Positions 1 to 64,000 of a stretch of 64,000 nt of DNA are shown piece after piece. Each line of letters begins with the position of its first letter. Within the stretch, counting starts at the first letter, position 1. The notes beneath the pieces are model-generated. The model was not told the DNA's origin. It saw only the letters and a list, made by a program, of their open reading frames with translations, and made no database searches. Source of the stretch: Kordia periserrulae (GTDB taxonomy: Bacteria > Bacteroidota > Bacteroidia > Flavobacteriales > Flavobacteriaceae); contig NZ_QBKT01000004.1 in NCBI RefSeq assembly GCF_003054265.1, positions 434,001-498,000 on the forward strand, in the 5' to 3' direction. A program made the translations under genes and the position numbers.

Positions 1-2560
1 CTTCATCGACCACTTCCATATCTTCCGCAGCAATTTCTTCTGGTTCTTCATAAGGCAACGATTCCAACGCGTTGATTTGTCGCACTTTATCAGTTGTCAA
101 CTGATTTCCAAGTGCTTTGATTCCTTTTACCGCAATAAATTCTTCTAGATTGACTTCGATATTTGGCTTTTGGTCTTTTCCTCGTTGCTTGTAAAACACG
201 ACTTCTGCCATTGGTCGCCAATCAGTCATCACGAGTTCCAATTGTGATTTTGGATGTTCTGTGATAAATTTTTCTACTTTCGATTCGTTTTCTACCAAGA
301 AGCGTTTTACAAAATAACGCTCTTTTTCGCCATCGTAATAAATTGCCGAAATCGGTTTTTCAGGATTCCATTTTTCCAACACTATCATATCATTGTCAAA
401 ATGTGCGGTGAGTTCAGGCAAAATGGTTTTAACTTCTCCTTTTTGGTTAATGATGAGTAAGCGATCTTCACCTTTAAACGCACCTAAAAGTTCACCTCTT
501 CCGTCAACATTTAAACGTTGCACCGTATCGTCAAACCAGATTTTACGCGGTTTTAAAGTAGAAATCCCTTTTTCTTTGAGTTCAATACGTTTGATAGAAT
601 ATTTGGTCACGATATTTCCTTTTACGGCGCGACCTTTGATGCTCATATCGGCAAAATCCAAGTCCCATTTCAGCTTTTTAATGCTTCCTGCTTGGCGTAA
701 TATAATCGTTACCACTTCTGCTTCTCCATTCGGATTTGCCGAAAAATAGGTAATCATAGAACCTTTCTTTCCTTGCGTTAAATCATACTCTTTATCGCGC
801 GTTACACTCGTTACCGAAAAACGCTTCATATAACTTGCGCCGCCTTTTCCATCGCGGTAAATCATATTGTAAATGGTACGTTTGTCTTTTTTCTTAAAGA
901 TGGCAACGTGAATGATATTTTTCCCGACAAAAGTCTTAGCATCCACACGCGTGACTTGCATCATCCCATCGCGCGTAAATACAATAATATCATCAATATC
1001 AGAACAATCCGTTACATATTCGTCTTTTCGAAGCGATGTTCCTACAAAACCTTCTTCCCTATTGACGTAGAGTTTTGTGTTTCGAATCACTACTTTTCGT
1101 GCGTCTACATCGTCAAAGATTCGGATTTCAGTTTGGCGTTCTTTACCTTGTCCGTATTGCTTTTTTAAACGTGTAAAATAATCAATTGCATATGCTATTA
1201 AGTTTGCTAAATGATGTTTTACTTCCGCAATATTTTCCTCTAAAGCGTCAATTTTTTGTTGCGCTTTGTCAATGTCAAATTTGGAGATACGCTTGATTCG
1301 AATTTCGGTCAAACGAGTGATATCTTCTACCGTAACTTCACGTTTTAAATGCGTAATGTGTGGCTTCAATCCTTCGTCAATCGCATTAATCACGCCTTCC
1401 CACGTTTCTTCTTCTTCTATTTCACGATAGATTCTATTTTCGATAAAAATTCGCTCCAGCGAGGCAAAATGCCATTGCTCTTGCAATTCGTCCAACTGAA
1501 TTTCCAATTCGGCTTTCAACAAATCTACCGTATGGTCTGTAGAACGACGCAACATTTCAGAAACACCAATAAATAACGGTTTGTTATCGTAAATGATACA
1601 ACCTAGCGGCGAAATAGAACTTTCACAATTTGTAAACGCGTACAAGGCATCAATCGTTTTATCAGGTGAAATATTACTTGGCAAATGCACTAAGATTTCT
1701 ACGTTTGCTGCCGTGTTGTCTTCTATCTTTTTTATCTTAATTTTCCCTTTGTCGTTCGCTTTTAAGATTGATTCTATGAGCGATGTGGTGTTGGTTCCAA
1801 AAGGAATTTCAGTGATGACTAAGGTATTTTTGTCTAGTTGCGAAATTTTAGCACGCACACGCACTTTTCCGCCTCGCATTCCGTCATTATAGTTGCTGAC
1901 ATCCATGATGCCTGCTGTTGGAAAATCAGGATAAATTTGGAAACGTTTTCCCTGCAAATGCTTGATAGAAGCATCAATCAGTTCAATAAAATTGTGTGGT
2001 AATATTTTGGTGGACAATCCTACCGCAATTCCTTCCGCACCTTGTGCTAATAACAATGGAAACTTTACTGGAAGATTGACAGGTTCGTTTTTACGACCGT
2101 CATACGACAATTGCCAATCGGTAATTTTTGGACTAAACACGACATCCAACGCAAATTTTGACAACCGTGCTTCAATATAACGAGAAGCCGCCGCGCGGTC
2201 ACCTGTGAGAATGTTTCCCCAGTTTCCTTGCGTATCTATCAACAAGTCTTTTTGACCAATTTGCACCATGGCATCGGCAATACTCGCGTCACCATGTGGA
2301 TGGTACTGCATGGTATGTCCTACGATATTTGCCACTTTATTATAGCGTCCATCATCCAAATCTTTCATAGAATGCATGATACGGCGCTGCACAGGCTTAA
2401 AACCGTCTTCAATGGCTGGTACGGCTCTTTCTAAAATCACATACGACGCATAGTCCAAAAACCAGTCTTTGTACATGCCTGTAACTTTGGTAATGGTGTC
2501 TTGCGTATTGTTTTCATGTTGCTGATTGTCAGCATGTAATTCTTCGTTATGTTCTTCCAT
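1..2560 (-). CDS. parC: DNA topoisomerase IV subunit A (partial, C-terminus beyond left edge)
   Basis: This is the DNA-cleaving subunit of topoisomerase IV, which decatenates daughter chromosomes together with ParE. Reading from 2560 leftward the frame stays open to the window edge for about 853 residues. The winged-helix region holds a RYIE segment with the catalytic tyrosine at about residue 128, preceded by the family motif YHPHGD near residues 86-91. The back half is the beta-propeller-like C-terminal region. The ATG overlaps the stop of the upstream membrane-protein gene by one base (TAATG), so translation is probably coupled, and parE lies upstream on the same strand. The pairing with parE argues for ParC rather than GyrA. 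The true stop is outside the window. Confidence 0.93.
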   Translation of the reverse strand, partial: MEEHNEELHADNQQHENNTQDTITKVTGMYKDWFLDYASYVILERAVPAIEDGFKPVQRRIMHSMKDLDDGRYNKVANIVGHTMQYHPHGDASIADAMVQIGQKDLLIDTQGNWGNILTGDRAAASRYIEARLSKFALDVVFSPKITDWQLSYDGRKNEPVNLPVKFPLLLAQGAEGIAVGLSTKILPHNFIELIDASIKHLQGKRFQIYPDFPTAGIMDVSNYNDGMRGGKVRVRAKISQLDKNTLVITEIPFGTNTTSLIESILKANDKGKIKIKKIEDNTAANVEILVHLPSNISPDKTIDALYAFTNCESSISPLGCIIYDNKPLFIGVSEMLRRSTDHTVDLLKAELEIQLDELQEQWHFASLERIFIENRIYREIEEEETWEGVINAIDEGLKPHITHLKREVTVEDITRLTEIRIKRISKFDIDKAQQKIDALEENIAEVKHHLANLIAYAIDYFTRLKKQYGQGKERQTEIRIFDDVDARKVVIRNTKLYVNREEGFVGTSLRKDEYVTDCSDIDDIIVFTRDGMMQVTRVDAKTFVGKNIIHVAIFKKKDKRTIYNMIYRDGKGGASYMKRFSVTSVTRDKEYDLTQGKKGSMITYFSANPNGEAEVVTIILRQAGSIKKLKWDLDFADMSIKGRAVKGNIVTKYSIKRIELKEKGISTLKPRKIWFDDTVQRLNVDGRGELLGAFKGEDRLLIINQKGEVKTILPELTAHFDNDMIVLEKWNPEKPISAIYYDGEKERYFVKRFLVENESKVEKFITEHPKSQLELVMTDWRPMAEVVFYKQRGKDQKPNIEVNLEEFIAVKGIKALGNQLTTDKVRQINALESLPYEEPEEIAAEDMEVVDE

Positions 2561-3033
2561 TAAGAAATTTCGTTGTTATGCTTTAACACTTTTTCAAGCG
2601 ATTTTTTTAAGACTCTTTTTTTACTGTTACTGAGCAATGTGATGTTGAATCGCACGCGTTTGATTTGATTACTTTTCGATTTTACATACACATATAAAAA
2701 ACTAATAAACAGATAGTTTTGAATGCGATAGCGTTTCAGTTTTTCCTTTGGAAATTCCGCTCTTTGCTCGCGATAGTTGACAAAATTAGAAATAAACAAT
2801 CCTCTATTTATAAACGTCAGTACATTGCCATCACTATCAAACTCAAAATATTTTGCAGTACTGTAAAAAACAACTAACAAAAACAGTAGCCCAGCAGGAA
2901 TGGCATACCAAAGTCTCCCTTTCATGTCATCTCTGAAAAGAAACAAATACGCTATGACCAAAATGCTACTAATTCCTAGAAAAAAGTAGAGAAAAGGCAC
3001 CCACTTTTTCGAGCTCGCGTTACTAAACCGCAT
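2560..3033 (-). CDS. Small membrane protein between parE and parC, unknown function
   Basis: I do not recognise a named family. The 157-residue protein has two hydrophobic helices near residues 13-33 and 43-61. A basic cytoplasmic-type domain follows, with alternating hydrophobic strands and a lysine-rich end; this could be a small bacterial PH-like fold, but that is only an impression. It sits 8 bases downstream of parE and shares one base with the parC start, so it is almost certainly co-transcribed and translationally coupled with both topoisomerase subunits. No catalytic motif is visible. Its retention inside a parE-parC operon suggests a conserved but unstudied role, or simply a passenger gene. 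Confidence 0.75.
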   Translation of the reverse strand: MRFSNASSKKWVPFLYFFLGISSILVIAYLFLFRDDMKGRLWYAIPAGLLFLLVVFYSTAKYFEFDSDGNVLTFINRGLFISNFVNYREQRAEFPKEKLKRYRIQNYLFISFLYVYVKSKSNQIKRVRFNITLLSNSKKRVLKKSLEKVLKHNNEIS

Positions 3034-3041
3034 ATTTTCAT

Positions 3042-4898
3042 TTATTTTTCTTCAATAAGGTCTAACTCAACCTTGAGATTGTTAATGATAAATTCTTGTC
3101 TGTCAGGCGTGTTTTTGCCCATGTAGAATTGCAGTAATTCTTCAATGGATGTGTCACGGTCTAACATTACAGGATCGAGGCGAATGTCGTCTCCGATGAA
3201 ATGTTTGAATTCATCTGGTGAAATTTCCCCTAAACCTTTGAATCGTGTGATTTCTGGTTTTCCTGATAACTTTTCTATGGCGGCTAGTTTTTCTGCTTCA
3301 CTGTAGCAGTATATGGTTTCTTTTTTATTTCGTACCCTAAATAATGGCGTTTGTAAAATATACAAATGTCCTTCTTTGATCAATTCTGGAAAGAATTGCA
3401 AAAAGAAGGTGATTAACAGTAATCGAATATGCATTCCGTCTACATCGGCATCGGTTGCGATGACAATGTTGTTGTAGCGCAAGTCTTCCATCGATTCTTC
3501 TATGTTCAAAGCGGCTTGCAACAGATTGAATTCTTCATTTTCATACACAATTTTTTTCGACATGGAATACGAGTTCAACGGTTTTCCTCGCAGACTGAAT
3601 ACTGCTTGCGTATTGACATCGCGCGATTTTGTGATAGAACCCGAAGCCGAATCTCCCTCTGTAATAAAAAGTGTTGTTTCGAGTCTTCGTTCTTTTTTGG
3701 TATCGCCTAAGTGAATGCGGCAATCGCGTAGTTTTTTGTTGTGCAGACTTGCTTTTTTAGCTCGTTCTTTGGCTAATTTTCGAATTCCGGAAAGTTCTTT
3801 ACGTTCACGTTCTGCTTGGAGAATTTTACGTTGTAGCTTTTCAGCCGTTTCTGGATTTTTATGTAAATAGTTATCGAGATACGTTCCTATAAAATCGTTT
3901 ACATACGTACGTACCGTTGGCAAATCGCCTCCCATATCGGTGGAACCAAGTTTGGTTTTGGTTTGCGATTCAAACACTGGCTCCATCACTTTAATACTGA
4001 CAGCAGAAATGATAGACTTTCGAATGTCTGACGCTTCGAAACTTTTTCCGTAAAAGTCGCGCACCGTTTTTACAATCGCTTCTCTAAACGCTGCTTGGTG
4101 CGTTCCTCCTTGCGTTGTGTGCTGTCCGTTGACAAACGAATGATATTCTTCGCTGTATTGCGATTTACTATGTGTGATAGCTACTTCAATATCATCCCCT
4201 TTGAGGTGAATGATAGGATATAGCATGTCTTCTTTGTTATTGTTGTCTTCTAATAAATCTTTTAGACCATTTTCTGAAAAGAATTTTTCTCCGTTAAAAA
4301 TAATCGTCAAGCCAGGATTTAGATAGACATAGTTACGCAGCATTTTTGCCACGTATTCCGTACGGAATTTGAAGTTTTTAAAGATGGTTTCATCTGGAAT
4401 GAAGGTCACTTTAGTTCCGCGTCGGCGCGATGTTTCTTCTAAGAATTCTTTTCCTGTCAATTCGCCCGTAGCAAATTCGGCAGAACTCGATTGTCCGTCA
4501 CGCGTTGATTCTACTCTAAAATACGAAGATAGTGCATTTACGGCTTTCGTACCTACTCCATTCAATCCAACAGACTTTTTAAACGCTCTGGAATCGTATT
4601 TTCCTCCCGTGTTCATTTTGGAAACAACATCGACTACTTTTCCGAGTGGAATTCCACGCCCGTAATCGCGCACAATTACTTTGGTTCCTTGAATGGAAAC
4701 TTCAATTGTTTTTCCGGCGCCCATGACAAATTCGTCGATAGAATTGTCTAACACTTCTTTCAGCAGAATATAAATTCCGTCATCGGCAGAAGAACCATCA
4801 CCCAATTTACCGATGTACATTCCTGGACGCATACGGATGTGTTCTTTCCAGTCGAGTGAACGTATATTGTCTTCGGTATATTGCGAGTCTTGTATCAT
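3042..4898 (-). CDS. parE: DNA topoisomerase IV subunit B
   Basis: This is the ATPase subunit of topoisomerase IV (618 residues, normal for the type IIA B subunit). The GHKL ATPase domain shows [10 protein letters not shown] (Glu48 as general base, Asn52 binding magnesium) and a glycine-rich lid around residues 97-116. The Toprim domain shows [10 protein letters not shown] (Glu414) and the acidic DADVD cluster (Asp483, Asp485, Asp487). The C-terminal end carries the PDEF segment typical of the B subunits. It is the first gene of a parE-orf-parC operon. The ATG at 4898 gives the expected short N-terminus before the RMRPGMYIG motif. No SD-like sequence is evident, as is usual in Bacteroidota. 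Confidence 0.96.
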
Positions 4899-4980
4899 TG
4901 ATTGAAGTGCTATTAGGGTTGGTTGCTAATATACTATTTACAATCAAAATATGAAACCTGTATCGCTGAAAATAATCAAC

Positions 4981-5017
4981 AAAAAGCGCAATATTTTTGT
5001 GAATATTGCGCTTTTTT
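4981..5017 (-). terminator. Rho-independent terminator downstream of the 5061-5861 gene
   Basis: There is a perfect 15-base inverted repeat (4981-4995 and 5002-5016) with a 6-base loop. It includes GCGCAATATT and its complement and is flanked by A and T runs on both sides, so it could act in both directions. The only gene ending here is the minus-strand gene at 5061. Confidence 0.85.
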
Positions 5018-5060
5018 AGGAGTATTTTAAATATTGTACTCGCTATCTGTCTTTTTTGAC

Positions 5061-5861
5061 TTATTCTGACCAGTAACGTAAGGTCACTACAATGTATCCG
5101 TCGCTTCCTACCAAGCTTTGATCTAAGGTAACAATCGCGCTTGACGCACCATCGAAATAACCGTCGTACGCATCAAAACGATACGTTCCTGCTGGAAGGT
5201 TTGTAAACGTGTCAAAGTTGTAATAATCCGTGTAGTAGATTTGCCCCGTGTCTTGGTTCGTTGCCGCATAGCCAGGTAATGTTCCTGCTGGTACAGAAGC
5301 TCCAGAACGCTCGTCTACCAATTCAATACGAACATTGTAAACCATTGCCAACGATTTTAACGCTGTTGCTTCTGTTTTGATTTCTTTTGCTAGATTGATC
5401 TGCGTGTTTAAAAATCCTCTGATTTGGCTGAATAATTGACTAGCCGTATTGCGATTGTTTTGTTGAATTGCCGTAGCCAACTCAGCACTCTTAATACGTA
5501 CAAAGTCTTCATTTCCTTCAATTTGAGAGGCTTTACTTTGAATGCTTGACGGATCAATGTTGCTGTTTCCTTGCGCTGCACTTCCAATAAAGTAGTTGAC
5601 TTCGTCGCTGAATTCTTCTACAACTTCCATGCTTACGTCCATCACTTGAAGATAGGTAGACACATCTGGGTTTGGATTGTTGTTTATAAGATAATCAACG
5701 GATAAGGTTTTTAAAGCTGCTTTTACACGTTTTGCTTCAATTCGGATCACTTCTGCAGAATCGAACGTTTCGTCTAAATCGTCGATGACAGATTGTTGTG
5801 CGTTCATATTTGCTACAAATACAAACAAAAATGCACTTACTAATAAAGTAATTTTTTTCAT
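5061..5861 (-). CDS. Secreted protein of unknown function
   Basis: The 266-residue protein begins with a Sec signal peptide (MKKITLLVSAFLFVFVANMNAQ, shown here as separate pieces of a charged start, a hydrophobic core and a predicted cut after NAQ). The next 150 residues look helical, with many Gln, Asn, Ser and Glu. The last 80 residues look like a small beta-sandwich, with a YRFDAYDGYFDG stretch and a final VTLRYWSE. I recognise no enzyme motif, lipobox or T9SS sorting tail. It stands alone: the neighbour at 5992 is on the same strand, 130 bases upstream, and a strong terminator follows. A periplasmic or surface role is inferred only from the signal peptide. Confidence 0.7.
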   Translation of the reverse strand: MKKITLLVSAFLFVFVANMNAQQSVIDDLDETFDSAEVIRIEAKRVKAALKTLSVDYLINNNPNPDVSTYLQVMDVSMEVVEEFSDEVNYFIGSAAQGNSNIDPSSIQSKASQIEGNEDFVRIKSAELATAIQQNNRNTASQLFSQIRGFLNTQINLAKEIKTEATALKSLAMVYNVRIELVDERSGASVPAGTLPGYAATNQDTGQIYYTDYYNFDTFTNLPAGTYRFDAYDGYFDGASSAIVTLDQSLVGSDGYIVVTLRYWSE

Positions 5862-5991
5862 GGTATGTAATTTATTTTGGTTATGCGGCTAAATTACGAC
5901 CATAATGTATCTAAATGTTTACTGTTATATTATAAAAATCTTACTATTTCCACTTACTTTTTGAGTTGAAGATGCGTTTTTAGGAAAAAAA

Positions 5992-7107
5992 TTAGATTGG
6001 TTTTGCATAAAAAGTGTTGGCGGAAGTGGTGTATTTGCAATAGTTGACATCCATATCCCAAAAATTGATATGATCTAAATTTTCTGCACCGCTTGGTACT
6101 AACATGAGCGATGCTTTGCCGTCTACCATATGACGATCTGTAGCTTCATATCTGTTATCTAGTGTTGTATCTAAATAAAATAAGTAATCGTAGACAAAGT
6201 TTACATAGTTTGTTTTGGACACTTTGGGAGCGGTTGTCATACTTTCCAAATCAAATTTTTCAAAGTCCGTACTAATGGCGTTTTGAAATTCAATCGCGTT
6301 GAGCGGTGTACCATTTAAGGTTGGCATAACATTAAATTGACCATCAATAAAAACCCACTTTTGCAAATCATTTAGGAAAACTTCAGTTGCGACATGACCT
6401 GGCGGACGTTTTCGCGTTTTCGCATCAGCAGTTTTTAAATATACCGTTCTTGCTTTAAAACCGAGTGCATTCAATTGGTCGCGCAGTACAATAGCATACG
6501 CAAAACAAGGAAATTGTCCGCCTTCCGCTGCTTCTTGCAGAATGGAAATAGCGTCATTTTTTTTAGGTGCGTTGTTTCCGTTGTGCTTCCATCGACTATT
6601 CGTCCAATTTAACACATATAACACTTTTTCCTTGTCGGAGGATGCTGTTGCAGGAAGCGTTACCGGAAATGCTTCTTTTAAACTTTCCAAATATTCACTT
6701 TTTCCGTGTTGATATTTGATTTGTATGTCTGAATCTGCGGTTTCGTTATACTTAACAAGTGTTGTTTTAAAAGGAACAGCCGTGATAATGGTGTGTGCGA
6801 GAAGACTATCGTTGAGTTGCACATAAAAATCTTTGCTGGTATTCACATCAATTTCAAATTCAATACTGTCAATGTCAGTTTTAAATTTGAACGCTGTTTT
6901 TGCGGTATAACTTGTAATTTGTAGTGTATCGTGTGCAACTTGCGGCGCAATACTCCAATTTCCTTTGTACCAATCGGAATCTACTTTGTATGCTGTTTCT
7001 GTGGAAGTGGCTTTAATGATGGGGATTTCATTTGTCGCGTCTTTTTTTTCTGAAGAACAAGCAGCAAGTATCAATCCTACTACGAAAGTGGCAATGTGAT
7101 TTTTCAT
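5992..7107 (-). CDS. Transglutaminase-like lipoprotein
   Basis: The product (371 residues from this start) starts with a lipoprotein signal whose lipobox is LAAC and then continues SSEKKDATNE. A transglutaminase-like core follows, with the triad Cys201 (in FPCFAYA), His238 (in GHVATEVF) and Asp255 (in FIDGQF). In this fold such proteins are peptidases or amidases, or binding proteins; the substrate is not visible. The frame is open 37 codons further upstream, but that extension runs through the ychF terminator at 7197-7224 and lacks a signal peptide, so the ATG at 7107 is preferred. It probably acts in the periplasm or at the outer membrane. Confidence 0.8.
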   Translation of the reverse strand: MKNHIATFVVGLILAACSSEKKDATNEIPIIKATSTETAYKVDSDWYKGNWSIAPQVAHDTLQITSYTAKTAFKFKTDIDSIEFEIDVNTSKDFYVQLNDSLLAHTIITAVPFKTTLVKYNETADSDIQIKYQHGKSEYLESLKEAFPVTLPATASSDKEKVLYVLNWTNSRWKHNGNNAPKKNDAISILQEAAEGGQFPCFAYAIVLRDQLNALGFKARTVYLKTADAKTRKRPPGHVATEVFLNDLQKWVFIDGQFNVMPTLNGTPLNAIEFQNAISTDFEKFDLESMTTAPKVSKTNYVNFVYDYLFYLDTTLDNRYEATDRHMVDGKASLMLVPSGAENLDHINFWDMDVNYCKYTTSANTFYAKPI

Positions 7108-7196
7108 TTGGAAGGTTTTAATGGTGTTCTTTAGAAATAACCCATTTTTTTGAAAATTAGTATTTTCGATATCTACTTTTCTTAAATTCAACCATA

Positions 7197-7224
7197 AAAA
7201 AAGTGAACCGAAGTTCACTTTTTT
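7197..7224 (-). terminator. Terminator of ychF with UUCG-type loop
   Basis: The 12-base arms 7197-7208 and 7213-7224 are perfectly complementary. Read on the minus strand the loop is TTCG closed by C-G, the extra-stable cUUCGg tetraloop, followed by a T run. It lies just after the ychF stop at 7248. Confidence 0.9.
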
Positions 7225-7247
7225 ATATAGCTTTTTTGCTTAAATAC

Positions 7248-8339
7248 TTATACATTAAACAAGAAATGCATCACATCCCCATCATTTACGATATATCCTT
7301 TTCCTTCTACTGATAGTTTTCCTGCTTCCTTTACTTTGTTTTCGGTTCCATACTGCACATAATCGTCATATTTGATGACTTCTGCACGGATGAATCCTTT
7401 TTCAAAGTCTGTATGAATCACACCAGCCGCTTGTGGTGCTGTAGAACCAATTTTAATCGTCCATGCGCGGACTTCCTTCTCTCCTGCCGTGAAATACGTT
7501 TGTAAGTTCAATAATTTATAGGCTGCACGAATCAAACGAGAAACACCAGGCTCTTCCAATCCGATGTCTTCTAAAAACATTTGACGCTCTTCGTAATCTT
7601 CCAATTCTGCAATATCCGCTTCCGTTCCTACGGCCAATACAATAATTTCTGCATCTTCATCTTTTACAGCTTCGCGCACTTTATCAACATACGCGTTACC
7701 AGATTTTGCCGAAGCTTCATCAACATTACACACATATAAAATTGGTTTTGCAGTCAATAATTGAAAGCCTTTCATTAATTCTTCTTCATCTTCGGTTACC
7801 TCAACGGCTCTGGCAGAAACACCTTGTTCTAAGGCGCTTTTGAATTTTTCTAATGTTGCTTGCTCCTTTTGTGCTTCTTTATTTCCTGTTTTAGCAGCTC
7901 TTTTAACTTTTTCCAAACGTTTTTCAACCGTTTCTAAATCTTTTAGCTGCAATTCGATATCAATCGTTTCTTTGTCGCGAATGGGATCAACACTTCCATC
8001 TACGTGTACAATATTATCATTGTCAAAACAACGCAATACGTGCATGATTGCATTACACTCGCGAATATTGCCTAAGAATTGATTTCCCAAGCCTTCACCT
8101 TTACTTGCGCCTCGAACCAATCCTGCGATATCTACAATTTCCACTGTCGCTGGAATCACTCGTTGCGGATTTACCAACTCTTCGAGTTTTTCCAATCGTG
8201 GATCAGGGACATTTACGACTCCTAAGTTTGGTTCAATAGTACAAAAAGGAAAGTTTGCACTTTGCGCCTTAGCATTTGATAAACAGTTAAATAAAGTTGA
8301 TTTTCCTACGTTTGGTAATCCTACAATTCCAGCTTTCAT
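7248..8339 (-). CDS. ychF: Redox-regulated ATPase YchF (Obg-family P-loop protein)
   Basis: YchF is a universally conserved Obg-family P-loop protein that hydrolyses ATP in preference to GTP and associates with ribosomes. The 363 residues match the family length. The G1 loop is GLPNVGKST (residues 7-15), followed by an A-rich switch region with FPFCTIEPN and a G3 motif, DIAGLVRGA. The C-terminal TGS domain ends in DGDVMHFLFNV, the usual family ending. The gene is monocistronic: a -7-like element lies upstream (8364-8371) and a strong terminator follows. The first ATG at 8339 immediately precedes the P-loop, as in homologues. Confidence 0.96.
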   Translation of the reverse strand: MKAGIVGLPNVGKSTLFNCLSNAKAQSANFPFCTIEPNLGVVNVPDPRLEKLEELVNPQRVIPATVEIVDIAGLVRGASKGEGLGNQFLGNIRECNAIMHVLRCFDNDNIVHVDGSVDPIRDKETIDIELQLKDLETVEKRLEKVKRAAKTGNKEAQKEQATLEKFKSALEQGVSARAVEVTEDEEELMKGFQLLTAKPILYVCNVDEASAKSGNAYVDKVREAVKDEDAEIIVLAVGTEADIAELEDYEERQMFLEDIGLEEPGVSRLIRAAYKLLNLQTYFTAGEKEVRAWTIKIGSTAPQAAGVIHTDFEKGFIRAEVIKYDDYVQYGTENKVKEAGKLSVEGKGYIVNDGDVMHFLFNV

Positions 8340-8363
8340 TTTTACGATTCAATTTTAGTGGTG

Positions 8364-8371
8364 CAAATATA
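8364..8371 (-). promoter_or_regulatory. ychF: Candidate -7 element for ychF
   Basis: Read on the minus strand this is TATATTTG, an exact match to the Bacteroidota -7 consensus TAnnTTTG, about 25 bases upstream of the ychF ATG. I see no clear TTG at the -33 position, so this is only a partial promoter match. Confidence 0.4.
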
Positions 8372-8462
8372 GTTTTTTTGTCGATTTGTTGGTTTGTTTT
8401 TTGTTTGATGTTGAATGTTGTATTTTGAATATTGAATTACTCTTTGAAACTTCTCACTACTC

Positions 8463-8509
8463 ATTCGTTATTCGTTATTCGTTATTCGTTATTCGTTATT
8501 CGTTATTCG
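8463..8509. repeat. Heptamer tandem repeat (ATTCGTT)n
   Basis: Six uninterrupted copies of ATTCGTT are followed by a partial seventh. The tract is non-coding and lies between two direct repeat blocks. Shorter runs of the same heptamer occur at about 38133-38151, so the unit belongs to a dispersed family rather than arising only here. Confidence 0.9.
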
Positions 8510-8725
8510 AAAATACTTTTCATTTTACATTTTGCGGTTTTGAATTTTATATTTTTTTGTTGAATGTTAAATTTTGAATTGCTCTTTGAAACTTCTCAAT
8601 ACTCACTACTAACATCTCAATACTAAAAAAGCATTACGGGAAACCACATTGTATATGTGTACGTTTTGTTTTACATTTATGAAAAATAACGGGAAGTTGT
8701 TGTGAAATTAGTTTCTGTTATACAT

Positions 8726-8737
8726 ACGTTGTAGTGC
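8726..8737 (+). other. Cassette-like core site, 5' border of first cassette
   Basis: ACGTTGTAGTGC lies 19 bases before the ATG of the 199-residue gene. Its last ten bases are the exact reverse complement of GCACTACAAC at 9361-9370, just after that gene's stop. ACGTTGTATGC recurs at 9916-9926 before the third gene. The arrangement matches the core and inverse-core relation of integron cassettes, but no integrase is visible. Confidence 0.5.
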
Positions 8738-8755
8738 ATTCCCAAAAAAATAAAA

Positions 8756-9355
8756 ATGAATACAAAATCAAAGGAAATAAATGAGCATATTAAATTTGGA
8801 CTTGACTCTATTGATTCTGAAAAGACAATTGAAATAAAGCTGAAAGATTTTATCTTTATTTATAAAACCTTCGAAGAATTTAATAGATTTTTTCACCAAC
8901 CAATGCACTATCCAACAATTGAGGACATTGAAATGTATTTAGGAAACAAAGATTCAGGAGCTTTTTCTGTAATAAGTGAGATTTATTATAAAGTATTACC
9001 GCAATATTTACCTAAAGAAATTGAAGATAAATTTGGAGAAGAAAACAACCCTTTTGATAAGTCTGAATATCCTTACTATTACAAGGTCAAAAATGACGAA
9101 AATATAAATGACGGAACTCAAAATATTACTGACAGAAAATCATTTTATGAATTCGCTCAAAATTTACTGAAAGAATATGAAACCGAAGGACAAAATTGGG
9201 AAACTAAAAGAATAGATAGTTTTATTGAAGGAATAGCTTCTTATGCGGAGGATATTGACGGATATTACAAGAATATGAAGTTTGATACAACAGCTGAAAC
9301 TCCAACTTGGAGAATTTTTGCTCAAATATTGAAAGGAGCAACTGTTTATGAATAA
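8756..9355 (+). CDS. Cassette-borne protein, DUF7660-like C-terminal domain
   Basis: The 199-residue soluble acidic protein has no signal peptide. Its C-terminal 80 residues (from ITDRKSFYEF through WETKRIDSFIEGIASYAED to PTWRIFAQILKGATVYE) follow the pattern I associate with DUF7660: a conserved W, a xxFLEgiaayxxD helix, PxWrxxAxxL and a terminal YE. The N-terminal half holds a YPTIEDIEMYLGN segment of unknown type. Function is unknown; similar small acidic proteins are often immunity-like, which is only inference. The gene stands alone between matching inverse sites (8728-8737 and 9361-9370), and its base composition is AT-rich like the two following genes, consistent with a mobile cassette. 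Confidence 0.65.
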   Translation: MNTKSKEINEHIKFGLDSIDSEKTIEIKLKDFIFIYKTFEEFNRFFHQPMHYPTIEDIEMYLGNKDSGAFSVISEIYYKVLPQYLPKEIEDKFGEENNPFDKSEYPYYYKVKNDENINDGTQNITDRKSFYEFAQNLLKEYETEGQNWETKRIDSFIEGIASYAEDIDGYYKNMKFDTTAETPTWRIFAQILKGATVYE

Positions 9356-9360
9356 ATAAC

Positions 9361-9381
9361 GCACTACAACACGGTGTATAA
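9361..9381 (+). other. Inverse core site and shared 3' motif of first cassette
   Basis: GCACTACAAC (9361-9370) is the exact complement of the 5' core at 8728-8737. It overlaps CAACACGGTGTATAA (9367-9381), which recurs with two changes at 9799-9813 after the second gene. Downstream lie two hairpins, AAACC/GGTTT (9401-9414) and GCCAAATT/AATTTGGC (9434-9452), giving an attC-like folded spacer. Confidence 0.5.
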
Positions 9382-9572
9382 AACATAACTAATAAGTGTT
9401 AAACCGAAAGGTTTGTGTATATTTATAAAGTCTGCCAAATTTTTAATTTGGCTTTTAACTCGTTTGCCGAATTGAAAAACAAAACCCGAATTGAATACGG
9501 AATTTAGCAAGTTGCGGAATTGCTCACTCAATCGGAATTGAAAAAATTTGTGGTATAAAATTTAATTAAAAA

Positions 9573-9779
9573 ATGAAAACACAATTAAAATCAATATTAA
9601 TAAGTGGTTTAGTTGGAGGAATAGTTTATGCTGGAGTTATGGCAGGATTCGATTATTATGATGGAGAAGACTTTAGAATATGGAGATTTGTATTTAACTT
9701 TTTGTTTTTTGGAACATTCACAGGGTTTTCAACTCGTTATAGTTTAAAGAAACAATCGGAAAAAGAGAAAAAAGACTAA
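9573..9779 (+). CDS. Small two-helix membrane protein (cassette-borne)
   Basis: The 68-residue protein has two predicted membrane helices, about residues 8-26 (with GLVGGIVYAGVMAGF) and 37-54 (with FVFNFLFFGTFTGF), and a charged lysine/glutamate-rich C-terminal tail. I do not recognise a family. It occupies the second cassette-like unit: the stop is followed within 20 bases by CAACACCGAGTATAA, the counterpart of the motif after the first gene. The 5' border is less clear (TTGTGGTAT around 9550, partly complementary to ATGCCAACA at 9795-9803). Small size and unusual context leave some doubt that it is expressed. Confidence 0.55.
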   Translation: MKTQLKSILISGLVGGIVYAGVMAGFDYYDGEDFRIWRFVFNFLFFGTFTGFSTRYSLKKQSEKEKKD

Positions 9780-9798
9780 AATAAAAACAACGAAATGC

Positions 9799-9926
9799 CA
9801 ACACCGAGTATAATTTATTGCTAGTAAAGGCTTACTTTCGAAAATCCTCACGAATTTTCTATCGATTTTTATTTTAAAATTAGATAATTAAACACGACAC
9901 TAATCATACACAAACACGTTGTATGC
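9799..9926 (+). other. attC-like spacer between second and third cassette genes
   Basis: The spacer begins with CAACACCGAGTATAA (9799-9813), contains an imperfect hairpin (GAAAAT at 9840-9845 with ATTTTC at 9854-9859), and ends with ACGTTGTATGC (9916-9926) just before the third gene. Its length of about 128 bases is in the range of integron attC sites. The outer ends are similar to the first cassette's borders. Confidence 0.45.
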
Positions 9927-9944
9927 AAGTTAAAAATCACTCGA

Positions 9945-10586
9945 ATGGAAAAAGATATTTTCGAAAAAAGCTTTATAGAAAAACTAGATAAAAACTTTCT
10001 TGAATTAAATAAATATTTTGAATTTAGTTTGGAAATTTTCTGTGAGTTTAACACATTAATATTTGAAATAAACAAATGCTTAATTCTCGAATTTCACAGA
10101 GCTACAATAACGTTGACAAACAATTTGCTGGAGCGTCTTTTAAAACTTGCATTAATTAATAATGAGACAGGAATCGTACCAATACCGATTGAAAAATGGA
10201 ATCAAGTATTCGAAGAACCAAATAGAAAATATGGCTCAATCCCTTTAGGAAATTCAATAGAAAAGTGCAAAAAACTTGGACTTCTATCTGACCAAGAAAA
10301 ACATTTTCTATTCAATATAATTCGTGAATTAATGAGAAATGGATTCTCTCACGCTGATTCAAGTAAAATCCTTGCTAATTTACCTGACAATTCACCAATG
10401 TTTCAAGGAAGCTTGACAAATCCAAATGCGGATTTAAAAGAAGTGGGAATAAATCAAAAAATTATACCGACTTTTCAAGCTTTACAAATGGAGAGCTTTG
10501 CTAAAGAAAATGCAAAGGATTATTTTGATTTCGTTTTTCATTTAATTTTTCGAATTGAAGAACGTTTAAAAGAAAAGCAGAAATAA
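9945..10586 (+). CDS. HEPN-like helical protein (cassette-borne), possible RNase-type
   Basis: The 213-residue, almost all-helical soluble protein has no signal or membrane segment. It contains RNGFSH (Arg131, Asn132, His136), which fits the Rx4-6H motif, specifically RNx3H, that forms the ribonuclease active site of HEPN proteins. It sits after a helix ending in IIRELM, as is typical of the second core helix. HEPN proteins act in toxin-antitoxin, abortive-infection and other RNA-targeting systems; no partner gene is adjacent. The gene is third in the cassette-like series and has the same 5' border type. The family call rests on one motif and helical pattern, so it is a hypothesis. An attC-like 3' border is not seen after its stop. 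Confidence 0.55.
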   Translation: MEKDIFEKSFIEKLDKNFLELNKYFEFSLEIFCEFNTLIFEINKCLILEFHRATITLTNNLLERLLKLALINNETGIVPIPIEKWNQVFEEPNRKYGSIPLGNSIEKCKKLGLLSDQEKHFLFNIIRELMRNGFSHADSSKILANLPDNSPMFQGSLTNPNADLKEVGINQKIIPTFQALQMESFAKENAKDYFDFVFHLIFRIEERLKEKQK

Positions 10587-10906
10587 AAAACCAAAATACA
10601 GCATCCTCAATTTCCAAAAACAACAACATTCACACAAAAAAATAATATTTTTCTCATAAAAGCCATTTGCTAAAAATAAAAGACGTAAGTTTGTCCCGTT
10701 CAAGGTAGAACACCTTTTAATAGTAAGGTAGTATTTAGTAATTAGTCAAAGAGTTTACTCTTCTTTCCTTTTTTATTTCATCATCACTTTATTTTTTAAA
10801 AATTAAATAGCATAGTACTCGTGTAGATTTTTAACGAATCAAAGCGAAACATTACCTAATTAATCTACTTGAACAACATTTATTTTTTAACTTAAAGTAT
10901 ATTACA
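10587..10906 (+). promoter_or_regulatory. Leader and promoter region of the cold-shock gene
   Basis: No gene is present in these 320 bases. TAAGTTTG (10686-10693) matches the TAnnTTTG -7 consensus, with TTTG at 10666-10669, although the 16-base gap is shorter than the usual 19-21. If used, it gives an untranslated leader of about 210 bases, which would be in keeping with the long, structured leaders of cold-shock mRNAs. The leader holds short complementary stretches such as AGGTAGAACACCTT (10713-10726), but I cannot compute a fold. Confidence 0.35.
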
Positions 10907-11101
10907 ATGCAAGAAGGCACAGTAAAATTTTTCAACAATTCAAAAGGATTCGGATTTATCACATCAAATGACTCAGGTGAGGACATTTTTGTTCACTCAA
11001 CAGGTTTAGTTGATAATATCAGAGAAGATGACAAAGTTCAATACAAAACTGAACAAGGAAAAAAAGGCTTAAATGCCGTTAATGTTCAAGTTGTTTATTA
11101 A
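10907..11101 (+). CDS. Cold-shock domain protein
   Basis: The 64-residue protein is a single cold-shock domain. The RNP1-type motif KGFGFI (residues 13-18) and the RNP2-type motif DIFVHST (residues 26-32) supply the nucleic-acid-binding aromatic residues. It matches the CspA-family size and starts with the common MQEGTVKFFN. Such proteins bind single-stranded RNA and DNA and melt RNA structure, especially after a temperature drop. The gene is monocistronic, with a long leader and a strong terminator at 11133. Which csp paralogue it is cannot be told from the window. Confidence 0.95.
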   Translation: MQEGTVKFFNNSKGFGFITSNDSGEDIFVHSTGLVDNIREDDKVQYKTEQGKKGLNAVNVQVVY

Positions 11102-11132
11102 TGTAAACAAATTTAGAATATAACATTTAAAG

Positions 11133-11163
11133 AAAGATTGTCTGAAAAGGCAATCTTTTTTTT
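11133..11163 (+). terminator. Terminator of the cold-shock gene
   Basis: AAAGATTGTC (11133-11142) pairs with GGCAATCTTT (11149-11158), with one T-G pair, and a run of about eight T follows. Confidence 0.9.
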
Positions 11164-11317
11164 GTGGTACTTTTTTAATACTTCGATGTGTCTTCGCGAG
11201 GAAAAACTACTTCATATTTCCATTGCAAAACAAAAACACCACGCATCATTGTTTGTTTCCTAAAAAATCATATCAATAATTGAAAGATTCAACGCAACAA
11301 GAAATCGTTATAAATGA

Positions 11318-11325
11318 TATCTTTG
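11318..11325 (+). promoter_or_regulatory. cutC: Candidate -7 element for cutC
   Basis: TATCTTTG matches TAnnTTTG and lies 80 bases before the preferred ATG of cutC at 11406. It falls inside the upstream in-frame extension that begins with TTG at 11280, which argues that this extension is leader, not protein. No clear -33 element is seen. Confidence 0.35.
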
Positions 11326-11405
11326 AAGTTGAAGTTGAACTAAAGATTGAAATAACCGAAAAACAGACAACGAAAAAAACAATTCAACACTCAAAATTTC
11401 ATAAA

Positions 11406-12140
11406 ATGACGCTAGAAATCTGTGCAAACTCCTATCAATCTGCCATACAAGCTGAAACAGCAGGTGCGCAGCGTGTGGAATTGTGCTCCGAATTAGCAGT
11501 TGGCGGTATCACTCCTTCGTTCGGATTGCTTAAAAAAGTGATGAATACACTATCGATTCCTGTGCATGTGCTGATTCGTCCTAGAAGTGGCGATTTTACC
11601 TATTCAGATGCAGAATTTGACATCATGAAAACGAATATTGAATTGTGTAAAGAACTAGGCTGTGCAGGGATTGTTTCTGGAGTCTTGCATGATGATTTTA
11701 CAATTGACCTCAAACGAACACAGGAACTCATACAATTATCAAAACCGCTATCATTCACGTTTCATAGAGCATTTGATTGGACACCAAATCCAAAAAAAGC
11801 CATCAAAGAAATCATCAGCTTAAATGTGAATCGTGTGCTGACTTCCGGACAAGCAATTGCTGCCGAAAAAGGAATCACATTATTAAAAGAATTAAAAGAG
11901 ATTGCAAACAACAACTTGATAGTGATGCCTGGCGGCGGTATCAATCCTGAAAATGCAATGCTTTTTAAAGAACATGGTTTCACAGAAATTCACTGTTCGG
12001 CAACACAATCACACCAAATGATTCCTACGCCGAAAATTTCTATGAACAGTCAAAAACTCTTGTCAGATACACATATTGCCGTTTCTGATGCTCAAAAAAT
12101 CAAACAACTACTAGAACGCATTCAAACCAAAAATGACTAA
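11406..12140 (+). CDS. cutC: CutC-family protein
   Basis: The 244-residue protein begins MTLEICANSYQSA and continues with the family block GAQRVELCSELAVGGITPS. It later shows HVLIRPRSGDF, TFHRAFD and the MPGGGI glycine-rich segment, all characteristic of the CutC TIM barrel. CutC was named for copper homeostasis, but that role is disputed and the reaction is unknown. The frame extends 42 codons upstream to a TTG, but that part is charged and unlike any homologue, and a -7-like element lies inside it, so the ATG at 11406 is preferred. Its last 8 bases overlap the start of the beta-mannosidase gene, implying coupled translation. Confidence 0.9.
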   Translation: MTLEICANSYQSAIQAETAGAQRVELCSELAVGGITPSFGLLKKVMNTLSIPVHVLIRPRSGDFTYSDAEFDIMKTNIELCKELGCAGIVSGVLHDDFTIDLKRTQELIQLSKPLSFTFHRAFDWTPNPKKAIKEIISLNVNRVLTSGQAIAAEKGITLLKELKEIANNNLIVMPGGGINPENAMLFKEHGFTEIHCSATQSHQMIPTPKISMNSQKLLSDTHIAVSDAQKIKQLLERIQTKND

Positions 12141-14667
12141 ATATTACACACTTTTACTAGCATTGCTCGTATTGAGTTGTGCTAAAAACGACCAACCAAC
12201 CGTGACGACGCTTCACCAAAACTGGGAATTCAAATCGGCAAAAGACACGATTTGGAATTCGGCAACGGTTCCAGGCAATGTCTATTCAGATTTACTTGCG
12301 CACGATAAAATTCCCGATCCGTTTGTTGGTTCCAATGAATTGAATGTACAATGGGTTCCTACGCACGATTGGGAATACAAAACTACTTTCACGCTTGACG
12401 AAAAAACACTCAAAACATCAAATATCGAGCTTACTTTTGAAGGCTTAGACACCTACGCCGACATTTACCTCAACGATTCGTTACTCGGCAAAACCAACAA
12501 TGCCTTCCGAACATGGACATTTGACATAAAACCTTTCGCCAAAAAAGACAACGCCATGTATATCCGTTTTTTTAAAACGAGTATTCATGAGGAAAAAGAA
12601 GCTGGCAAATTGGATTATGTACTGCCGCCAGGACCGAGAGTATTCACCCGAAAAGCACAATTTCAGTACGGTTGGGATTGGGGACCAATTGTAAACACGT
12701 CTGGAATATGGAAACCTATCAAAATCACGTCGTGGAATGATGTGAAGCTGGACGATGTATTTTTTAAGCAAGAATCGCTCACAGATTCCCTAGCTTCCAT
12801 CAGTGTAGAATATACCATTACAGCCAATAAAGATGAAGAAAATGCTTCGTTTGAAGTAAAAAATAAGGAGTTCACGCATACGGTTGAATTCCCAGTTTAT
12901 AAAGGCACACATACCTACGCCACGCGTATCCGAATTCAAAATCCGAAACGTTGGTGGACATTTAATTTGGGTGAACCACATTTATATACGTTTGAAACCA
13001 CACTCAAACAAGGAAACGACACAAAAGGACAGCAAAACGTTAAGGTCGGACTGCGAACAATTGAACTGATTCGTGACAAAGATTCGTTGGGCGAAACCTT
13101 TTTCTTTAAGCTAAATGGCGTGCCTGTATTTATGAAAGGCGCCAATTACATTCCGCAACACAGCATGCAAAACAAAGTGACGGATGCCCATTACGAAAAG
13201 CTCTTAAACGATACAAAAAACGCCAATATGAACATGTTACGCGTTTGGGGCGGCGGGATTTATGAAAATGATATTTTTTACGAATTGTGTGATGAAAAAG
13301 GAATATTAGTGTGGCAAGATTTTATGTTTGCTTGCGCGATGTATCCTGGAGATAAAGCCTTTTTAGAAAACGTACAACAAGAAGCAATTGACCAAGTAAA
13401 GCGTTTGCGAAAACATGCATCATTAGCACTTTGGTGTGGAAACAATGAAAATAACGAAGCGTGGCATCGTTGGGGCTGGCAGACAGACAAAACGGAAGCG
13501 CAGAAAAAGCAAATTTGGGACGATTATATCAAAGTATTTAACCGAATTCTACCAGAAACGGTTGCGAAATACAATCCGTCGATTGATTATTGGGAAAGTT
13601 CACCAAGTTATGGACGTGGCAATCCGAAGTTTCAATTTGAAGGCGATGCACACGATTGGGGCGTTTGGCACGATGCCTTACCTTTTGAACGTTTTGAAGA
13701 AAAAGTACCGCGTTTTATGAGCGAATTTGGGTTTCAGTCCTTTCCGTCGTATGAAGCTATCAGAGCATTTACGGGAGAAGATAGCATCAGCATCAATCAT
13801 GATAGTTATATTACGCATCAAAAGCATCCGAGAGGTTTCAATTTGATTCGTGAATACATGGCGCGTGATTATCCTGTCCCGACTTCAGGCGATGATTATG
13901 TATATATGAGCCAACTCACCCAAGCCAAAGGAATGACGATGGGCATGGAAGCCGAACGTCGTGCCATGCCGTATTGCATGGGAAGTTTGTATTGGCAATT
14001 GAACGATTGTTGGCCTGTCGTTTCATGGTCGAGTATTGATTTTATGGGCAATTGGAAAGCCTTGCATTACAAAGCCAAAAAATCGTTTGAAGATGTGTTG
14101 ATTTCCTCTATTGTGGAGAATGATACCATCAACACCTATATTGTTTCTGATAAATTACAAGCTTTGGAAGGTGATTTTACGCTGACATTTTTAGATTTTA
14201 ACGGGAAAAGCATCTTGAGTAAAAAGCAAAAATTGACAATTCCTGCCAATACCAGTCAGTTAGTAGTCAAAACCGCACTGCCTGACATAAACGAAAAACC
14301 AGAAAATTACGTAATGAAAGCTGTCTTCGACTACGCTTCAAGTTCAAGTTCAAGTTCAGTTTCAGTTTCAACTTCAAGTTCGCTATTTTATGTTTCACGA
14401 CCAAAAGATTTGAAATTACCCGAAGAAAACATCTCCACGAAAGTGAACAATACTAACAAGGGATTTTCGATAGAAGTATCTGCCAAAACACTACAAAAAG
14501 ATGTGTTTTTATACACCAAAGCCAAAGGACATTTTTCAGATAATTTCTTCGATGTATTACCCAATCAAACCGTAACCATCACATTTACAACTAACGCAGA
14601 AAATATTGATGATTTGGCGTTTAAAACCTTGAATAACATAAAAAATAACTCAGCACTAGCATACTAA
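12133..14667 (+). CDS. GH2-family beta-mannosidase, lipoprotein
   Basis: The 844-residue enzyme should remove terminal beta-mannose residues from oligosaccharides. A lipoprotein signal with lipobox LVLSC targets it to an envelope membrane. Domain order fits GH2: N-terminal jelly roll with a VPGNVYSDLL segment, an Ig-like domain, then the TIM barrel with acid/base Glu439 in CGNNENN and nucleophile Glu531 in FMSEFGFQS, then C-terminal Ig-like domains. The 92-residue spacing of the two glutamates agrees with beta-mannosidases. An unusual serine tract (residues 736-750), encoded by TCAAGT-like hexamers, interrupts the C-terminal region. The gene overlaps cutC by 8 bases. It may assist the mannoside-linked locus at 54-63 kb. 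Confidence 0.92.
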   Translation: MTKYYTLLLALLVLSCAKNDQPTVTTLHQNWEFKSAKDTIWNSATVPGNVYSDLLAHDKIPDPFVGSNELNVQWVPTHDWEYKTTFTLDEKTLKTSNIELTFEGLDTYADIYLNDSLLGKTNNAFRTWTFDIKPFAKKDNAMYIRFFKTSIHEEKEAGKLDYVLPPGPRVFTRKAQFQYGWDWGPIVNTSGIWKPIKITSWNDVKLDDVFFKQESLTDSLASISVEYTITANKDEENASFEVKNKEFTHTVEFPVYKGTHTYATRIRIQNPKRWWTFNLGEPHLYTFETTLKQGNDTKGQQNVKVGLRTIELIRDKDSLGETFFFKLNGVPVFMKGANYIPQHSMQNKVTDAHYEKLLNDTKNANMNMLRVWGGGIYENDIFYELCDEKGILVWQDFMFACAMYPGDKAFLENVQQEAIDQVKRLRKHASLALWCGNNENNEAWHRWGWQTDKTEAQKKQIWDDYIKVFNRILPETVAKYNPSIDYWESSPSYGRGNPKFQFEGDAHDWGVWHDALPFERFEEKVPRFMSEFGFQSFPSYEAIRAFTGEDSISINHDSYITHQKHPRGFNLIREYMARDYPVPTSGDDYVYMSQLTQAKGMTMGMEAERRAMPYCMGSLYWQLNDCWPVVSWSSIDFMGNWKALHYKAKKSFEDVLISSIVENDTINTYIVSDKLQALEGDFTLTFLDFNGKSILSKKQKLTIPANTSQLVVKTALPDINEKPENYVMKAVFDYASSSSSSSVSVSTSSSLFYVSRPKDLKLPEENISTKVNNTNKGFSIEVSAKTLQKDVFLYTKAKGHFSDNFFDVLPNQTVTITFTTNAENIDDLAFKTLNNIKNNSALAY
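14338..14382 (+). repeat. In-frame serine-coding hexamer microsatellite in the beta-mannosidase gene
   Basis: The stretch is built from TCAAGT repeats drifting into TCAGTT, encoding Ser-Ser and then Ser-Val pairs (residues 736-750). Repeat number changes would keep the frame because the unit is six bases. Confidence 0.8.
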
Positions 14668-14797
14668 TTACGTAATTCTTTTAACAAATTACTTTTTTTA
14701 TGTATCTTTTGATTCTTTCCCTCATTGTATAGCTAGACACAAATCTTAGAGTGTCTTAAAAACAATCTAAGTTAACTTATTTTAATTGCTATAAATT

Positions 14798-16192
14798 ATG
14801 AAAAAAAGAATTTTAAAAAGATGCATTGCTATTGCAAGTTTTGCATTGGCACTTGTGTTTGTAAATTGTACAAAAGATGATTTTCAAGAATCTGAATTAC
14901 AAGAATTCACCTTAAAAATTACTCCTGTAGTTGAAAAAATCCTACAAATGGGATTCAAACTTGAAGATATTAAGGAAATAGATAATTTCTATATTGTACA
15001 AGGAGATATTGCTTTTTCAAAAAGTATTCAGGATGATAATACAAAGAATGAACTTTACGCAAAAAATAGTACACCTTCATCACGCATGTTACAACCAGCA
15101 GGAAGTTATGCGCATTCTGACGAATTGATAAGCGGCTTAAATGTGCAAGATATTACGATTTATTCTGAAATATCCACCCTAACTTTTGGAGATCCTTGGA
15201 ATGACGCCATTAACAATGCTATTTATGAATGGAATAGCAGTAATAGTTGTGTTAATTTTCGACAAATTAGCTCTCCTTCAAATGCAGATATCACGATTAG
15301 AAATACCACAAACAGTAGCCTTTTTGGTTATGCGGAATTTCCTGTAAACGGAAATACTGCTCCCGTTTTATGGATTAATGCAAATTACAATAATGGTAAC
15401 ACTAGTAGTTCAGATAAAACCAATATTTTGATGCATGAATTAGGACATGCGCTAGGTTTTATTCATGTTGATCAAACAAGTTCCGTTGGTGGCTACAATC
15501 CTTTCTTACCTTCGTTAAGCACACAAGGTTCTGTTATGATATCGGGTGTAAGTAATATTTTAAATAGAGCTCCCGTTTTAACAACCAATGACAAACTTGC
15601 CGTAGAATATTTATATGATCCTAACAATAATTGTGAACGTTCAATAACAACAAATAGTGGCACAATTAATGGTCCTTCGTCTATATGTAGAAACTCTTCC
15701 TCAAGTACATATACTTGGAGTGGAACTGGAACTATTGACGACTGGACAGGAACCAATCTGACCTTAACAAATGAAACAGGAAGTTCTGTAACAGTATCAA
15801 CCTCAAGTGGCAGTTCTTCTGGAACATTACAAGCCATACAAAATGGAAACATTGTAGCCTCAAAAGTGATTCAAATAAATTCAGGACCAAATATATCTGG
15901 TGCTTCAATTGATGGTCCAAACAGCATGAATACTGGCCCTTTTTACAGTGAATTATTTTATGTTAGTAATGTAAGCAGTGGCAGTTATACGAGTGCGACA
16001 TGGACAATTTACAGCTTTACCTTCCAAAATGCGATTCAATATTTCCAAATTGATTCTCCAGCAGGAAATAATCCGTTAAATGCTATTGTAACAGCTAATA
16101 GTGCAACTCCATCAGGAACATATACTATTGCTTGTAATATCAGTGATAACTGTGGAACATCAATAGTTACAAAAACATTTACTGTTAACTAG
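14798..16192 (+). CDS. M57-type zinc metallopeptidase, lipoprotein
   Basis: The 464-residue protein has a lipoprotein signal ending FVNC and a Bacteroidota-type pro-region (ITPVVEKILQMGF then an IVQGDIAFS segment). The zinc-binding motif is HELGHALGFIH (His213, Glu214, His217, His223), the extended metzincin-type motif; together with the pro-region this fits the dual-action HEIGH peptidases (family M57). Downstream is EYLYDPNNNCE and then a C-terminal half rich in Ser, Thr and Gly with two PKD/Ig-like repeats and no T9SS tail. It probably cleaves extracellular protein at the cell surface; substrate unknown. A terminator follows at 16223. The gene is alone on its transcript. Confidence 0.85.
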   Translation: MKKRILKRCIAIASFALALVFVNCTKDDFQESELQEFTLKITPVVEKILQMGFKLEDIKEIDNFYIVQGDIAFSKSIQDDNTKNELYAKNSTPSSRMLQPAGSYAHSDELISGLNVQDITIYSEISTLTFGDPWNDAINNAIYEWNSSNSCVNFRQISSPSNADITIRNTTNSSLFGYAEFPVNGNTAPVLWINANYNNGNTSSSDKTNILMHELGHALGFIHVDQTSSVGGYNPFLPSLSTQGSVMISGVSNILNRAPVLTTNDKLAVEYLYDPNNNCERSITTNSGTINGPSSICRNSSSSTYTWSGTGTIDDWTGTNLTLTNETGSSVTVSTSSGSSSGTLQAIQNGNIVASKVIQINSGPNISGASIDGPNSMNTGPFYSELFYVSNVSSGSYTSATWTIYSFTFQNAIQYFQIDSPAGNNPLNAIVTANSATPSGTYTIACNISDNCGTSIVTKTFTVN

Positions 16193-16222
16193 TCATTTAA
16201 AATTATAAATAAATTAAAAGAT

Positions 16223-16250
16223 AGCCCGTTTTTTCAATCGGGCTTTCTTT
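16223..16250 (+). terminator. Terminator of the metallopeptidase gene
   Basis: AGCCCG (16223-16228) and CGGGCT (16239-16244) form a GC-rich stem with a 10-base loop, followed by TTCTTT. Confidence 0.8.
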
Positions 16251-16276
16251 ATTAGTGCAATTTGAAATGAAAAACC

Positions 16277-16306
16277 TTGAATGGAATTCAAAGAAAAGTA
16301 TCTTTG
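16277..16306 (+). promoter_or_regulatory. Bacteroidota-type promoter, possibly giving a leaderless mRNA
   Basis: TTG at 16277-16279 and TATCTTTG at 16299-16306 are separated by 19 bases, matching the TTG-N19-TAnnTTTG consensus. The ATG at 16312 starts only 5 bases after the -7 element, so transcription would begin at or next to the start codon. Confidence 0.6.
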
Positions 16307-16311
16307 TAATT

Positions 16312-16809
16312 ATGAAAAAATCAATTTTTATTGCTTTAATAGTCTTTACGAGCATTATTTCCTGCACCACACAACCCAAAGCCGAAGCGTTGATAGGAAA
16401 ATATACTTTTGAATTGCTCCAAAAAATGGACACGCTTTCGCAAGAGGAATTTAATTCACATTTTATTAGTTTAGCCGAATTGCGTGAGTTTGCAAAAGAC
16501 ACGACAATTGAAGAAACTTTCAGATTTGCTATTAAAAATGTTTCAAAAGAAACCCACAACATACGATTGCAACAAGCCTACGAAATGATTAAAGAATCTG
16601 GGAAGCGTTTTAAAATTGATTGGTCGGCAATTACCTTTAAAGAATATCCGTATACCGAACGTGACGAAAGTGGCGTTACTTTTCAAGATGGTTTTGTGGC
16701 TTTTGATTTTAATGATAAAAAGTTTGTGACCAAAATAGTTTCTCTAACTTTTAAAAATGAGCAACGTTTGTTTAATTTGTCGAATATTGAACCTGTACGA
16801 AAGCAATAA
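16312..16809 (+). CDS. Lipoprotein of unknown function, first of a paralogous pair
   Basis: From the ATG at 16312 the protein has 165 residues and a clean lipoprotein signal (MKKSIFIALIVFTSIISC). A longer frame from GTG at 16255 would put 19 charged residues in front of the signal and cross the promoter, so it is rejected. The mature part contains GKYTFELLQKMDTLSQEEF and FISLAELREF, which are matched in the next gene (GKHVFETLQTLDTLPKEAF and FVSLKELKNM), so the two are tandem duplicates. The C-terminal half looks like a small beta-sheet domain. I know no family for it. It is probably anchored to the periplasmic face of an envelope membrane. Confidence 0.75.
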   Translation: MKKSIFIALIVFTSIISCTTQPKAEALIGKYTFELLQKMDTLSQEEFNSHFISLAELREFAKDTTIEETFRFAIKNVSKETHNIRLQQAYEMIKESGKRFKIDWSAITFKEYPYTERDESGVTFQDGFVAFDFNDKKFVTKIVSLTFKNEQRLFNLSNIEPVRKQ

Positions 16810-16818
16810 TTCTATCTC

Positions 16819-17313
16819 ATGAAAAAAATATACTTTCTAATTCTAATCAGTTTTGCTAGTTTTTTTGTTGCATGCGAATCGAATTATATTTCGCATCAAA
16901 ACGTAGGCAAACATGTTTTTGAGACCTTACAAACACTTGATACGTTGCCAAAAGAAGCTTTTTATACCAAATTTGTTTCGTTAAAGGAACTTAAAAATAT
17001 GGTACAAAACATCAAAGAAGGCGATAAATTGATTCCTAAAATTGCCGAAATGACCAACGAAGCGTATCAGGCTGATCTTAGTGATATTTATGATAACATC
17101 ATTGTAGATTCAGCGAACAACTATATTCGTTGGGAAAATACAGAATTTGTCGATTACAAATACCAAACTTCCCGAAACCGAAGTATGACACTCAATTATG
17201 GAACCTTATTTTTTAAGCATAACGAAGAAGATTTTAGCGTCGGCGTGTATTGGATTACCGATTTAAATACTTCTGGATTGCTCGGTTTGGGCGGATTGCA
17301 GCGCGTGGAATAG
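16819..17313 (+). CDS. Lipoprotein of unknown function, second of a paralogous pair
   Basis: The 164-residue protein starts with a lipoprotein signal ending FFVACES and begins 9 bases after the previous stop, so the two genes form an operon. It shares with its neighbour the GKhxFExLQxxDTL block near the mature N-terminus and the FVSLxEL block about 20 residues later. The remainder has diverged (SANNYIRWENTEF versus GKRFKIDWSAITF at the matching place). No catalytic motif is seen. Duplication followed by divergence of a small lipoprotein is the supported statement; function is unknown. Confidence 0.75.
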   Translation: MKKIYFLILISFASFFVACESNYISHQNVGKHVFETLQTLDTLPKEAFYTKFVSLKELKNMVQNIKEGDKLIPKIAEMTNEAYQADLSDIYDNIIVDSANNYIRWENTEFVDYKYQTSRNRSMTLNYGTLFFKHNEEDFSVGVYWITDLNTSGLLGLGGLQRVE

Positions 17314-17344
17314 TTTGTTCGTATTTGACGAAAAACTTTGCTAT

Positions 17345-17394
17345 TTAACGTGAGTTCGATATAACTATTTTACTATGTCGCTAACTCACGTTAA
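17345..17394. terminator. 12-base perfect inverted repeat between convergent genes
   Basis: TTAACGTGAGTT (17345-17356) and AACTCACGTTAA (17383-17394) are exact complements around a 26-base loop. The element sits between convergent genes ending at 17313 and 17446. It could end transcription in both directions, though there is no strong T run and the loop is long, so a protein-binding role is also possible. Confidence 0.5.
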
Positions 17395-17445
17395 TTTAAT
17401 ATATCTACACATTATAAATTACGAATAAAAACGCTAGAAACGTTT

Positions 17446-18021
17446 TCACTCCTGCGTTAACCATTTTGGCGTTGCTTTCGGAACAAAGTTTTTCATACGC
17501 TGCAATAATTTAGAAATGTCCGTTTCTATAATCAACATGTTGAAGTTTTCTTCTTTTAAGAGTTTTTTCCGCATCATCGTATGCATCATGGCAATGAGTT
17601 CGTCATAGTAACCATTGCTGTTCAATATTGCTACAGGATGTGTTATTTGTGCCAATTGCAAAGCCGTAATTACCTCAAAAAGTTCTTCCATCGTACCAAA
17701 TCCGCCAGGCAATGCTATAAAACCTTCGGCAAGTGATATCATTTTAAGTTTGCGCTCTACCATGGTTTCTGTAATGTGCAATTCGGTGATATTGGTATGC
17801 GCGACTTCTTTTGTTTTTAAAAATGCTGGAATCACACCTATCACTTCTCCTCCATGCTCCAACACCGCATTCGCAACCGTTCCCATAATGCCAATTTTAG
17901 AACCGCCATAAATCATCGTAATGTTTTCTTTGGCGAGTTGCTTTCCCAATTCGGCAGCATCCGCCACGATTTTTGAATCGTTTCCTAAACTACTTCCGCA
18001 ATAAATAGCAATACTTTTCAT
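17446..18021 (-). CDS. LOG-family protein (TIGR00730 Rossmann fold)
   Basis: The 191-residue protein starts MKSIAIYCGSSLG and carries PGGFGTMEE, the nucleotide-binding signature PGGxGTxxE of the LOG/lysine-decarboxylase-like family, preceded by MIYGGSKIGIMG. Members with this motif are phosphoribohydrolases that release cytokinin-type bases or hydrolyse nucleoside monophosphates; the natural bacterial substrate is uncertain. An in-frame upstream start at 18087 would add 22 residues translated from a dispersed intergenic repeat (18048-18074), so the ATG at 18021 is taken. The next gene, prmC, lies upstream on the same strand. Confidence 0.88.
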   Translation of the reverse strand: MKSIAIYCGSSLGNDSKIVADAAELGKQLAKENITMIYGGSKIGIMGTVANAVLEHGGEVIGVIPAFLKTKEVAHTNITELHITETMVERKLKMISLAEGFIALPGGFGTMEELFEVITALQLAQITHPVAILNSNGYYDELIAMMHTMMRKKLLKEENFNMLIIETDISKLLQRMKNFVPKATPKWLTQE

Positions 18022-18047
18022 GTTTGTTGTTGATGTTATTTGTTTTT

Positions 18048-18074
18048 CGTTTACACTGAGCTTGTCGAAGTATT
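18048..18074 (-). repeat. Dispersed intergenic repeat, copy 1 (upstream of LOG gene)
   Basis: On the minus strand it contains CTTCGACAAGCTCAGTGT. It matches copy 2 at 18996-19022 in 23 of 27 bases and ends 26 bases before the LOG start codon. I recall similar CTTCGACAAGCTCAG sequences as common intergenic repeats in many bacteria. Confidence 0.7.
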
Positions 18075-18097
18075 TTTCGTTTGGCATGACTGATAAT

Positions 18098-18970
18098 TCA
18101 AGAAATATCCGCTTTTAGCATTCGGTCTACGCCGAATATATCTTTTCGCAATTCAATATGTTGAAATTGCTTTTCTTCCAACAAAGCTATCATTTCTTGT
18201 CCTAAATACTGATTGATTTCAAAATACAAACTACCCTCCGTTTTTAAATGTTGCATCGCGAGATTGGCAATTGTATCATAAAAAATCAACGGATTGTCAT
18301 CTTCTACAAACAATGCAGTTTCTGGCTCGTATTCCAATACATTTTTGCGCATTTCTGCCTTTTCCAAATTACGTACATACGGCGGATTCGACACGATAAT
18401 GTCAAACTGCAAATCAGCTTCATCAAACACGTTCAAATCTTGTAATGACAATACATCCGCTTGCGTAAATTCGATAGAAACATTGTTGTTTTCCGCATTT
18501 TTTTGAGCAATTTGTAACGCTTCCGCAGAAATATCTAAGGCAAAAACTTTCGCAGTAGGAAGTTCAGTTTTTAAAGCAATCGGAATACAACCGCTTCCTG
18601 TGCCAATATCTAAAATACAGAGGTTTTTATTGTTAGCTTTTTTCGCTTTCTCTAAAATGAATGTCACCAATTCTTCCGTTTCTGGGCGTGGAATTAAGGT
18701 GTGTTCATTCACCAAAAAATCAAGACCATAAAAATGTGCTGTTCCCAGGATATGCTGAATCGGTTTTTCGAGTTTTAATTCGCTCAACGCTGCAAACATA
18801 GGCGTTTCTTGTTCTTTGGTAATTGTGAAATCAGGCGTTAATGCTAAGGCAAATCGTTTTACTCCAAAATAACTTTCGGTTAGCATAAAAAAGAAACTAT
18901 CTACTTCGTTTTTACCGTAGATGTCGTCTAACTCTTTGTGAAATATGTCTTGTATATCTTTTAGTAACAA
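18098..18970 (-). CDS. prmC: Peptide chain release factor N5-glutamine methyltransferase
   Basis: PrmC methylates the glutamine of the GGQ motif in release factors RF1 and RF2. The 290-residue protein has a helical N-terminal domain, the SAM-binding motif ILDIGTGSGCIPIAL and the substrate-glutamine motif NPPY (residues 195-198). The N-terminus MLLKDIQDIFHKEL agrees with flavobacterial homologues and needs a TTG start at 18970, as no ATG lies at that position. A dispersed repeat lies 26 bases upstream of that start, as it does before the neighbouring LOG gene. The enzyme acts in the cytosol on release factors. Confidence 0.94.
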   Translation of the reverse strand: MLLKDIQDIFHKELDDIYGKNEVDSFFFMLTESYFGVKRFALALTPDFTITKEQETPMFAALSELKLEKPIQHILGTAHFYGLDFLVNEHTLIPRPETEELVTFILEKAKKANNKNLCILDIGTGSGCIPIALKTELPTAKVFALDISAEALQIAQKNAENNNVSIEFTQADVLSLQDLNVFDEADLQFDIIVSNPPYVRNLEKAEMRKNVLEYEPETALFVEDDNPLIFYDTIANLAMQHLKTEGSLYFEINQYLGQEMIALLEEKQFQHIELRKDIFGVDRMLKADIS

Positions 18971-18995
18971 GTTTTGTTTTTTGTTTTTTGTTATT

Positions 18996-19022
18996 CGTCT
19001 ACACTGAGCCTGCCGAAGTGTT
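18996..19022 (-). repeat. Dispersed intergenic repeat, copy 2 (upstream of prmC)
   Basis: On the minus strand it contains CTTCGGCAGGCTCAGTGT, differing from copy 1 by a few transitions. It ends 25 bases before the prmC TTG. Confidence 0.7.
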
Positions 19023-19058
19023 GTTTATTGGAAACACCTAAAACCTAAAACCTAACAC

Positions 19059-19535
19059 CTACAACTCCTTCAACATCCAAACATCGCAAGAATAGTGTCC
19101 GGTTTCTCCAATCGGCTTATCTAAATGTTTAAATCCGAAGTCTTCGTATATATGTATGGCAGCTTTAAATTTTGGCGAAGATTCTATATAACACTGTGTG
19201 TAACCAAATGCTTTTGCGGCTTCCAAACATTTTGCAAATAACTTTTTACCGTAGCCTTTTCCTCTGGTTTTGGAGAAAAAATACATTTTTTGCAATTCGC
19301 ATATATTGTCGTGATTGTCGCGCAATTGTTTAATTCCCGCGCCACCGAGTACTTCTCCATCTTCTTCAATCACATAATATACTTCGCGTTCGCCTTGATA
19401 GGCTTCGTACATTGCGTCTGTTTCAGGGTCTTCGTACGCTGTGCCAACTTTTGGCATGTCAAACTCAGGAATCACTGAGCGAATGCAGGCTGCTATTGTT
19501 GCGTTGTCTTTAGGTTGTATTTCTCTGATAATCAT
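19059..19535 (-). CDS. GNAT-family N-acetyltransferase
   Basis: The 158-residue protein has the GNAT acetyl-CoA loop in the segment KTRGKGYGKKLFAKCLE (RGxGxG/K pattern) and the following helix. The late strand-helix YIESSPKFKAAIHIYEDFGFKHL places Tyr in the usual general-acid area. The N-terminus MIIREIQPKDN is typical of the fold. It transfers an acetyl group from acetyl-CoA to an amine on a small molecule or protein; the substrate is not evident. It is a separate gene on the minus strand between prmC and the pentapeptide-repeat gene. Confidence 0.9.
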   Translation of the reverse strand: MIIREIQPKDNATIAACIRSVIPEFDMPKVGTAYEDPETDAMYEAYQGEREVYYVIEEDGEVLGGAGIKQLRDNHDNICELQKMYFFSKTRGKGYGKKLFAKCLEAAKAFGYTQCYIESSPKFKAAIHIYEDFGFKHLDKPIGETGHYSCDVWMLKEL

Positions 19536-19581
19536 ATGTTTTAATTGAAATATTAAAAGATTGAATGATTAAATGATTTAT

Positions 19582-20154
19582 TTAGTGTATAATAATATCG
19601 TGTTCCGTCAATAATCCATGAATTTCTTCACGAGAAAATTTTGCTTTTTTAAGATGATTTAGTGCTGGATTCATCGTGTAATTTCGCGCCGACGTAAAAT
19701 CTGCTTTTTCTAAATTCGTTTGGTCAAATACGGCCGATTTCAAATCGCAATCGTCAAAAACAGCATTTTCCAAGTTGGTTTCTGTAAAATCGACATTTTT
19801 TAAGCTTGATGCACTGAATTTTGTTTGCTTCATAGACAATCCCGCAAAGGAAGCCAATTCCAAATTACAAGCGTCAAAACTGACTGAAAACATAAAATCG
19901 TTACACACACTAAAATCGACTCCTAGCAACTTGCAATTCACAAATTCAACTTCAGTAAACGACGTACTTTTTATTTTAGCATTGGTCAAATCGCAGATTT
20001 CAAACGTACATTCCAAAAACGTCATTGCTGCCATATCTGCCGCTTCAAACTTGCAATTGACAAACGTACAATGGTCATATTCGCCTTTCGGGAATGCTTG
20101 TTGCGTATAATCAATTTGGGTAAATGTTTGATTTTGGAAGAATTCTTGACTCAT
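19582..20154 (-). CDS. Pentapeptide-repeat protein (MfpA/Qnr-like size)
   Basis: The 190-residue protein consists of consecutive A(D/N)LXX-type five-residue repeats (for example CTFVNCKFEAADM, CDLTNAKIKS, VDFTETNLENAVF, CDLKSAVFDQTNLEKADF), which fold into a right-handed quadrilateral beta-helix. The C-terminal KAKFSREEIHGLLTEHDI is a helical cap. The length and single-coil layout resemble MfpA and Qnr proteins, which mimic DNA and protect gyrase or topoisomerase IV from quinolones, but many pentapeptide proteins of this size have no known role, so that function is unproven. A single interruption around residues 80-95 is seen. No signal peptide, so cytosolic. Confidence 0.88.
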   Translation of the reverse strand: MSQEFFQNQTFTQIDYTQQAFPKGEYDHCTFVNCKFEAADMAAMTFLECTFEICDLTNAKIKSTSFTEVEFVNCKLLGVDFSVCNDFMFSVSFDACNLELASFAGLSMKQTKFSASSLKNVDFTETNLENAVFDDCDLKSAVFDQTNLEKADFTSARNYTMNPALNHLKKAKFSREEIHGLLTEHDIIIH

Positions 20155-20237
20155 TTTGTATTCGCTTCAAATAGAAATTACGTAGTTTTGCGATGCTGTG
20201 AAGATACTGATTTTAGACGAATTTTTCAGTGAAAAAG

Positions 20238-20245
20238 TATCTTTG
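20238..20245 (+). promoter_or_regulatory. ribD: Candidate -7 element for ribD
   Basis: TATCTTTG matches TAnnTTTG and lies about 87 bases before the ribD ATG. No clear -33 TTG is seen at the expected distance. Confidence 0.35.
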
Positions 20246-20331
20246 AGAACTGACATGACAAATCCTTTTTATTTTTCTAAATAGAAATGATTTGCACGCG
20301 AAGAAAAAGTAAATTCAACTAAAAAAACAGA

Positions 20332-21378
20332 ATGGCATTCGCACACGAAACGTACATGAAACGCTGTTTGCAGTTGGCTGCGAATGGTTTGCCTGCTGCC
20401 ATGCCCAATCCGTCCGTTGGTGCCGTGATTGTGCACAACGACGTCATTATTGGCGAAGGTTATACAAATGCGTATGGCGGAAATCATGCAGAAGTTAATG
20501 CTATTGCTTCTGTGCGAGATAAGTCGTTGTTAAAAGAGTCAACTATCTATGTTTCGTTGGAACCGTGTAGTCATTTTGGAAAAACGCCGCCGTGTAGCGA
20601 TTTAATCATCAAACATCAAATTCCGAAAGTTGTTATTGGCACCATAGATCCGTTTGCCAAAGTGGCGGGACGTGGCGTTCAGAAACTAAAAGATGCTGGG
20701 TGTGAAGTTGTGTTGAATGTTTTGAAAGACGAATGTGTCGCTTCCAACAAACGATTTTTTACCTTTCATCAGCACAAACGTCCGTATATTATTTTGAAAT
20801 GGGCACAGACGCAAGATGGTTTTATTGATAAGATTCGAAACGAAAACGATGCTGTACAACCCAATTGGATTACGAACGAATATTCGCGTCAACTCGTACA
20901 CAAATGGCGCAGTGAAGAAGCGGCGATTTTGGTAGGAACGAATACAGCCATTACAGACAATCCGAAGCTCAATACACGCGATTGGCAAGGAGAAAATCCT
21001 GTGCGAATTGTGTTGGATAGAAGTTTGCGAATTCCAGCAGAATATGCATTGTTGGATGAAACGATTAAAACGATTGTGTTGACCGAAAAAGAGAACGTTT
21101 CTAGCGAAAACCGCATCTTTGAAACGATTGATTTCTCTAAAAATCTTCCGCAACAAATTTGCGATGTTTTGTATCGTTACGATTTGCAATCCGTGATTAT
21201 CGAAGGCGGGAAACAGACTTTACAAACCTTTATTGACGCTAATTTATGGGATGAAGCACGCGTTTTTACAGGAAAAACCGTTTTTCAACAAGGAATTGAA
21301 GCGCCCACTTTTACAGGAACTTTACAGTCTCAAAAGAGCATTTCAGACGACACTTTAGAAATCTATACGAATGATTAA
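20332..21378 (+). CDS. ribD: Bifunctional riboflavin biosynthesis deaminase/reductase
   Basis: RibD carries out the second and third steps of riboflavin synthesis: pyrimidine deamination and ribose side-chain reduction. The 348-residue protein has the N-terminal zinc deaminase domain (HAE at His52-Glu54, PCSHFGKTPPC with Cys79 and Cys88) and a C-terminal NADPH-dependent reductase domain (ILKWAQTQDGFID through to SVIIEGGKQTLQ). It is the first gene of a plus-strand cluster that continues with a HAD phosphatase-like gene whose start overlaps by 8 bases; a HAD phosphatase is the missing dephosphorylation step of this pathway, so the neighbour is an attractive candidate for it. Confidence 0.95.
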   Translation: MAFAHETYMKRCLQLAANGLPAAMPNPSVGAVIVHNDVIIGEGYTNAYGGNHAEVNAIASVRDKSLLKESTIYVSLEPCSHFGKTPPCSDLIIKHQIPKVVIGTIDPFAKVAGRGVQKLKDAGCEVVLNVLKDECVASNKRFFTFHQHKRPYIILKWAQTQDGFIDKIRNENDAVQPNWITNEYSRQLVHKWRSEEAAILVGTNTAITDNPKLNTRDWQGENPVRIVLDRSLRIPAEYALLDETIKTIVLTEKENVSSENRIFETIDFSKNLPQQICDVLYRYDLQSVIIEGGKQTLQTFIDANLWDEARVFTGKTVFQQGIEAPTFTGTLQSQKSISDDTLEIYTND

Positions 21379-21985
21379 AAATATAATTTTCGATTACGGA
21401 GATATCTTTATCAATTTGGACAAAACCGCGACCAATCGTGAGTTGTTGCAATTGGGCATTTCGGATTTTACGCCAGAAATGATTTCCAAAAATCAAGCGT
21501 ACGAAAAAGGATTGATAACAACAGACGAATTTGTCGATTTTTATCATACACAATTCCCGAAAGCGACTAAAAATCAACTAATTGACGCTTGGAACGCTAT
21601 TTTACTCGATTTTCCAAAACATCGAATGGAATTCATTAAAAATTTAGCGAAAGACAACAACTATCGACTGTTTATTTTAAGCAATACGAACGATTTGCAC
21701 ATTTCATGGATTCAGCAAGATTGGGGCATGGAGTTATATACTGAATTCAAAAACTGTTTTGAGCAGTTCTATCTCTCACACGAAATCCACTTGCGCAAAC
21801 CTGACGCGAATATTTACGAATTTGTATTACAACAAAACAATTTACAACCTGAAGAAACCATTTTTATTGACGACACGAAAGAAAATACCGAAACAGCCGC
21901 TTCACTCGGAATTCACACATGGAATTTAATTCCTGGCAAAGAAGATATCGTTGATTTATTCACACATAAAAAATTATTGTTTTGA
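21371..21985 (+). CDS. HAD-family phosphatase-like protein
   Basis: The 204-residue protein has the HAD motif I as IFDYGDIF, with Asp8 as the nucleophile and glycine in the second position, as in the YihX-type subgroup. Motif II is ILSNTND, and motif IV is FIDDTKENTETAASLG, supplying magnesium ligands. These enzymes dephosphorylate small phosphate compounds in the cytosol. It overlaps ribD by 8 bases and is followed by a gene overlapping its own stop, so the three are likely to be one transcript. Being coupled to ribD it could remove the phosphate from the RibD product, but the substrate is not shown by the sequence. Confidence 0.85.
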   Translation: MIKNIIFDYGDIFINLDKTATNRELLQLGISDFTPEMISKNQAYEKGLITTDEFVDFYHTQFPKATKNQLIDAWNAILLDFPKHRMEFIKNLAKDNNYRLFILSNTNDLHISWIQQDWGMELYTEFKNCFEQFYLSHEIHLRKPDANIYEFVLQQNNLQPEETIFIDDTKENTETAASLGIHTWNLIPGKEDIVDLFTHKKLLF

Positions 21986-22842
21986 TATATTTGGCGCTTA
22001 GTGTTTTCATTTCCAGTTCGTTATTTGTCATTTTTAAACTGTTTGACAAATATCAAATCAACACATTTCAAGCAATTGTCATCAACTATTTAACGGCTTT
22101 CTGCTGCGGATTTTTCTTTTATGGAAATGGTACAACACTCGTTGAAGTTTCACAAAAACCATGGATTGTCGGAGCCATTATTTTAGGTTTTTTGTTCATC
22201 TCCATTTTTATGGTCATGGCAACCACAGCGCAACGCAACGGACTTTCCACAGCCTCCGTGGCAAGTAAAATGTCGGTAGTGATTCCTGTAATTTTTGCGG
22301 TGATTGTTTATGAAGAAAAACTAAGTTTATTGAAAGTTGCAGGGATTATTTTAGCCTTGCTCGCAGTGTATTTAACGACTGTTAAAAACGATGGCGCTAC
22401 CTTTAATCGTAAAAAATTACTCTTTCCGTTGCTATTATTTTTAGGTTCTGGAGTTATTGATACCGCTATCAAACACATAGAAACCAAATATTTGGCAGAA
22501 GGTGAAGTTCCTATATTTTCGGCGGCAGTATTTGGTTGTGCTTTTATGATTGGAATTGTTGTGGCAATCATTCGACGTGATGTTGTTATTGATGGAAAAA
22601 CGATTTTAGGAGGCATTGCGTTGGGAATTCCGAATTTTTACTCGATTATATTTTTGCTAAAAGCTTTGCGACCAGAAAATTTGGGAGACAGTTCAACTGT
22701 ATTTCCCATCAACAACGTCGCCATTGTGATGCTTTCCACTATCTTTGGAATCATTTTGTTTAAAGAAAAACTCATTCCAAAAAACTGGATTGGAATTGTC
22801 ATCGCGATTATTAGTATTGTGATGATTGCGGTTTCGGCGTAA
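21982..22842 (+). CDS. EamA/DMT-superfamily membrane transporter
   Basis: The 286-residue integral membrane protein has about ten hydrophobic helices in two related halves, the layout of EamA-type drug/metabolite transporters (helices run through SLFVIFKLFDKYQ, AIILGFLFISIFMVM, VVIPVIFAVIVYEE, and the final GIVIAIISIVMIAVS). It probably exports or imports a small metabolite; the substrate is unknown. The start codon is TTG (21982-21984), sharing its TG with the TGA stop of the HAD gene (TTTGA), so translation is likely coupled. No ATG lies nearby at the expected N-terminus. Confidence 0.85.
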   Translation: MIYLALSVFISSSLFVIFKLFDKYQINTFQAIVINYLTAFCCGFFFYGNGTTLVEVSQKPWIVGAIILGFLFISIFMVMATTAQRNGLSTASVASKMSVVIPVIFAVIVYEEKLSLLKVAGIILALLAVYLTTVKNDGATFNRKKLLFPLLLFLGSGVIDTAIKHIETKYLAEGEVPIFSAAVFGCAFMIGIVVAIIRRDVVIDGKTILGGIALGIPNFYSIIFLLKALRPENLGDSSTVFPINNVAIVMLSTIFGIILFKEKLIPKNWIGIVIAIISIVMIAVSA

Positions 22843-22859
22843 TATTAAAAACTTCGTAT

Positions 22860-23474
22860 TTGGAAATAAAAGACACCTATAAAACCATCGAAAAACCTTC
22901 GGAAGAAGTACTGTTTAAAGATCGAAATAGTAAATTCTTTGGCTATGCATTTCCTGTTTCAAATGAAGACGACATTAAAACACATTTAGAAAATTTGAAA
23001 AAAAGTCATCATTCGGCGCGGCATTGGTGTTATGCGTGGCAATTGGGGAAAAGCGAACCATTTCGTTTTCGTGCCAATGACGACGGAGAACCTTCTAACA
23101 GTGCAGGAATGCCGATTTACGGACAAATTCAGTCGTTTGAAGTTACCAATATTTTAATTGTGGTTGTCCGTTATTTTGGCGGCACCAAATTAGGCGTTGG
23201 CGGATTGATAAACGCATACCGAACTGGTGCACAACTAGCATTGGAAGCTGCTGAAATCGTTGAAAAAACTATCAATATTGACTATTTACTCATCTTTGAT
23301 TACAAAAACATGAACAAAGTCATGCGTGTCATCAAAGAGCGAAACTTAGACATTATCACACAAAAACTAGAACTAGATTGTCGCATTACCATTTCCGTTC
23401 GACAAAGCGAAGCGGAACAAGTTTTTGAGTTGTTTACCAATTTGTATGAGATTGAGATTAAAGAGGTTGAATAA
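22860..23474 (+). CDS. YigZ/IMPACT-family (UPF0029) protein
   Basis: The 204-residue protein follows the YigZ layout. The N-terminal IMPACT domain has the family signature in ARHWCYAWQLG, then FRANDDGEPSNSAGMPI and the VRYFGGTKLGVGGLINAY glycine-rich block. A C-terminal ferredoxin-like domain (residues about 140-204) follows. The bacterial function is unresolved; a role in translation or stress response is suggested for homologues. The start is a TTG at 22860, 17 bases after the transporter stop, giving the expected N-terminus. It closes the ribD-HAD-EamA-YigZ series on the plus strand. Confidence 0.88.
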   Translation: MEIKDTYKTIEKPSEEVLFKDRNSKFFGYAFPVSNEDDIKTHLENLKKSHHSARHWCYAWQLGKSEPFRFRANDDGEPSNSAGMPIYGQIQSFEVTNILIVVVRYFGGTKLGVGGLINAYRTGAQLALEAAEIVEKTINIDYLLIFDYKNMNKVMRVIKERNLDIITQKLELDCRITISVRQSEAEQVFELFTNLYEIEIKEVE

Positions 23475-23489
23475 TCTTAAGTTATATAA

Positions 23490-24044
23490 CTACTTTTTCC
23501 TTTTCCCATACCGCACACTCGGCTCACTAACAGACACCTCTTTTGCTAACGTTGATTGCCATTGTTGCTGTGTTGCCATCAAATTGCATAGTTTTTCATG
23601 GAAATACACTTGATACCAAAGTGCTTCGGGAAAAGGACTCACACCTTTGTACATACGCTCGGAATGTATCATCAACTTTAAAATAAAATCATCTTGAGGC
23701 GCACGGTGATTGTTGATAACTTGACTCAATTGCACAGGCGTAATTCCTATATCTTTTGCAAAAACAGCACGCTTTGCATACAAAGTATCAATATACTGCT
23801 GTAAAAACATTGAAAAATAAGACTTTGCTTCATTGACAGGTTGTTTGATAAATTCTTGCATTTGGAATTTTAACTGCAAAAGCTTCGCTTGGACAACTTG
23901 ACTATTGGACAAACCTTTCATTCGCTGCAAACGCGCTTCCATCAAAGCAGTAGCTTCTGACTGATATTCTTCATGAGAAGCATAACGACTGTCAACTCCG
24001 TATTCAGAATCCAAATGTGTATTATGTTCGTTTTTGTTAGTCAT
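23490..24044 (-). CDS. HTH (XRE-like) protein, candidate antitoxin or regulator
   Basis: The 184-residue protein has a helical N-terminal half (residues 1-85, including LMEARLQRMKGLSNSQVV). A five-helix XRE-type HTH follows at about 92-130 (AVFAKDIGITPVQLSQVINN with PQDDFILKLMIHS). The C-terminal tail is tryptophan-containing and ends in a basic stretch. It overlaps the preceding GNAT-like gene by 8 bases. A small enzyme-like gene followed by an XRE gene, overlapping, is the order of HigBA-type toxin-antitoxin units, so this is the candidate antitoxin and autoregulator. The alternative is an ordinary regulator unrelated to toxicity. Confidence 0.7.
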   Translation of the reverse strand: MTNKNEHNTHLDSEYGVDSRYASHEEYQSEATALMEARLQRMKGLSNSQVVQAKLLQLKFQMQEFIKQPVNEAKSYFSMFLQQYIDTLYAKRAVFAKDIGITPVQLSQVINNHRAPQDDFILKLMIHSERMYKGVSPFPEALWYQVYFHEKLCNLMATQQQWQSTLAKEVSVSEPSVRYGKRKK

Positions 24045-24501
24045 GATATTGATGTATCAAGTTAATAATTTCAGGTATTTCAATACTTAGCGTCATTCCT
24101 GTAGCGATAAAATTGTACTTTTTGATGTAATGCTGCGCTATTTCTGTTTTAGGACGAAGCGAAACACAAGCCAATTCAGCATATTCTATGATAGCTATTT
24201 TAGCTACATGCGCAATTAAGTTTCCAGCGATGTTATCAAACTTTTTATTTTTCCCTTTATTTTCAATAGAAACCGTTAGTAAGCGAATATGTATGCGCCA
24301 TTCACTCGGAATTTTTTCGAAAGAAACGAGCCCTAATATATCATTTGAACTAAGAATACATAATTTATAGATTTCAAATTCCTTTTCTTGCTTCCAATCA
24401 AAAAAGTATCGCTTTTTAGTGATGGTTTTGTAATCGCTAGCTTCAACAGGAATAATTGTTACCTCATGTGATTTTCCTGTTGTGATTTCATTGATTGTCA
24501 T
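24037..24501 (-). CDS. GNAT-fold protein, candidate toxin partner
   Basis: The 154-residue protein is read as a divergent GNAT-fold protein. A central NIAGNLIAHVAKIAIIE helix occupies the place of the acetyl-CoA loop and following helix, and AELACVSLRPKTEIAQHYIKKYNFIATG resembles the late strand and FYxkhGF helix of acetyltransferases. The classical Q/RxxGxG/A loop is weak (DNIAGNLI), so activity is uncertain. It is upstream of and overlaps an XRE-type HTH gene by 8 bases. GNAT toxins (TacT/AtaT type) acetylate aminoacyl-tRNA, but there the antitoxin usually comes first; here the order is reversed. The call is a hypothesis. Confidence 0.6.
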   Translation of the reverse strand: MTINEITTGKSHEVTIIPVEASDYKTITKKRYFFDWKQEKEFEIYKLCILSSNDILGLVSFEKIPSEWRIHIRLLTVSIENKGKNKKFDNIAGNLIAHVAKIAIIEYAELACVSLRPKTEIAQHYIKKYNFIATGMTLSIEIPEIINLIHQYHD

Positions 24502-24673
24502 AAAGATACTATTTTTTTCCTCTTTTAGTAAATTTTAAATCATAAAGTTTCCTTTTTTTGTAAACTTTTTTTAACTATCGCACAAAGACTATTAAAAATA
24601 CAACTTGAATCATGTATTTTTGACCAAAACCCGACTCTATTTTTAAATCTTTTAAAATATAAAAAGATGAGTT

Positions 24674-25081
24674 TTAGAAGTCAATTTCAGCTAATTTTTC
24701 GAGGATATAATCAGGGCATTTCATAGGACGTTTGGTTTCCATATTTATGAACGCCAAAACTGTGTTAGCTTCTGTAATAATTTCCTTACTTTCGTTTAAA
24801 ATCACATAATCAAATTCAATCTTAACCGAAGGCAATTTTTTCAGCGTTGTTTGAACCGTCAAAACCTCGTCATAAAACGCTGATTTTTTATAATTAATCT
24901 GAATAGAAATTACTGGAAGCATCACGCCCATCTCTTCCATTTCACGGTATGAAATCCCTAAGGCTCTAAGCCACTCAGTCCGCCCCATTTCTATAAACTG
25001 CACATAATTCCCATGGTATACTACGCCCATTTGGTCAGTTTCTGCGTAGCGAATTCTTGTTTTAATTTCGTGACTTCTCAA
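24674..25081 (-). CDS. Acyl-CoA thioesterase (4HBT, YbgC/FadM-like)
   Basis: The 135-residue hotdog-fold protein has the active-site pattern ETDQMGVVYHGNYVQFIE (catalytic Asp16 followed by the helix start HGNY), the hallmark of 4-hydroxybenzoyl-CoA-type thioesterases. The rest, including EFDYVILNESKEIITEA, matches the single-domain fold. It hydrolyses acyl-CoA thioesters in the cytosol; the chain length is unknown. It is divergent to dnaA, with about 200 bases between the starts. No membrane or signal segment. Confidence 0.9.
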   Translation of the reverse strand: MRSHEIKTRIRYAETDQMGVVYHGNYVQFIEMGRTEWLRALGISYREMEEMGVMLPVISIQINYKKSAFYDEVLTVQTTLKKLPSVKIEFDYVILNESKEIITEANTVLAFINMETKRPMKCPDYILEKLAEIDF

Positions 25082-25284
25082 AGTTTTTTATATATTTAGT
25101 AAGGTTAACGAATTGTAAAGAAATTGTTTCCAATCATGAGAAAAAATTTTAAGAAATTCAATAGCATTCAAGTTTTTTTTTCACTTTTTTTTTCACATAT
25201 TTGTTCACGCTAAAAATAAAAGGAGAAAACCCCGAATTTTCTTTTTTTCCTAACCTAAAGAATAACAACTTTTAACAACATTAA

Positions 25285-26712
25285 ATGAGTGTAACTGCGC
25301 AATCAGTATGGGATAACTGTCTGTCTTTCATAAAAGACAACATTCAACCACAAGCATATAAAACTTGGTTTGAGCCGATTAAGCCCGTAAAGTTAACGAA
25401 TAAAGCGCTAAGCATTCAAGTTCCAAGTAAATTTTTTTATGAGTGGTTAGAAGAGCACTACGTAAAGTTGCTCAAAGTAGCGTTGGTTAAAGAATTGGGA
25501 AATACGGCTCGTTTGGTATATATCATAAAAATGGAAAATACGTATGGCAATAAAAAGCCATTTACGGAAAAAATTCCCAGTGCCAATCGCAGTAATGTAA
25601 AAGCACAAGAAGTAGATGTTCCTATAAAAAACAAAAGCCCTGAACTTAAAAATCCATTTGTAATTCCAGGTATCAGAAATGTTAAGATTGAATCTCAGTT
25701 AAATCCAAATTACAACTTTGATAATTTTTTAGAAGGAGACTCGAATCGATTAGCGCGTTCTGCTGGAATGGCTGTAGCCAATAAACCTGGAGGAACATCG
25801 TTTAATCCGCTGTTAATTTTTGGTGGCGTTGGTTTGGGCAAAACTCATATTGCACACGCTATTGGTGTAGAAATTAAAGACAAATACCCTGAAAAAACGG
25901 TATTGTATATTTCTGCTGAAAAATTCACACAACAATATATTGAATCTGTAAAGAAAAATACACGAAACGATTTTATCCACTTTTATCAGTTGATAGACGT
26001 ATTAATTATCGATGATGTTCAATTCTTTTCTGGAAAGTCAGGAACACAAGATGTGTTTTTCCACATTTTCAATCACTTACATCAAAATGGCAAGCAAGTA
26101 ATTTTAACGTCTGACAAAGCACCTGTAGACATGCAAGATATTGAGCAACGCTTACTATCTCGCTTTAAGTGGGGACTTTCTGCCGAATTGCAAACGCCAG
26201 ATTTTGAAACACGTGTTTCTATCGTAAAAAACAAATTGTATCGTGATGGTGTTGAAATGCCAGACGATATTATAGAATATGTGGCTAAAAATATCAAATC
26301 GAATGTTCGTGAGTTGGAAGGCGCTATTATTTCACTCATCGCACAATCATCTTTTAATAAAAAGGAAGTAACGATTGATTTGGCAAAGCAAGTCGTTGAA
26401 AAATTTGTGAAAAATACGAAACGTGAAGTTTCCATCGATTATATCCAAAAAGTAGTGTCTGACTATTTCCAAATGGACGTTTCTACACTACAATCTAAAA
26501 CGAGAAAACGTCACATCGTACAAGCAAGACAATTGGCAATGTTCTTTGCAAAAAAATTCACGAAAGCTTCGTTAGCAAGTATTGGTTCTCAAATCGGAAA
26601 GCGCGATCATGCTACAGTATTACACGCTTGTAAAACAGTAGATAATTTATCTTCTACCGATAAGCAATTCCGCAAATACGTTGAAGATTTGACTAAAAAA
26701 CTTTCGCTGTAA
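25285..26712 (+). CDS. dnaA: Chromosomal replication initiator DnaA
   Basis: DnaA binds DnaA boxes at oriC and opens the origin. The 475-residue protein shows domain I (SVWDNCLSFI to LKVALVKEL), a variable linker, the AAA+ domain with Walker A GGVGLGKTHI (Lys186) and Walker B LIIDDVQF (Asp243-Asp244), an arginine-finger region in QRLLSRFKWG, and domain IV with the DNA-binding signature KRDHATVLHACKTV. The ATG at 25285 follows 200 bases of AT-rich sequence without DnaA boxes that I can see (no TTATCCACA or its complement), so oriC is probably elsewhere, as is common in Bacteroidota. It is followed 10 bases later by a phosphatase gene. Confidence 0.97.
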   Translation: MSVTAQSVWDNCLSFIKDNIQPQAYKTWFEPIKPVKLTNKALSIQVPSKFFYEWLEEHYVKLLKVALVKELGNTARLVYIIKMENTYGNKKPFTEKIPSANRSNVKAQEVDVPIKNKSPELKNPFVIPGIRNVKIESQLNPNYNFDNFLEGDSNRLARSAGMAVANKPGGTSFNPLLIFGGVGLGKTHIAHAIGVEIKDKYPEKTVLYISAEKFTQQYIESVKKNTRNDFIHFYQLIDVLIIDDVQFFSGKSGTQDVFFHIFNHLHQNGKQVILTSDKAPVDMQDIEQRLLSRFKWGLSAELQTPDFETRVSIVKNKLYRDGVEMPDDIIEYVAKNIKSNVRELEGAIISLIAQSSFNKKEVTIDLAKQVVEKFVKNTKREVSIDYIQKVVSDYFQMDVSTLQSKTRKRHIVQARQLAMFFAKKFTKASLASIGSQIGKRDHATVLHACKTVDNLSSTDKQFRKYVEDLTKKLSL

Positions 26713-26722
26713 AATTCACTTC

Positions 26723-27178
26723 ATGAAGACGAAAATTTTAATGGTTTGCTTGGGAAATATTTGTCGTTCTCCTTTAGCAGAAGGAATTTTAGCATCCAAA
26801 TTGGATTCCTCAAAATTTATGGTCGATTCCGCAGGTACTTCGGGTTATCACAATGGCGAACTTCCTGACAAACGCTCGATTGCAACAGCAAAACAACACG
26901 GATTAGACATCACCAATCAACGATCGAGAAAATTTACTAAAAATGATTTTCGAGAATTTGATTATATTTTTGCTATGGATGAATCAAATTATGATAATAT
27001 TCTCGCTTTGGCGGAAACACAAGAAGAACGCGATAAAGTTCACATGATTTTAAATCAAATCTCTCCAAACTCTAACGCAGAAGTTCCCGATCCGTATTAT
27101 GGTGGCGAGCAAGGTTTTGAAAATGTGTATCAAATGCTTGACGAGGCGTGTTCTATTTTTGCTAAGAAAATTTCATAA
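26723..27178 (+). CDS. Low-molecular-weight protein-tyrosine phosphatase
   Basis: The 151-residue protein begins with the active-site loop VCLGNICRSPLAE (Cys9 nucleophile, Arg15, CX5R signature followed by Ser). The catalytic Asp123 lies in VPDPYYGG near the C-terminus. Family members remove phosphate from tyrosine residues and can regulate polysaccharide export or stress responses; some act on arginine phosphate. The gene starts 10 bases after dnaA and is likely co-transcribed with it. No transmembrane part, so cytosolic. Confidence 0.93.
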   Translation: MKTKILMVCLGNICRSPLAEGILASKLDSSKFMVDSAGTSGYHNGELPDKRSIATAKQHGLDITNQRSRKFTKNDFREFDYIFAMDESNYDNILALAETQEERDKVHMILNQISPNSNAEVPDPYYGGEQGFENVYQMLDEACSIFAKKIS

Positions 27179-27246
27179 AATCTCCCAAAAACAAAGTATC
27201 TGCTAATTTTTGTATCTTACTATAAAAATTACCAACCTACTTTGCC

Positions 27247-28638
27247 ATGAAAAAGAAATTATTTTTGCTATTAACACTAGCAATACCTTTAGTAATATCC
27301 GCGCAAACTGTAGCTCTTCAACCATTTGCTAGCGGATTTTCCCGACCTATCGACATCAAACATGCGAATGATTCACGATTATTTATTGTAGAACAAGATG
27401 GTTTGATTAAAATTTTAAATGCAGACGGAACTACCAACGCAACACCTTTTTTAGACATTGACGCACGCGTCAACTCTTCGGGAAACGAACAAGGCTTACT
27501 CGGCTTGGCTTTCGATCCAGATTACGCTACCAACAATCGTTTTTATGTGAATTATATCAATAATAGTGGTAATACCATGATTGCACGTTTTACCACTACA
27601 TCCAATCCTGATATTGCAGATGCTACGTCTGAAGAAATTCTACTAACTATTTCGCAACCATATTCCAATCACAATGGCGGTTCAATAGCTTTTGGTACTG
27701 ATGGATTGTTATATATTGCGTTAGGTGACGGCGGAAGTGCGGGCGATCCGCAGAATTACGCACAAAACTTGCAATCGCTCTTAGGGAAAATTATGCGAAT
27801 TGATGTCAGCGGCGCTACAGGATATACGATTCCTGCTACGAATCCATTTGTGGGAAATCCCGCAGGATTGGATGAAATTTGGTCGTATGGACTTCGAAAT
27901 CCGTGGAAAATGTCTTTTGACAGTGATAACGGTGAACTTTGGATTGGCGATGTTGGACAAAGCAATCGCGAAGAAATTAACAATGTTCCCATTGTGAATT
28001 CAGGATATAATTTTGGTTGGAAATGTTATGAAGGAAATGCCACTTTTGATACTACAGGTTGTCCAGCAGCTTCTAGCATTACATTTCCCGTTGGCGAATA
28101 TAATTATGGAGGATCTCCTTTTCGTTGCTCCATTACAGGTGGTTATCGATACAGAGGAAGCATGTATCCAAACTTTCAAGGATGGTATATTTTTGCTGAT
28201 TTTTGTAGCAATGAATTGGGAATGCTAGTGCCCGCAGCAGGAAATACGTGGAATTTATCTTTGACAAGTTCTGGCTTTTCTCCAAACATTTCCACTTTTG
28301 GTGAAGATGTAAATAAAGAATTATATGCTGCAGGATTGAATGGCGAAATTTATAAAATATACGATCCAACGCTGAGTATTAACGAAAATTCACTCGCATC
28401 GAAGTATGCTATTTTTCCCAATCCCGCGAAAGCGTATTTCCAAATTAACAATCAAACTAATGCTTCTCAGGTACAGGAAGTTATAGTGTTTTCGCTTAGC
28501 GGAAGATTTATTTCATCTACAAAAATCACCCAAGAACATCAAAAAATTAGCACCAATCAACTCGCAAAAGGAATCTACATTGTGCAATTAATTTCAAACA
28601 ATGATACGGTTTCTTATCATAAATTAGTCAAAAATTAG
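27247..28638 (+). CDS. Secreted GSDH-type (PQQ-like sugar dehydrogenase) protein with T9SS tail
   Basis: The 463-residue protein begins with a signal peptide ending ISAQ, then a six-bladed beta-propeller of the glucose/sorbosone dehydrogenase family. The blocks SNHNGGSIAFGTDG, YIALGDGGSAGDPQN and EIWSYGLRNPWKMSFD with WIGDVGQ contain the catalytic-type His and PQQ contact positions. The last 80 residues form a type A T9SS sorting domain (FPNPAKAYFQI ... LAKGIYIVQL ... HKLVKN), so the protein is exported to the surface or medium. Homologues oxidise aldoses; the actual substrate is not visible. It is monocistronic. Confidence 0.9.
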   Translation: MKKKLFLLLTLAIPLVISAQTVALQPFASGFSRPIDIKHANDSRLFIVEQDGLIKILNADGTTNATPFLDIDARVNSSGNEQGLLGLAFDPDYATNNRFYVNYINNSGNTMIARFTTTSNPDIADATSEEILLTISQPYSNHNGGSIAFGTDGLLYIALGDGGSAGDPQNYAQNLQSLLGKIMRIDVSGATGYTIPATNPFVGNPAGLDEIWSYGLRNPWKMSFDSDNGELWIGDVGQSNREEINNVPIVNSGYNFGWKCYEGNATFDTTGCPAASSITFPVGEYNYGGSPFRCSITGGYRYRGSMYPNFQGWYIFADFCSNELGMLVPAAGNTWNLSLTSSGFSPNISTFGEDVNKELYAAGLNGEIYKIYDPTLSINENSLASKYAIFPNPAKAYFQINNQTNASQVQEVIVFSLSGRFISSTKITQEHQKISTNQLAKGIYIVQLISNNDTVSYHKLVKN

Positions 28639-28669
28639 TTTTATTTGTAAATAAACAAACTTTAAACAT

Positions 28670-29383
28670 ATGCAACCTCCAAACGGAATTTTGTACTTAA
28701 TTCCCACTACCTTAGGCGATACCGAGCCATTAGAAGTACTTCCATTATCTGTAAAAAAAGTGATAGAAGACACCAATCATTTTATTGTTGAGAATGAAAA
28801 AACAGCACGCCACTTTATTAAAAAGATAACACCTAAAAAAGCACAACCCTTGCTAGAATTGTATGTACTGAACAAATACACACAAGAACAAGAATTGCCT
28901 GCTTTTTTGGAAGCTATTTATCAAGGAAAAAATGTAGGTTTATTATCTGAAGCTGGCTGTCCTGGTGTTGCCGACCCAGGTTCAGAGATTGTGAAAATTG
29001 CGCATCGTGAAGGAATTCGAGTGGTTCCGTTAGTTGGTCCATCGTCTATTTTAATGGCAATTATGGCTTCTGGCATGAACGGACAAAATTTTGCATTTAA
29101 CGGTTATCTTCCTATTGATAAAGACGAACGCAAACGCGCTATCAAACAATTGGAAAAACGTGCTGGAGATTTGCAGCAATCGCAAGCATTTATGGAAACT
29201 CCGTATAGAAATGACAAGCTTATGACGGATTTGACCGCGATACTTCAAGGAAATACGCGCTTATGTGTTGCCTGCGATGTAACGCTTCCCACAGAATTTA
29301 TCAAAACCATGACGATTAACGAGTGGAAAAGAAGGGAAATAAGTTTACACAAACGCCCAACGATGTTTGTGATAGATCGCTAA
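28670..29383 (+). CDS. Tetrapyrrole-methylase-family SAM-dependent methyltransferase (RsmI-related)
   Basis: The 237-residue protein starts with NGILYLIPTTLGDTEPLE and contains LLSEAGCPGVADPG and VPLVGPSSILMAIMASG, the SAM-binding and substrate blocks of the tetrapyrrole methylase superfamily in its RsmI branch. RsmI 2'-O-methylates C1402 of 16S rRNA. This protein lacks the usual C-terminal extension and has the sequence of the RsmI-like paralogue widespread in Bacteroidota, so whether it modifies rRNA is uncertain. A bidirectional terminator follows at 29464. Confidence 0.85.
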   Translation: MQPPNGILYLIPTTLGDTEPLEVLPLSVKKVIEDTNHFIVENEKTARHFIKKITPKKAQPLLELYVLNKYTQEQELPAFLEAIYQGKNVGLLSEAGCPGVADPGSEIVKIAHREGIRVVPLVGPSSILMAIMASGMNGQNFAFNGYLPIDKDERKRAIKQLEKRAGDLQQSQAFMETPYRNDKLMTDLTAILQGNTRLCVACDVTLPTEFIKTMTINEWKRREISLHKRPTMFVIDR

Positions 29384-29462
29384 CGCTTTTAGATATTAGA
29401 TCGCTTCGCTACTAGATTTTAGACACGTTAAACTAATAAACACATAAACTTCTAAACTAAAA

Positions 29463-29497
29463 AACCTCAGCATATTGCTATACTGAGGTCTTTTTTT
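29463..29497. terminator. Bidirectional terminator between convergent genes
   Basis: ACCTCAG (29464-29470) pairs with CTGAGGT (29483-29489), with an inner ATA/TAT pairing. A T run follows on the plus strand (29491-29497) and, on the minus strand, the run of A before 29464 reads as T. It serves the gene ending at 29383 and the minus-strand gene ending at 29521. Confidence 0.85.
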
Positions 29498-29520
29498 ATA
29501 ATGTTTACTAAGTTTTGAGT

Positions 29521-30165
29521 TTACACTCTCGCTTTTGCTTTTCTATTGGCTTTGATAGAGGAAACATCATATCCAGCAAATCGCTTCATATAATATTTCA
29601 CTGTGGTACCATACGCGTCTGAAAACCCTTGTTTTCCGCCACTTCTAAGGTACTTTTTTACGCTTCCAGGACCTGCTAAATGTGCTGCTGCCAAAATTCC
29701 TGACTCAGTCACAATAACACCGTTGATTTGCTTTCCTACGGAGCGTTGAATGTCTTTTCGAAGAATCCACTTATTTCTTGAGGCATTTGCTTCAAAGGCT
29801 TTCTCTTGTAGTTTTGGATTGTTTAAGAATGCTTGCGGATTGTAAATTCCGATCATTTCTAACGTTGCTTTTCCAAATTGGTACTTTCCGAGATAACCTA
29901 AGGTATTTACCACAAAGTAATTTCCCTGAGATTCTTTGAATGCTACTGCTTCTTTAAAGCCCAAATAACTTTGTCCTGTAAACGGAATTGGTGCTTCTTG
30001 GAAGGAGCTGTCATCTGTGGGGTTTACTGTAAAAAGTTCAGATGACTTGGTATTTTTTTTACTTGTATTTTTAAGAACGTTGGCTTCTTTTTTTGAAGTG
30101 AAACCTAAACTTATAAATGTCAAAACAGCTACTAAAATTGAAAATTTTATTGCTTTTTTTACCAT
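29521..30165 (-). CDS. Lysozyme-like (SLT-superfamily-type) peptidoglycan protein
   Basis: The 214-residue protein has an N-terminal signal/anchor (KFSILVAVLTFISLGF), a low-complexity stretch, then a lysozyme-like domain: FKEAVAFKESQGNYFVVN supplies a glutamate in ESQGNY, followed by LGYLGKYQFGKATLEMIG, and a late ILAAAHLAGPGSVKKYLRSGG block, the pattern of soluble lytic transglycosylase-like proteins. Activity on peptidoglycan is likely but not proven. A promoter with matching -33 and -7 elements lies upstream (30224-30254) and a terminator at the 3' end. The C-terminal tail is basic. Confidence 0.75.
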   Translation of the reverse strand: MVKKAIKFSILVAVLTFISLGFTSKKEANVLKNTSKKNTKSSELFTVNPTDDSSFQEAPIPFTGQSYLGFKEAVAFKESQGNYFVVNTLGYLGKYQFGKATLEMIGIYNPQAFLNNPKLQEKAFEANASRNKWILRKDIQRSVGKQINGVIVTESGILAAAHLAGPGSVKKYLRSGGKQGFSDAYGTTVKYYMKRFAGYDVSSIKANRKAKARV

Positions 30166-30223
30166 AAAAATTGATTTCTTTAAGACTTACAAATTCAAGA
30201 ATTCTGCTTAAAATTTCAGCGTG

Positions 30224-30254
30224 CAAATATACGACACATTTTTTAAAAACCAAA
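30224..30254 (-). promoter_or_regulatory. Promoter of the lysozyme-like gene
   Basis: On the minus strand TTTG (30254-30251), 19 bases, then TATATTTG (30231-30224) match the Bacteroidota consensus closely. It ends about 58 bases before the ATG at 30165. It is upstream of the only gene reading leftward here; the neighbouring gene on the right ends at 30274. Confidence 0.7.
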
Positions 30255-30273
30255 TTTTTATGTTAAAATAGCG

Positions 30274-31182
30274 TTAAAAGTAGATGTAATGGAACCTGAC
30301 TTTACCTAAACTATTGATTTCCAATGTTGGAGCCGGAATTTTAATAAAGTTTATAACGCTAAAAACACTCTTTAAAAACTTCGATTTTGTTTCTATTTTG
30401 GTCAAATCGACGTCAATACTGAGATAAAACTGCCGAAAACGTTGTAGTTCGGGTAAAATTTCGCGTTGTGTTGTGGTCGTTCCTGCCACTAAATTCTCAG
30501 CGCCGTACCCAAAAGCAACGTTAAGCCATTTGGGTATTTTTTTCTGTTTAAAGAACGAATGAATATTGGCACTGAGCCAGTAGGTTTGTCCGTTGTAATC
30601 TTTGAGACTTTCTTCCAAAAAGCCACTTCCCAATTTGCTTGGACGAACTTCCGCAAAACGTGTTCGATGAAAAGAATACTTTAGTTTGATGCGTTGTTCA
30701 TCCCACAATAACTCTTGTCCGACGTATAAGCCTGTTCCGAGTCCATTTGCGAGCACATCTCCCCAAGAAGCTCCCCATTCTGCTGAAAAGCCATCCATGA
30801 CTTCTACGGCAGTTAAAAAGCCAAATCCGAGCGTTGCCCCATAAATGAGCTGATCTTTTTTAGAAACGCCCGCCCAATCTAGCACTTCTGCGCCAATGTT
30901 TCCAACATAATATGCGGCAAATACATGTCCTGCTTTGTCCATTTGCAACCATTCATTGTTGTCATTGATAAAACGAAACGAAGAACGCTCAAAATCGGCA
31001 TACCAAATTCTGTCCAAACCAACAAGTGTTGCCGTTGCCAGTGAAGCTTCGGTAATCACTACAAAATTACGTCGTGGTTTGTGTAAAGTGTCTGACGCTT
31101 GTAAAAAATCTGGTGGTGCTAATTGTCCGAAAAGAAAATTTACACAAAAAAGAAAAAGGAATACACTATAGCGGTTCTTCAT
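30274..31182 (-). CDS. DUF2279 (YfiM-like) outer-membrane-associated protein
   Basis: The 302-residue protein begins with a signal peptide ending FLFGQ. It contains the DUF2279 signatures WLQMDKAGHVFAAYY, EVMDGFSAEWGASWGD and NGLGTGLYVGQ. Homologues are predicted cell-envelope proteins of unknown role. The end, from LEINSLGKVRFHYIYF, looks like beta-strand, consistent with an outer-membrane or surface position. It follows the MltG-like gene by 14 bases and is the last member of the dapF-GNAT-mltG-DUF2279 series on this strand. Confidence 0.85.
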   Translation of the reverse strand: MKNRYSVFLFLFCVNFLFGQLAPPDFLQASDTLHKPRRNFVVITEASLATATLVGLDRIWYADFERSSFRFINDNNEWLQMDKAGHVFAAYYVGNIGAEVLDWAGVSKKDQLIYGATLGFGFLTAVEVMDGFSAEWGASWGDVLANGLGTGLYVGQELLWDEQRIKLKYSFHRTRFAEVRPSKLGSGFLEESLKDYNGQTYWLSANIHSFFKQKKIPKWLNVAFGYGAENLVAGTTTTQREILPELQRFRQFYLSIDVDLTKIETKSKFLKSVFSVINFIKIPAPTLEINSLGKVRFHYIYF

Positions 31183-31196
31183 GCAGTTGCGCTTTA

Positions 31197-31712
31197 TTAT
31201 TTAGAAGAAGATTGCACTTTTGCAATAAATTCTTGTGCAGAAGTATTCCAAGGCATTGCGTAGGTGCCAGGCGTTACTGTTACTGAATCTTTCAATATTT
31301 CATACAATTCATCTTCCGTTGCCTCTATTTGATTGGAAATGTTTTGCGCTAATTCTTCCGCTGTCTTATTGGCTGGAACTATTACATCTACCCAAGTACT
31401 ATTGGCAATGAGCACTTTGATAATATCGTTGCTATTCATTCCTTTTTGAATAACGTACTTCCCTCCTTTTACACGATCAATATATCCAACTTTTTTTGCC
31501 AAGGTTGTAAAAGATTCAATATCATTTACCAAAGGTTCTAATTCGGCAACAACATCGTTAAATTTAGCATCGGATGGAAGATTTATATAGGCAACTTCAT
31601 TGTTAAACGCTGTAATTGGTTTAAAAATAGTTTGTGTAATGTTATACATAAAATAGCCACCAATGAGAATTCCAATAATTAAAATTCCAACAATAATACT
31701 TCGAATATACAT
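31197..31712 (-). CDS. MltG-like protein lacking the catalytic domain
   Basis: The 171-residue protein has an N-terminal membrane anchor (IIVGILIIGILIGGYF) and then the LysM-like N-terminal part of MltG/YceG proteins, including VKGGKYVIQKGMNSNDIIKVL. It ends soon after a WNTSAQEF segment, which corresponds to the WNTSAE region of flavobacterial MltG, and lacks the following roughly 170 residues that hold the catalytic glutamate. Only 14 bases separate its stop from the next gene, so no frameshifted remainder exists. It is in the normal place for mltG (between a GNAT and DUF2279 gene, after dapF). It is either a truncated MltG or a non-enzymatic variant. Confidence 0.75.
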   Translation of the reverse strand: MYIRSIIVGILIIGILIGGYFMYNITQTIFKPITAFNNEVAYINLPSDAKFNDVVAELEPLVNDIESFTTLAKKVGYIDRVKGGKYVIQKGMNSNDIIKVLIANSTWVDVIVPANKTAEELAQNISNQIEATEDELYEILKDSVTVTPGTYAMPWNTSAQEFIAKVQSSSK

Positions 31713-32234
31713 TTAGCTAAGTTTTTGATATAATAATTCATTTTTGAAGTTGCCATTGACAAAATTCCAGTCTTTTTTCACGCCGATTTGTTGAAAACCC
31801 GCAGTTTCAAAAAGTTTGATGCTTGCAGCGTTTTCTTCGTCAATGTTTGCATACAGTTGATGTACTTGCAAGTGTTTAAAAGCATAATTACAAACCAACT
31901 CTAGTGCTTCTTTGCCATATCCTTTGTGTCGGAATTCGCTTTTCGCGATAAGCAATCCGACACCAACACGTTTGTTTTTAGGATCAAAATCGAACAAATC
32001 AATCAAACCAATCGTTTCTTTGTTGTGACTCATCATCACCAAGCGCAATTGCTTGGCTTCGTAAATATCCAAATGTGCATTTTCCAAATATTGCTTGATT
32101 AAAAATCGTGAATACGGAGTTTGTGTCGCACTAATTTCCCAGATAGTTTCGTCGTTTTCGATATCGTAGATAAAATCCAAATCTTCGGGCTCTAAAGCGC
32201 GTAAATGTAATTTTTCGCCTGTAAGTGTTAGCAT
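31713..32234 (-). CDS. GNAT acetyltransferase (RimJ/RimL type)
   Basis: The 173-residue protein starts MLTLTGEKLHLRALEPEDLDF, the opening of the RimJ/RimL branch of GNAT enzymes. It has RHKGYGKEALELVCNYAF as the acetyl-CoA loop (RxxGxG/K) and ANIDEENAASIKLFETAGFQQIG as the late conserved block. It may acetylate a protein N-terminus or an antibiotic-like amine, the target is unknown. The start overlaps dapF by 7 bases, and its stop is next to the MltG-like start, so it is an operon member. Confidence 0.88.
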   Translation of the reverse strand: MLTLTGEKLHLRALEPEDLDFIYDIENDETIWEISATQTPYSRFLIKQYLENAHLDIYEAKQLRLVMMSHNKETIGLIDLFDFDPKNKRVGVGLLIAKSEFRHKGYGKEALELVCNYAFKHLQVHQLYANIDEENAASIKLFETAGFQQIGVKKDWNFVNGNFKNELLYQKLS

Positions 32235-33007
32235 AAAATTTCTCCTTTAAATACTTGTGTTGCTTTTCCTTTAAGAAAGATGTTTTTATATGAAGTGCCT
32301 ACGCGTTCAAAAGAAACTTCCAACATGCCACCTTCTACTTGCAAAACAACATGAGTTGATGCAGTTTCTTTGAGATGATGCATTGCCAGCGCAACAGCGG
32401 TAACGCCCGTACCACACGAAAGTGTTTCGTCTTCAACGCCTCTTTCGTAGGTTCGCACTCTAAATTCAGCATCTGAAAGCTTTTTTACAAAATTCACATT
32501 GGCACCTTCTTCAAAATACGGCGCGCCATAGCGAATTGCAGCGCCTTCCGTTTTTATGTCAATTTGACTGATATTTTCTGAAAAAGTGACATGATGCGGC
32601 GAACCTGTATCTAAAAATACATAATCTGCATGCGTTTCGATTTCAGTTACCTCTTGCATCTGCAAATTGACAACATCGCCTTCAATGGTTGCATAATGTG
32701 TTCCATCTATAGCAACGAACGTCGTTTCACGATTGATGATACCGAGAAAATTCGCGAAAGCCACGATACATCTACCGCCATTGCCACACATGGTGCTTTC
32801 GTTTCCATCCGAATTGTAATAGACCATTTTGAAATCGTGCGCATCGTCATTTTCTAAAAGAATCAAACCATCAGCGCCGATTCCAAATTTACGGTCACAC
32901 AACTGCCGAACAAGTTTGGTATCATTTTTGGAAAAAATATGTTGTCGATTATCAATGAGCACAAAATCATTTCCTGTTCCTTGATATTTGTAAAAAGATA
33001 GTTTCAT
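32228..33007 (-). CDS. dapF: Diaminopimelate epimerase
   Basis: DapF interconverts LL- and meso-diaminopimelate for lysine and peptidoglycan synthesis. The 259-residue protein has both catalytic cysteines: Cys74 in MCGNGGRC and Cys198 in LSCGTGVTA. It also shows the family start MKLSFYKYQGTGNDFVLID. It heads a minus-strand operon that continues with a GNAT, an MltG-like protein and DUF2279, a combination typical of Flavobacteriaceae and concerned with the cell wall. A TATTTTTG element (33034-33027 on the minus strand) lies 20 bases upstream of the ATG. Confidence 0.95.
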   Translation of the reverse strand: MKLSFYKYQGTGNDFVLIDNRQHIFSKNDTKLVRQLCDRKFGIGADGLILLENDDAHDFKMVYYNSDGNESTMCGNGGRCIVAFANFLGIINRETTFVAIDGTHYATIEGDVVNLQMQEVTEIETHADYVFLDTGSPHHVTFSENISQIDIKTEGAAIRYGAPYFEEGANVNFVKKLSDAEFRVRTYERGVEDETLSCGTGVTAVALAMHHLKETASTHVVLQVEGGMLEVSFERVGTSYKNIFLKGKATQVFKGEILC

Positions 33008-33026
33008 TACATCTGTTTGCTACCGA

Positions 33027-33034
33027 CAAAAATA
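33027..33034 (-). promoter_or_regulatory. dapF: Candidate -7 element for the dapF operon
   Basis: On the minus strand TATTTTTG fits TAnnTTTG and ends about 20 bases from the dapF ATG. A TTG at the -33 position is not evident. Confidence 0.35.
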
Positions 33035-33178
33035 CAAATAAAGTATTGATTTTTCTTCGTTGTTAAAGTGTCGTTAAAGTTAAAAAGTGACCACAATAAA
33101 TATGTAATTTTAAGTGTTAAAAAACGACATAAACACTAAGAATTATCACAAAAAAACAAACAAAAACTAAAAATAGAT

Positions 33179-34600
33179 ATGAAAAAATTTGCAAGTTTAC
33201 TATTGGTTTCTGTTCTAGGCGGCGTCATTAGTATTGGAGCTTATAAATTCTTTTCAGAATCCCCTGAAAAAGTTGAACAAGCTTCCCTTTTTGAAAAAAC
33301 ATCGTACGTTCCTACGAACTTTATCAATACTCCAACAAAAAACAAATCCTCAGAAGCAGCAACTGCAGGAATTGATTTTACGTATGCTGCAGAAAAAACG
33401 GTGAATGCTGTAGTTCACGTTAAAAACAAAATTACCACTGTTGCCCCGAGAAGTATTTGGGATTTATACAATGGTACTGGGCGACCACAAACACAGATTG
33501 GAACAGGTTCAGGCGTGATTATTTCACCAGATGGACACATTGTTACGAACAATCACGTTATTAAAGGTTCCAACGAAATTCAAGTCACACTTAACAATAA
33601 CAAAAGTTACGAAGCTTCCCTTATTGGAACCGATCCAAGCATGGATATTGCGTTGTTAAAGATTGAAGCTGACGAAGAGTTGCCGTATATTTCTTTTGGT
33701 GATTCTGACAACGCAAAAATTGGCGAGTGGGTGTTGGCGGTTGGAAATCCGTTTAACTTAACCTCTACCGTTACTGCGGGAATTATTAGTGCCAAAGGAA
33801 GAGATTTGGACGAAGGTGATAATTTACGTCAATCGTTCATTCAAACCGATGCTGCAGTCAACCCTGGAAACTCTGGTGGTGCTTTAGTGAATACCAATGG
33901 TGAATTGATTGGAATCAACACGGCAATTACTTCTCAAACTGGTTCGTATATTGGATATGCGTTTGCCGTACCAAGTAATATTGCACAAAAAATTGTAACC
34001 GATTTATTAGAATTTGGCGATGTTCAAAAAGGATTGCTAGGAATATATCCGTTAAAAAGAAATTCTAAATATGCGATTGAAAATGGCTTAAATGAAGTTG
34101 ATGGTGTGTATGTTGTGGATGTGGATGAAAAATCAGGCGCAGGTTTGGCAGGAATTGAAAGCGGAGATATCATCAAGAAATTGGATGATGTGGAAATTTC
34201 TAAATTCTCAGACTTATCGGGCTATTTAAGTTCTAAACGTCCTGGAGATGTTGTAAATGTTACCGTATTGCGCAATGACGACTACAAAACATTTCCTGTT
34301 TCCTTAACCAAGGAAAAGCCTGTAACTGTTAAATTAAAAGATATGCAGCTAAAAAGTTTGAGCGCTAGTGAAGCTGCTAAATACGGATTGGAATACGGTT
34401 TATTGGTAACGGAAAGTTCTGATGATATTAGCGATATAGGCATCACGCCTGGATATATTTTATTAGAAGTGAATGGCAGCAAAGTGCAATCTGCGCAAGC
34501 CTTACAAGCTTTTATAGAAAAATATGGTGAAGACAAAATCCGAACCCTAACATTTAGAAGCACCAACGGACAATACGAGCGTTTTATCTACAACAGATAA
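33179..34600 (+). CDS. DegP/HtrA-family periplasmic serine protease
   Basis: The 473-residue enzyme has an N-terminal signal/anchor (FASLLLVSVLGGVISIGAYKF), a trypsin-like domain with the triad His126 (TNNHVIKG), Asp156 (SMDIALLK) and Ser232 (NSGGAL), and two PDZ-type domains after residue 270. It degrades or refolds misfolded envelope proteins. Relation to DegP, DegQ or DegS cannot be decided from sequence alone. It is divergent from dapF, with 170 bases between the starts, and followed by a strong terminator at 34624. No unusual substitution is seen in the triad. Confidence 0.94.
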   Translation: MKKFASLLLVSVLGGVISIGAYKFFSESPEKVEQASLFEKTSYVPTNFINTPTKNKSSEAATAGIDFTYAAEKTVNAVVHVKNKITTVAPRSIWDLYNGTGRPQTQIGTGSGVIISPDGHIVTNNHVIKGSNEIQVTLNNNKSYEASLIGTDPSMDIALLKIEADEELPYISFGDSDNAKIGEWVLAVGNPFNLTSTVTAGIISAKGRDLDEGDNLRQSFIQTDAAVNPGNSGGALVNTNGELIGINTAITSQTGSYIGYAFAVPSNIAQKIVTDLLEFGDVQKGLLGIYPLKRNSKYAIENGLNEVDGVYVVDVDEKSGAGLAGIESGDIIKKLDDVEISKFSDLSGYLSSKRPGDVVNVTVLRNDDYKTFPVSLTKEKPVTVKLKDMQLKSLSASEAAKYGLEYGLLVTESSDDISDIGITPGYILLEVNGSKVQSAQALQAFIEKYGEDKIRTLTFRSTNGQYERFIYNR

Positions 34601-34623
34601 AAAGTGCCATCTCTATATGTTAG

Positions 34624-34659
34624 AAAAGCGAGACACTGTTAACGTGCCTCGCTTTTTTT
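34624..34659 (+). terminator. Terminator of the HtrA-family gene
   Basis: AAAAGCGAGACAC (34624-34636) pairs with GTGCCTCGCTTTT (34644-34656) with one mismatch, followed by more T. Confidence 0.9.
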
Positions 34660-35163
34660 ATTTGACAATTTATTCAAATAGAAATTGTTTCTCCTCAACG
34701 AAATAAATATTTAAAAAGCTAAAAATCTGTTGTCTATTTTCTTATTCTTTGCTTGCCCAAAGAAAAGAAACAAAAGAAAGGGCACTTTTCCAGAGGTGTT
34801 TTTGATTTTCTCTTTAAGGAGAAAACCAAAACCGCATGAATTTTTCTAAATTTCTTCCAAGGCTTCAGAAATTTTTAACGAAAAATCCTTGCTACACTGC
34901 GGAAAAGAAAAAAACTCCATTAATTTTTATGTCAAACTCACGTATGATTAAGTAATTCTATTTTGATAACAAGACTGCCACGTCGTAAACTCCTCGCAGT
35001 GACGTTTCTGAGTTTCTTATTTTTAATAGCTGTCACACAAAGAATAGTTTTTATCATATTATTGTAAGCGCAATAAAAAAACTTTTTTATTTATTTACGA
35101 AAACGTTTGAAATTATATACTTTTGCGCAAAATTTGTAAACACAACTACACAAACGTAAGACT
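34660..35163. repeat. Gene-free spacer with a dispersed intergenic repeat
   Basis: No gene is supported. The segment 34735-34920 contains TTTGCTTGCCCAAAGAAAAG, a GGGCAC partner about 20 bases on, and an inverted CCGCA (34831) with TGCGG (34905). I recall sequences of this kind as repeated intergenic elements in many flavobacterial genomes, but cannot confirm copies here. A -7-like TACTTTTG (35118-35125) precedes gap. The rest is AT-rich with no coding signal. Confidence 0.45.
35118..35125 (+). promoter_or_regulatory. gap: Candidate -7 element for gap
   Basis: TACTTTTG fits TAnnTTTG, about 38 bases before the gap ATG. A -33 TTG is not seen at the right distance. Confidence 0.4.
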
Positions 35164-36612
35164 ATGAGTTTTAATGAAATTTACGAAAAGGAACTCACTT
35201 TTCAAGCGGATAGACGCCGTGCTACTGTTGAATTTATTAAGAATGTAAGCGATTTATGGTACGATAAATCTATCGAGCTTGTTCTTTTTAGAAATCAACT
35301 CATTGACAGAAATGTAAGTGAAATTTTGAATCTTCACGAATATGCTGGTCAATTTGTGCAAAAACCGATCTCCATTTTTGATACGGTAGAAATCGCACAA
35401 GCCATTGCAAAGATTGATTTGCCACCATCTAAGATTGATATCGGAAAATTGACGTACGAGTATCATTTAGAAGACAATCAGTACGCCAACGCAACTTCGT
35501 TTGTGGTTGACAAATTAAACGATGCTAAAAATACTTCTGAAATCACGCCAAAAGACGTGGTTTTATATGGTTTTGGACGTATTGGTCGTTTGCTTGCTAG
35601 AGAATTGATGACACGCACAGGACGCGGAAGTCAATTACGCTTACGCGCGATTGTAACTCGTGGAAAAGTGGATAAAACGGTTTTAGAAAAAAGAGCTTCT
35701 CTATTACGCAACGATTCAGTTCATGGAGATTTCCCAGGAACGGTAGGTATTGATGTTGAAAATTCAGCGTTAATCATCAATGGAACTACGGTTCATATCA
35801 TTTCAGCAAACGGACCAGAAGAAATTGATTATACGGAATACGGAATTAAAGATGCACTCATCATCGATAATACAGGCGCTTTTAGAGATAAAGAAGCGTT
35901 GGAAAGACATTTAGTTCCAAACGGAGCTGACAAAGTATTGCTGACAGCGCCAGGAAAAGGTGTTCCAAATATTGTATATGGTGTAAATCATAAAGAGCAC
36001 AATCCTGATGAAGTAAAAGTTTGGTCTGCCGCTTCTTGTACGACTAATGCGATTACGCCAGTTTTAAAAGTTATTGAAGATTCTTTCGGCTTGCGTCATG
36101 GACACTTAGAAACCATTCATGCCTATACCAACGATCAAAATTTGGTAGACAATATGCACAAAAAATACCGTCGTGGTAGAGCTGCCGCTTTGAATATGGT
36201 AATTACAGAAACTGGTGCTGGAAGTGCCGTTTCAAAAGCATTGCCTGCATTGGAAGGAAAACTAACCTCAAACGCGATTCGTGTGCCTGTTCCGAATGGT
36301 TCATTGGCTATTTTGAACTTGGAAATAGAGAATGCAACTTCTTTAGAAGGCGTCAACACGATTTTAAAAAAATATGCACTAGAAGGTGATTTGGTTGAGC
36401 AAATTAAATACGAATTGAGCGACGAATTGGTATCTTCTGACATCGTTGGTTCTTCGGCACCATCTATCTTTGACAGCAAAGCTACTATTGTTCGCGAAGA
36501 CGGAAAAAACATTATTTTATATGTTTGGTATGACAACGAATACGGCTATTCGCATCAAGTAATGCGATTGGCAAAATACATCTCAAAAGTAAGACGCTAT
36601 ACGTATTATTAA
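35164..36612 (+). CDS. gap: Glyceraldehyde-3-phosphate dehydrogenase, long form
   Basis: The enzyme converts glyceraldehyde-3-phosphate to 1,3-bisphosphoglycerate with NAD(P) in glycolysis or gluconeogenesis. At 482 residues it carries an N-terminal extension of about 135 residues before the canonical GFGRIGRLLARE Rossmann motif. The catalytic cysteine is Cys292 in SAASCTTNAITP. The C-terminal half has WYDNEYGYSHQVMRL. Long-form enzymes with such an extension are known in Bacteroidota; the extension may alter coenzyme preference or direction, which I infer only. It is monocistronic with a strong terminator. Confidence 0.93.
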   Translation: MSFNEIYEKELTFQADRRRATVEFIKNVSDLWYDKSIELVLFRNQLIDRNVSEILNLHEYAGQFVQKPISIFDTVEIAQAIAKIDLPPSKIDIGKLTYEYHLEDNQYANATSFVVDKLNDAKNTSEITPKDVVLYGFGRIGRLLARELMTRTGRGSQLRLRAIVTRGKVDKTVLEKRASLLRNDSVHGDFPGTVGIDVENSALIINGTTVHIISANGPEEIDYTEYGIKDALIIDNTGAFRDKEALERHLVPNGADKVLLTAPGKGVPNIVYGVNHKEHNPDEVKVWSAASCTTNAITPVLKVIEDSFGLRHGHLETIHAYTNDQNLVDNMHKKYRRGRAAALNMVITETGAGSAVSKALPALEGKLTSNAIRVPVPNGSLAILNLEIENATSLEGVNTILKKYALEGDLVEQIKYELSDELVSSDIVGSSAPSIFDSKATIVREDGKNIILYVWYDNEYGYSHQVMRLAKYISKVRRYTYY

Positions 36613-36631
36613 TCGATGAAAATATGTATAG

Positions 36632-36662
36632 AAAAGAGTCTCAAGTTTGAGACTCTTTTTTT
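36632..36662 (+). terminator. Terminator of gap
   Basis: AAAAGAGTCTCAA (36632-36644) and TTGAGACTCTTTT (36647-36659) are perfect complements with a tight loop, followed by further T. Confidence 0.92.
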
Positions 36663-36745
36663 GTTGGTAAATCTCTTCCAAATTCACACAATAAATAAAA
36701 ATATCTTCGTTTATTTGTCAACTCTTATTAATACCTGAAAAGAAG

Positions 36746-37357
36746 ATGAAAGTGAAACAACTATTTATAGTATTCGTACTTAGTTTTTCTATGTTTGCCA
36801 ATGCGCAAAATGTAGCTAAAAATGCCAATTTAAAATTGCAAGAAGGACCGATTTCGGAGCAATTTGAATTTATTCTTAACAATTCTAACAAGTATCAAAA
36901 CTACAAAGTCGTAAAGCGTGTTTGGATTGAAGAATTGCAAAAAAATGTAGCCGATTCCATCCAAGAAATCAGAAAAGATTTTGTAGCGGAAGTAGCTAAA
37001 GTAGCTTCGCAACAAACAGAAATTGAACAGTTAAAAGCTGACTTAGCTACTGTAAAACAAGAAATTACAGACTTAAACAATGAAAAAGATAGTATTTCTC
37101 TGTTAGGTTTGCAATTGAGCAAAAGCACATACCAATCGCTCATGTGGGGAATTATTGGTGTGTTGACAATTTTATGGTTGTTTTTTGCGTACCGATTCAA
37201 ATCGAGCAACGCTATTACCAAAGAAGCAAAAGCAAAACTCGCTGAAATAGAAGAAGAATTTGAAGAGCACAGAAAACGTGCCTTAGAGCGCGAGCAACAA
37301 GTCCGTAGAAAGTTGCAAGATGAACTAAACAAAAACAAAGCTAACCTGAGTAAGTAA
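36746..37357 (+). CDS. Coiled-coil membrane protein coupled to trmD
   Basis: The 203-residue protein has an N-terminal signal peptide ([14 protein letters not shown]), a helical region with a coiled coil ([20 protein letters not shown]), one membrane helix at about 128-149 ([19 protein letters not shown]) and a second charged coiled coil at the C-terminus. No family is recognised; in many annotations such genes carry a trmD-like name only because of position. It overlaps trmD by one base (TAATG), so translation is coupled. A membrane-associated role is inferred from topology alone. Confidence 0.75.
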
Positions 37358-38034
37358 TGCGAATTGATATCATTTCCGTAGTTCCCGATTTGTTAAAAAG
37401 TCCTTTTGAAGCTTCTATTTTAAAAAGGGCAGTTGATAAAGGTATTGTGGAGATTCATCTGCACAATTTACGCGATTACGCTACCGATAATTACAAATCG
37501 ATTGACGATTATCAATTTGGCGGTGGTGCAGGTATGGTGATGATGGTTGGCCCGATAGATCGTTGTATTTCTGACTTAAAATCGCAACGCGATTACGATG
37601 AAGTAATTTATATGACACCTGATGGCAAAACGCTCAATCAAAGCATTGCGAATGAACTTTCGTTAAAAGGAAACATCATCATTTTGTGCGGACATTACAA
37701 AGGTGTTGATCAGCGTGTGCGCGATCATTTTATTACTAGAGAAATTTCTATTGGCGATTATGTCCTTTCGGGAGGAGAATTGGGCGCGGCGGTTTTGTGT
37801 GATGCAGTCATTCGATTAATTCCTGGTGTGTTGGGCAACGAAACTTCTGCCCTAACCGATTCGTTTCAAGACAACTTATTAGCGCCACCTGTATATACCA
37901 GACCTGCAAAATACAACGATTGGGAAGTACCAGAAGTCTTATTATCAGGAAATTTTCCAAAAATAGAAGCTTGGCGCGAAGAAGAAGCGTATAAACGTAC
38001 TAAAAAATTACGTCCAGATTTGTTGGGGGAATAG
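37357..38034 (+). CDS. trmD: tRNA (guanine-N1-)-methyltransferase
   Basis: TrmD methylates G37 of tRNAs next to the anticodon, which prevents frameshifting. The 225-residue protein shows the trefoil-knot SAM-binding segments [13 protein letters not shown] and [16 protein letters not shown], and the conserved [10 protein letters not shown] near residues 52-61. The C-terminal domain ends in [11 protein letters not shown]. Length is near the family average. Translation is coupled to the upstream coiled-coil gene by a TAATG overlap. Confidence 0.96.
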
Positions 38035-38419
38035 GTTTTTTGGGTGTTGGGTGTTGGGTTTTGGGTGTTTGGTGTTTGGTGTTAGGGAAATACTTTTTCG
38101 TTTTATATTTTGAGCTTTACATTTTTAACTTCGTTATTCGTTATTCGTTGATTTGTCACTCATAACTTTTTAACATGGTTGCTGGTTAACTTGTTTACAC
38201 TATTTAGTATTTCAAAACTTAAACTTCTCAACTTATAAACATATAAACTTCATTTGTTGGGTAAACATACTTTTACATTTAAAATTTTGCAGTTTTACAT
38301 TTTACATTTCTAAATTCAAAACTTCTACTCTGCATTTATGAATTTGAAGATACTTTAGTTTTTAAAGCTTCTGAGTTTACCTACTTTGAAAGCTTATTAA
38401 CTTCATTTAAATCATAATC
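38035..38419. repeat. Repeat-rich spacer between trmD and the lanthipeptide-like gene
   Basis: No gene is supported. The block starts with a GGTGTT/GGGTGTTGGG run (38041-38082). It then holds TACTTTTTCGTTTTATATTTTG and a short heptamer run (CGTTATTCGTTATTCGTT, 38133-38150) and, after 38270, a second related block with TACTTTTACATTTAAAATTTTG. These resemble 8510-8560 and belong to the same dispersed repeat family. Confidence 0.65.
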
Positions 38420-38614
38420 ATGAAAAAAAGAAATCTAAAGTCGTTGCATTTAAACAAAAAATCAATTTCAAGTTTAGCACAGTTCAAAGCGTATGGAGGA
38501 CGAGAAGAAAGCATTCTGAGCATTACAACTATAAGTGTTGCTTGGTGTTATTCTGATACTTGCATTTCTACAGTGTATCAAGGTCCTGTACAACCAACAT
38601 GTGCAAATTGCTAA
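38420..38614 (+). CDS. Class I lanthipeptide-like precursor peptide, orphan
   Basis: The 64-residue peptide has the basic leader pattern KKRNLKSLHLNKKSISSL, characteristic of Bacteroidota class I lanthipeptide precursors, and a double glycine at residues 26-27 (AYGG) that would be the protease cut site. The putative core after it is 37 residues with four cysteines (two in CYSDTC, two in CANC) and about ten Ser/Thr able to be dehydrated and to form thioether bridges. No modifying enzyme (LanB, LanC), protease or transporter is nearby, so a remote or shared machinery would be needed. A hairpin terminator follows. The cores in this class are highly variable, so the call rests on the leader. Confidence 0.65.
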   Translation: MKKRNLKSLHLNKKSISSLAQFKAYGGREESILSITTISVAWCYSDTCISTVYQGPVQPTCANC

Positions 38615-38632
38615 AAAAGTTCAATTGCTATG

Positions 38633-38674
38633 TAAAGTCATCCAGAAACCATTTCGCATCTTTGGATGACTTTA
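38633..38674 (+). terminator. Terminator of the lanthipeptide-like gene
   Basis: TAAAGTCATCC (38633-38643) and GGATGACTTTA (38664-38674) are perfect 11-base complements around a 20-base loop. There is only a weak T-rich tail. Confidence 0.7.
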
Positions 38675-38779
38675 TATTTTATGACTATTACGATTCTTTA
38701 AATTTGAAAAAAAACTTTCAAAATCAAGCACTCATCCTTTTTTTGATTAAAAAAAAAACACAATTTTATAAATACACAC

Positions 38780-38809
38780 TTGTACATTTGCAATAAATAC
38801 GTATTTTTG
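38780..38809 (+). promoter_or_regulatory. rplS: Promoter of rplS
   Basis: TTG (38780-38782), 19 bases, then TATTTTTG (38802-38809) match the Bacteroidota promoter consensus exactly. Transcription would start about 65 bases before the ATG at 38883, leaving a leader with CTCTGGCGATAGACG that might be regulatory. A second TACATTTG (38783-38790) overlaps. Confidence 0.75.
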
Positions 38810-38882
38810 CACTCAATTTTGGATTAACCTCTGGCGATAGACGTGCATGTTGATTTGAATTAATCTATATAAAAAGTTTAAA

Positions 38883-39236
38883 ATGGAAGCTTTAATTAAA
38901 TTTGTACAAGACGAATTTGTAGCAAAAAAAGATTTTCCTGAGTTTGGTGCAGGAGATACTATCACTGTGTATTATGAAATCCGAGAAGGAGAAAAAACAC
39001 GTACACAGTTCTTTAGAGGTGTTGTAATTCAGCGTAGAGGTTCTGGTTCTTCTGAAACATTTACTATCAGAAAAATGTCAGGAACTGTTGGAGTTGAGCG
39101 TATTTTCCCTATCAATTTACCAGCATTACAAAGAATCGAAGTAAACAAAAGAGGAAAAGTTCGTAGAGCACGTATTTTCTACTTTAGAGGTCTTACTGGA
39201 AAGAAAGCAAGAATCAAAGAAAGAAGATTCAAATAA
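38883..39236 (+). CDS. rplS: 50S ribosomal protein L19
   Basis: The 117-residue protein shows the L19 blocks FGAGDTITVYYEI, GVVIQRRGSGSSETFTIRKMS and VERIFPINLP, ending in the basic ARIFYFRGLTGKKARIKERRF. It lies at the 30S-50S interface. A canonical promoter precedes it and a strong terminator follows, so it is monocistronic here, although trmD and rplS are often adjacent in other bacteria; here the lanthipeptide-like gene separates them. Confidence 0.98.
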   Translation: MEALIKFVQDEFVAKKDFPEFGAGDTITVYYEIREGEKTRTQFFRGVVIQRRGSGSSETFTIRKMSGTVGVERIFPINLPALQRIEVNKRGKVRRARIFYFRGLTGKKARIKERRFK

Positions 39237-39258
39237 AATCTTTCGAAAATATACTTAC

Positions 39259-39290
39259 AAAAAGTCCTGCAATTATGCAGGACTTTTTTT
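39259..39290 (+). terminator. Terminator of rplS
   Basis: AAAAGTCCTGCA (39260-39271) pairs with TGCAGGACTTTT (39276-39287) followed by a T run. Confidence 0.92.
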
Positions 39291-39813
39291 AGTTATGCAC
39301 AATTGTTCATAACTATGGTTTATATTTTGTTGATTTCTAATTTGTTATATTTCTTGTTTTTTCAAAAACTTATACTACATTTATAAAAGAATTAACAAAA
39401 AAAGGTGCAAATCATTTTCTGTGAATTCGAAAGAACGTTCTAAATAGTTGTTATTTTAATAGGTTTTCCGAAAATGATATTTGGGTACAAACATTCATGG
39501 AGGAAAATGGAATTCTATTTCTGAGGTAGTTCGCTATCACAGACTCAAGGAATGACGCCGAAACTTATTGGCATTGCTAAGATGCGAATAAAGTGTTGCA
39601 TGACAAAAGATTCTGCAAAGAGTTCTGAATCATGTAAAAGGACACATCACGAAAGTAGACATGTACAAGTAGGTATGTTAAAAAAACAACAGAAGTAAGT
39701 TTTTAATTTAGGTAAAATGCCATAACGTAAAAGCTTATTTCAACCCTGAAGTGTTGGTTTGCATAATGGATTAGCTAAGAAATTGGGAATTCATTTCGTA
39801 AAACACATTTCAA

Positions 39814-42203
<2,390 letters not shown>

Positions 42204-42223
42204 AACAAACACATAACCTAACG

Positions 42224-42256
42224 AAAAAGCTCCTTGAGAACAAGGAGCTTTTTTTA
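42224..42256 (+). terminator. Terminator of icd
   Basis: AAAAAGCTCCTTG (42224-42236), loop AGAA, CAAGGAGCTTTTT (42241-42253), with more T following. Confidence 0.93.
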
Positions 42257-42437
42257 TTTAGCAAAGCAACCAAAAGCAGCAACTTTTACATTTGAAATTT
42301 GAGTGTTGTTTAAAATATACTGGCATTGGTAGTAGCACCAATACCAGTATATTCGATAGTTCTAAGGAAAAAGTGATATGTGCCTACATTCTTCAATGAT
42401 GGAATATCAATATTTTTTGTAATGCAAAGCGTTACTA

Positions 42438-43931
42438 TTAGTTTATTAGCAATCGCTTTGTCGTCTTTGTACCATTTGATTCAATACGCATCAAATACGT
42501 TCCTGCTGATAGGTCTGACACTGGAATTGTCGATAAACTATACACTTCTTTTTGTAATTGACCTAGCATTGAATAGATTTTGACACTTTCAATGTTATTG
42601 ATACCAGTAATATACACTACATTAGAAGAAGGATTAGGAAATACTTTTATTTGAGTAAGGGTTCTGTCTGACGTACCTAAGGTTCCGCCGAATTCAAAAG
42701 CACCTGCATCTACAACACCTTCTCTTGAATATCCTCTTTGATCTACTGAAGGCAGCGTTATCCCTGTTGTTGCTGTACAGAAATCATCTGCCGTACTGTT
42801 TCCATCAATAGCAAATACAAGAGTGTCACCACCTTGATCTGTTAAGCCAGTTGTGATTCCTGCAAACGTAGCGGTTCTTCCTTTTTCATTATTTTTTGCA
42901 ACATCATCAATAATTGCAGTGGGAGCAGCGTTCAATCCACCTAAGATTGAGTTTACAACATCCGTTGTATTCGAATTGGCAAAGTTAATCGCTTTAGTCG
43001 CGATATCGTCCGTATATACTACGATAGAATTATAAATACTAAAGTTGGTCACTGCTGCAGAGCCGAATTGAATTCCAGATTTATTTAGTGCTGCATGCGA
43101 GTTACCATAAAAAGTAGCATGTACTAATTTGAGCGTTATATTACCAATTGTATTATTTACAGTCCACGGTCTAGATGCTGAAAATATAGCACCGCCGCCA
43201 TTTCCGCCAGAAGCACTGGTAGCTGTATTGTTTGAAACTGTCGTATTTGTGATATTTACATCTATTAACCAATCGTTTCCAAAGTTAGGATTTCCATTAA
43301 TGTATATAGCACCTCCGTTACGACCTGTATTGGAATCTATCAGAGACTGTTCAATATCTATCACACTATTAAGGTTGGAAGCATTGTTTGGTGCTGCTAA
43401 TATTGCACCTCCATCTTGAGTTGACGTATTATTTTGTATGGTACAGCCAATAATAGTTGCCACCGTTCCTGCAAGACCAATTCCGCCACCATTATTTGTA
43501 CAGTAATTGTTTTCTATGATGAGGTTTGAAAGTGTCACTGAGCCAGTTACTTTATCAACAAAAATACCGCCACCATTGTCGGAGATATTACCATGACGAA
43601 TCCCTAAGTTTTCAACACTTATGTTAAAGTTTCCTTCATCCAAACTTAGTACACGCGTTCCCGTACCGTCTGAGGCAGGAGCTGCAGCAGCTTGTATGAT
43701 ATCGATTGTAGGATCGGTTCCTCTGAGTGTGAGGCTTTTTTGAATGGTTACCGATTCTGTATGAACGCCTGTTATAAGAATGACATCTGACGGATTTGTA
43801 GAAGCATCAACAGCTGCTTGAATGGTGACATAAGGATTGCCTCCATAGGGATTTCCCTGTATATTTACTGTTTGAGCATATCCCAAACTAGAACAAAATA
43901 TAAAAAGTAAAAGCGTAGTTATTTGTTTCAT
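42438..43931 (-). CDS. Secreted parallel beta-helix protein with T9SS sorting domain
   Basis: The 497-residue protein starts with a signal peptide ending LGYAQ. It has repeated strand-turn units with GGGIFVD, NNGGGIGLA, QDGGAILAA, RNGGAIYIN and GNGGGAIF at roughly regular spacing, the pattern of right-handed parallel beta-helix surface proteins. The C-terminal 70 residues (VFPNPSSNVVYITG ... LSAGTYLMRIESNG ... KRLLIN) form a type A T9SS sorting domain. Beta-helix proteins of this type bind or cleave polysaccharide, but no catalytic residues stand out. It is separated from the SusD gene by a small gene, so membership of that locus is uncertain. Confidence 0.85.
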   Translation of the reverse strand: MKQITTLLLFIFCSSLGYAQTVNIQGNPYGGNPYVTIQAAVDASTNPSDVILITGVHTESVTIQKSLTLRGTDPTIDIIQAAAAPASDGTGTRVLSLDEGNFNISVENLGIRHGNISDNGGGIFVDKVTGSVTLSNLIIENNYCTNNGGGIGLAGTVATIIGCTIQNNTSTQDGGAILAAPNNASNLNSVIDIEQSLIDSNTGRNGGAIYINGNPNFGNDWLIDVNITNTTVSNNTATSASGGNGGGAIFSASRPWTVNNTIGNITLKLVHATFYGNSHAALNKSGIQFGSAAVTNFSIYNSIVVYTDDIATKAINFANSNTTDVVNSILGGLNAAPTAIIDDVAKNNEKGRTATFAGITTGLTDQGGDTLVFAIDGNSTADDFCTATTGITLPSVDQRGYSREGVVDAGAFEFGGTLGTSDRTLTQIKVFPNPSSNVVYITGINNIESVKIYSMLGQLQKEVYSLSTIPVSDLSAGTYLMRIESNGTKTTKRLLIN

Positions 43932-43949
43932 AATCGTTGGTTTTTATAG

Positions 43950-44282
43950 TTAGTTGCGTTTTGATTTTTTATAAGCATTCCAAGCTTTCATTTTTTCTTT
44001 TCCCAATAAGTTTTTCATTTTATTGTAGGTGTTTTTTCCATTAGCTTTTAGCTTTTCTTTTTTTATCTCAGGCTGATCTGCATACATTTTTCTTATCTTT
44101 TTTGCTGTGCTGAATTTTTCTAATTGAATTTCGTAAACTCCTTTAGATTCTTCCGCAGTAAGATTGAGCACTTTTGTGATATTATCTGTAAATTTTTGTG
44201 CTTTTTTTTCTGGATTTTGTGCGATTGCAGATGTGAATCCCATCAAAAAAAGAACTAAGCATATCGTTTTAAGTGTTTTCAT
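43950..44282 (-). CDS. Small secreted helical protein, Spy/CpxP-like character
   Basis: The 110-residue protein has a signal peptide ending SAIAQ and a lysine-rich all-helical mature part (FTDNITKVLNLTAEESKGVYEIQLEKFS, then NGKNTYNKMKNLLGKEKMKAW). The LTAEESKGVYEIQ segment recalls the LTxxQ helix of Spy and CpxP-like periplasmic proteins, though I cannot assert the family. It starts 18 bases upstream of the beta-helix gene on the same strand, so the two may be co-transcribed. Function unknown. Confidence 0.6.
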   Translation of the reverse strand: MKTLKTICLVLFLMGFTSAIAQNPEKKAQKFTDNITKVLNLTAEESKGVYEIQLEKFSTAKKIRKMYADQPEIKKEKLKANGKNTYNKMKNLLGKEKMKAWNAYKKSKRN

Positions 44283-44510
44283 AATATGTTCGTTGATTTG
44301 AATTTTCTATGAGTTGAAATTAACGAGTATCGATAAACTAACGGTTTAACTATAAATCGTAGAGGTATAAAATCTGACCAGAATAGTATTTACAAGGTTT
44401 TTAAGAGATTTTTACATGTCATTTTATTTCTTTTGAACATGATAAGATATATTACCACAGTAAATCGTAATTCGTAAAACATCGTATTCTTAAGTTAAAA
44501 AGCAATAGAC

Positions 44511-46094
44511 TTAATCAATGTTAGGATTTGACGAAACTTCAATAAGTGGTACAGGCCATGTGTAATCTTCTGGTCCTCTTGCACCAACAGTATTTCCCCA
44601 AGCAATTCTGCAATATTCATCATACACACCTAAACGAGTTAAATCGAAAAAGCGATGTCCTTCCATGTGCAATTCAACACCGCGTTCTCTTAAAAGCTCT
44701 TCGCGGAAATCTTCCATTGTGAGTCCTGAATAATCCACATCGCCCAATCCTACTCGATTTCGTAGTGCATTAATATCTGGATTGGCTAAGGCAGGATTTT
44801 GATTGAGTTCTGCTAACGCTTCTGCGCGAAGCAAGTATACATCTGCCAATCTTATGACATGCCAGTTTTGCTGACTTGTATATTCAGTGGTCGCATCGGT
44901 GTCAATATATTTTCCTGTGAAGGTTACAAATAAATTTCCTACCGTAGTTCCATCTGATAATCTTGTGCGCATATAACCTGTTAAGCCTGAACCCAGTTGG
45001 TATGTGAATGTTTCATCTTGATATGAATTGATGACAATATCCGCGTAGCGAGGATCAAATTTATCAATACTATTGTTCACAAACGCAGGACGAAATCTGT
45101 TAACTCCTCCAAAACCACCGCCACTAAGACCAGCGTTTCTTGGACTATACAAGTTAGAAACCGCTGTTCCTTGTCCTGCAATAGAAGCGCCTTGAATTTC
45201 GAATAACATTTCAGGATTGTTTCCATTGGTGGCTTCAAAAATACTTTGATACTCTTGAAGATTAGTTGTTAACGCATAATACGGCTCTTGAAGCGTTGCG
45301 TTTGCTTCATCAATTGCTTTTTGATAATAAAATGATGGTGTGTTTGAAAGCACTAAATAGTTTGAATTACCTTCAACACCTGCTTGCGCTGTTCGTAACG
45401 ATGACGCCATTTGCACATACACTTTGGCAAGCATCGCATGGGCAGCAGCTTTGGTCACTCTTCCTACTTCGTTCGTTGTACCGTTTCTCACTTCGTTAAA
45501 GCCCCAACAATGCTGAGCAGCAAATTCTAAATCTGCAATAATAACGTTGTAAATATCTTCCAAAGGAGAAAGCGGTAAGCCTTCTTCACCAGAGGTCACA
45601 GGAGTGGTTCGCAATGGTACTTCGCCATAACATCTCACCAAATTGAAATAGTTTAAGGCTCTTAAAAAGCGAGCTTCTCCTATAATTCTCAATCGTAATT
45701 CTTCATCCATTTGTGGTACCTCTGGAACTCTAGCAATCACGTTGTTTGCATCTTTAATACACGCATAAATGTCAATCCAAGTTCGCTCAATTAGCGGTTC
45801 AGCGGAGGTGATAGTTCCTCTTCTAAAATCTCCGTGATTAAAACTTGATGGTCCTTGATCGGACGCTGCATGCAAATTTGATAAAAACTGCTGTCGGTAG
45901 TATCCATTCTGACTTTTGAGCTGCGCATACGCTCCAGACAATCCAGCTAAAGCATCCGATTCATTTTGATAAAACTCGTCAATATTTATTTGCGTTAATG
46001 GCTCTTCTTCTAGGTATTCACAACTCGAAAAAGTGATGCTACTTACAAGTAGTATGAATGTTATTTTTAGGTTGGAGATATGTATGTTTTTCAT
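44511..46094 (-). CDS. SusD/RagB-family glycan-binding lipoprotein
   Basis: SusD proteins sit on the outer membrane and form the lid of the SusC channel, binding glycan. The 527-residue protein has a lipoprotein signal with FSSC, then EYLEEEPLTQINIDEFYQNESDALAG, the usual SusD opening. TPR-type helices follow (ARFLRALNYFNLVRCYGEVPL), and the RELLRERGVELHMEGHRFFDLTRLG block near the end is diagnostic. It follows SusC by 11 bases in the same operon. Substrate specificity cannot be read from the sequence; the neighbours suggest a sulfated marine glycan. Confidence 0.95.
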   Translation of the reverse strand: MKNIHISNLKITFILLVSSITFSSCEYLEEEPLTQINIDEFYQNESDALAGLSGAYAQLKSQNGYYRQQFLSNLHAASDQGPSSFNHGDFRRGTITSAEPLIERTWIDIYACIKDANNVIARVPEVPQMDEELRLRIIGEARFLRALNYFNLVRCYGEVPLRTTPVTSGEEGLPLSPLEDIYNVIIADLEFAAQHCWGFNEVRNGTTNEVGRVTKAAAHAMLAKVYVQMASSLRTAQAGVEGNSNYLVLSNTPSFYYQKAIDEANATLQEPYYALTTNLQEYQSIFEATNGNNPEMLFEIQGASIAGQGTAVSNLYSPRNAGLSGGGFGGVNRFRPAFVNNSIDKFDPRYADIVINSYQDETFTYQLGSGLTGYMRTRLSDGTTVGNLFVTFTGKYIDTDATTEYTSQQNWHVIRLADVYLLRAEALAELNQNPALANPDINALRNRVGLGDVDYSGLTMEDFREELLRERGVELHMEGHRFFDLTRLGVYDEYCRIAWGNTVGARGPEDYTWPVPLIEVSSNPNID

Positions 46095-46105
46095 TGTAGC
46101 AAGTT

Positions 46106-49100
46106 TTAGTAGTTAAAGTTTAATCCGAATGAATAGGTTTGTACGCCAGGGTAACCGCCAAAATCGACACCTCTACGTTGCGGGTCTTTATTAAATGTTG
46201 TCACTTCTGGGTCGTATCCAGGATAATCGGTAATTGTGATTAAATTTTGACCTGTAATGTAAAGTCTTAATTTGGTTCCTTTTTTAAAGTTGAAGGTATA
46301 TCCTAAATTCACGTTTTTTAGTCGTATAAACGAGCCGTCGTAAATGTTTCTATCGGATGGAATCGCTCTTGGACCAGCATTGATTAGTGGCGCAGGATTC
46401 CCAACGCCAGTAGTATTGCCCAAATTAGGATCGAAGAATACGTCTCCGTTTCCATCCACACCAAGTGGTGCTGTCCACGAATCTTCAAACGCAGAAGTAA
46501 GTCCGTTTCTAGAGTTTTGATTTCCTGTAATTGGCCACGCATCTACCCAAAAAATGTCGCCTCCTTTTTGTCCTGTTATTAAAGTTGTCAAATCCCAATT
46601 ACCATATTTGAAGGTATTATTGATTGCTATGGTAAAATCAGGATTCGGGTCTCCAATTTGCACATAATCGTCAAAGTTTATTTCTTGATTTGGCAATGGC
46701 TGACCGTTTGTATCAACATCTACAGAATTATTTACATATCGTATTTCGCCTGGCGCTGCACCAGCAATTCCACTAGCATTGGCTTCTTCCCAACTTTCAT
46801 AGATTCCATCAGTTTGCGCACCCCAAAAAATGCCCAATGGACTTCCTGTTCTGAATAAGATTGGATTGGTTTGTGCAAAACCTACGTTCGGTCCTAGTTG
46901 AAAGTCTAAGTTTGAGTTTAAGCTTTTTAAATTGTTTCTATTCAATGAAAAGTTCGTTCCGAAATCCCACTGAAATGTATCTGTATTGATGATGTTTGCA
47001 TTGAGCGCAATTTCTAAACCGTAGTTTTCAACTTCGCCAAAATTGTCTATAATCCTCACAAAACCATTAGATGGCGCAAGTATTACATTTTGTAACAAAT
47101 CACTGGTCAATTTATAATACGTATCCACCGTAACTCTGACTTTGTTATCTTTTAAACCTACATCCAAACCTGCGTTGAATTGATCTGTGATTTCCCATTT
47201 AAGGTTCGGGTTTGGAAGGTTGGTTTCTATAATTCCCGTAGTAATTTGTCCGTTAAAGTTGTATCGGATGGCTTCTCCAAGCGATAAAGATTGAAAAGGC
47301 GGAATAGCATCGTTTCCAACTCTACCATACGACAATCTAAATTTAAGGTCAGATATGGTTTTGGAATCTTTTAAAAATTTCTCGTCTGAAATTCTCCATG
47401 AGAATGCTGCAGAACCAAAAAAACGTGCTTTATTTCCTTCGGCTAATTTTGAAGATGCATCTACTCTGGCATTGAGGTCTAAGTAATAACGTCGTTTGTA
47501 ATTGTAGCCAAGTCTAAAGATTCCTGATAGTAATCTGCTGTTGATGAATCTAGATTCTGGTGGCAGAATATCGGTAGCCGCGCTTAAATCGTAAAATTGA
47601 AATGCATCACTTCCAAAACCAAATGCTCTGTTGAACATTGTTCGAATTCTTGCTTCTTCTACCGTTCCAATAGCAACTGCGTCAATTCGGTGTTTTCCAA
47701 ATCTGTTGCGATATCTTAAATTCACTTCACCGTACAGTTTTCTGTATTCTCTTGTGGCTTGTGAAGCTTCTCCGTTGTTGTTTCGTCCACGTGTTGTCGA
47801 GGTTGGATAGTAAATATCTCTAGAACTTTTTTGGAAATTGAACGCTCCTCGAACGATTCCTGTTAATTTGGGTGTAATTTTAGCCGTTACTCCTATATTC
47901 TGGATGAAATTATAGGATTCTTTCAAGTCGGTCACATCTCTTGCTAAGGTAAACGGATTGGATATCGGAGTTCCTTCATTCAAATCTGCATATACAGAAT
48001 CGTCTTGTCCTGGCTCTAATAAACTAAAGATTGGTTGAAATTGCAACGCTTGCGATACCACACCACGTTGTAAAAAGATTTCGCCATTTCCTACCGAAGA
48101 AGCATTTCCTTTGTTGTAGGCGATATTCGTTTTCGAGAAGATATCTATTTTGCCATCAAACGCTTTTCTTTGTCCGTTTACGTTGAGTGTAATTCTTCTA
48201 TTGTTGGTGTTTATGATGACTCCTTCTGTATCTTGAAGACCTAAGCTCACAAGAAAGTTCCCTTTGTCATTTCCGCCTCTGTACGACAGATTGTACGCTC
48301 TTGAATACGCTTGTCTGTATATTGCATCTTGCCAGTCTGTATCCACGCCTGTTGAAACTGGAAAAGGAATGGTAAAACCATCTAGTTGCGGATAGTTTGC
48401 AATGGTTAAGTCTTGCGTTCCATCAAAAGGATTAGTATTGTTTGCTGGATTTGTAATGTCTACATACAATTGATTGATGGCTCTTTGATTCATATAACGT
48501 TCAAACGTTGGTCCATTCATCACATCTAATTTATTGGTCGTGGTTGTGATGAAGTTATCAATGGTTACCGTAAGATTGTCTCTTCCATCAGATTTCCCTC
48601 CTGTTTTGGTCGTAATGAGTACGACTCCATTGGCTCCTCTTGCTCCATACACCGCAGTGGCAGCAGCATCTTTTAACACTTCAACTTTTTCAATGTCGTT
48701 TGGATTGAGAAAGCTCAACGAGTTTTGCGATTGTCCCGACGCACCATTTCCTTGTGCATCTTCCAAAGGATCGACAGGCAAACCATCTACAATATACAAC
48801 GGTTGTGTTCCTCCAAGAAAAGAGTTCGTTCCTCTGATAGCGATGGAAATACCGCCGCCAGGTTCGCCATTTTCGGTTACGACAACACCTGCTACTTGTC
48901 CTTGCAATAATTGCTCAACAGTCTGGGTTCTGTTTTTTTCTAATGTTTCAGAAGTAACTTGCGCAATACTCCCCGAAAGGTCTCTTTTGTTGACATCAAA
49001 ATATCCTGTACTGATGGTTACTGCATCTAATTGAGTGACATCAGGTTGTAGCGTAATGTTTATTACTGCTGATTTGTCAACAGTTACTTCTTGTGTTTGT

Positions 49101-49321
49101 TTTCCTATGAATGAGAATACTAAGACATCGCCTTTGTTGGCTTTGATTTCATATTTTCCAGAGAAATCGGTAGTAACACCTTTGGATGATCCTTTAATGT
49201 AAACCGACACGCCTGGTAGCGTAATGTTCGTTTCTGCCTCATTCACAGTACCACTTATCGTAAGCTCTTGTGCTACTAGTGTCATTGGCAGTATGAGAAG
49301 TAAATAAATTAGATGTTTCAT
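46106..49321 (-). CDS. SusC/RagA-family TonB-linked outer-membrane transporter
   Basis: The 1071-residue transporter has a signal peptide, a carboxypeptidase-regulatory-like N-terminal domain (ISGTVNEAETNITLPGVSVYIKG), a plug domain with GANGVVLITTKTGG and SIAIRGTNSFLG, then a 22-strand barrel with the C-terminal FGLNFNY ending. It imports oligosaccharides with energy from TonB. The short plug/TonB-box region is normal. It lies 32 bases after the third putative hydrolase and 11 bases before SusD, so hydrolases, SusC and SusD are one operon. The large size and repertoire are usual for a SusC. Confidence 0.95.
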   Translation of the reverse strand: MKHLIYLLLILPMTLVAQELTISGTVNEAETNITLPGVSVYIKGSSKGVTTDFSGKYEIKANKGDVLVFSFIGKQTQEVTVDKSAVINITLQPDVTQLDAVTISTGYFDVNKRDLSGSIAQVTSETLEKNRTQTVEQLLQGQVAGVVVTENGEPGGGISIAIRGTNSFLGGTQPLYIVDGLPVDPLEDAQGNGASGQSQNSLSFLNPNDIEKVEVLKDAAATAVYGARGANGVVLITTKTGGKSDGRDNLTVTIDNFITTTTNKLDVMNGPTFERYMNQRAINQLYVDITNPANNTNPFDGTQDLTIANYPQLDGFTIPFPVSTGVDTDWQDAIYRQAYSRAYNLSYRGGNDKGNFLVSLGLQDTEGVIINTNNRRITLNVNGQRKAFDGKIDIFSKTNIAYNKGNASSVGNGEIFLQRGVVSQALQFQPIFSLLEPGQDDSVYADLNEGTPISNPFTLARDVTDLKESYNFIQNIGVTAKITPKLTGIVRGAFNFQKSSRDIYYPTSTTRGRNNNGEASQATREYRKLYGEVNLRYRNRFGKHRIDAVAIGTVEEARIRTMFNRAFGFGSDAFQFYDLSAATDILPPESRFINSRLLSGIFRLGYNYKRRYYLDLNARVDASSKLAEGNKARFFGSAAFSWRISDEKFLKDSKTISDLKFRLSYGRVGNDAIPPFQSLSLGEAIRYNFNGQITTGIIETNLPNPNLKWEITDQFNAGLDVGLKDNKVRVTVDTYYKLTSDLLQNVILAPSNGFVRIIDNFGEVENYGLEIALNANIINTDTFQWDFGTNFSLNRNNLKSLNSNLDFQLGPNVGFAQTNPILFRTGSPLGIFWGAQTDGIYESWEEANASGIAGAAPGEIRYVNNSVDVDTNGQPLPNQEINFDDYVQIGDPNPDFTIAINNTFKYGNWDLTTLITGQKGGDIFWVDAWPITGNQNSRNGLTSAFEDSWTAPLGVDGNGDVFFDPNLGNTTGVGNPAPLINAGPRAIPSDRNIYDGSFIRLKNVNLGYTFNFKKGTKLRLYITGQNLITITDYPGYDPEVTTFNKDPQRRGVDFGGYPGVQTYSFGLNFNY

Positions 49322-49353
49322 GTTCGGATATGCTTTAGTTGGTTATTTAGGAG

Positions 49354-51795
49354 TTATTTTTTGACTAGTTTGTGTGTGCTGAAATTGTTATGAATATCTT
49401 TCAATCGCACTATATACATTCCTTTTGCAAGGTTTTGAATGTTGATGTTTTGGTGTAATTCTACTTGATAGGTATGTATACGTTTTCCTTGAAGATTGTA
49501 AATTTCAACCTTATCAATGACGGTTTTTGAAGTGATTGAAATACTATCTTTTGCAGGATTTGGAAAAATATGTGTATCAGTATTGAAATCTTTTTCAGAT
49601 GTAGATAACAAAGCAGACCATTGCTCCATCAAGAACGTAGCAGCATAGCCCATTGAGCCGTTAGGCTCTAGCATCCATTTACCGTCCATCCATTGGTATA
49701 AAAAGCTGTCGTCATATTGTGTGTCTTTTTCCCAAGTAAAACCATTTGGTGCACCTTGTTGACCAGAACAATATAAATTCCATAGATAAAAGTTTTGAAT
49801 GCCTAAGTCTAAAGCGAGTCCAATATATCGTCCATAATTGTTTCTGATATCGGGTTCAGTCAAACTCGTATACGGTGGATTTTCATTATGCGCAAATTCT
49901 CCAATTTGCACAGGTATTCCGCTTTGAATGGCGCCCGTAGAGGTTGTGTAATAGTCTGCAATATGAATCCCTTTCCACATAAGATGTCCTACAGGATTGT
50001 TGGTATTTGTCCAATTGCTGTCATACGCAGACCAAGAAGTTAAATCGATACGCACTTTCGGAACCACATCTCCTAAAACTGAAGGCACGTTGTAATACAT
50101 CATGGTTTGTCCATTTTTCCATAGTTTATTGAATTCGATAGCATGATATACTTTTGCGTTGCTACTGGAAAATTGATTTCTGGCGCGTTCTGTACCGCGT
50201 TGTCTAGCTCTGAACATTCGCGCCATACCTTCAATGCTCCAATCCACATCATCCGGAATAAGAGACGCGTCATTTTCCCAAGCAACACCTTCGCCTCTAA
50301 GCATCCAATCGCCTTCCCAGTTTTGATACACAAACTTTTTGTCCATTGTACCATATGTACTCAGTAAATGCATGGTTAAATCGTAATATTGCTGTTCTTG
50401 CTCTAAGTATTTGTCATGATCAAAGTCAGGACCGTTTTTGTAATGCGATTGATTTTTAGGTGTTGTCCAAAACGTATGCGTTTTTATGTGTGTTCTTTTA
50501 AAGAGTGAATCAATGTACTCATGCTCTGCCACTTCTTTTAAGTTTTGAAAATTTGGCCACGAATGGTTGAAATGATACGCGTTGTACATTCTGCCATTTA
50601 CTGAGGTAAGTGTGGTTTTTACTGCAGTAGAACCAAAATTTCTATAATAATCCAATCCTTCTAGCAAATACGGTCTGGTGGTAAAGTTGTACCATCCTGC
50701 AATGTGAGAAAAACCAAAAATATCTTGTATTTGACTTACATCTGCGCCCAAATTTGGATCGTATGCGTCAATTCTAGACGTGATTTGCGCTTTTGTCGGT
50801 GTCGTATAAATGTAATGTTGCTTTAGTGTTCCGCCGTTATTGGTAAAGGTGAAGTTTGGATTGTTGGACGTAAGATTGCTAAAGTAGGCTTCTTTCCATA
50901 ATTTAAACAATCCGCCATTTTCAAGAGTGAGATTGAAACCGCCTGCTTCTGAAGTCACGTTCAATACACCTTGATTGATTGTTTGAGGGAACAGACTTCC
51001 TCTGTTTCGTATGGTAAGTGAGGTAAATTCTCCAAGCGTTGTATTTTTAGTAAAAAGACTCACGTTTCCTGCCACAACTACACCTTCAATAATTAGGCTA
51101 GATTTTGCTGTTGGAGAGCTAAAATCGTAGGTACTTCCTGTTAATCCTAGTGTATTTTTAATATTGAGGTATGCATATTCTTTAATGGTCGCATTGACGC
51201 GATTGTTGGATTTTATCGCAAAGTTTTCATCAATAACAATGTTATAATGATCAATAATCAAATCTTTTTCACCTGAATTACTTGCAATGCTCAATGCTTT
51301 CGGATTGAAATATCCTGAACCTGACACATAGGTTGTTGCTTGTGTAAGATTTAAGAAGATACGACTGTTAAAGCTATAAATAGCCCCATCGCCACTGCCA
51401 CTTGGGAGATTTCTTCCTGCTGAAAATGTTCCATTACATAAAATGCTTCCGTTGATTCTTAAATCTTTTGCAAAATTGGCTGTGTTGTGTCCCATTTGTA
51501 ACACAGCGTCTTGCTTCACGAAAAGGTTTTCGCAAAGGTCTACAATTTGACCAGAACTTGCGCCTTGTATGTCAATATATACCGTATGCCCGTTTTCAAT
51601 GATTACATGCGTTGATGACGACGGTACCATACCATTGCTCCAAATCGCAGGATTGCTCCAGTTTCCGCTATTTATTGTAGATACTGCATTGGTAAAGTCA
51701 ATAGTTTGATCACTTAGTAAAGGTAATTGCGCTTGTGCAGTGATACAGCTCAACAGAATGCTCAACGTCAGATATTTTAGGTTCGAAATGTTCAT
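49354..51795 (-). CDS. Putative GH-A-clan hydrolase, third paralogue, with G8-like N-terminus and T9SS tail
   Basis: The 813-residue secreted protein has a signal peptide ending AQAQ and a roughly 280-residue N-terminal beta-helix region with G8-like WSNGMVPSSSTHVIIENGHTV. Then comes a TIM-barrel domain homologous to the next two genes: YQNWEGDWML holds Glu494 and IGEFAHNE holds Glu633. A type A T9SS sorting domain ends the protein (FPNPAKDSISI ... NLAKGMYIVRLKD). Glu on strand 4 with NWE and Glu on strand 7 with GE fit the acid/base and nucleophile of clan GH-A retaining enzymes. I cannot name the GH family. The T9SS tail places it on the cell surface. Confidence 0.75.
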   Translation of the reverse strand: MNISNLKYLTLSILLSCITAQAQLPLLSDQTIDFTNAVSTINSGNWSNPAIWSNGMVPSSSTHVIIENGHTVYIDIQGASSGQIVDLCENLFVKQDAVLQMGHNTANFAKDLRINGSILCNGTFSAGRNLPSGSGDGAIYSFNSRIFLNLTQATTYVSGSGYFNPKALSIASNSGEKDLIIDHYNIVIDENFAIKSNNRVNATIKEYAYLNIKNTLGLTGSTYDFSSPTAKSSLIIEGVVVAGNVSLFTKNTTLGEFTSLTIRNRGSLFPQTINQGVLNVTSEAGGFNLTLENGGLFKLWKEAYFSNLTSNNPNFTFTNNGGTLKQHYIYTTPTKAQITSRIDAYDPNLGADVSQIQDIFGFSHIAGWYNFTTRPYLLEGLDYYRNFGSTAVKTTLTSVNGRMYNAYHFNHSWPNFQNLKEVAEHEYIDSLFKRTHIKTHTFWTTPKNQSHYKNGPDFDHDKYLEQEQQYYDLTMHLLSTYGTMDKKFVYQNWEGDWMLRGEGVAWENDASLIPDDVDWSIEGMARMFRARQRGTERARNQFSSSNAKVYHAIEFNKLWKNGQTMMYYNVPSVLGDVVPKVRIDLTSWSAYDSNWTNTNNPVGHLMWKGIHIADYYTTSTGAIQSGIPVQIGEFAHNENPPYTSLTEPDIRNNYGRYIGLALDLGIQNFYLWNLYCSGQQGAPNGFTWEKDTQYDDSFLYQWMDGKWMLEPNGSMGYAATFLMEQWSALLSTSEKDFNTDTHIFPNPAKDSISITSKTVIDKVEIYNLQGKRIHTYQVELHQNINIQNLAKGMYIVRLKDIHNNFSTHKLVKK

Positions 51796-51799
51796 TCTT

Positions 51800-53035
51800 T
51801 TATATTTTGTTAAAATGACTTTTTAATACATCTTTATATACCGTGTCTAAAACACGTAAGGCTTCTTTCGTAAAAGTTTCCCGATCTGGATAGGTTTGGT
51901 GTTCCGCTTTGTACGACTTTAGATATGAGTTGATGGCTTTATAATAGTTGTGATGAAGGTAAAACACGGGCATTTTTTCGCCTTTTTCATTGATTAAAGA
52001 CATATTTTTGGAAGCGCCGTCTTTTCGGTATTCGTTGTTATATAGTTGCCAATGCAACACAAACGGCAAATCCAATTCCAACGAAATTTGCATAATGTCT
52101 TTTACATTGTTGAATTGTCTTAGAAATGTTTCTGGCTTATCATCAAAAGCGTGACCGCCATATTCGCCAATAAACACACGTCTTTTAAAAGGCAAGCCTT
52201 CTTTCGGTTTGAGTTGTGATTCAATGTAATTGAGCACGTTGGTAAGCGATGCTTTGTTGGTTTCGTAATCTTTTTTCTTGCTAGATTCATAACTAGAATA
52301 CGATACAAAGTCAGCATCTACATGTGGCAAGATATCTTTGGTGACGCACGTATTGCCTTCCATACCTTTTACCGCCAAATTTACCTCAACATAGTAATAC
52401 AATTGCACGTTTTCATAAGCAATGGTACGTTTGGCATCATTGATGGCACGCGCTCTTATTTGCAACCACTTGGTCATGTTTTGTACATCTTCTTGTGAAG
52501 GAATGGACTTCTTTTTCATCTGCGGATGTAACAGCCAATCACCTTCCCAATTTCCAATGAAGAAGGTTTTTCCAGTATTGTTGTAAGTAGTTAAAAGGTG
52601 TTTTGTGAAATCGTACATTTCTTTGTACAACATGTCTTCTTGTGCCTTGCTGATGCCTTTTTTCCACTTGATTCCAGTAGCTGTGTGAAACCACATAAAG
52701 TAGTATTTGAAATCCATTTGAAAGACTTGATCATAATCAGGAATTAAATCAATCACGTCCATCATGTCGTATACGTCTTCATTTTTAATTCCGTAATCTT
52801 TCAACACTTTTTTAGAGACCGATATTTTCAAAATGTTAGAACCCAGCGCTCTTGTTTGTTTGGCTTGTTCGATGATTTTGGTATCGTCCGTATGCTGATA
52901 TTTTGTGTAGAAACTATTCGTTCCCAAGACAACATTGTAATCTTCCAGCGGAAATAGTTCGCCATCAAATTTCTTTTGTCCAAAACTTAGACTCGCCACA
53001 CAAAAACAGATACATGCAATTATATATTTCATCAT
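51800..53035 (-). CDS. Putative GH-A-clan hydrolase, second paralogue
   Basis: The 411-residue protein has a signal peptide ending SLSFGQ and one catalytic-type domain. The candidate acid/base is Glu164 in GNWEGDWLL and the nucleophile is Glu291 in FIGEYGGHAF. DADFVSYSSYESSK and FVLHWQLYNNEYR mark strands 6 and 8 of the barrel. Between paralogues the NWEGDW, VSYSSY and GEYG segments are shared, while the loops differ. It starts with an ATGA overlap of 4 bases with the preceding gene and is followed 4 bases later by the third paralogue. Periplasmic or surface location; substrate unknown. Confidence 0.75.
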   Translation of the reverse strand: MMKYIIACICFCVASLSFGQKKFDGELFPLEDYNVVLGTNSFYTKYQHTDDTKIIEQAKQTRALGSNILKISVSKKVLKDYGIKNEDVYDMMDVIDLIPDYDQVFQMDFKYYFMWFHTATGIKWKKGISKAQEDMLYKEMYDFTKHLLTTYNNTGKTFFIGNWEGDWLLHPQMKKKSIPSQEDVQNMTKWLQIRARAINDAKRTIAYENVQLYYYVEVNLAVKGMEGNTCVTKDILPHVDADFVSYSSYESSKKKDYETNKASLTNVLNYIESQLKPKEGLPFKRRVFIGEYGGHAFDDKPETFLRQFNNVKDIMQISLELDLPFVLHWQLYNNEYRKDGASKNMSLINEKGEKMPVFYLHHNYYKAINSYLKSYKAEHQTYPDRETFTKEALRVLDTVYKDVLKSHFNKI

Positions 53036-54336
53036 TTTTGGGTTTTTAAACTGTTGAATTGTAAAGCTGCTTTTTGAAACGTGTCAAAGCTTGGTAATTG
53101 CTGATATTTCTCTACATATTGCTGTAAAAAAGCATTTGTTTCTTTGTAAAAGTTGTAATGTGTATGCCAAATAGGTTGTTTTTTTCCTTTGTCTGTAATC
53201 AACCAATAGCCTATTTGCTCGCCTGTTTTTGCTTTAATTTCGTTGTTGTACATTTCCCAGTATAGAATGAACGGCGTTCCCCATTCCAACGCTGCTTTGA
53301 TTGTCCAAATAGAACGACGATTTTGCATTTCATCCGAAAATTTAATGCTCTGATTGCCATATTCGCCAATCCAAACACGTTTCCCGCTAGGTAAGTTTGG
53401 TTTTGGAGCTAATTTACTTTCTAAGTAGTCTAATGATTTTTGTAAGTTCTTTTTTAGTGCTTTTTCTGTTTTGTACGGATTTGTCGCATCGTAAGAAGAA
53501 TACGACACATAATCTGGATTTACAGCACCAAGGATGTTGTTGGTTACAGATACATAGTTAGGCTCTTCTAAAGATTTACGCACCAAATTCACTTCTATAT
53601 AATGATATACTTGTACGTTGTTGTGTTTGGTATCTCTTTTGGCATCGTCAATCGCTTTTTGTCTTGTCTGTGCCCAAGCGGTCATGCCTTCCAGTGTTTT
53701 TAAGTTGGCAGGTTTTGTACGATCGTAATCTGAACGCAAGTGCCAATCACCTTCCCAATTCCCAAGATAAAATGTTTTTCCTGTATTGTTATAGGTTTTT
53801 AATAAATGTGTCGTGAGGTCATAAATTTCTTTATACAGTGCGTCCTGATATGTTTTTGAATATCCATTAATAAACTTAATCTGTGCTGTATCATCTTTTT
53901 CACCAATAGGTTCTTCTGTGTATTGAGAGAAACCGTATACCCAAATATGATAATAGGTAAAATCCATGTCCAATACTGCTTTTACAGAAGGTTCTAAAGT
54001 TGCCAACTTTGTCAAGGAATTGATTGCATCGTTTTTTGGAAGTCCGTAATTTTCTGTACAATACCGCGGATGCATGGAAAATTTAAGCAAATTAGAACCC
54101 ATACTTTTGATTTGCTTTGCCGTTTCCACAAGCATGGTTTCTTCAGTAAACTTATATTTTGAGCCTACTGTTTGGGTTCCGATGACATAATTAAACTGAG
54201 TAATGTCGGTACGCGGCTCATTGAGGTTCGTAACAGCTACATCTGATTTTGACTGCGACATCGCTTTTTTACAAGAATACATTCCTAAGCAAAGGCACAG
54301 AAAAAAAGAAATACGTATGAAAAATGGCTTGTTCAT
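53032..54336 (-). CDS. Putative GH-A-clan hydrolase, first paralogue, lipoprotein
   Basis: From the ATG at 54336 the 434-residue protein has a lipoprotein signal with GMYSC. An in-frame start 12 codons upstream would put a charged peptide before the signal and is rejected. The barrel contains LGNWEGDWHL (Glu195), DYVSYSSYDAT and WIGEYGNQSI (Glu325), equivalent to the other two paralogues. The final segment LYWEMYNNEIKAKTGEQ aligns with the second paralogue. It heads an operon with the other two and with SusCD. The three proteins differ in anchoring: lipoprotein, plain secreted and T9SS-secreted. No known GH family can be assigned. Confidence 0.75.
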   Translation of the reverse strand: MNKPFFIRISFFLCLCLGMYSCKKAMSQSKSDVAVTNLNEPRTDITQFNYVIGTQTVGSKYKFTEETMLVETAKQIKSMGSNLLKFSMHPRYCTENYGLPKNDAINSLTKLATLEPSVKAVLDMDFTYYHIWVYGFSQYTEEPIGEKDDTAQIKFINGYSKTYQDALYKEIYDLTTHLLKTYNNTGKTFYLGNWEGDWHLRSDYDRTKPANLKTLEGMTAWAQTRQKAIDDAKRDTKHNNVQVYHYIEVNLVRKSLEEPNYVSVTNNILGAVNPDYVSYSSYDATNPYKTEKALKKNLQKSLDYLESKLAPKPNLPSGKRVWIGEYGNQSIKFSDEMQNRRSIWTIKAALEWGTPFILYWEMYNNEIKAKTGEQIGYWLITDKGKKQPIWHTHYNFYKETNAFLQQYVEKYQQLPSFDTFQKAALQFNSLKTQK

Positions 54337-54593
54337 AATTTGTAACTTAAAAGAATACTCCAATATCATCAATAAAGCTTACAATTGGGTTTGTAAGCAA
54401 ATCAACAAGGTTGAAAATATAGTCAATACCTGATTTTACTGGGATTGGGAATGCAAAGCGACAATTTTTGTTTTAGGGGTTTTTAAAAATAGTTCTTATG
54501 TTTTGTGAAGGCAACAGGAATTTTATATAACTTTTCTGATACAATTTAAAAAAGAAGAAGCTACACCTCCATTACAAGACGTATGTTTGCTAT
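54337..54593 (-). promoter_or_regulatory. Promoter region of the hydrolase-SusCD operon
   Basis: No gene is present. The spacer lies between the hybrid sensor and the first hydrolase. It contains AGGGGTTTTTAAA (54475-54487), nearly the same as AGGGGTTTTAAA in the intergenic region before GH130 (62782-62793). A TAnnTTTG element is not obvious. Confidence 0.35.
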
Positions 54594-57500
54594 TTACAAA
54601 CTATCTATGAATTCTTTGGGTGTTTTGTTGTAATGCTTTTTAAATAAAGTACTGAAATATTTAGGGTCGTGAAATCCAGATTCGTAGGCAATGTCTGAAA
54701 TACGAGTGAATCGCTTCTGTTTCATCAATTCTTCTGCTTTGTCGAGCTTTATCTTCAAAATTAAATCCGAAGGCGACATTTGTATGAGTCCTTTCAGCTT
54801 TCTAAATAGGTTGGAACGACTCAATCCCATCATTTCGCAAAGCGTATCAATAGAAAAATCTTTGTTGGTAATGTTGTCTTTGATAGAATCTATGACTTCC
54901 GATAGAAAACGTTCGTCAGGTGTTAGATTTTTGGTGACTTCTTCATCGCCCAAAATTTGCCTTACATTTTCTCTAGAATTGATGAGGTTTTTGATGGTTG
55001 CTTTTAAAATGTCTACGTTGAGTGGTTTTTCTACATAAGAATCTGCACCTGTTTCCAATCCTTTTATTTTATCTTCCATATCGGCAAGTGCCGTGAGCAT
55101 AATGACAGGAATGTGACTCGTTTTGAAGTTGCTTTTCAACAGTTTACAAAGCTCTTTTCCGTCCATCACAGGCATCATGATGTCTGTAATGATTAAATCT
55201 GGATTTTTTGACAGTGCTTTTAACAACCCTTCTTTTCCGTTTGTGGCTTCAATGATGGTAAAGTTGTCTTGCAGTGTCGTTTTTACCGCTTGTCGAAGTT
55301 CATCGTTGTCTTCTACCAATAAAATGAGCTTGTTTTTCGCTATAAATTGATCAATATCTTTTGTTTCTTCACCTACAGATTTTTCATGAATGATATCTTC
55401 ACTGTTGTAACTTTCTTTTCCATTAGGAAGCACTACGGTAAAGATAGAGCCTTCGTTTTCTTTGCTTTCAAGAAGTATTTTTCCGCCGTGTAATTCTACA
55501 ATTTTTTTGGAAAGCATCAATCCTATTCCCGTACCAGGTATTCCTTTGTTAGATACATTGGTTCCTCTGGTAAAGCGCTTAAAGATAAGGTCTAGCTGTT
55601 TTTCTGGAATTCCAATTCCGTTGTCTTTAAACGATATTTTTAAGTTTTTATCATCCAAAAAAGAACTAATCGTAATTTGACCGCCTTCTCCGGTATATTT
55701 GATTGCGTTGGAGATGATATTGTAAAAAATACGGCGCATTTTTGGCACATCAAACCAAACTGAGAGATGTTTGACTTTGAGCTGAAGTGTAATTTGTTTT
55801 TCGTTTAAAATTGGAGTGAAATCGCTGGTTATTTTTGCCAAACAATCTTTTAAATCAATTTCACTAATGTTGAGTTTTAGCTGTTTGTTGTCTATTTTCT
55901 GAAAATCTAGCAATTGCGTAACATATTCGTTCAAGTTTTGGCTGTTGCGTTCAATCAGTTTTAGCGATTCTTCCGTATTTTCTTGTGTGTGTAATTGTTG
56001 TACTAAAAGTTGAATGAGCGAAACTGGCGTTCTAATGTCATGAGCTACATCGACAAAGAATTTAATCTTATTCTCGTTGAATTTTTTGCGATTGTTCGCT
56101 TCTGAAACTCTATACATTAAATACCCAATTGTGAAAAAGGTGAGAATGTAAATAGCGTACGCGAGATAGGTTTTCCAAAACGGTTTTTTGATGTTGATGC
56201 TGATGGTTTTTGTATCTGATTTTACACCATCAGCGTTGTAACCACTATAGGTAAGCACATAATCACCAGGTTCAAGATTGGAATAGGTGATTTTTTCGTC
56301 TGTGTAACTATACCGTACGTTTTCATCATAGCCTTTCAATTGCCATTCAAACAAATTACGCGTTGCGCCGTGAAATTTTAACGCTTCAAAATTGAACGAA
56401 ATGGAATTGTTGTCATACGGCAATTGCAAGGTTTTCGTATAGTTTATGTTTTTTGCCAGTAAAGTGGAATCTGGCTCCTTTCCATTGATTGTAAAATTTT
56501 TGATGTGTATATTTTGAATCGGTTGGTCTAGTTCTAAATTCAACGGATTGAATATGGTAGCTCCTTTTGGGCCGCCAAACGCAATGCGTCCGTCTTTTAA
56601 AAGTGCGGTTGCTCCAAAACCAAAACGTTCGATAAGAAGTCCGTCGTTACTGTCAAATTTTCTAAAAATCTCTTTTTTAATATCGTATCGCCAAAGTCCA
56701 GACAGACACGATAGATACAAATTATTTTGATTGTCTCTTTGAATTGAAAATACCGTTCGTATCTGCGATCTGAATTTTTCTCCGATTGCTTCCACTGTTT
56801 CTGTACGGAGATTGAATTTGTAAAGTCCTTTTTTAGTGCCAATCCAAATACAGTTGTTTAATCTGTCAAAATTCAAATGATAACATTCGTTGGAAGAGTT
56901 AAAAATGTCTTTTGCCAAACGTCGAAAGCTCGCATTACGATTGTTGATTTCAAACAATCCAGCACTAGATGCTACGTATACAATATCGTCAAATCCTTCA
57001 ACGACAAAGCGCTCCACGCCCATTGGATAGTTGTTTAATAACTGACCATCTTTGTAGTGTGACAATGGGCCGTCACTCGCACCAATCCAAAGATCATTTT
57101 TAAACTTGTTGATATGAAAGACGAAATCTAACGGAAGTTTTTCGCTCAATTTGACTTCAGTGACAACATCATCATTCAGTGCCAGAATTCCTTCGCCATA
57201 CGTTCCTAACACTAATTGATCTTTGAAACTATTGATTGCCAATACAGCGGTATTATACAGTTTTGGGTTTTTGTTGTAGTTTACCCAATTTCCTTCTTTC
57301 AATTTGCTCACGCCATTTTCAGTCCCAAACCACAACGCGTCATCTGCTCCTTCGTAAATCGCTCTGATAGAGTTGTTACTGATACTATTATTATTATCTC
57401 TGATGTGAAAGATATTCGAAAAAACACTGTCTTTTTCATACACGATATTCAGTCCGCCATCTTGTATTCCCAACCAATACGCATTGGTGTCGTCTACATA

Positions 57501-58397
57501 AATTTCGTAAATACCATTTTGCGTAAGTGAGTTGTCATTATCGGCTTCGTGCGTATAATTTTTAATTACGTTTCCGTCTTCATCCAACACAAAAAGTCCC
57601 AATCGGTCTACCGCGACTAAAACTTTGTTGTAGGTATCAAAAGCTATTTTTCGGATTGCATAGGTTTTGTTTTCTATTTTGGAAAGTGTTTTTTGCGTCA
57701 GTTCGTCATGCTGTAATATGAACAACCCACCAACTTCCGTCCCAATCCAACATCTTCCTTGCTTGTCAATTGTAAAGTGAATAATATCTTGCTCGGTGAT
57801 AATTTTTTTCTCTACGGTTAGTGTTTTTGAAGATTGATTGTACGTAAAACTGAAAAAACCTTTAGAGGTTCCTGAATAAATTTTTCCGTCGTAAAATCGA
57901 ACTGTTTTATTTAGAATAATGTCTTTATGAAGAATTTCGGATGCAGTATTGTTCGCTAAATCATAGATTATAAAGCCAGAAGCCAAACCAATGATAAGTT
58001 GCTCGTCCGTAATTTTGTCGAATGATAAAAAAGTAGCGCCTTGCAGGGTAAAGAGTGTTGTAAAGGTGTCATATTCATACTCATATTTAAATAGAGTTCC
58101 GTTATGACTTATGAGATACAATTCGCCTTTTATATTTTTAATGGCAACAATTCCTCTACCAACAATGTCTTCGTTATTGGGAAACTCGTAATTTTTTAAG
58201 GCTGTTCCAGCATACTTTTTTAAACCTTGCTCCGTGCCTATCCAAAGATAGCCAAGACTGTCTTTTTCGATGGTATTTACCGTTGCATCTATGAATTCTT
58301 GTTTCGGGTCAATACGTTTTATTTGCTGACTATATGCCGTAAGACTGATAAGAAGTATGAGGGAAAACCAATACTTATTTGCATAATATTTTATCAT
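54594..58397 (-). CDS. Hybrid two-component system sensor/regulator (HTCS)
   Basis: The 1267-residue one-protein regulator senses a glycan fragment in the periplasm and activates the locus. It has a signal peptide ending TAYSQ, a large N-terminal two-component propeller (repeats with IWIGTKKGLYKF type segments), a Y_Y_Y domain (about 690-738), a membrane helix at 743-763, a HisKA domain with His786 in AHDIRTP, a HATPase domain (DNGIGIP and GTGIGLML), a receiver with Asp1072 in ITDIMMP, and an AraC HTH from about 1165. It sits between the sulfatase and the hydrolase-SusCD operon. The usual target is the SusC operon promoter. Confidence 0.95.
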   Translation of the reverse strand: MIKYYANKYWFSLILLISLTAYSQQIKRIDPKQEFIDATVNTIEKDSLGYLWIGTEQGLKKYAGTALKNYEFPNNEDIVGRGIVAIKNIKGELYLISHNGTLFKYEYEYDTFTTLFTLQGATFLSFDKITDEQLIIGLASGFIIYDLANNTASEILHKDIILNKTVRFYDGKIYSGTSKGFFSFTYNQSSKTLTVEKKIITEQDIIHFTIDKQGRCWIGTEVGGLFILQHDELTQKTLSKIENKTYAIRKIAFDTYNKVLVAVDRLGLFVLDEDGNVIKNYTHEADNDNSLTQNGIYEIYVDDTNAYWLGIQDGGLNIVYEKDSVFSNIFHIRDNNNSISNNSIRAIYEGADDALWFGTENGVSKLKEGNWVNYNKNPKLYNTAVLAINSFKDQLVLGTYGEGILALNDDVVTEVKLSEKLPLDFVFHINKFKNDLWIGASDGPLSHYKDGQLLNNYPMGVERFVVEGFDDIVYVASSAGLFEINNRNASFRRLAKDIFNSSNECYHLNFDRLNNCIWIGTKKGLYKFNLRTETVEAIGEKFRSQIRTVFSIQRDNQNNLYLSCLSGLWRYDIKKEIFRKFDSNDGLLIERFGFGATALLKDGRIAFGGPKGATIFNPLNLELDQPIQNIHIKNFTINGKEPDSTLLAKNINYTKTLQLPYDNNSISFNFEALKFHGATRNLFEWQLKGYDENVRYSYTDEKITYSNLEPGDYVLTYSGYNADGVKSDTKTISINIKKPFWKTYLAYAIYILTFFTIGYLMYRVSEANNRKKFNENKIKFFVDVAHDIRTPVSLIQLLVQQLHTQENTEESLKLIERNSQNLNEYVTQLLDFQKIDNKQLKLNISEIDLKDCLAKITSDFTPILNEKQITLQLKVKHLSVWFDVPKMRRIFYNIISNAIKYTGEGGQITISSFLDDKNLKISFKDNGIGIPEKQLDLIFKRFTRGTNVSNKGIPGTGIGLMLSKKIVELHGGKILLESKENEGSIFTVVLPNGKESYNSEDIIHEKSVGEETKDIDQFIAKNKLILLVEDNDELRQAVKTTLQDNFTIIEATNGKEGLLKALSKNPDLIITDIMMPVMDGKELCKLLKSNFKTSHIPVIMLTALADMEDKIKGLETGADSYVEKPLNVDILKATIKNLINSRENVRQILGDEEVTKNLTPDERFLSEVIDSIKDNITNKDFSIDTLCEMMGLSRSNLFRKLKGLIQMSPSDLILKIKLDKAEELMKQKRFTRISDIAYESGFHDPKYFSTLFKKHYNKTPKEFIDSL

Positions 58398-58442
58398 GTT
58401 TTAAAAATATTGTTTTTTTTTGAATGGGACACTTAATAACTT

Positions 58443-60044
58443 TTAATTATGAGGTTGTTCCACATGCTTCTGCATCTTTTTAGAATTCTTTTTTGTGTTT
58501 TCTCGAGCTTCGGAAAGTAAGCAATCAATAGAAGTGTACGAAAAGTTTTCTTCTTCCAGTTTTTTCTTTTTTGCTGAAGGCACTTGTGTTTTTAACCACC
58601 AATCTCTATCCGTGTTGTACTTGTATTTTAGTTTAAGTGCTTCCAATTCCTTACGAAGTTGTGCTTCAATCGCATCATATTCAGGGTCATTTATTAAATT
58701 GTTCATTTCACCTGGATCGTTTTCAAGATTGTACAACTCGTCAATATCATCTTCCAAAAAGGCATCCACAAGCTTGTATTTGTCATTTTTTATCGCCAGC
58801 ATATTAGGTCCTGCGTACGGATATTCATCATCCACATAATATTCAAACATAAAAGCATCTCGCCAGTTTTGCTCAGTGCCTGCTAATAGATTTACCATAC
58901 TTTCTCCTTGCATATAGCTTGGCTTTTCGATTCCTGCAAGTTCTAAAATTGTAGGTGCCAAATCAATATTTAGTGCATTCGAAGCAATCTTTGTGCCTGG
59001 CTTAATTTTTTCCGGATATCGTATCAACATCGGAATTTTCATTGAGTTTTCATACGCAATACGTTTGTCCCAATATCCGTGTTCGCCCATAAAATAACCG
59101 TTGTCACTACTGTAAATAATCACGGTATTGTCTAGTTCTCCCATTTCTTCTAAGGTAGCCAATACTTCTCCTAACGACTCATCTACCGCAAGTAAGCATT
59201 CTAATAGTTTTTTGAACTTATAGCCTTTGATCGGCCACGGTTTTGGTGCCAATGTATCTGACGGAATGTATTCTTTCCACTTGTGATCCCACGCTTTTAA
59301 ACGTTGCCATTCAGGTTTGCCCGCAAAATTCTCCAAGTGCTGATTGTACGGCGGCGTTGGTAAGGAATCGTTTTTAAAAATTTTGTTATGTCTCGGTGCG
59401 GGCGAATGATCTTCGTGAACGGCTTTATGCCACAAATTTAAGCTGAAAGGTTTGGTAGGATCTCTTTTTTCTTTGAGCCACGTGATTGCTTTGTCCGTAA
59501 GAATATCAGTCATATAGCCTTTTTCTTGATATTCTTTTCCGTTGTCGTTTACCATAGGATCGAAATACTCTCCTTGTCCAATAAAACTAAACCAATAATC
59601 AAAACCAGGTCTGATATGCTGTTCGTTTCTGTAATGCGCCATGTGTATTTTACCGACGTGCGCCGTTTGATAACCTGCGATTTGAAGGTGTGCATTGTAC
59701 GGTTGAAAATCTTTCCAATTAGGATCTACATGTTTGTTATTTTGATTTACGCCATGAATGTGCGGATAGGTTCCTGTTAAGAAGCTTGCTCTCGAAGGCG
59801 AACAGATGGATTGCGTTACATAGTAGTTTTCAAACTTTGCACCTTCATTAATCAGTCGCTGCATGTTGGGCGTTTTTAGGAACGGATAGCGTCCGCTGTC
59901 TTCCAAAGCATCAAAAGGTTGATCGTCTACCAAAATAAACAGAAAATTAGGTTGTTTTTTTCGAGGTGTTTCCACATTTTTATTTTTACAACTTGTCAAA
60001 ATAAAAGTCGAAATTATAAGTAATGTAAAAGATACATATTTCAT
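58443..60044 (-). CDS. S1-family sulfatase, lipoprotein
   Basis: The 533-residue enzyme should remove sulfate esters from a carbohydrate. A lipoprotein signal with ILTSC precedes FLFILVDDQP, the metal-binding start of the sulfatase fold. The signature CSPSRASFLTG holds the cysteine that is converted to formylglycine. Later blocks include AHVGKIHMAH, VIIYSSDNGYFMGEHG and a late GEMNNLINDPE. As a Cys-type enzyme it needs a formylglycine-generating enzyme encoded elsewhere. It is flanked by the symporter and the sensor, in the minus-strand operon. The sulfatase subfamily and substrate position are not known. Confidence 0.93.
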   Translation of the reverse strand: MKYVSFTLLIISTFILTSCKNKNVETPRKKQPNFLFILVDDQPFDALEDSGRYPFLKTPNMQRLINEGAKFENYYVTQSICSPSRASFLTGTYPHIHGVNQNNKHVDPNWKDFQPYNAHLQIAGYQTAHVGKIHMAHYRNEQHIRPGFDYWFSFIGQGEYFDPMVNDNGKEYQEKGYMTDILTDKAITWLKEKRDPTKPFSLNLWHKAVHEDHSPAPRHNKIFKNDSLPTPPYNQHLENFAGKPEWQRLKAWDHKWKEYIPSDTLAPKPWPIKGYKFKKLLECLLAVDESLGEVLATLEEMGELDNTVIIYSSDNGYFMGEHGYWDKRIAYENSMKIPMLIRYPEKIKPGTKIASNALNIDLAPTILELAGIEKPSYMQGESMVNLLAGTEQNWRDAFMFEYYVDDEYPYAGPNMLAIKNDKYKLVDAFLEDDIDELYNLENDPGEMNNLINDPEYDAIEAQLRKELEALKLKYKYNTDRDWWLKTQVPSAKKKKLEEENFSYTSIDCLLSEARENTKKNSKKMQKHVEQPHN

Positions 60045-60054
60045 AGTTATAGGT

Positions 60055-61683
60055 TTACCAGTACATAATTAATGTGATGAAACAAAACACAAGCAGCGCA
60101 AGAGACCAAAATCGGTAACTTTTCAATAGCGGAACACTTTTTAAACTCGCCGTTTCTTTTTTAAATTCACTCACAGAAAACACCAATCCTTCTGTTTTTT
60201 CAAGTGGTGGCTTTTTGGTTGCCAAACTCACTAGAACCATCACTAATAAGCTCCATAAAAAGTAGAACGGAACGGTAAGCAAAAAGTGAATATCTCCAAA
60301 AATAGAGTGTCCAACTTGTACAGAATATATGATATTGCCAATTCCTAAGGCGATTCCTGCCATTAAACCAGAAAAAGCGCCTACGGCATTGGTTCGTTTC
60401 CAAAAAATACCTAAAATGAAAGCTGCCACGATTGGCGGAGCCATGATTGAAAGCATTTCTTGGTAATATTTGAGCAATGTACCAAACTGTTTTCCAATTT
60501 GTGGTGCCCAAAATACGGCAATGACTAATACTGTTATGGACGCTATTTTACCAACTCTCACCTTCTTTTTTGAAGTACTGTGCGGTACCATTTTATCGTA
60601 AAAATCCATCGTGAAAAGTGTTGCCACAGAATTTAACAATCCGCTTAACGATGATGTAAGTGCCGCTACCATCGCCGCCATCATAAAGCCAATAAGCACA
60701 TTAGGCAGTAATTCCATGATAAGGTTCGGATAGACCATATCTGGTTTTGACAATCCTGGAAATAGGTCAATCGCCATAATCCCAGGAATGATGATAACGA
60801 ATAAGGTCAATACCGTTAGAAAACCTACCAACAACACTCCTTTTCTACCTTCATCTAGGTTTTTGGCAGTTAAAACACGTTGTACCAATTGTTGATTGTT
60901 TCCCCAGAAAAATAAGCCTAAAATCGGAATTCCTACCAACGCACCCAACCAAGGCACGGAAGAATCTTCCATAGGGCGAACCAATTTCATTAAAATATCT
61001 CCTTCTACTAAAAGTTGTTTTACGTACGCTGCGCCGCCATTATAGGTAGCATACAGCGTAAGCACGATTGAGCCGACCAATAGAAAGATTCCTTGCATTA
61101 AATCTACCCGAATTGCTGCCGACAATCCACCAGGAATGGTATATGCCGCCACTATAACGGCAAATATTACAGATAAGGTAAAGATAGAAACCTCTGGAAA
61201 TACTAATTTCATAACAATCGCAGCCGCGTAAAGCGAACCTGCTGCATCCAGAAAAATATTAACGATGATGGTAATGGCAGAAAAATAGTAACGAGAGGCA
61301 ACGTTGAATCGTTTTTCCAAAAATTCGGGAATCGTAAATATCTTTGATTTGATGTAAAACGGCAGTATAAACCATGCAAAAAATATCATAACGACTACCG
61401 ACACAAGGTTGTAATTGAATACCGCTATTCCTGTACTGTACGCATCGCCTGCCTGACCAATTAAGGTAGAACTTGAAATACTTGCTGCAAATAGCGAAAA
61501 TCCTATTACGGGCCACGTCATGCCTCTTCCCGCTAAGAAATACGATTTTTCATCTTTACTTTTACTATATCGTATCCCAAGGTATACAACAAACAAAAAG
61601 TATAAGACAATAATTAGTATATCGGCCCACGAGAGACCATTTACCCAACTTGGGCCTTCTGTTATAAAATTTCCTGATTGCAT
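60055..61683 (-). CDS. Sodium:solute symporter (SSS family), sugar-type
   Basis: From the ATG at 61683 the 542-residue membrane protein has about 14 helices, the SSS fold with the LeuT-type core. Recognisable segments are FLAGRGMTWPVIGFSLFAASISSSTLIGQAGD, which contains the sodium-site serines, and VRVGKIASITVLVIAVFW. It probably imports a monosaccharide or disaccharide into the cytoplasm. A longer frame from 61755 would overlap the GH130 gene by 55 bases and puts polar residues before helix 1, so it is rejected. It lies 17 bases after GH130 and 10 bases before the sulfatase. Confidence 0.9.
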   Translation of the reverse strand: MQSGNFITEGPSWVNGLSWADILIIVLYFLFVVYLGIRYSKSKDEKSYFLAGRGMTWPVIGFSLFAASISSSTLIGQAGDAYSTGIAVFNYNLVSVVVMIFFAWFILPFYIKSKIFTIPEFLEKRFNVASRYYFSAITIIVNIFLDAAGSLYAAAIVMKLVFPEVSIFTLSVIFAVIVAAYTIPGGLSAAIRVDLMQGIFLLVGSIVLTLYATYNGGAAYVKQLLVEGDILMKLVRPMEDSSVPWLGALVGIPILGLFFWGNNQQLVQRVLTAKNLDEGRKGVLLVGFLTVLTLFVIIIPGIMAIDLFPGLSKPDMVYPNLIMELLPNVLIGFMMAAMVAALTSSLSGLLNSVATLFTMDFYDKMVPHSTSKKKVRVGKIASITVLVIAVFWAPQIGKQFGTLLKYYQEMLSIMAPPIVAAFILGIFWKRTNAVGAFSGLMAGIALGIGNIIYSVQVGHSIFGDIHFLLTVPFYFLWSLLVMVLVSLATKKPPLEKTEGLVFSVSEFKKETASLKSVPLLKSYRFWSLALLVFCFITLIMYW

Positions 61684-61700
61684 AGTTTGTTGGTTTTTAG

Positions 61701-62726
61701 TTAAGAGTTTTGAGCCTCGCTCAATGTAAATTCTATCAGTTCGTTTACATTGCAAGTAGCCAATCCTATATATTTATCGGCACCTCCATAGTATACGTAT
61801 AGTGTATCGTCAACAATCATATTTCCGGTAGGAAATACACAGCCTTTATAATAGCCTTCAATCTCATAATCGAATTCTGGCTCCATGATGTAATCTTTTG
61901 TTCGTCCAATGACTTTGGTAGGATCATCATTATCTAACATCACCGCACCAACTCTGTAATATCCTAAACCTCCCTTTTCTACACCGTGGTATAACACCAA
62001 CCAACCTTTGTCGGTTTTAAGTGGTGGCGTACTACCTCCTACTTTTTCTTCCCAACCACCGTCAATTCCATCAATCAACAAATGGCTAGGTTCATTCCAT
62101 ACAAGCATGTCATCGCTAAAACGAATCCAAACTGCAGGGTTTTTGACACCATAGTGTTCACCAATCCACTCTTTCGGACGATGCAGCATTGCGTACTTAC
62201 CGTTTATTTTTTCGGGAAATAAGATGACGTCTCTATCATCAAGGTTTGAGTCGGTGATACGTCCAAGTTTAAGCCAGTTTTTAAAGTCTTTTGTCATCGC
62301 TAAAGCGGAATTTGCCATGTTCTTTTTGATGAAGTGAGGTGCATGCGCTCCATGATCTTCGGTCAATACCTCGTCGTGCGCAAATTTCCAGTATTGTCCT
62401 GGAGGAAATGGTCTAAAAGCATAGGTTACATAATAATAATCATCAAACTTCACAATTCTGGCATCTTCAATACATCCCATATCTGGTCCTTCTTCACTAG
62501 GTCCGAGTACAGGTTTATCGCTCATACGTTCAAAGTGATATCCATCGTCGCTTATGGCAAGTCCAAATCTTATAATATGTGCTTCATCGTCACCAGCAGC
62601 GCGGTATAACATATAAAATTTTCCTTCGTCGTAAAATACACCCGGATTGCACACTACAAGATTTTCCCAATCATTTTTTGGGTTGGGGCTGAGAATAGGG
62701 TTACCTTCAAATTTTTTTAGTTTCAT
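61701..62726 (-). CDS. GH130-family mannoside phosphorylase-like enzyme
   Basis: The 341-residue five-bladed propeller protein matches GH130 (former DUF377): it has NPGVFYDEGKFYMLYRA, SDDGYHFER, GCIEDARI (Asp88 as candidate catalytic acid), RDVILFPEKINGKYAMLHRP and DGGWEEKVGGSTPP. GH130 enzymes phosphorolyse or hydrolyse beta-1,4- or beta-1,2-linked mannosides; no signal peptide is present, so the enzyme is cytosolic, in line with phosphorolysis of imported disaccharide. It heads the minus-strand operon with the symporter, sulfatase and sensor. The exact linkage is not decided by the sequence. Confidence 0.93.
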   Translation of the reverse strand: MKLKKFEGNPILSPNPKNDWENLVVCNPGVFYDEGKFYMLYRAAGDDEAHIIRFGLAISDDGYHFERMSDKPVLGPSEEGPDMGCIEDARIVKFDDYYYVTYAFRPFPPGQYWKFAHDEVLTEDHGAHAPHFIKKNMANSALAMTKDFKNWLKLGRITDSNLDDRDVILFPEKINGKYAMLHRPKEWIGEHYGVKNPAVWIRFSDDMLVWNEPSHLLIDGIDGGWEEKVGGSTPPLKTDKGWLVLYHGVEKGGLGYYRVGAVMLDNDDPTKVIGRTKDYIMEPEFDYEIEGYYKGCVFPTGNMIVDDTLYVYYGGADKYIGLATCNVNELIEFTLSEAQNS

Positions 62727-63008
62727 TATCTAAAATCATGATTAGTTATAAAAACCCAATGATAATCCTAACTAAAAAAAAAGGGGTTTTAAATTTGGTC
62801 ATTCTACTAAAAATTATGGTCAGACAGTTATAAAACAATAGATTTTCGGTTGAATTTCACAGCGAATCTTACGATGAACAATTCCCCTACTTTTTTGCTC
62901 AATAAATCAACCCAACAACAGAATTAAAATTTTATTTTCGAAATTGTTGACGATTATATGTAACCTGAAAACAAAATTTACATAGTTAAACTTTAAAAAT
63001 TATCCCTT
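62727..63008. promoter_or_regulatory. Divergent promoter region between GH130 and sulfatase
   Basis: No gene is present. The spacer contains AGGGGTTTTAAA (62782-62793), nearly repeated in the other PUL spacer at 54475-54487, and the tract TGGTCAGACAG (62817-62827), with TGGTCAGA also occurring on the minus strand around 44378. No TAnnTTTG element is clear. It should carry both divergent promoters. Confidence 0.4.
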
Positions 63009-64000
63009 ATGCCTGTCAAGCAAATTTTATGTCTTTTTGCAATCATTAGTTTGATGTCTTGTAAAAAACAGCAACAAAAGACTGCAATAGAAAAGCCCAA
63101 CATCGTTTTTATTTTTACAGACGATCATGCTACGCAGGCTATTACGGCTTATAATGATCGTTTTAAAGATATTTCTCCGACTCCCAATATTGATCGTATT
63201 GCAAAAGAAGGCGCTATTCTACGCAATGCATTTAGCACTAATGCTATTTGCGGTCCGAGTCGCGCTGCCATTCTTACGGGAAAGTATAGTCATGTAAATG
63301 GATATTATAAAAATTACAGAGGCGGCCATTTTGACAATACGCAATGGAGTTATCCAAAAGCTTTACAAGAAAACGGTTATACAACGGCTCTTGTTGGCAA
63401 GTGGCATTTAGCCTCAGAACCCAAAGGTTTTGATTATTATAAATATCATATTGATCATGGTGAACAAGGCGTGTATTGGAATCCGACGTATAGTGAAAAC
63501 GGAACTGAAGTCAAAGAAGAAGGGTACGCAACCAATATTACGACAGATTTTGCATTGCAGTGGTTAGACAATAAAAATAATCAGGAGCCTTTCTGCCTTA
63601 TGCTCCAATACAAAGCTCCACATAGAGAATGGGCTCCTGATACTAAGTATGTAGATTTATTTGAAGATGAAACGCTACCATTTCCCGAAACTTTCAACGA
63701 TATGTACGAAGGTCGAGAGCAAACAGCAGGAAACACGCACATGACGATGGATTATCTAAATCGACGCGATCTCAAATTAGCAACACCAGAAGATTTAGAC
63801 AAAAAAGAATTGAGGAAATGGCTCGATTACGGAAATAAACCAAGACAAATAGCAACTCCAAACGACACGCTAAAAGGAGAAGCGTTACGACGTTGGAAAT
63901 ATCAACGCTATATAAAAGATTATTTGGCAACTATACGTTCAGTAGATGATAATATTGGACGCGTGCTTCAATACTTGAAAGATCACAATTTAGAGGAAAA
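63009..64000 (+). CDS. S1-family sulfatase (partial, C-terminus beyond right edge)
   Basis: The visible 330 residues start with a lipoprotein signal (MPVKQILCLFAIISLMSC) and continue IVFIFTDDHATQAI, the metal-binding start of the sulfatase fold. The signature CGPSRAAILTGKY supplies the cysteine to be converted to formylglycine, and LVGKWHLASEPKGFDYY follows. It differs clearly in sequence from the 58443-60044 sulfatase, so the two probably act on different sulfate positions of the same glycan. It is divergent to GH130 across a 282-base spacer. The stop is beyond the window. Confidence 0.92.
   Translation, partial: MPVKQILCLFAIISLMSCKKQQQKTAIEKPNIVFIFTDDHATQAITAYNDRFKDISPTPNIDRIAKEGAILRNAFSTNAICGPSRAAILTGKYSHVNGYYKNYRGGHFDNTQWSYPKALQENGYTTALVGKWHLASEPKGFDYYKYHIDHGEQGVYWNPTYSENGTEVKEEGYATNITTDFALQWLDNKNNQEPFCLMLQYKAPHREWAPDTKYVDLFEDETLPFPETFNDMYEGREQTAGNTHMTMDYLNRRDLKLATPEDLDKKELRKWLDYGNKPRQIATPNDTLKGEALRRWKYQRYIKDYLATIRSVDDNIGRVLQYLKDHNLEE

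Follow-up and report, generated by a model that had tools for sequence, protein, structure and literature searches.

Three tandem genes of Kordia periserrulae encode, with a probability of roughly 0.6, a clan GH-A-type retaining glycoside hydrolase family that is remotely related to GH39, has no Pfam, NCBIfam or PDB-sequence name, and is found in a SusCD locus for a sulfated beta-mannose glycan. The window, which is the whole stretch of DNA analysed (64 kb), contains these genes and their neighbours in the following order:

44511-46094, minus strand: SusD-type glycan-binding protein, 527 aa (PF07980, PF14322)
46106-49321, minus strand: SusC-type TonB-dependent transporter, 1071 aa (TIGR04056, 749 bits against a cut-off of 368)
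49354-51795, minus strand: copy 3, 813 aa, with a beta-rich N-terminal domain (about residues 30-350), a weakly modelled barrel (about 355-730) containing E494 and E633, and a T9SS sorting tail (743-813)
51800-53035, minus strand: copy 2, 411 aa, a single GH-A-like barrel with predicted acid/base E164 and nucleophile E291, E217 being also invariant; Sec-type signal at the N-terminus, judged by eye
53032-54336, minus strand: copy 1, 434 aa from its ATG, a GH-A-like barrel with predicted acid/base E195 and nucleophile E325; N-terminal export or anchor segment, possibly of a lipoprotein
54594-58397, minus strand: hybrid two-component system regulator (HTCS), 1267 aa (Reg_prop, Y_Y_Y, HisKA, HATPase, response regulator, AraC HTH)
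58443-60044, minus strand: sulfatase, 533 aa (PF00884; best PDB relative GlcNAc-6-sulfatase 5g2v)
60055-61755, minus strand: sodium:solute symporter of the SSS family (PF00474; TIGR00813 above cut-off)
61701-62726, minus strand: GH130 beta-mannoside phosphorylase family protein (PF04041; best PDB relative 1,2-beta-oligomannan phosphorylase 9fj8)
63009-63998, plus strand: opening portion of another sulfatase, the second (526 aa in locus L082); past the window edge come a third sulfatase and ManA

Organization of the tandem genes

The genes of copies 1 and 2 share a 4-nt overlap, those of copies 2 and 3 are separated by a 4-nt gap, and the SusC gene starts 32 nt further on. Upstream of the three genes no match to a Bacteroidota-type promoter pattern was found, and the frequency of this pattern in the window is no higher than chance. 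The genes, motifs and residue numbers reported in the first-pass annotation, as well as the spacing between the two glutamates (130 residues in copy 1, 127 in copy 2 and 139 in copy 3), were all reproduced on the window sequence. Relative to the 411-aa copy 2, the other two copies show 43% and 25% identity. Sequence comparison shows that the three copies are paralogues, and their likeness is not attributed to chance because it extends over a whole-barrel alignment, relatives are found in the same places in other clusters, and the copies form three separate clades of one tree. This tree was built quickly and carries warnings about long branches, including one for the copy 3 clade.

The three proteins had also been described as differently anchored, which holds for the T9SS tail of copy 3, matched by T9SS models down to E 1e-13 (PF18962, E 1.4e-13) and present in all 13 copy 3 proteins scanned (that of the window and 12 relatives), and is doubtful for the lipoprotein anchor of copy 1. 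The lipobox of copy 1 is non-canonical (Met-Tyr-Ser-Cys), and 16 of the 21 copy 1 relatives listed show no Cys within the first 58 residues. Since this anchor is not common to most copy 1 relatives, the safer wording is that copy 1 is predicted to be membrane-side or periplasmic, copy 2 Sec-exported and copy 3 T9SS-secreted. The N-terminal domain of copy 3 shows no fold match among the 50 matches listed for the 813-aa model, and a weak match to the G8 domain (E 0.01) in four of the 13 proteins.

Family members and conserved residues

The comparison set of 79 sources consists of the window and 78 loci. The family is rare and widely scattered over nine phylum-level groups; several loci come from metagenome bins, for which the taxonomic assignment may be incorrect. 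Neighbour clustering, performed at a strict coverage that separates sulfatases from the family, makes it visible in 74 sources; the five remaining sources probably lost it through the choice of frame or a fusion. Alignment A2 leaves out seven of the 78 loci: L023 (a near copy of L021), L027, L034 and L073 (contig ends), L050 and L064 (broken frame), and L070 (N run); its copy 3 row starts at about residue 306. The distinct alignment rows number 114, which are 121 minus five short and two identical ones.

In copy 2 numbering, E164 and E217 are each present in 114 of 114 rows, as are N219 and D166, and E291 is present in 112, the remaining two rows ending before this position. Simple motif searching misses GE in 16 of 116 rows; counted by column, Glu is found in all but two shortened rows. 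As the loci were found partly with the pattern [GQ]NWEGDW, the invariance of WEGDW is partly built in, and conservation of E217, N219, S247, Y249 and E291 is unaffected by it. One divergent homologue, which the search pattern does not cover and which only the HMM retrieved, retains NWEGD, the Glu of E217 and GE.

The absence of a named family, claimed for three proteins in the first-pass annotation, extends to 74 members as far as Pfam, NCBIfam and PDB sequences are concerned. No catalytic family of Pfam or NCBIfam gave a convincing match (best E 0.002), and the 20 families matched by any member at E 0.1 do not include the models of GH39 (PF01229), GH5 (PF00150), GH2 (PF02836) or GH99. The matches to TatD_DNase (seven members, best E 0.002), rSAM_Geo_metal (five members, best E 0.013), GST_C (three members, best E 0.016) and Glyco_hydro_25 (one member, E 0.044) are weak. 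Against PDB sequences the family profile gives nothing below E 1.2, and weak, partial PDB sequence matches to a protein phosphatase (E 0.049) and TatD (E 1.2) were judged to be chance.

Predicted fold and catalytic residues

The AlphaFold2 model of copy 2 is a TIM barrel (pLDDT 94.1, pTM 0.90), a (beta/alpha)8 barrel of clan GH-A type. All 50 Foldseek matches listed, and all 50 VIA matches listed, are what we take to be GH-A barrels, including GH39 PslG, GH164 beta-mannosidase, GH1, GH5_18 and GH2; the best VIA match shows Z 21.0 and rmsd 3.6 over 299 aligned residues, VIA re-aligning Foldseek's own matches. The 813-aa model of copy 3 is weak in the barrel, and its fold search shows a single match at E 0.001 or below and a weak match to GH71. 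Enzymes of GH99/GH71 type, considered because of a report on sulfated mannan (PMC13063451), are not found among the 50 and 50 copy 2 fold matches listed, which excludes nothing.

In the profile comparison GH39, with a score of 43.5 and an hhalign probability of only 50%, is the one tested profile above the controls: none of 13 other profiles scores over 24.6, and none of 10 column shuffles over 18.2. GH5 (24.6) and GH2 (22.7), each with a small alignment, fall within the controls and were rejected as parents.

The glutamates had been read as the acid/base and nucleophile pair of clan GH-A, a reading that agrees with the barrel of the copy 2 model and with Glu residues, invariant where readable, at the ends of beta4 and beta7. 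E291 is at the end of beta7, within strand 287-292, and aligns with the invariant Glu taken as the GH39 nucleophile and, at low significance, with the invariant Glu taken as the GH5 nucleophile. The assignment of E164 agrees less well: in the GH39 profile alignment it falls on the Asn of WNEP and not on the Glu, this acid/base motif is absent from the family, which shows WEGDW at that place, and E217 is equally invariant. The residue before E164 is Trp; Asn is usual before the acid/base of clan GH-A, without being defining. E164 is likely the acid/base. In a retaining mechanism E291 (E325 in copy 1, E633 in copy 3) would form the glycosyl-enzyme, and E164 (E195, E494) would act as acid/base.

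A rather improbable alternative keeps the same GH-A family and chemistry, and pairs E217 with E291, or involves D166, leaving E164 merely to bind substrate. It draws on the complete conservation of E217, N219 and D166, on the location of E217 at the end of beta5, and on the GH39 alignment, in which E164 is one position ahead of the known acid/base. However, the acid/base of clan GH-A sits on beta4, and E164 is three residues after this strand (157-161) in the copy 2 model. It is less probable still that one or more copies are non-catalytic and act as binding proteins: tandem paralogues can diverge, and copy 3 shows Gly at the E335 position (Glu in 95 and Gly in 14 of the 114 rows), but no readable row, copy 3 included, lacks the equivalent of E164, E217 or E291, and 13 of 13 copy 3 proteins have them.

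Gene neighbourhood and candidate substrate

With adjacent SusC and SusD, a sensor and degrading enzymes, the window cluster is a SusCD polysaccharide utilization locus. Its GH130 gene, the only one of the genome at E 1e-10, encodes a protein in which no signal peptide was seen and which scores below every NCBIfam equivalog cut-off, so the glycosidic linkage is not assignable from it. ManA, a mannose-6-phosphate isomerase, scores 161.5 bits (cut-off 116.2). The combination of GH130, sulfatases and ManA lends support to a sulfated, mannose-containing glycan, and the three-gene family probably acts on a sugar polymer of this kind.

Among the 79 sources, with the window counted at its full 64 kb, 39 contain a sulfatase, 26 SusC, 26 SusD, 23 HTCS and 17 GH130, these last representing 16 separate genes because L058 and L067 share one; 39 show neither sulfatase nor GH130 within the stretch examined. 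Four pairs of loci are on shared contigs (L010/L019, L011/L015, L040/L063 and L058/L067), and most Bacteroidota clusters are orthologous and hence not independent. A GH2 gene is close to the family in 16 of the 78 loci; in the window, some 35 kb separate GH2 from the closest family gene. In 18 selected genomes (17 loci of named isolates from the 79 sources, and the window genome), nine of 38 GH130 genes are no more than about 13 kb away from the family, where about 0.3 would be expected, and GH130 is missing or elsewhere in nine of these genomes. Given the sources with neither gene and the genomes without a nearby GH130, the substrate may differ between family branches.

A GH-A family acting on something other than a beta-mannan, such as a sulfated polymer containing GlcNAc, galactose or glucose with mannose as a minor component, is somewhat unlikely, and more credible than the other alternatives. 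Two of the three sulfatases are nearest, among named PDB entries, to 5g2v, which for one of them is the second-best PDB match behind the unnamed putative sulfatase 9s03; L-galactose-6-sulfatase 7lha is among the PDB matches of both, and the remaining sulfatase is nearest to N-sulphoglucosamine sulphohydrolase 4mhx. GH2 and GH116 genes near the family in other loci point the same way, as do two Pedobacter and two Legionella genomes in which searching yielded no GH130. Against this, two phyla that differ in operon layout both have GH130 close to the family, and ManA belongs to the window cluster. It is also unlikely, slightly more so, that the novelty is merely apparent and the family is already a CAZy family without Pfam, NCBIfam or PDB entry yet. 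Family naming continues, GH194 (PMC12102758) and GH195 (PMC13063451) being newly published, but the 74 members show no convincing match, and in the literature searched, covering few subscription journals or preprints, the NWEGDW motif was not found, nor anything linkable to the family.

If the three genes are a GH-A-type family acting on a sulfated beta-mannose glycan, copy 3, exported by the T9SS, would cut the polymer at the cell surface, SusCD would bring the pieces in, and the sulfatases and copies 1 and 2 would shorten them in the periplasm. A short beta-mannoside would then enter the cytoplasm through the SSS symporter, to be phosphorolysed by GH130 to mannose 1-phosphate, and ManA would tie mannose 6-phosphate to central metabolism. 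A broader proposal, tentative and at a little under even odds, is that these genes belong to a clan GH-A family that is new at CAZy level (signature WEGD / E-x-N / SSY / GE; nine phylum-level groups), newness being judged against Pfam, NCBIfam and PDB sequences, and that its old triplication within Bacteroidota gave a set working from surface to periplasm on an undescribed sulfated glycan of beta-mannan type. A nameless conserved enzyme family hides part of the use of sulfated polysaccharides by bacteria of marine, freshwater and soil habitats. Its catalytic hypothesis is clear, its context points to mannose and its three natural paralogues can be assayed, which makes a chemically elusive glycan testable through its enzymes.

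Comparison with known systems

GH39 (clan GH-A; PslG, BcGH39 and beta-xylosidases) has the barrel fold and the nucleophile position in common with the family, whereas identity in the structural matches listed is about 10-13%, PF01229 is matched by none of the 74 members at E 0.1, and the WNEP of GH39 is WEGDW in the family. The GH164 beta-mannosidase of Bacteroides salyersiae has a common barrel fold, a high Foldseek rank and the sugar suggested by the context; however, the TM-score is about 0.5, and no GH164 chain is among the five PDB sequences matched by the family profile at E 10.

In the accessible part of its report (PMC13063451), the sulfated alpha-1,3-mannan locus of Polaribacter shows four active enzymes: two sulfatases, of which the S1_11 enzyme acts on mannose 6-sulfate, a GH195, described as GH99-related, and a GH92. 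This locus resembles that of the window in combining sulfatases and mannose-active enzymes in a marine Bacteroidota, and differs in its GH92, not found among the window-cluster genes scanned, which instead include GH130, active on beta-mannosides. GH130 is also found in utilization loci of North Sea Flavobacteriia, which in the part of the source available carry GH26 and have non-sulfated beta-mannan as their depicted target (PMC6298971); in contrast, the window-cluster genes scanned show, in place of GH26, the sulfatases and the three barrels.

Organization of the cluster

The three adjacent genes are on the minus strand, and the residues of the NWEGDW and GE(Y/F) motifs are at the positions claimed in the first-pass annotation in all of them:

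53032-54336, minus strand, copy 1 (434 aa), NWEGDW and GE(Y/F) motifs
51800-53035, minus strand, copy 2 (411 aa), NWEGDW and GE(Y/F) motifs
49354-51795, minus strand, copy 3 (813 aa), NWEGDW and GE(Y/F) motifs

A three-way alignment shows 43% identity to copy 2 for copy 1 and 25% for copy 3. Downstream of the three genes are SusC and SusD; their upstream neighbours encode a regulator of the HTCS type, a sulfatase, a symporter of the SSS family and a GH130 enzyme. A divergently oriented gene for another sulfatase, the second, runs across the window end; beyond it, in the same divergent orientation, lie a third sulfatase and ManA, the class I mannose-6-phosphate isomerase, followed by an opposite-strand esterase and, close to the contig end, a SIS-domain protein of the glucokinase-regulator type, presumably MurQ-like (7368-8186 of L082, the stretch with the second sulfatase). 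Directly downstream of SusD (42438-43931, minus strand), a 497-aa protein combines a Chlamydia PMP-type repeat with a T9SS tail, and has no enzyme match at E 1e-5.

Family identity, fold and active site

Against the catalytic families of Pfam and NCBIfam, neither the three proteins nor the 74 members scanned (71 locus rows and three window rows) score better than E 0.002, and the family profile gives nothing below E 1.2 against PDB sequences. The three genes are members of a real, conserved family, unnamed in these three resources; the first-pass annotation was cautious on this point and assigned no named family.

The AlphaFold2 model of copy 2, made with 74 aligned sequences (pLDDT 94.1, pTM 0.90), shows strands at 37-40, 68-73, 111-116, 157-161, 211-218, 243-247, 287-292 and 326-328; E164 is three residues past strand 4, E217 ends strand 5 and E291 ends strand 7. 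The matches listed by Foldseek and VIA, at about 8-15% identity, are enzymes that we take to belong to clan GH-A. Both predicted fold and fold searches agree with the GH-A type proposed beforehand, and the family has a predicted GH-A fold and a plausible catalytic pair. Against a GH39 profile (13 sequences) the family scores 43.5, with a probability of 50% and a single-comparison E of 1.6e-4. The controls (profiles of GH5, of GH2 and of 11 neighbour families, plus 10 GH39 profiles with shuffled columns) score at most 24.6. E291 aligns to the invariant Glu of GH39 and, at low significance, of GH5, the residue regarded as nucleophile in both. E164 is the predicted acid/base; since it is opposite the Asn of WNEP in the GH39 profile alignment, this role is probable, not proven.

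Among 114 distinct rows, E164, D166, E217, N219 and S247 are present in 114, and E291 in 112, the remaining two rows ending before it. One distant homologue, which only the HMM search picked up (E 2.2e-22), keeps NWEGD, the Glu of E217, YSSY and GE, and loses the final Trp; since it would escape the search pattern, the WEGDW motif is not purely a search artefact.

Paralogue clades and export

In a quick tree of the 114 rows, with long-branch warnings that include the copy-3 clade, copies 1, 2 and 3 are in three distinct supported clades, with relatives at the corresponding position of further clusters in Flavobacteriaceae and Marinilabiliaceae; the three genes are old paralogues. Copy 3 is the most divergent: its barrel is modelled poorly, and its N-terminal beta-rich domain (about 30-350) shows block pLDDT mostly of 85-94, with dips to 56. 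All 13 copy-3 proteins scanned show a T9SS tail, copy 2 relatives have ordinary N-terminal Sec signals by eye, and in 16 of 21 rows copy 1 relatives show a hydrophobic N-terminal segment without Cys. The proposed surface-to-periplasm division is therefore well founded for copy 3 versus copies 1 and 2; the lipoprotein anchor is at most a feature of window copy 1 plus a few relatives, and on anchoring the first-pass annotation was slightly wrong. A Marinoscillum protein of the copy-3 clade (1385 aa, L022:11333-15487) carries, besides its T9SS tail, a bacterial Ig domain.

Distribution and neighbours

The pattern-led scan of 84,980 species, one genome per species, gave 252 stretches, 151 with an encoded relative; the best 80 of these 151 were retained as 78 loci, many from metagenome bins. 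Going by their record titles, they belong to Bacteroidota, Verrucomicrobiota, Pseudomonadota (including Sphingomonas, Legionella and others), Armatimonadota, Planctomycetota, Lentisphaerota, Kiritimatiellota, Myxococcota and Hydrogenedentota. HMM searches found the family in two of 395 genomes of the class of K. periserrulae (itself one of them) and one of 395 of its phylum, two partly coinciding samples, and in one of 11 Kordia genomes, the latter two hits being K. periserrulae; in the family of Yeosuana it is in three of 298, all previously found by the pattern-led scan. The locus is accessory, given this rarity. Legionella and Tatlockia contain short members (L075, L076, L078), an MFS sugar transporter adjoining that of L075. 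In two gammaproteobacterial MAGs (L039:3830-9285 and L061:1620-7100) the family gene comes after genes arranged as a mirror image: acyl-CoA dehydrogenase and AraC-type regulator genes are repeated on each side of a gene for Hcp, a type VI secretion protein, as seen by a protein family scan of L039.

Across 79 sources, in which four locus pairs share contigs and one GH130 is seen twice, neighbours include sulfatase (39), SusC (26), SusD (26), HTCS (23), GH130 (17), GH2 (17, the window one being far off), SSS (11) and GH116 (4). GH130 counts are low because the stretches reach no further than about 10 kb past the match; in four more loci, L013, L018, L021 and L022, it is at the edge of the stretch or slightly outside. 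Within 18 hand-chosen genomes, nine of 38 GH130 genes lie no more than about 13 kb away from a family gene (expected about 0.3), and the sole GH130 found in the window genome, as in Marinoscillum, is the one near the family. The link is not universal, since GH130 is absent in four of the 18 and located elsewhere in five more; two Legionella genomes searched show none. Bacteroidota clusters are mostly orthologous and counted as one event. In Verrucomicrobiota the family is near GH130 and sulfatases, with a different transporter and regulator, and this association is counted as a second event.

The window GH2 protein (12133-14664, plus strand), with mannosidase-type Ig domains PF17753 and PF17786, is separated by about 35 kb from the closest gene of the family and is possibly a beta-mannosidase working with it.

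Candidate substrate

The nearest solved structure to the window GH130, which is below all NCBIfam cut-offs, is a 1,2-beta-oligomannan phosphorylase. The best PDB relatives of the sulfatases are the GlcNAc-6-sulfatase 5g2v for the first, the putative, unnamed sulfatase 9s03 for the second (5g2v ranking next), and an N-sulphoglucosamine sulphohydrolase for the third. It is possible that the candidate glycan contains GlcNAc. PMC13063451 assigns 5g2v to subfamily S1_11, for which it also reports a mannose-6-sulfate sulfatase. Together with the neighbour counts, the GH130, the sulfatase relatives and this S1_11 enzyme point, without fixing the exact glycan, to a sulfated glycan containing beta-linked mannose as the family's candidate substrate.
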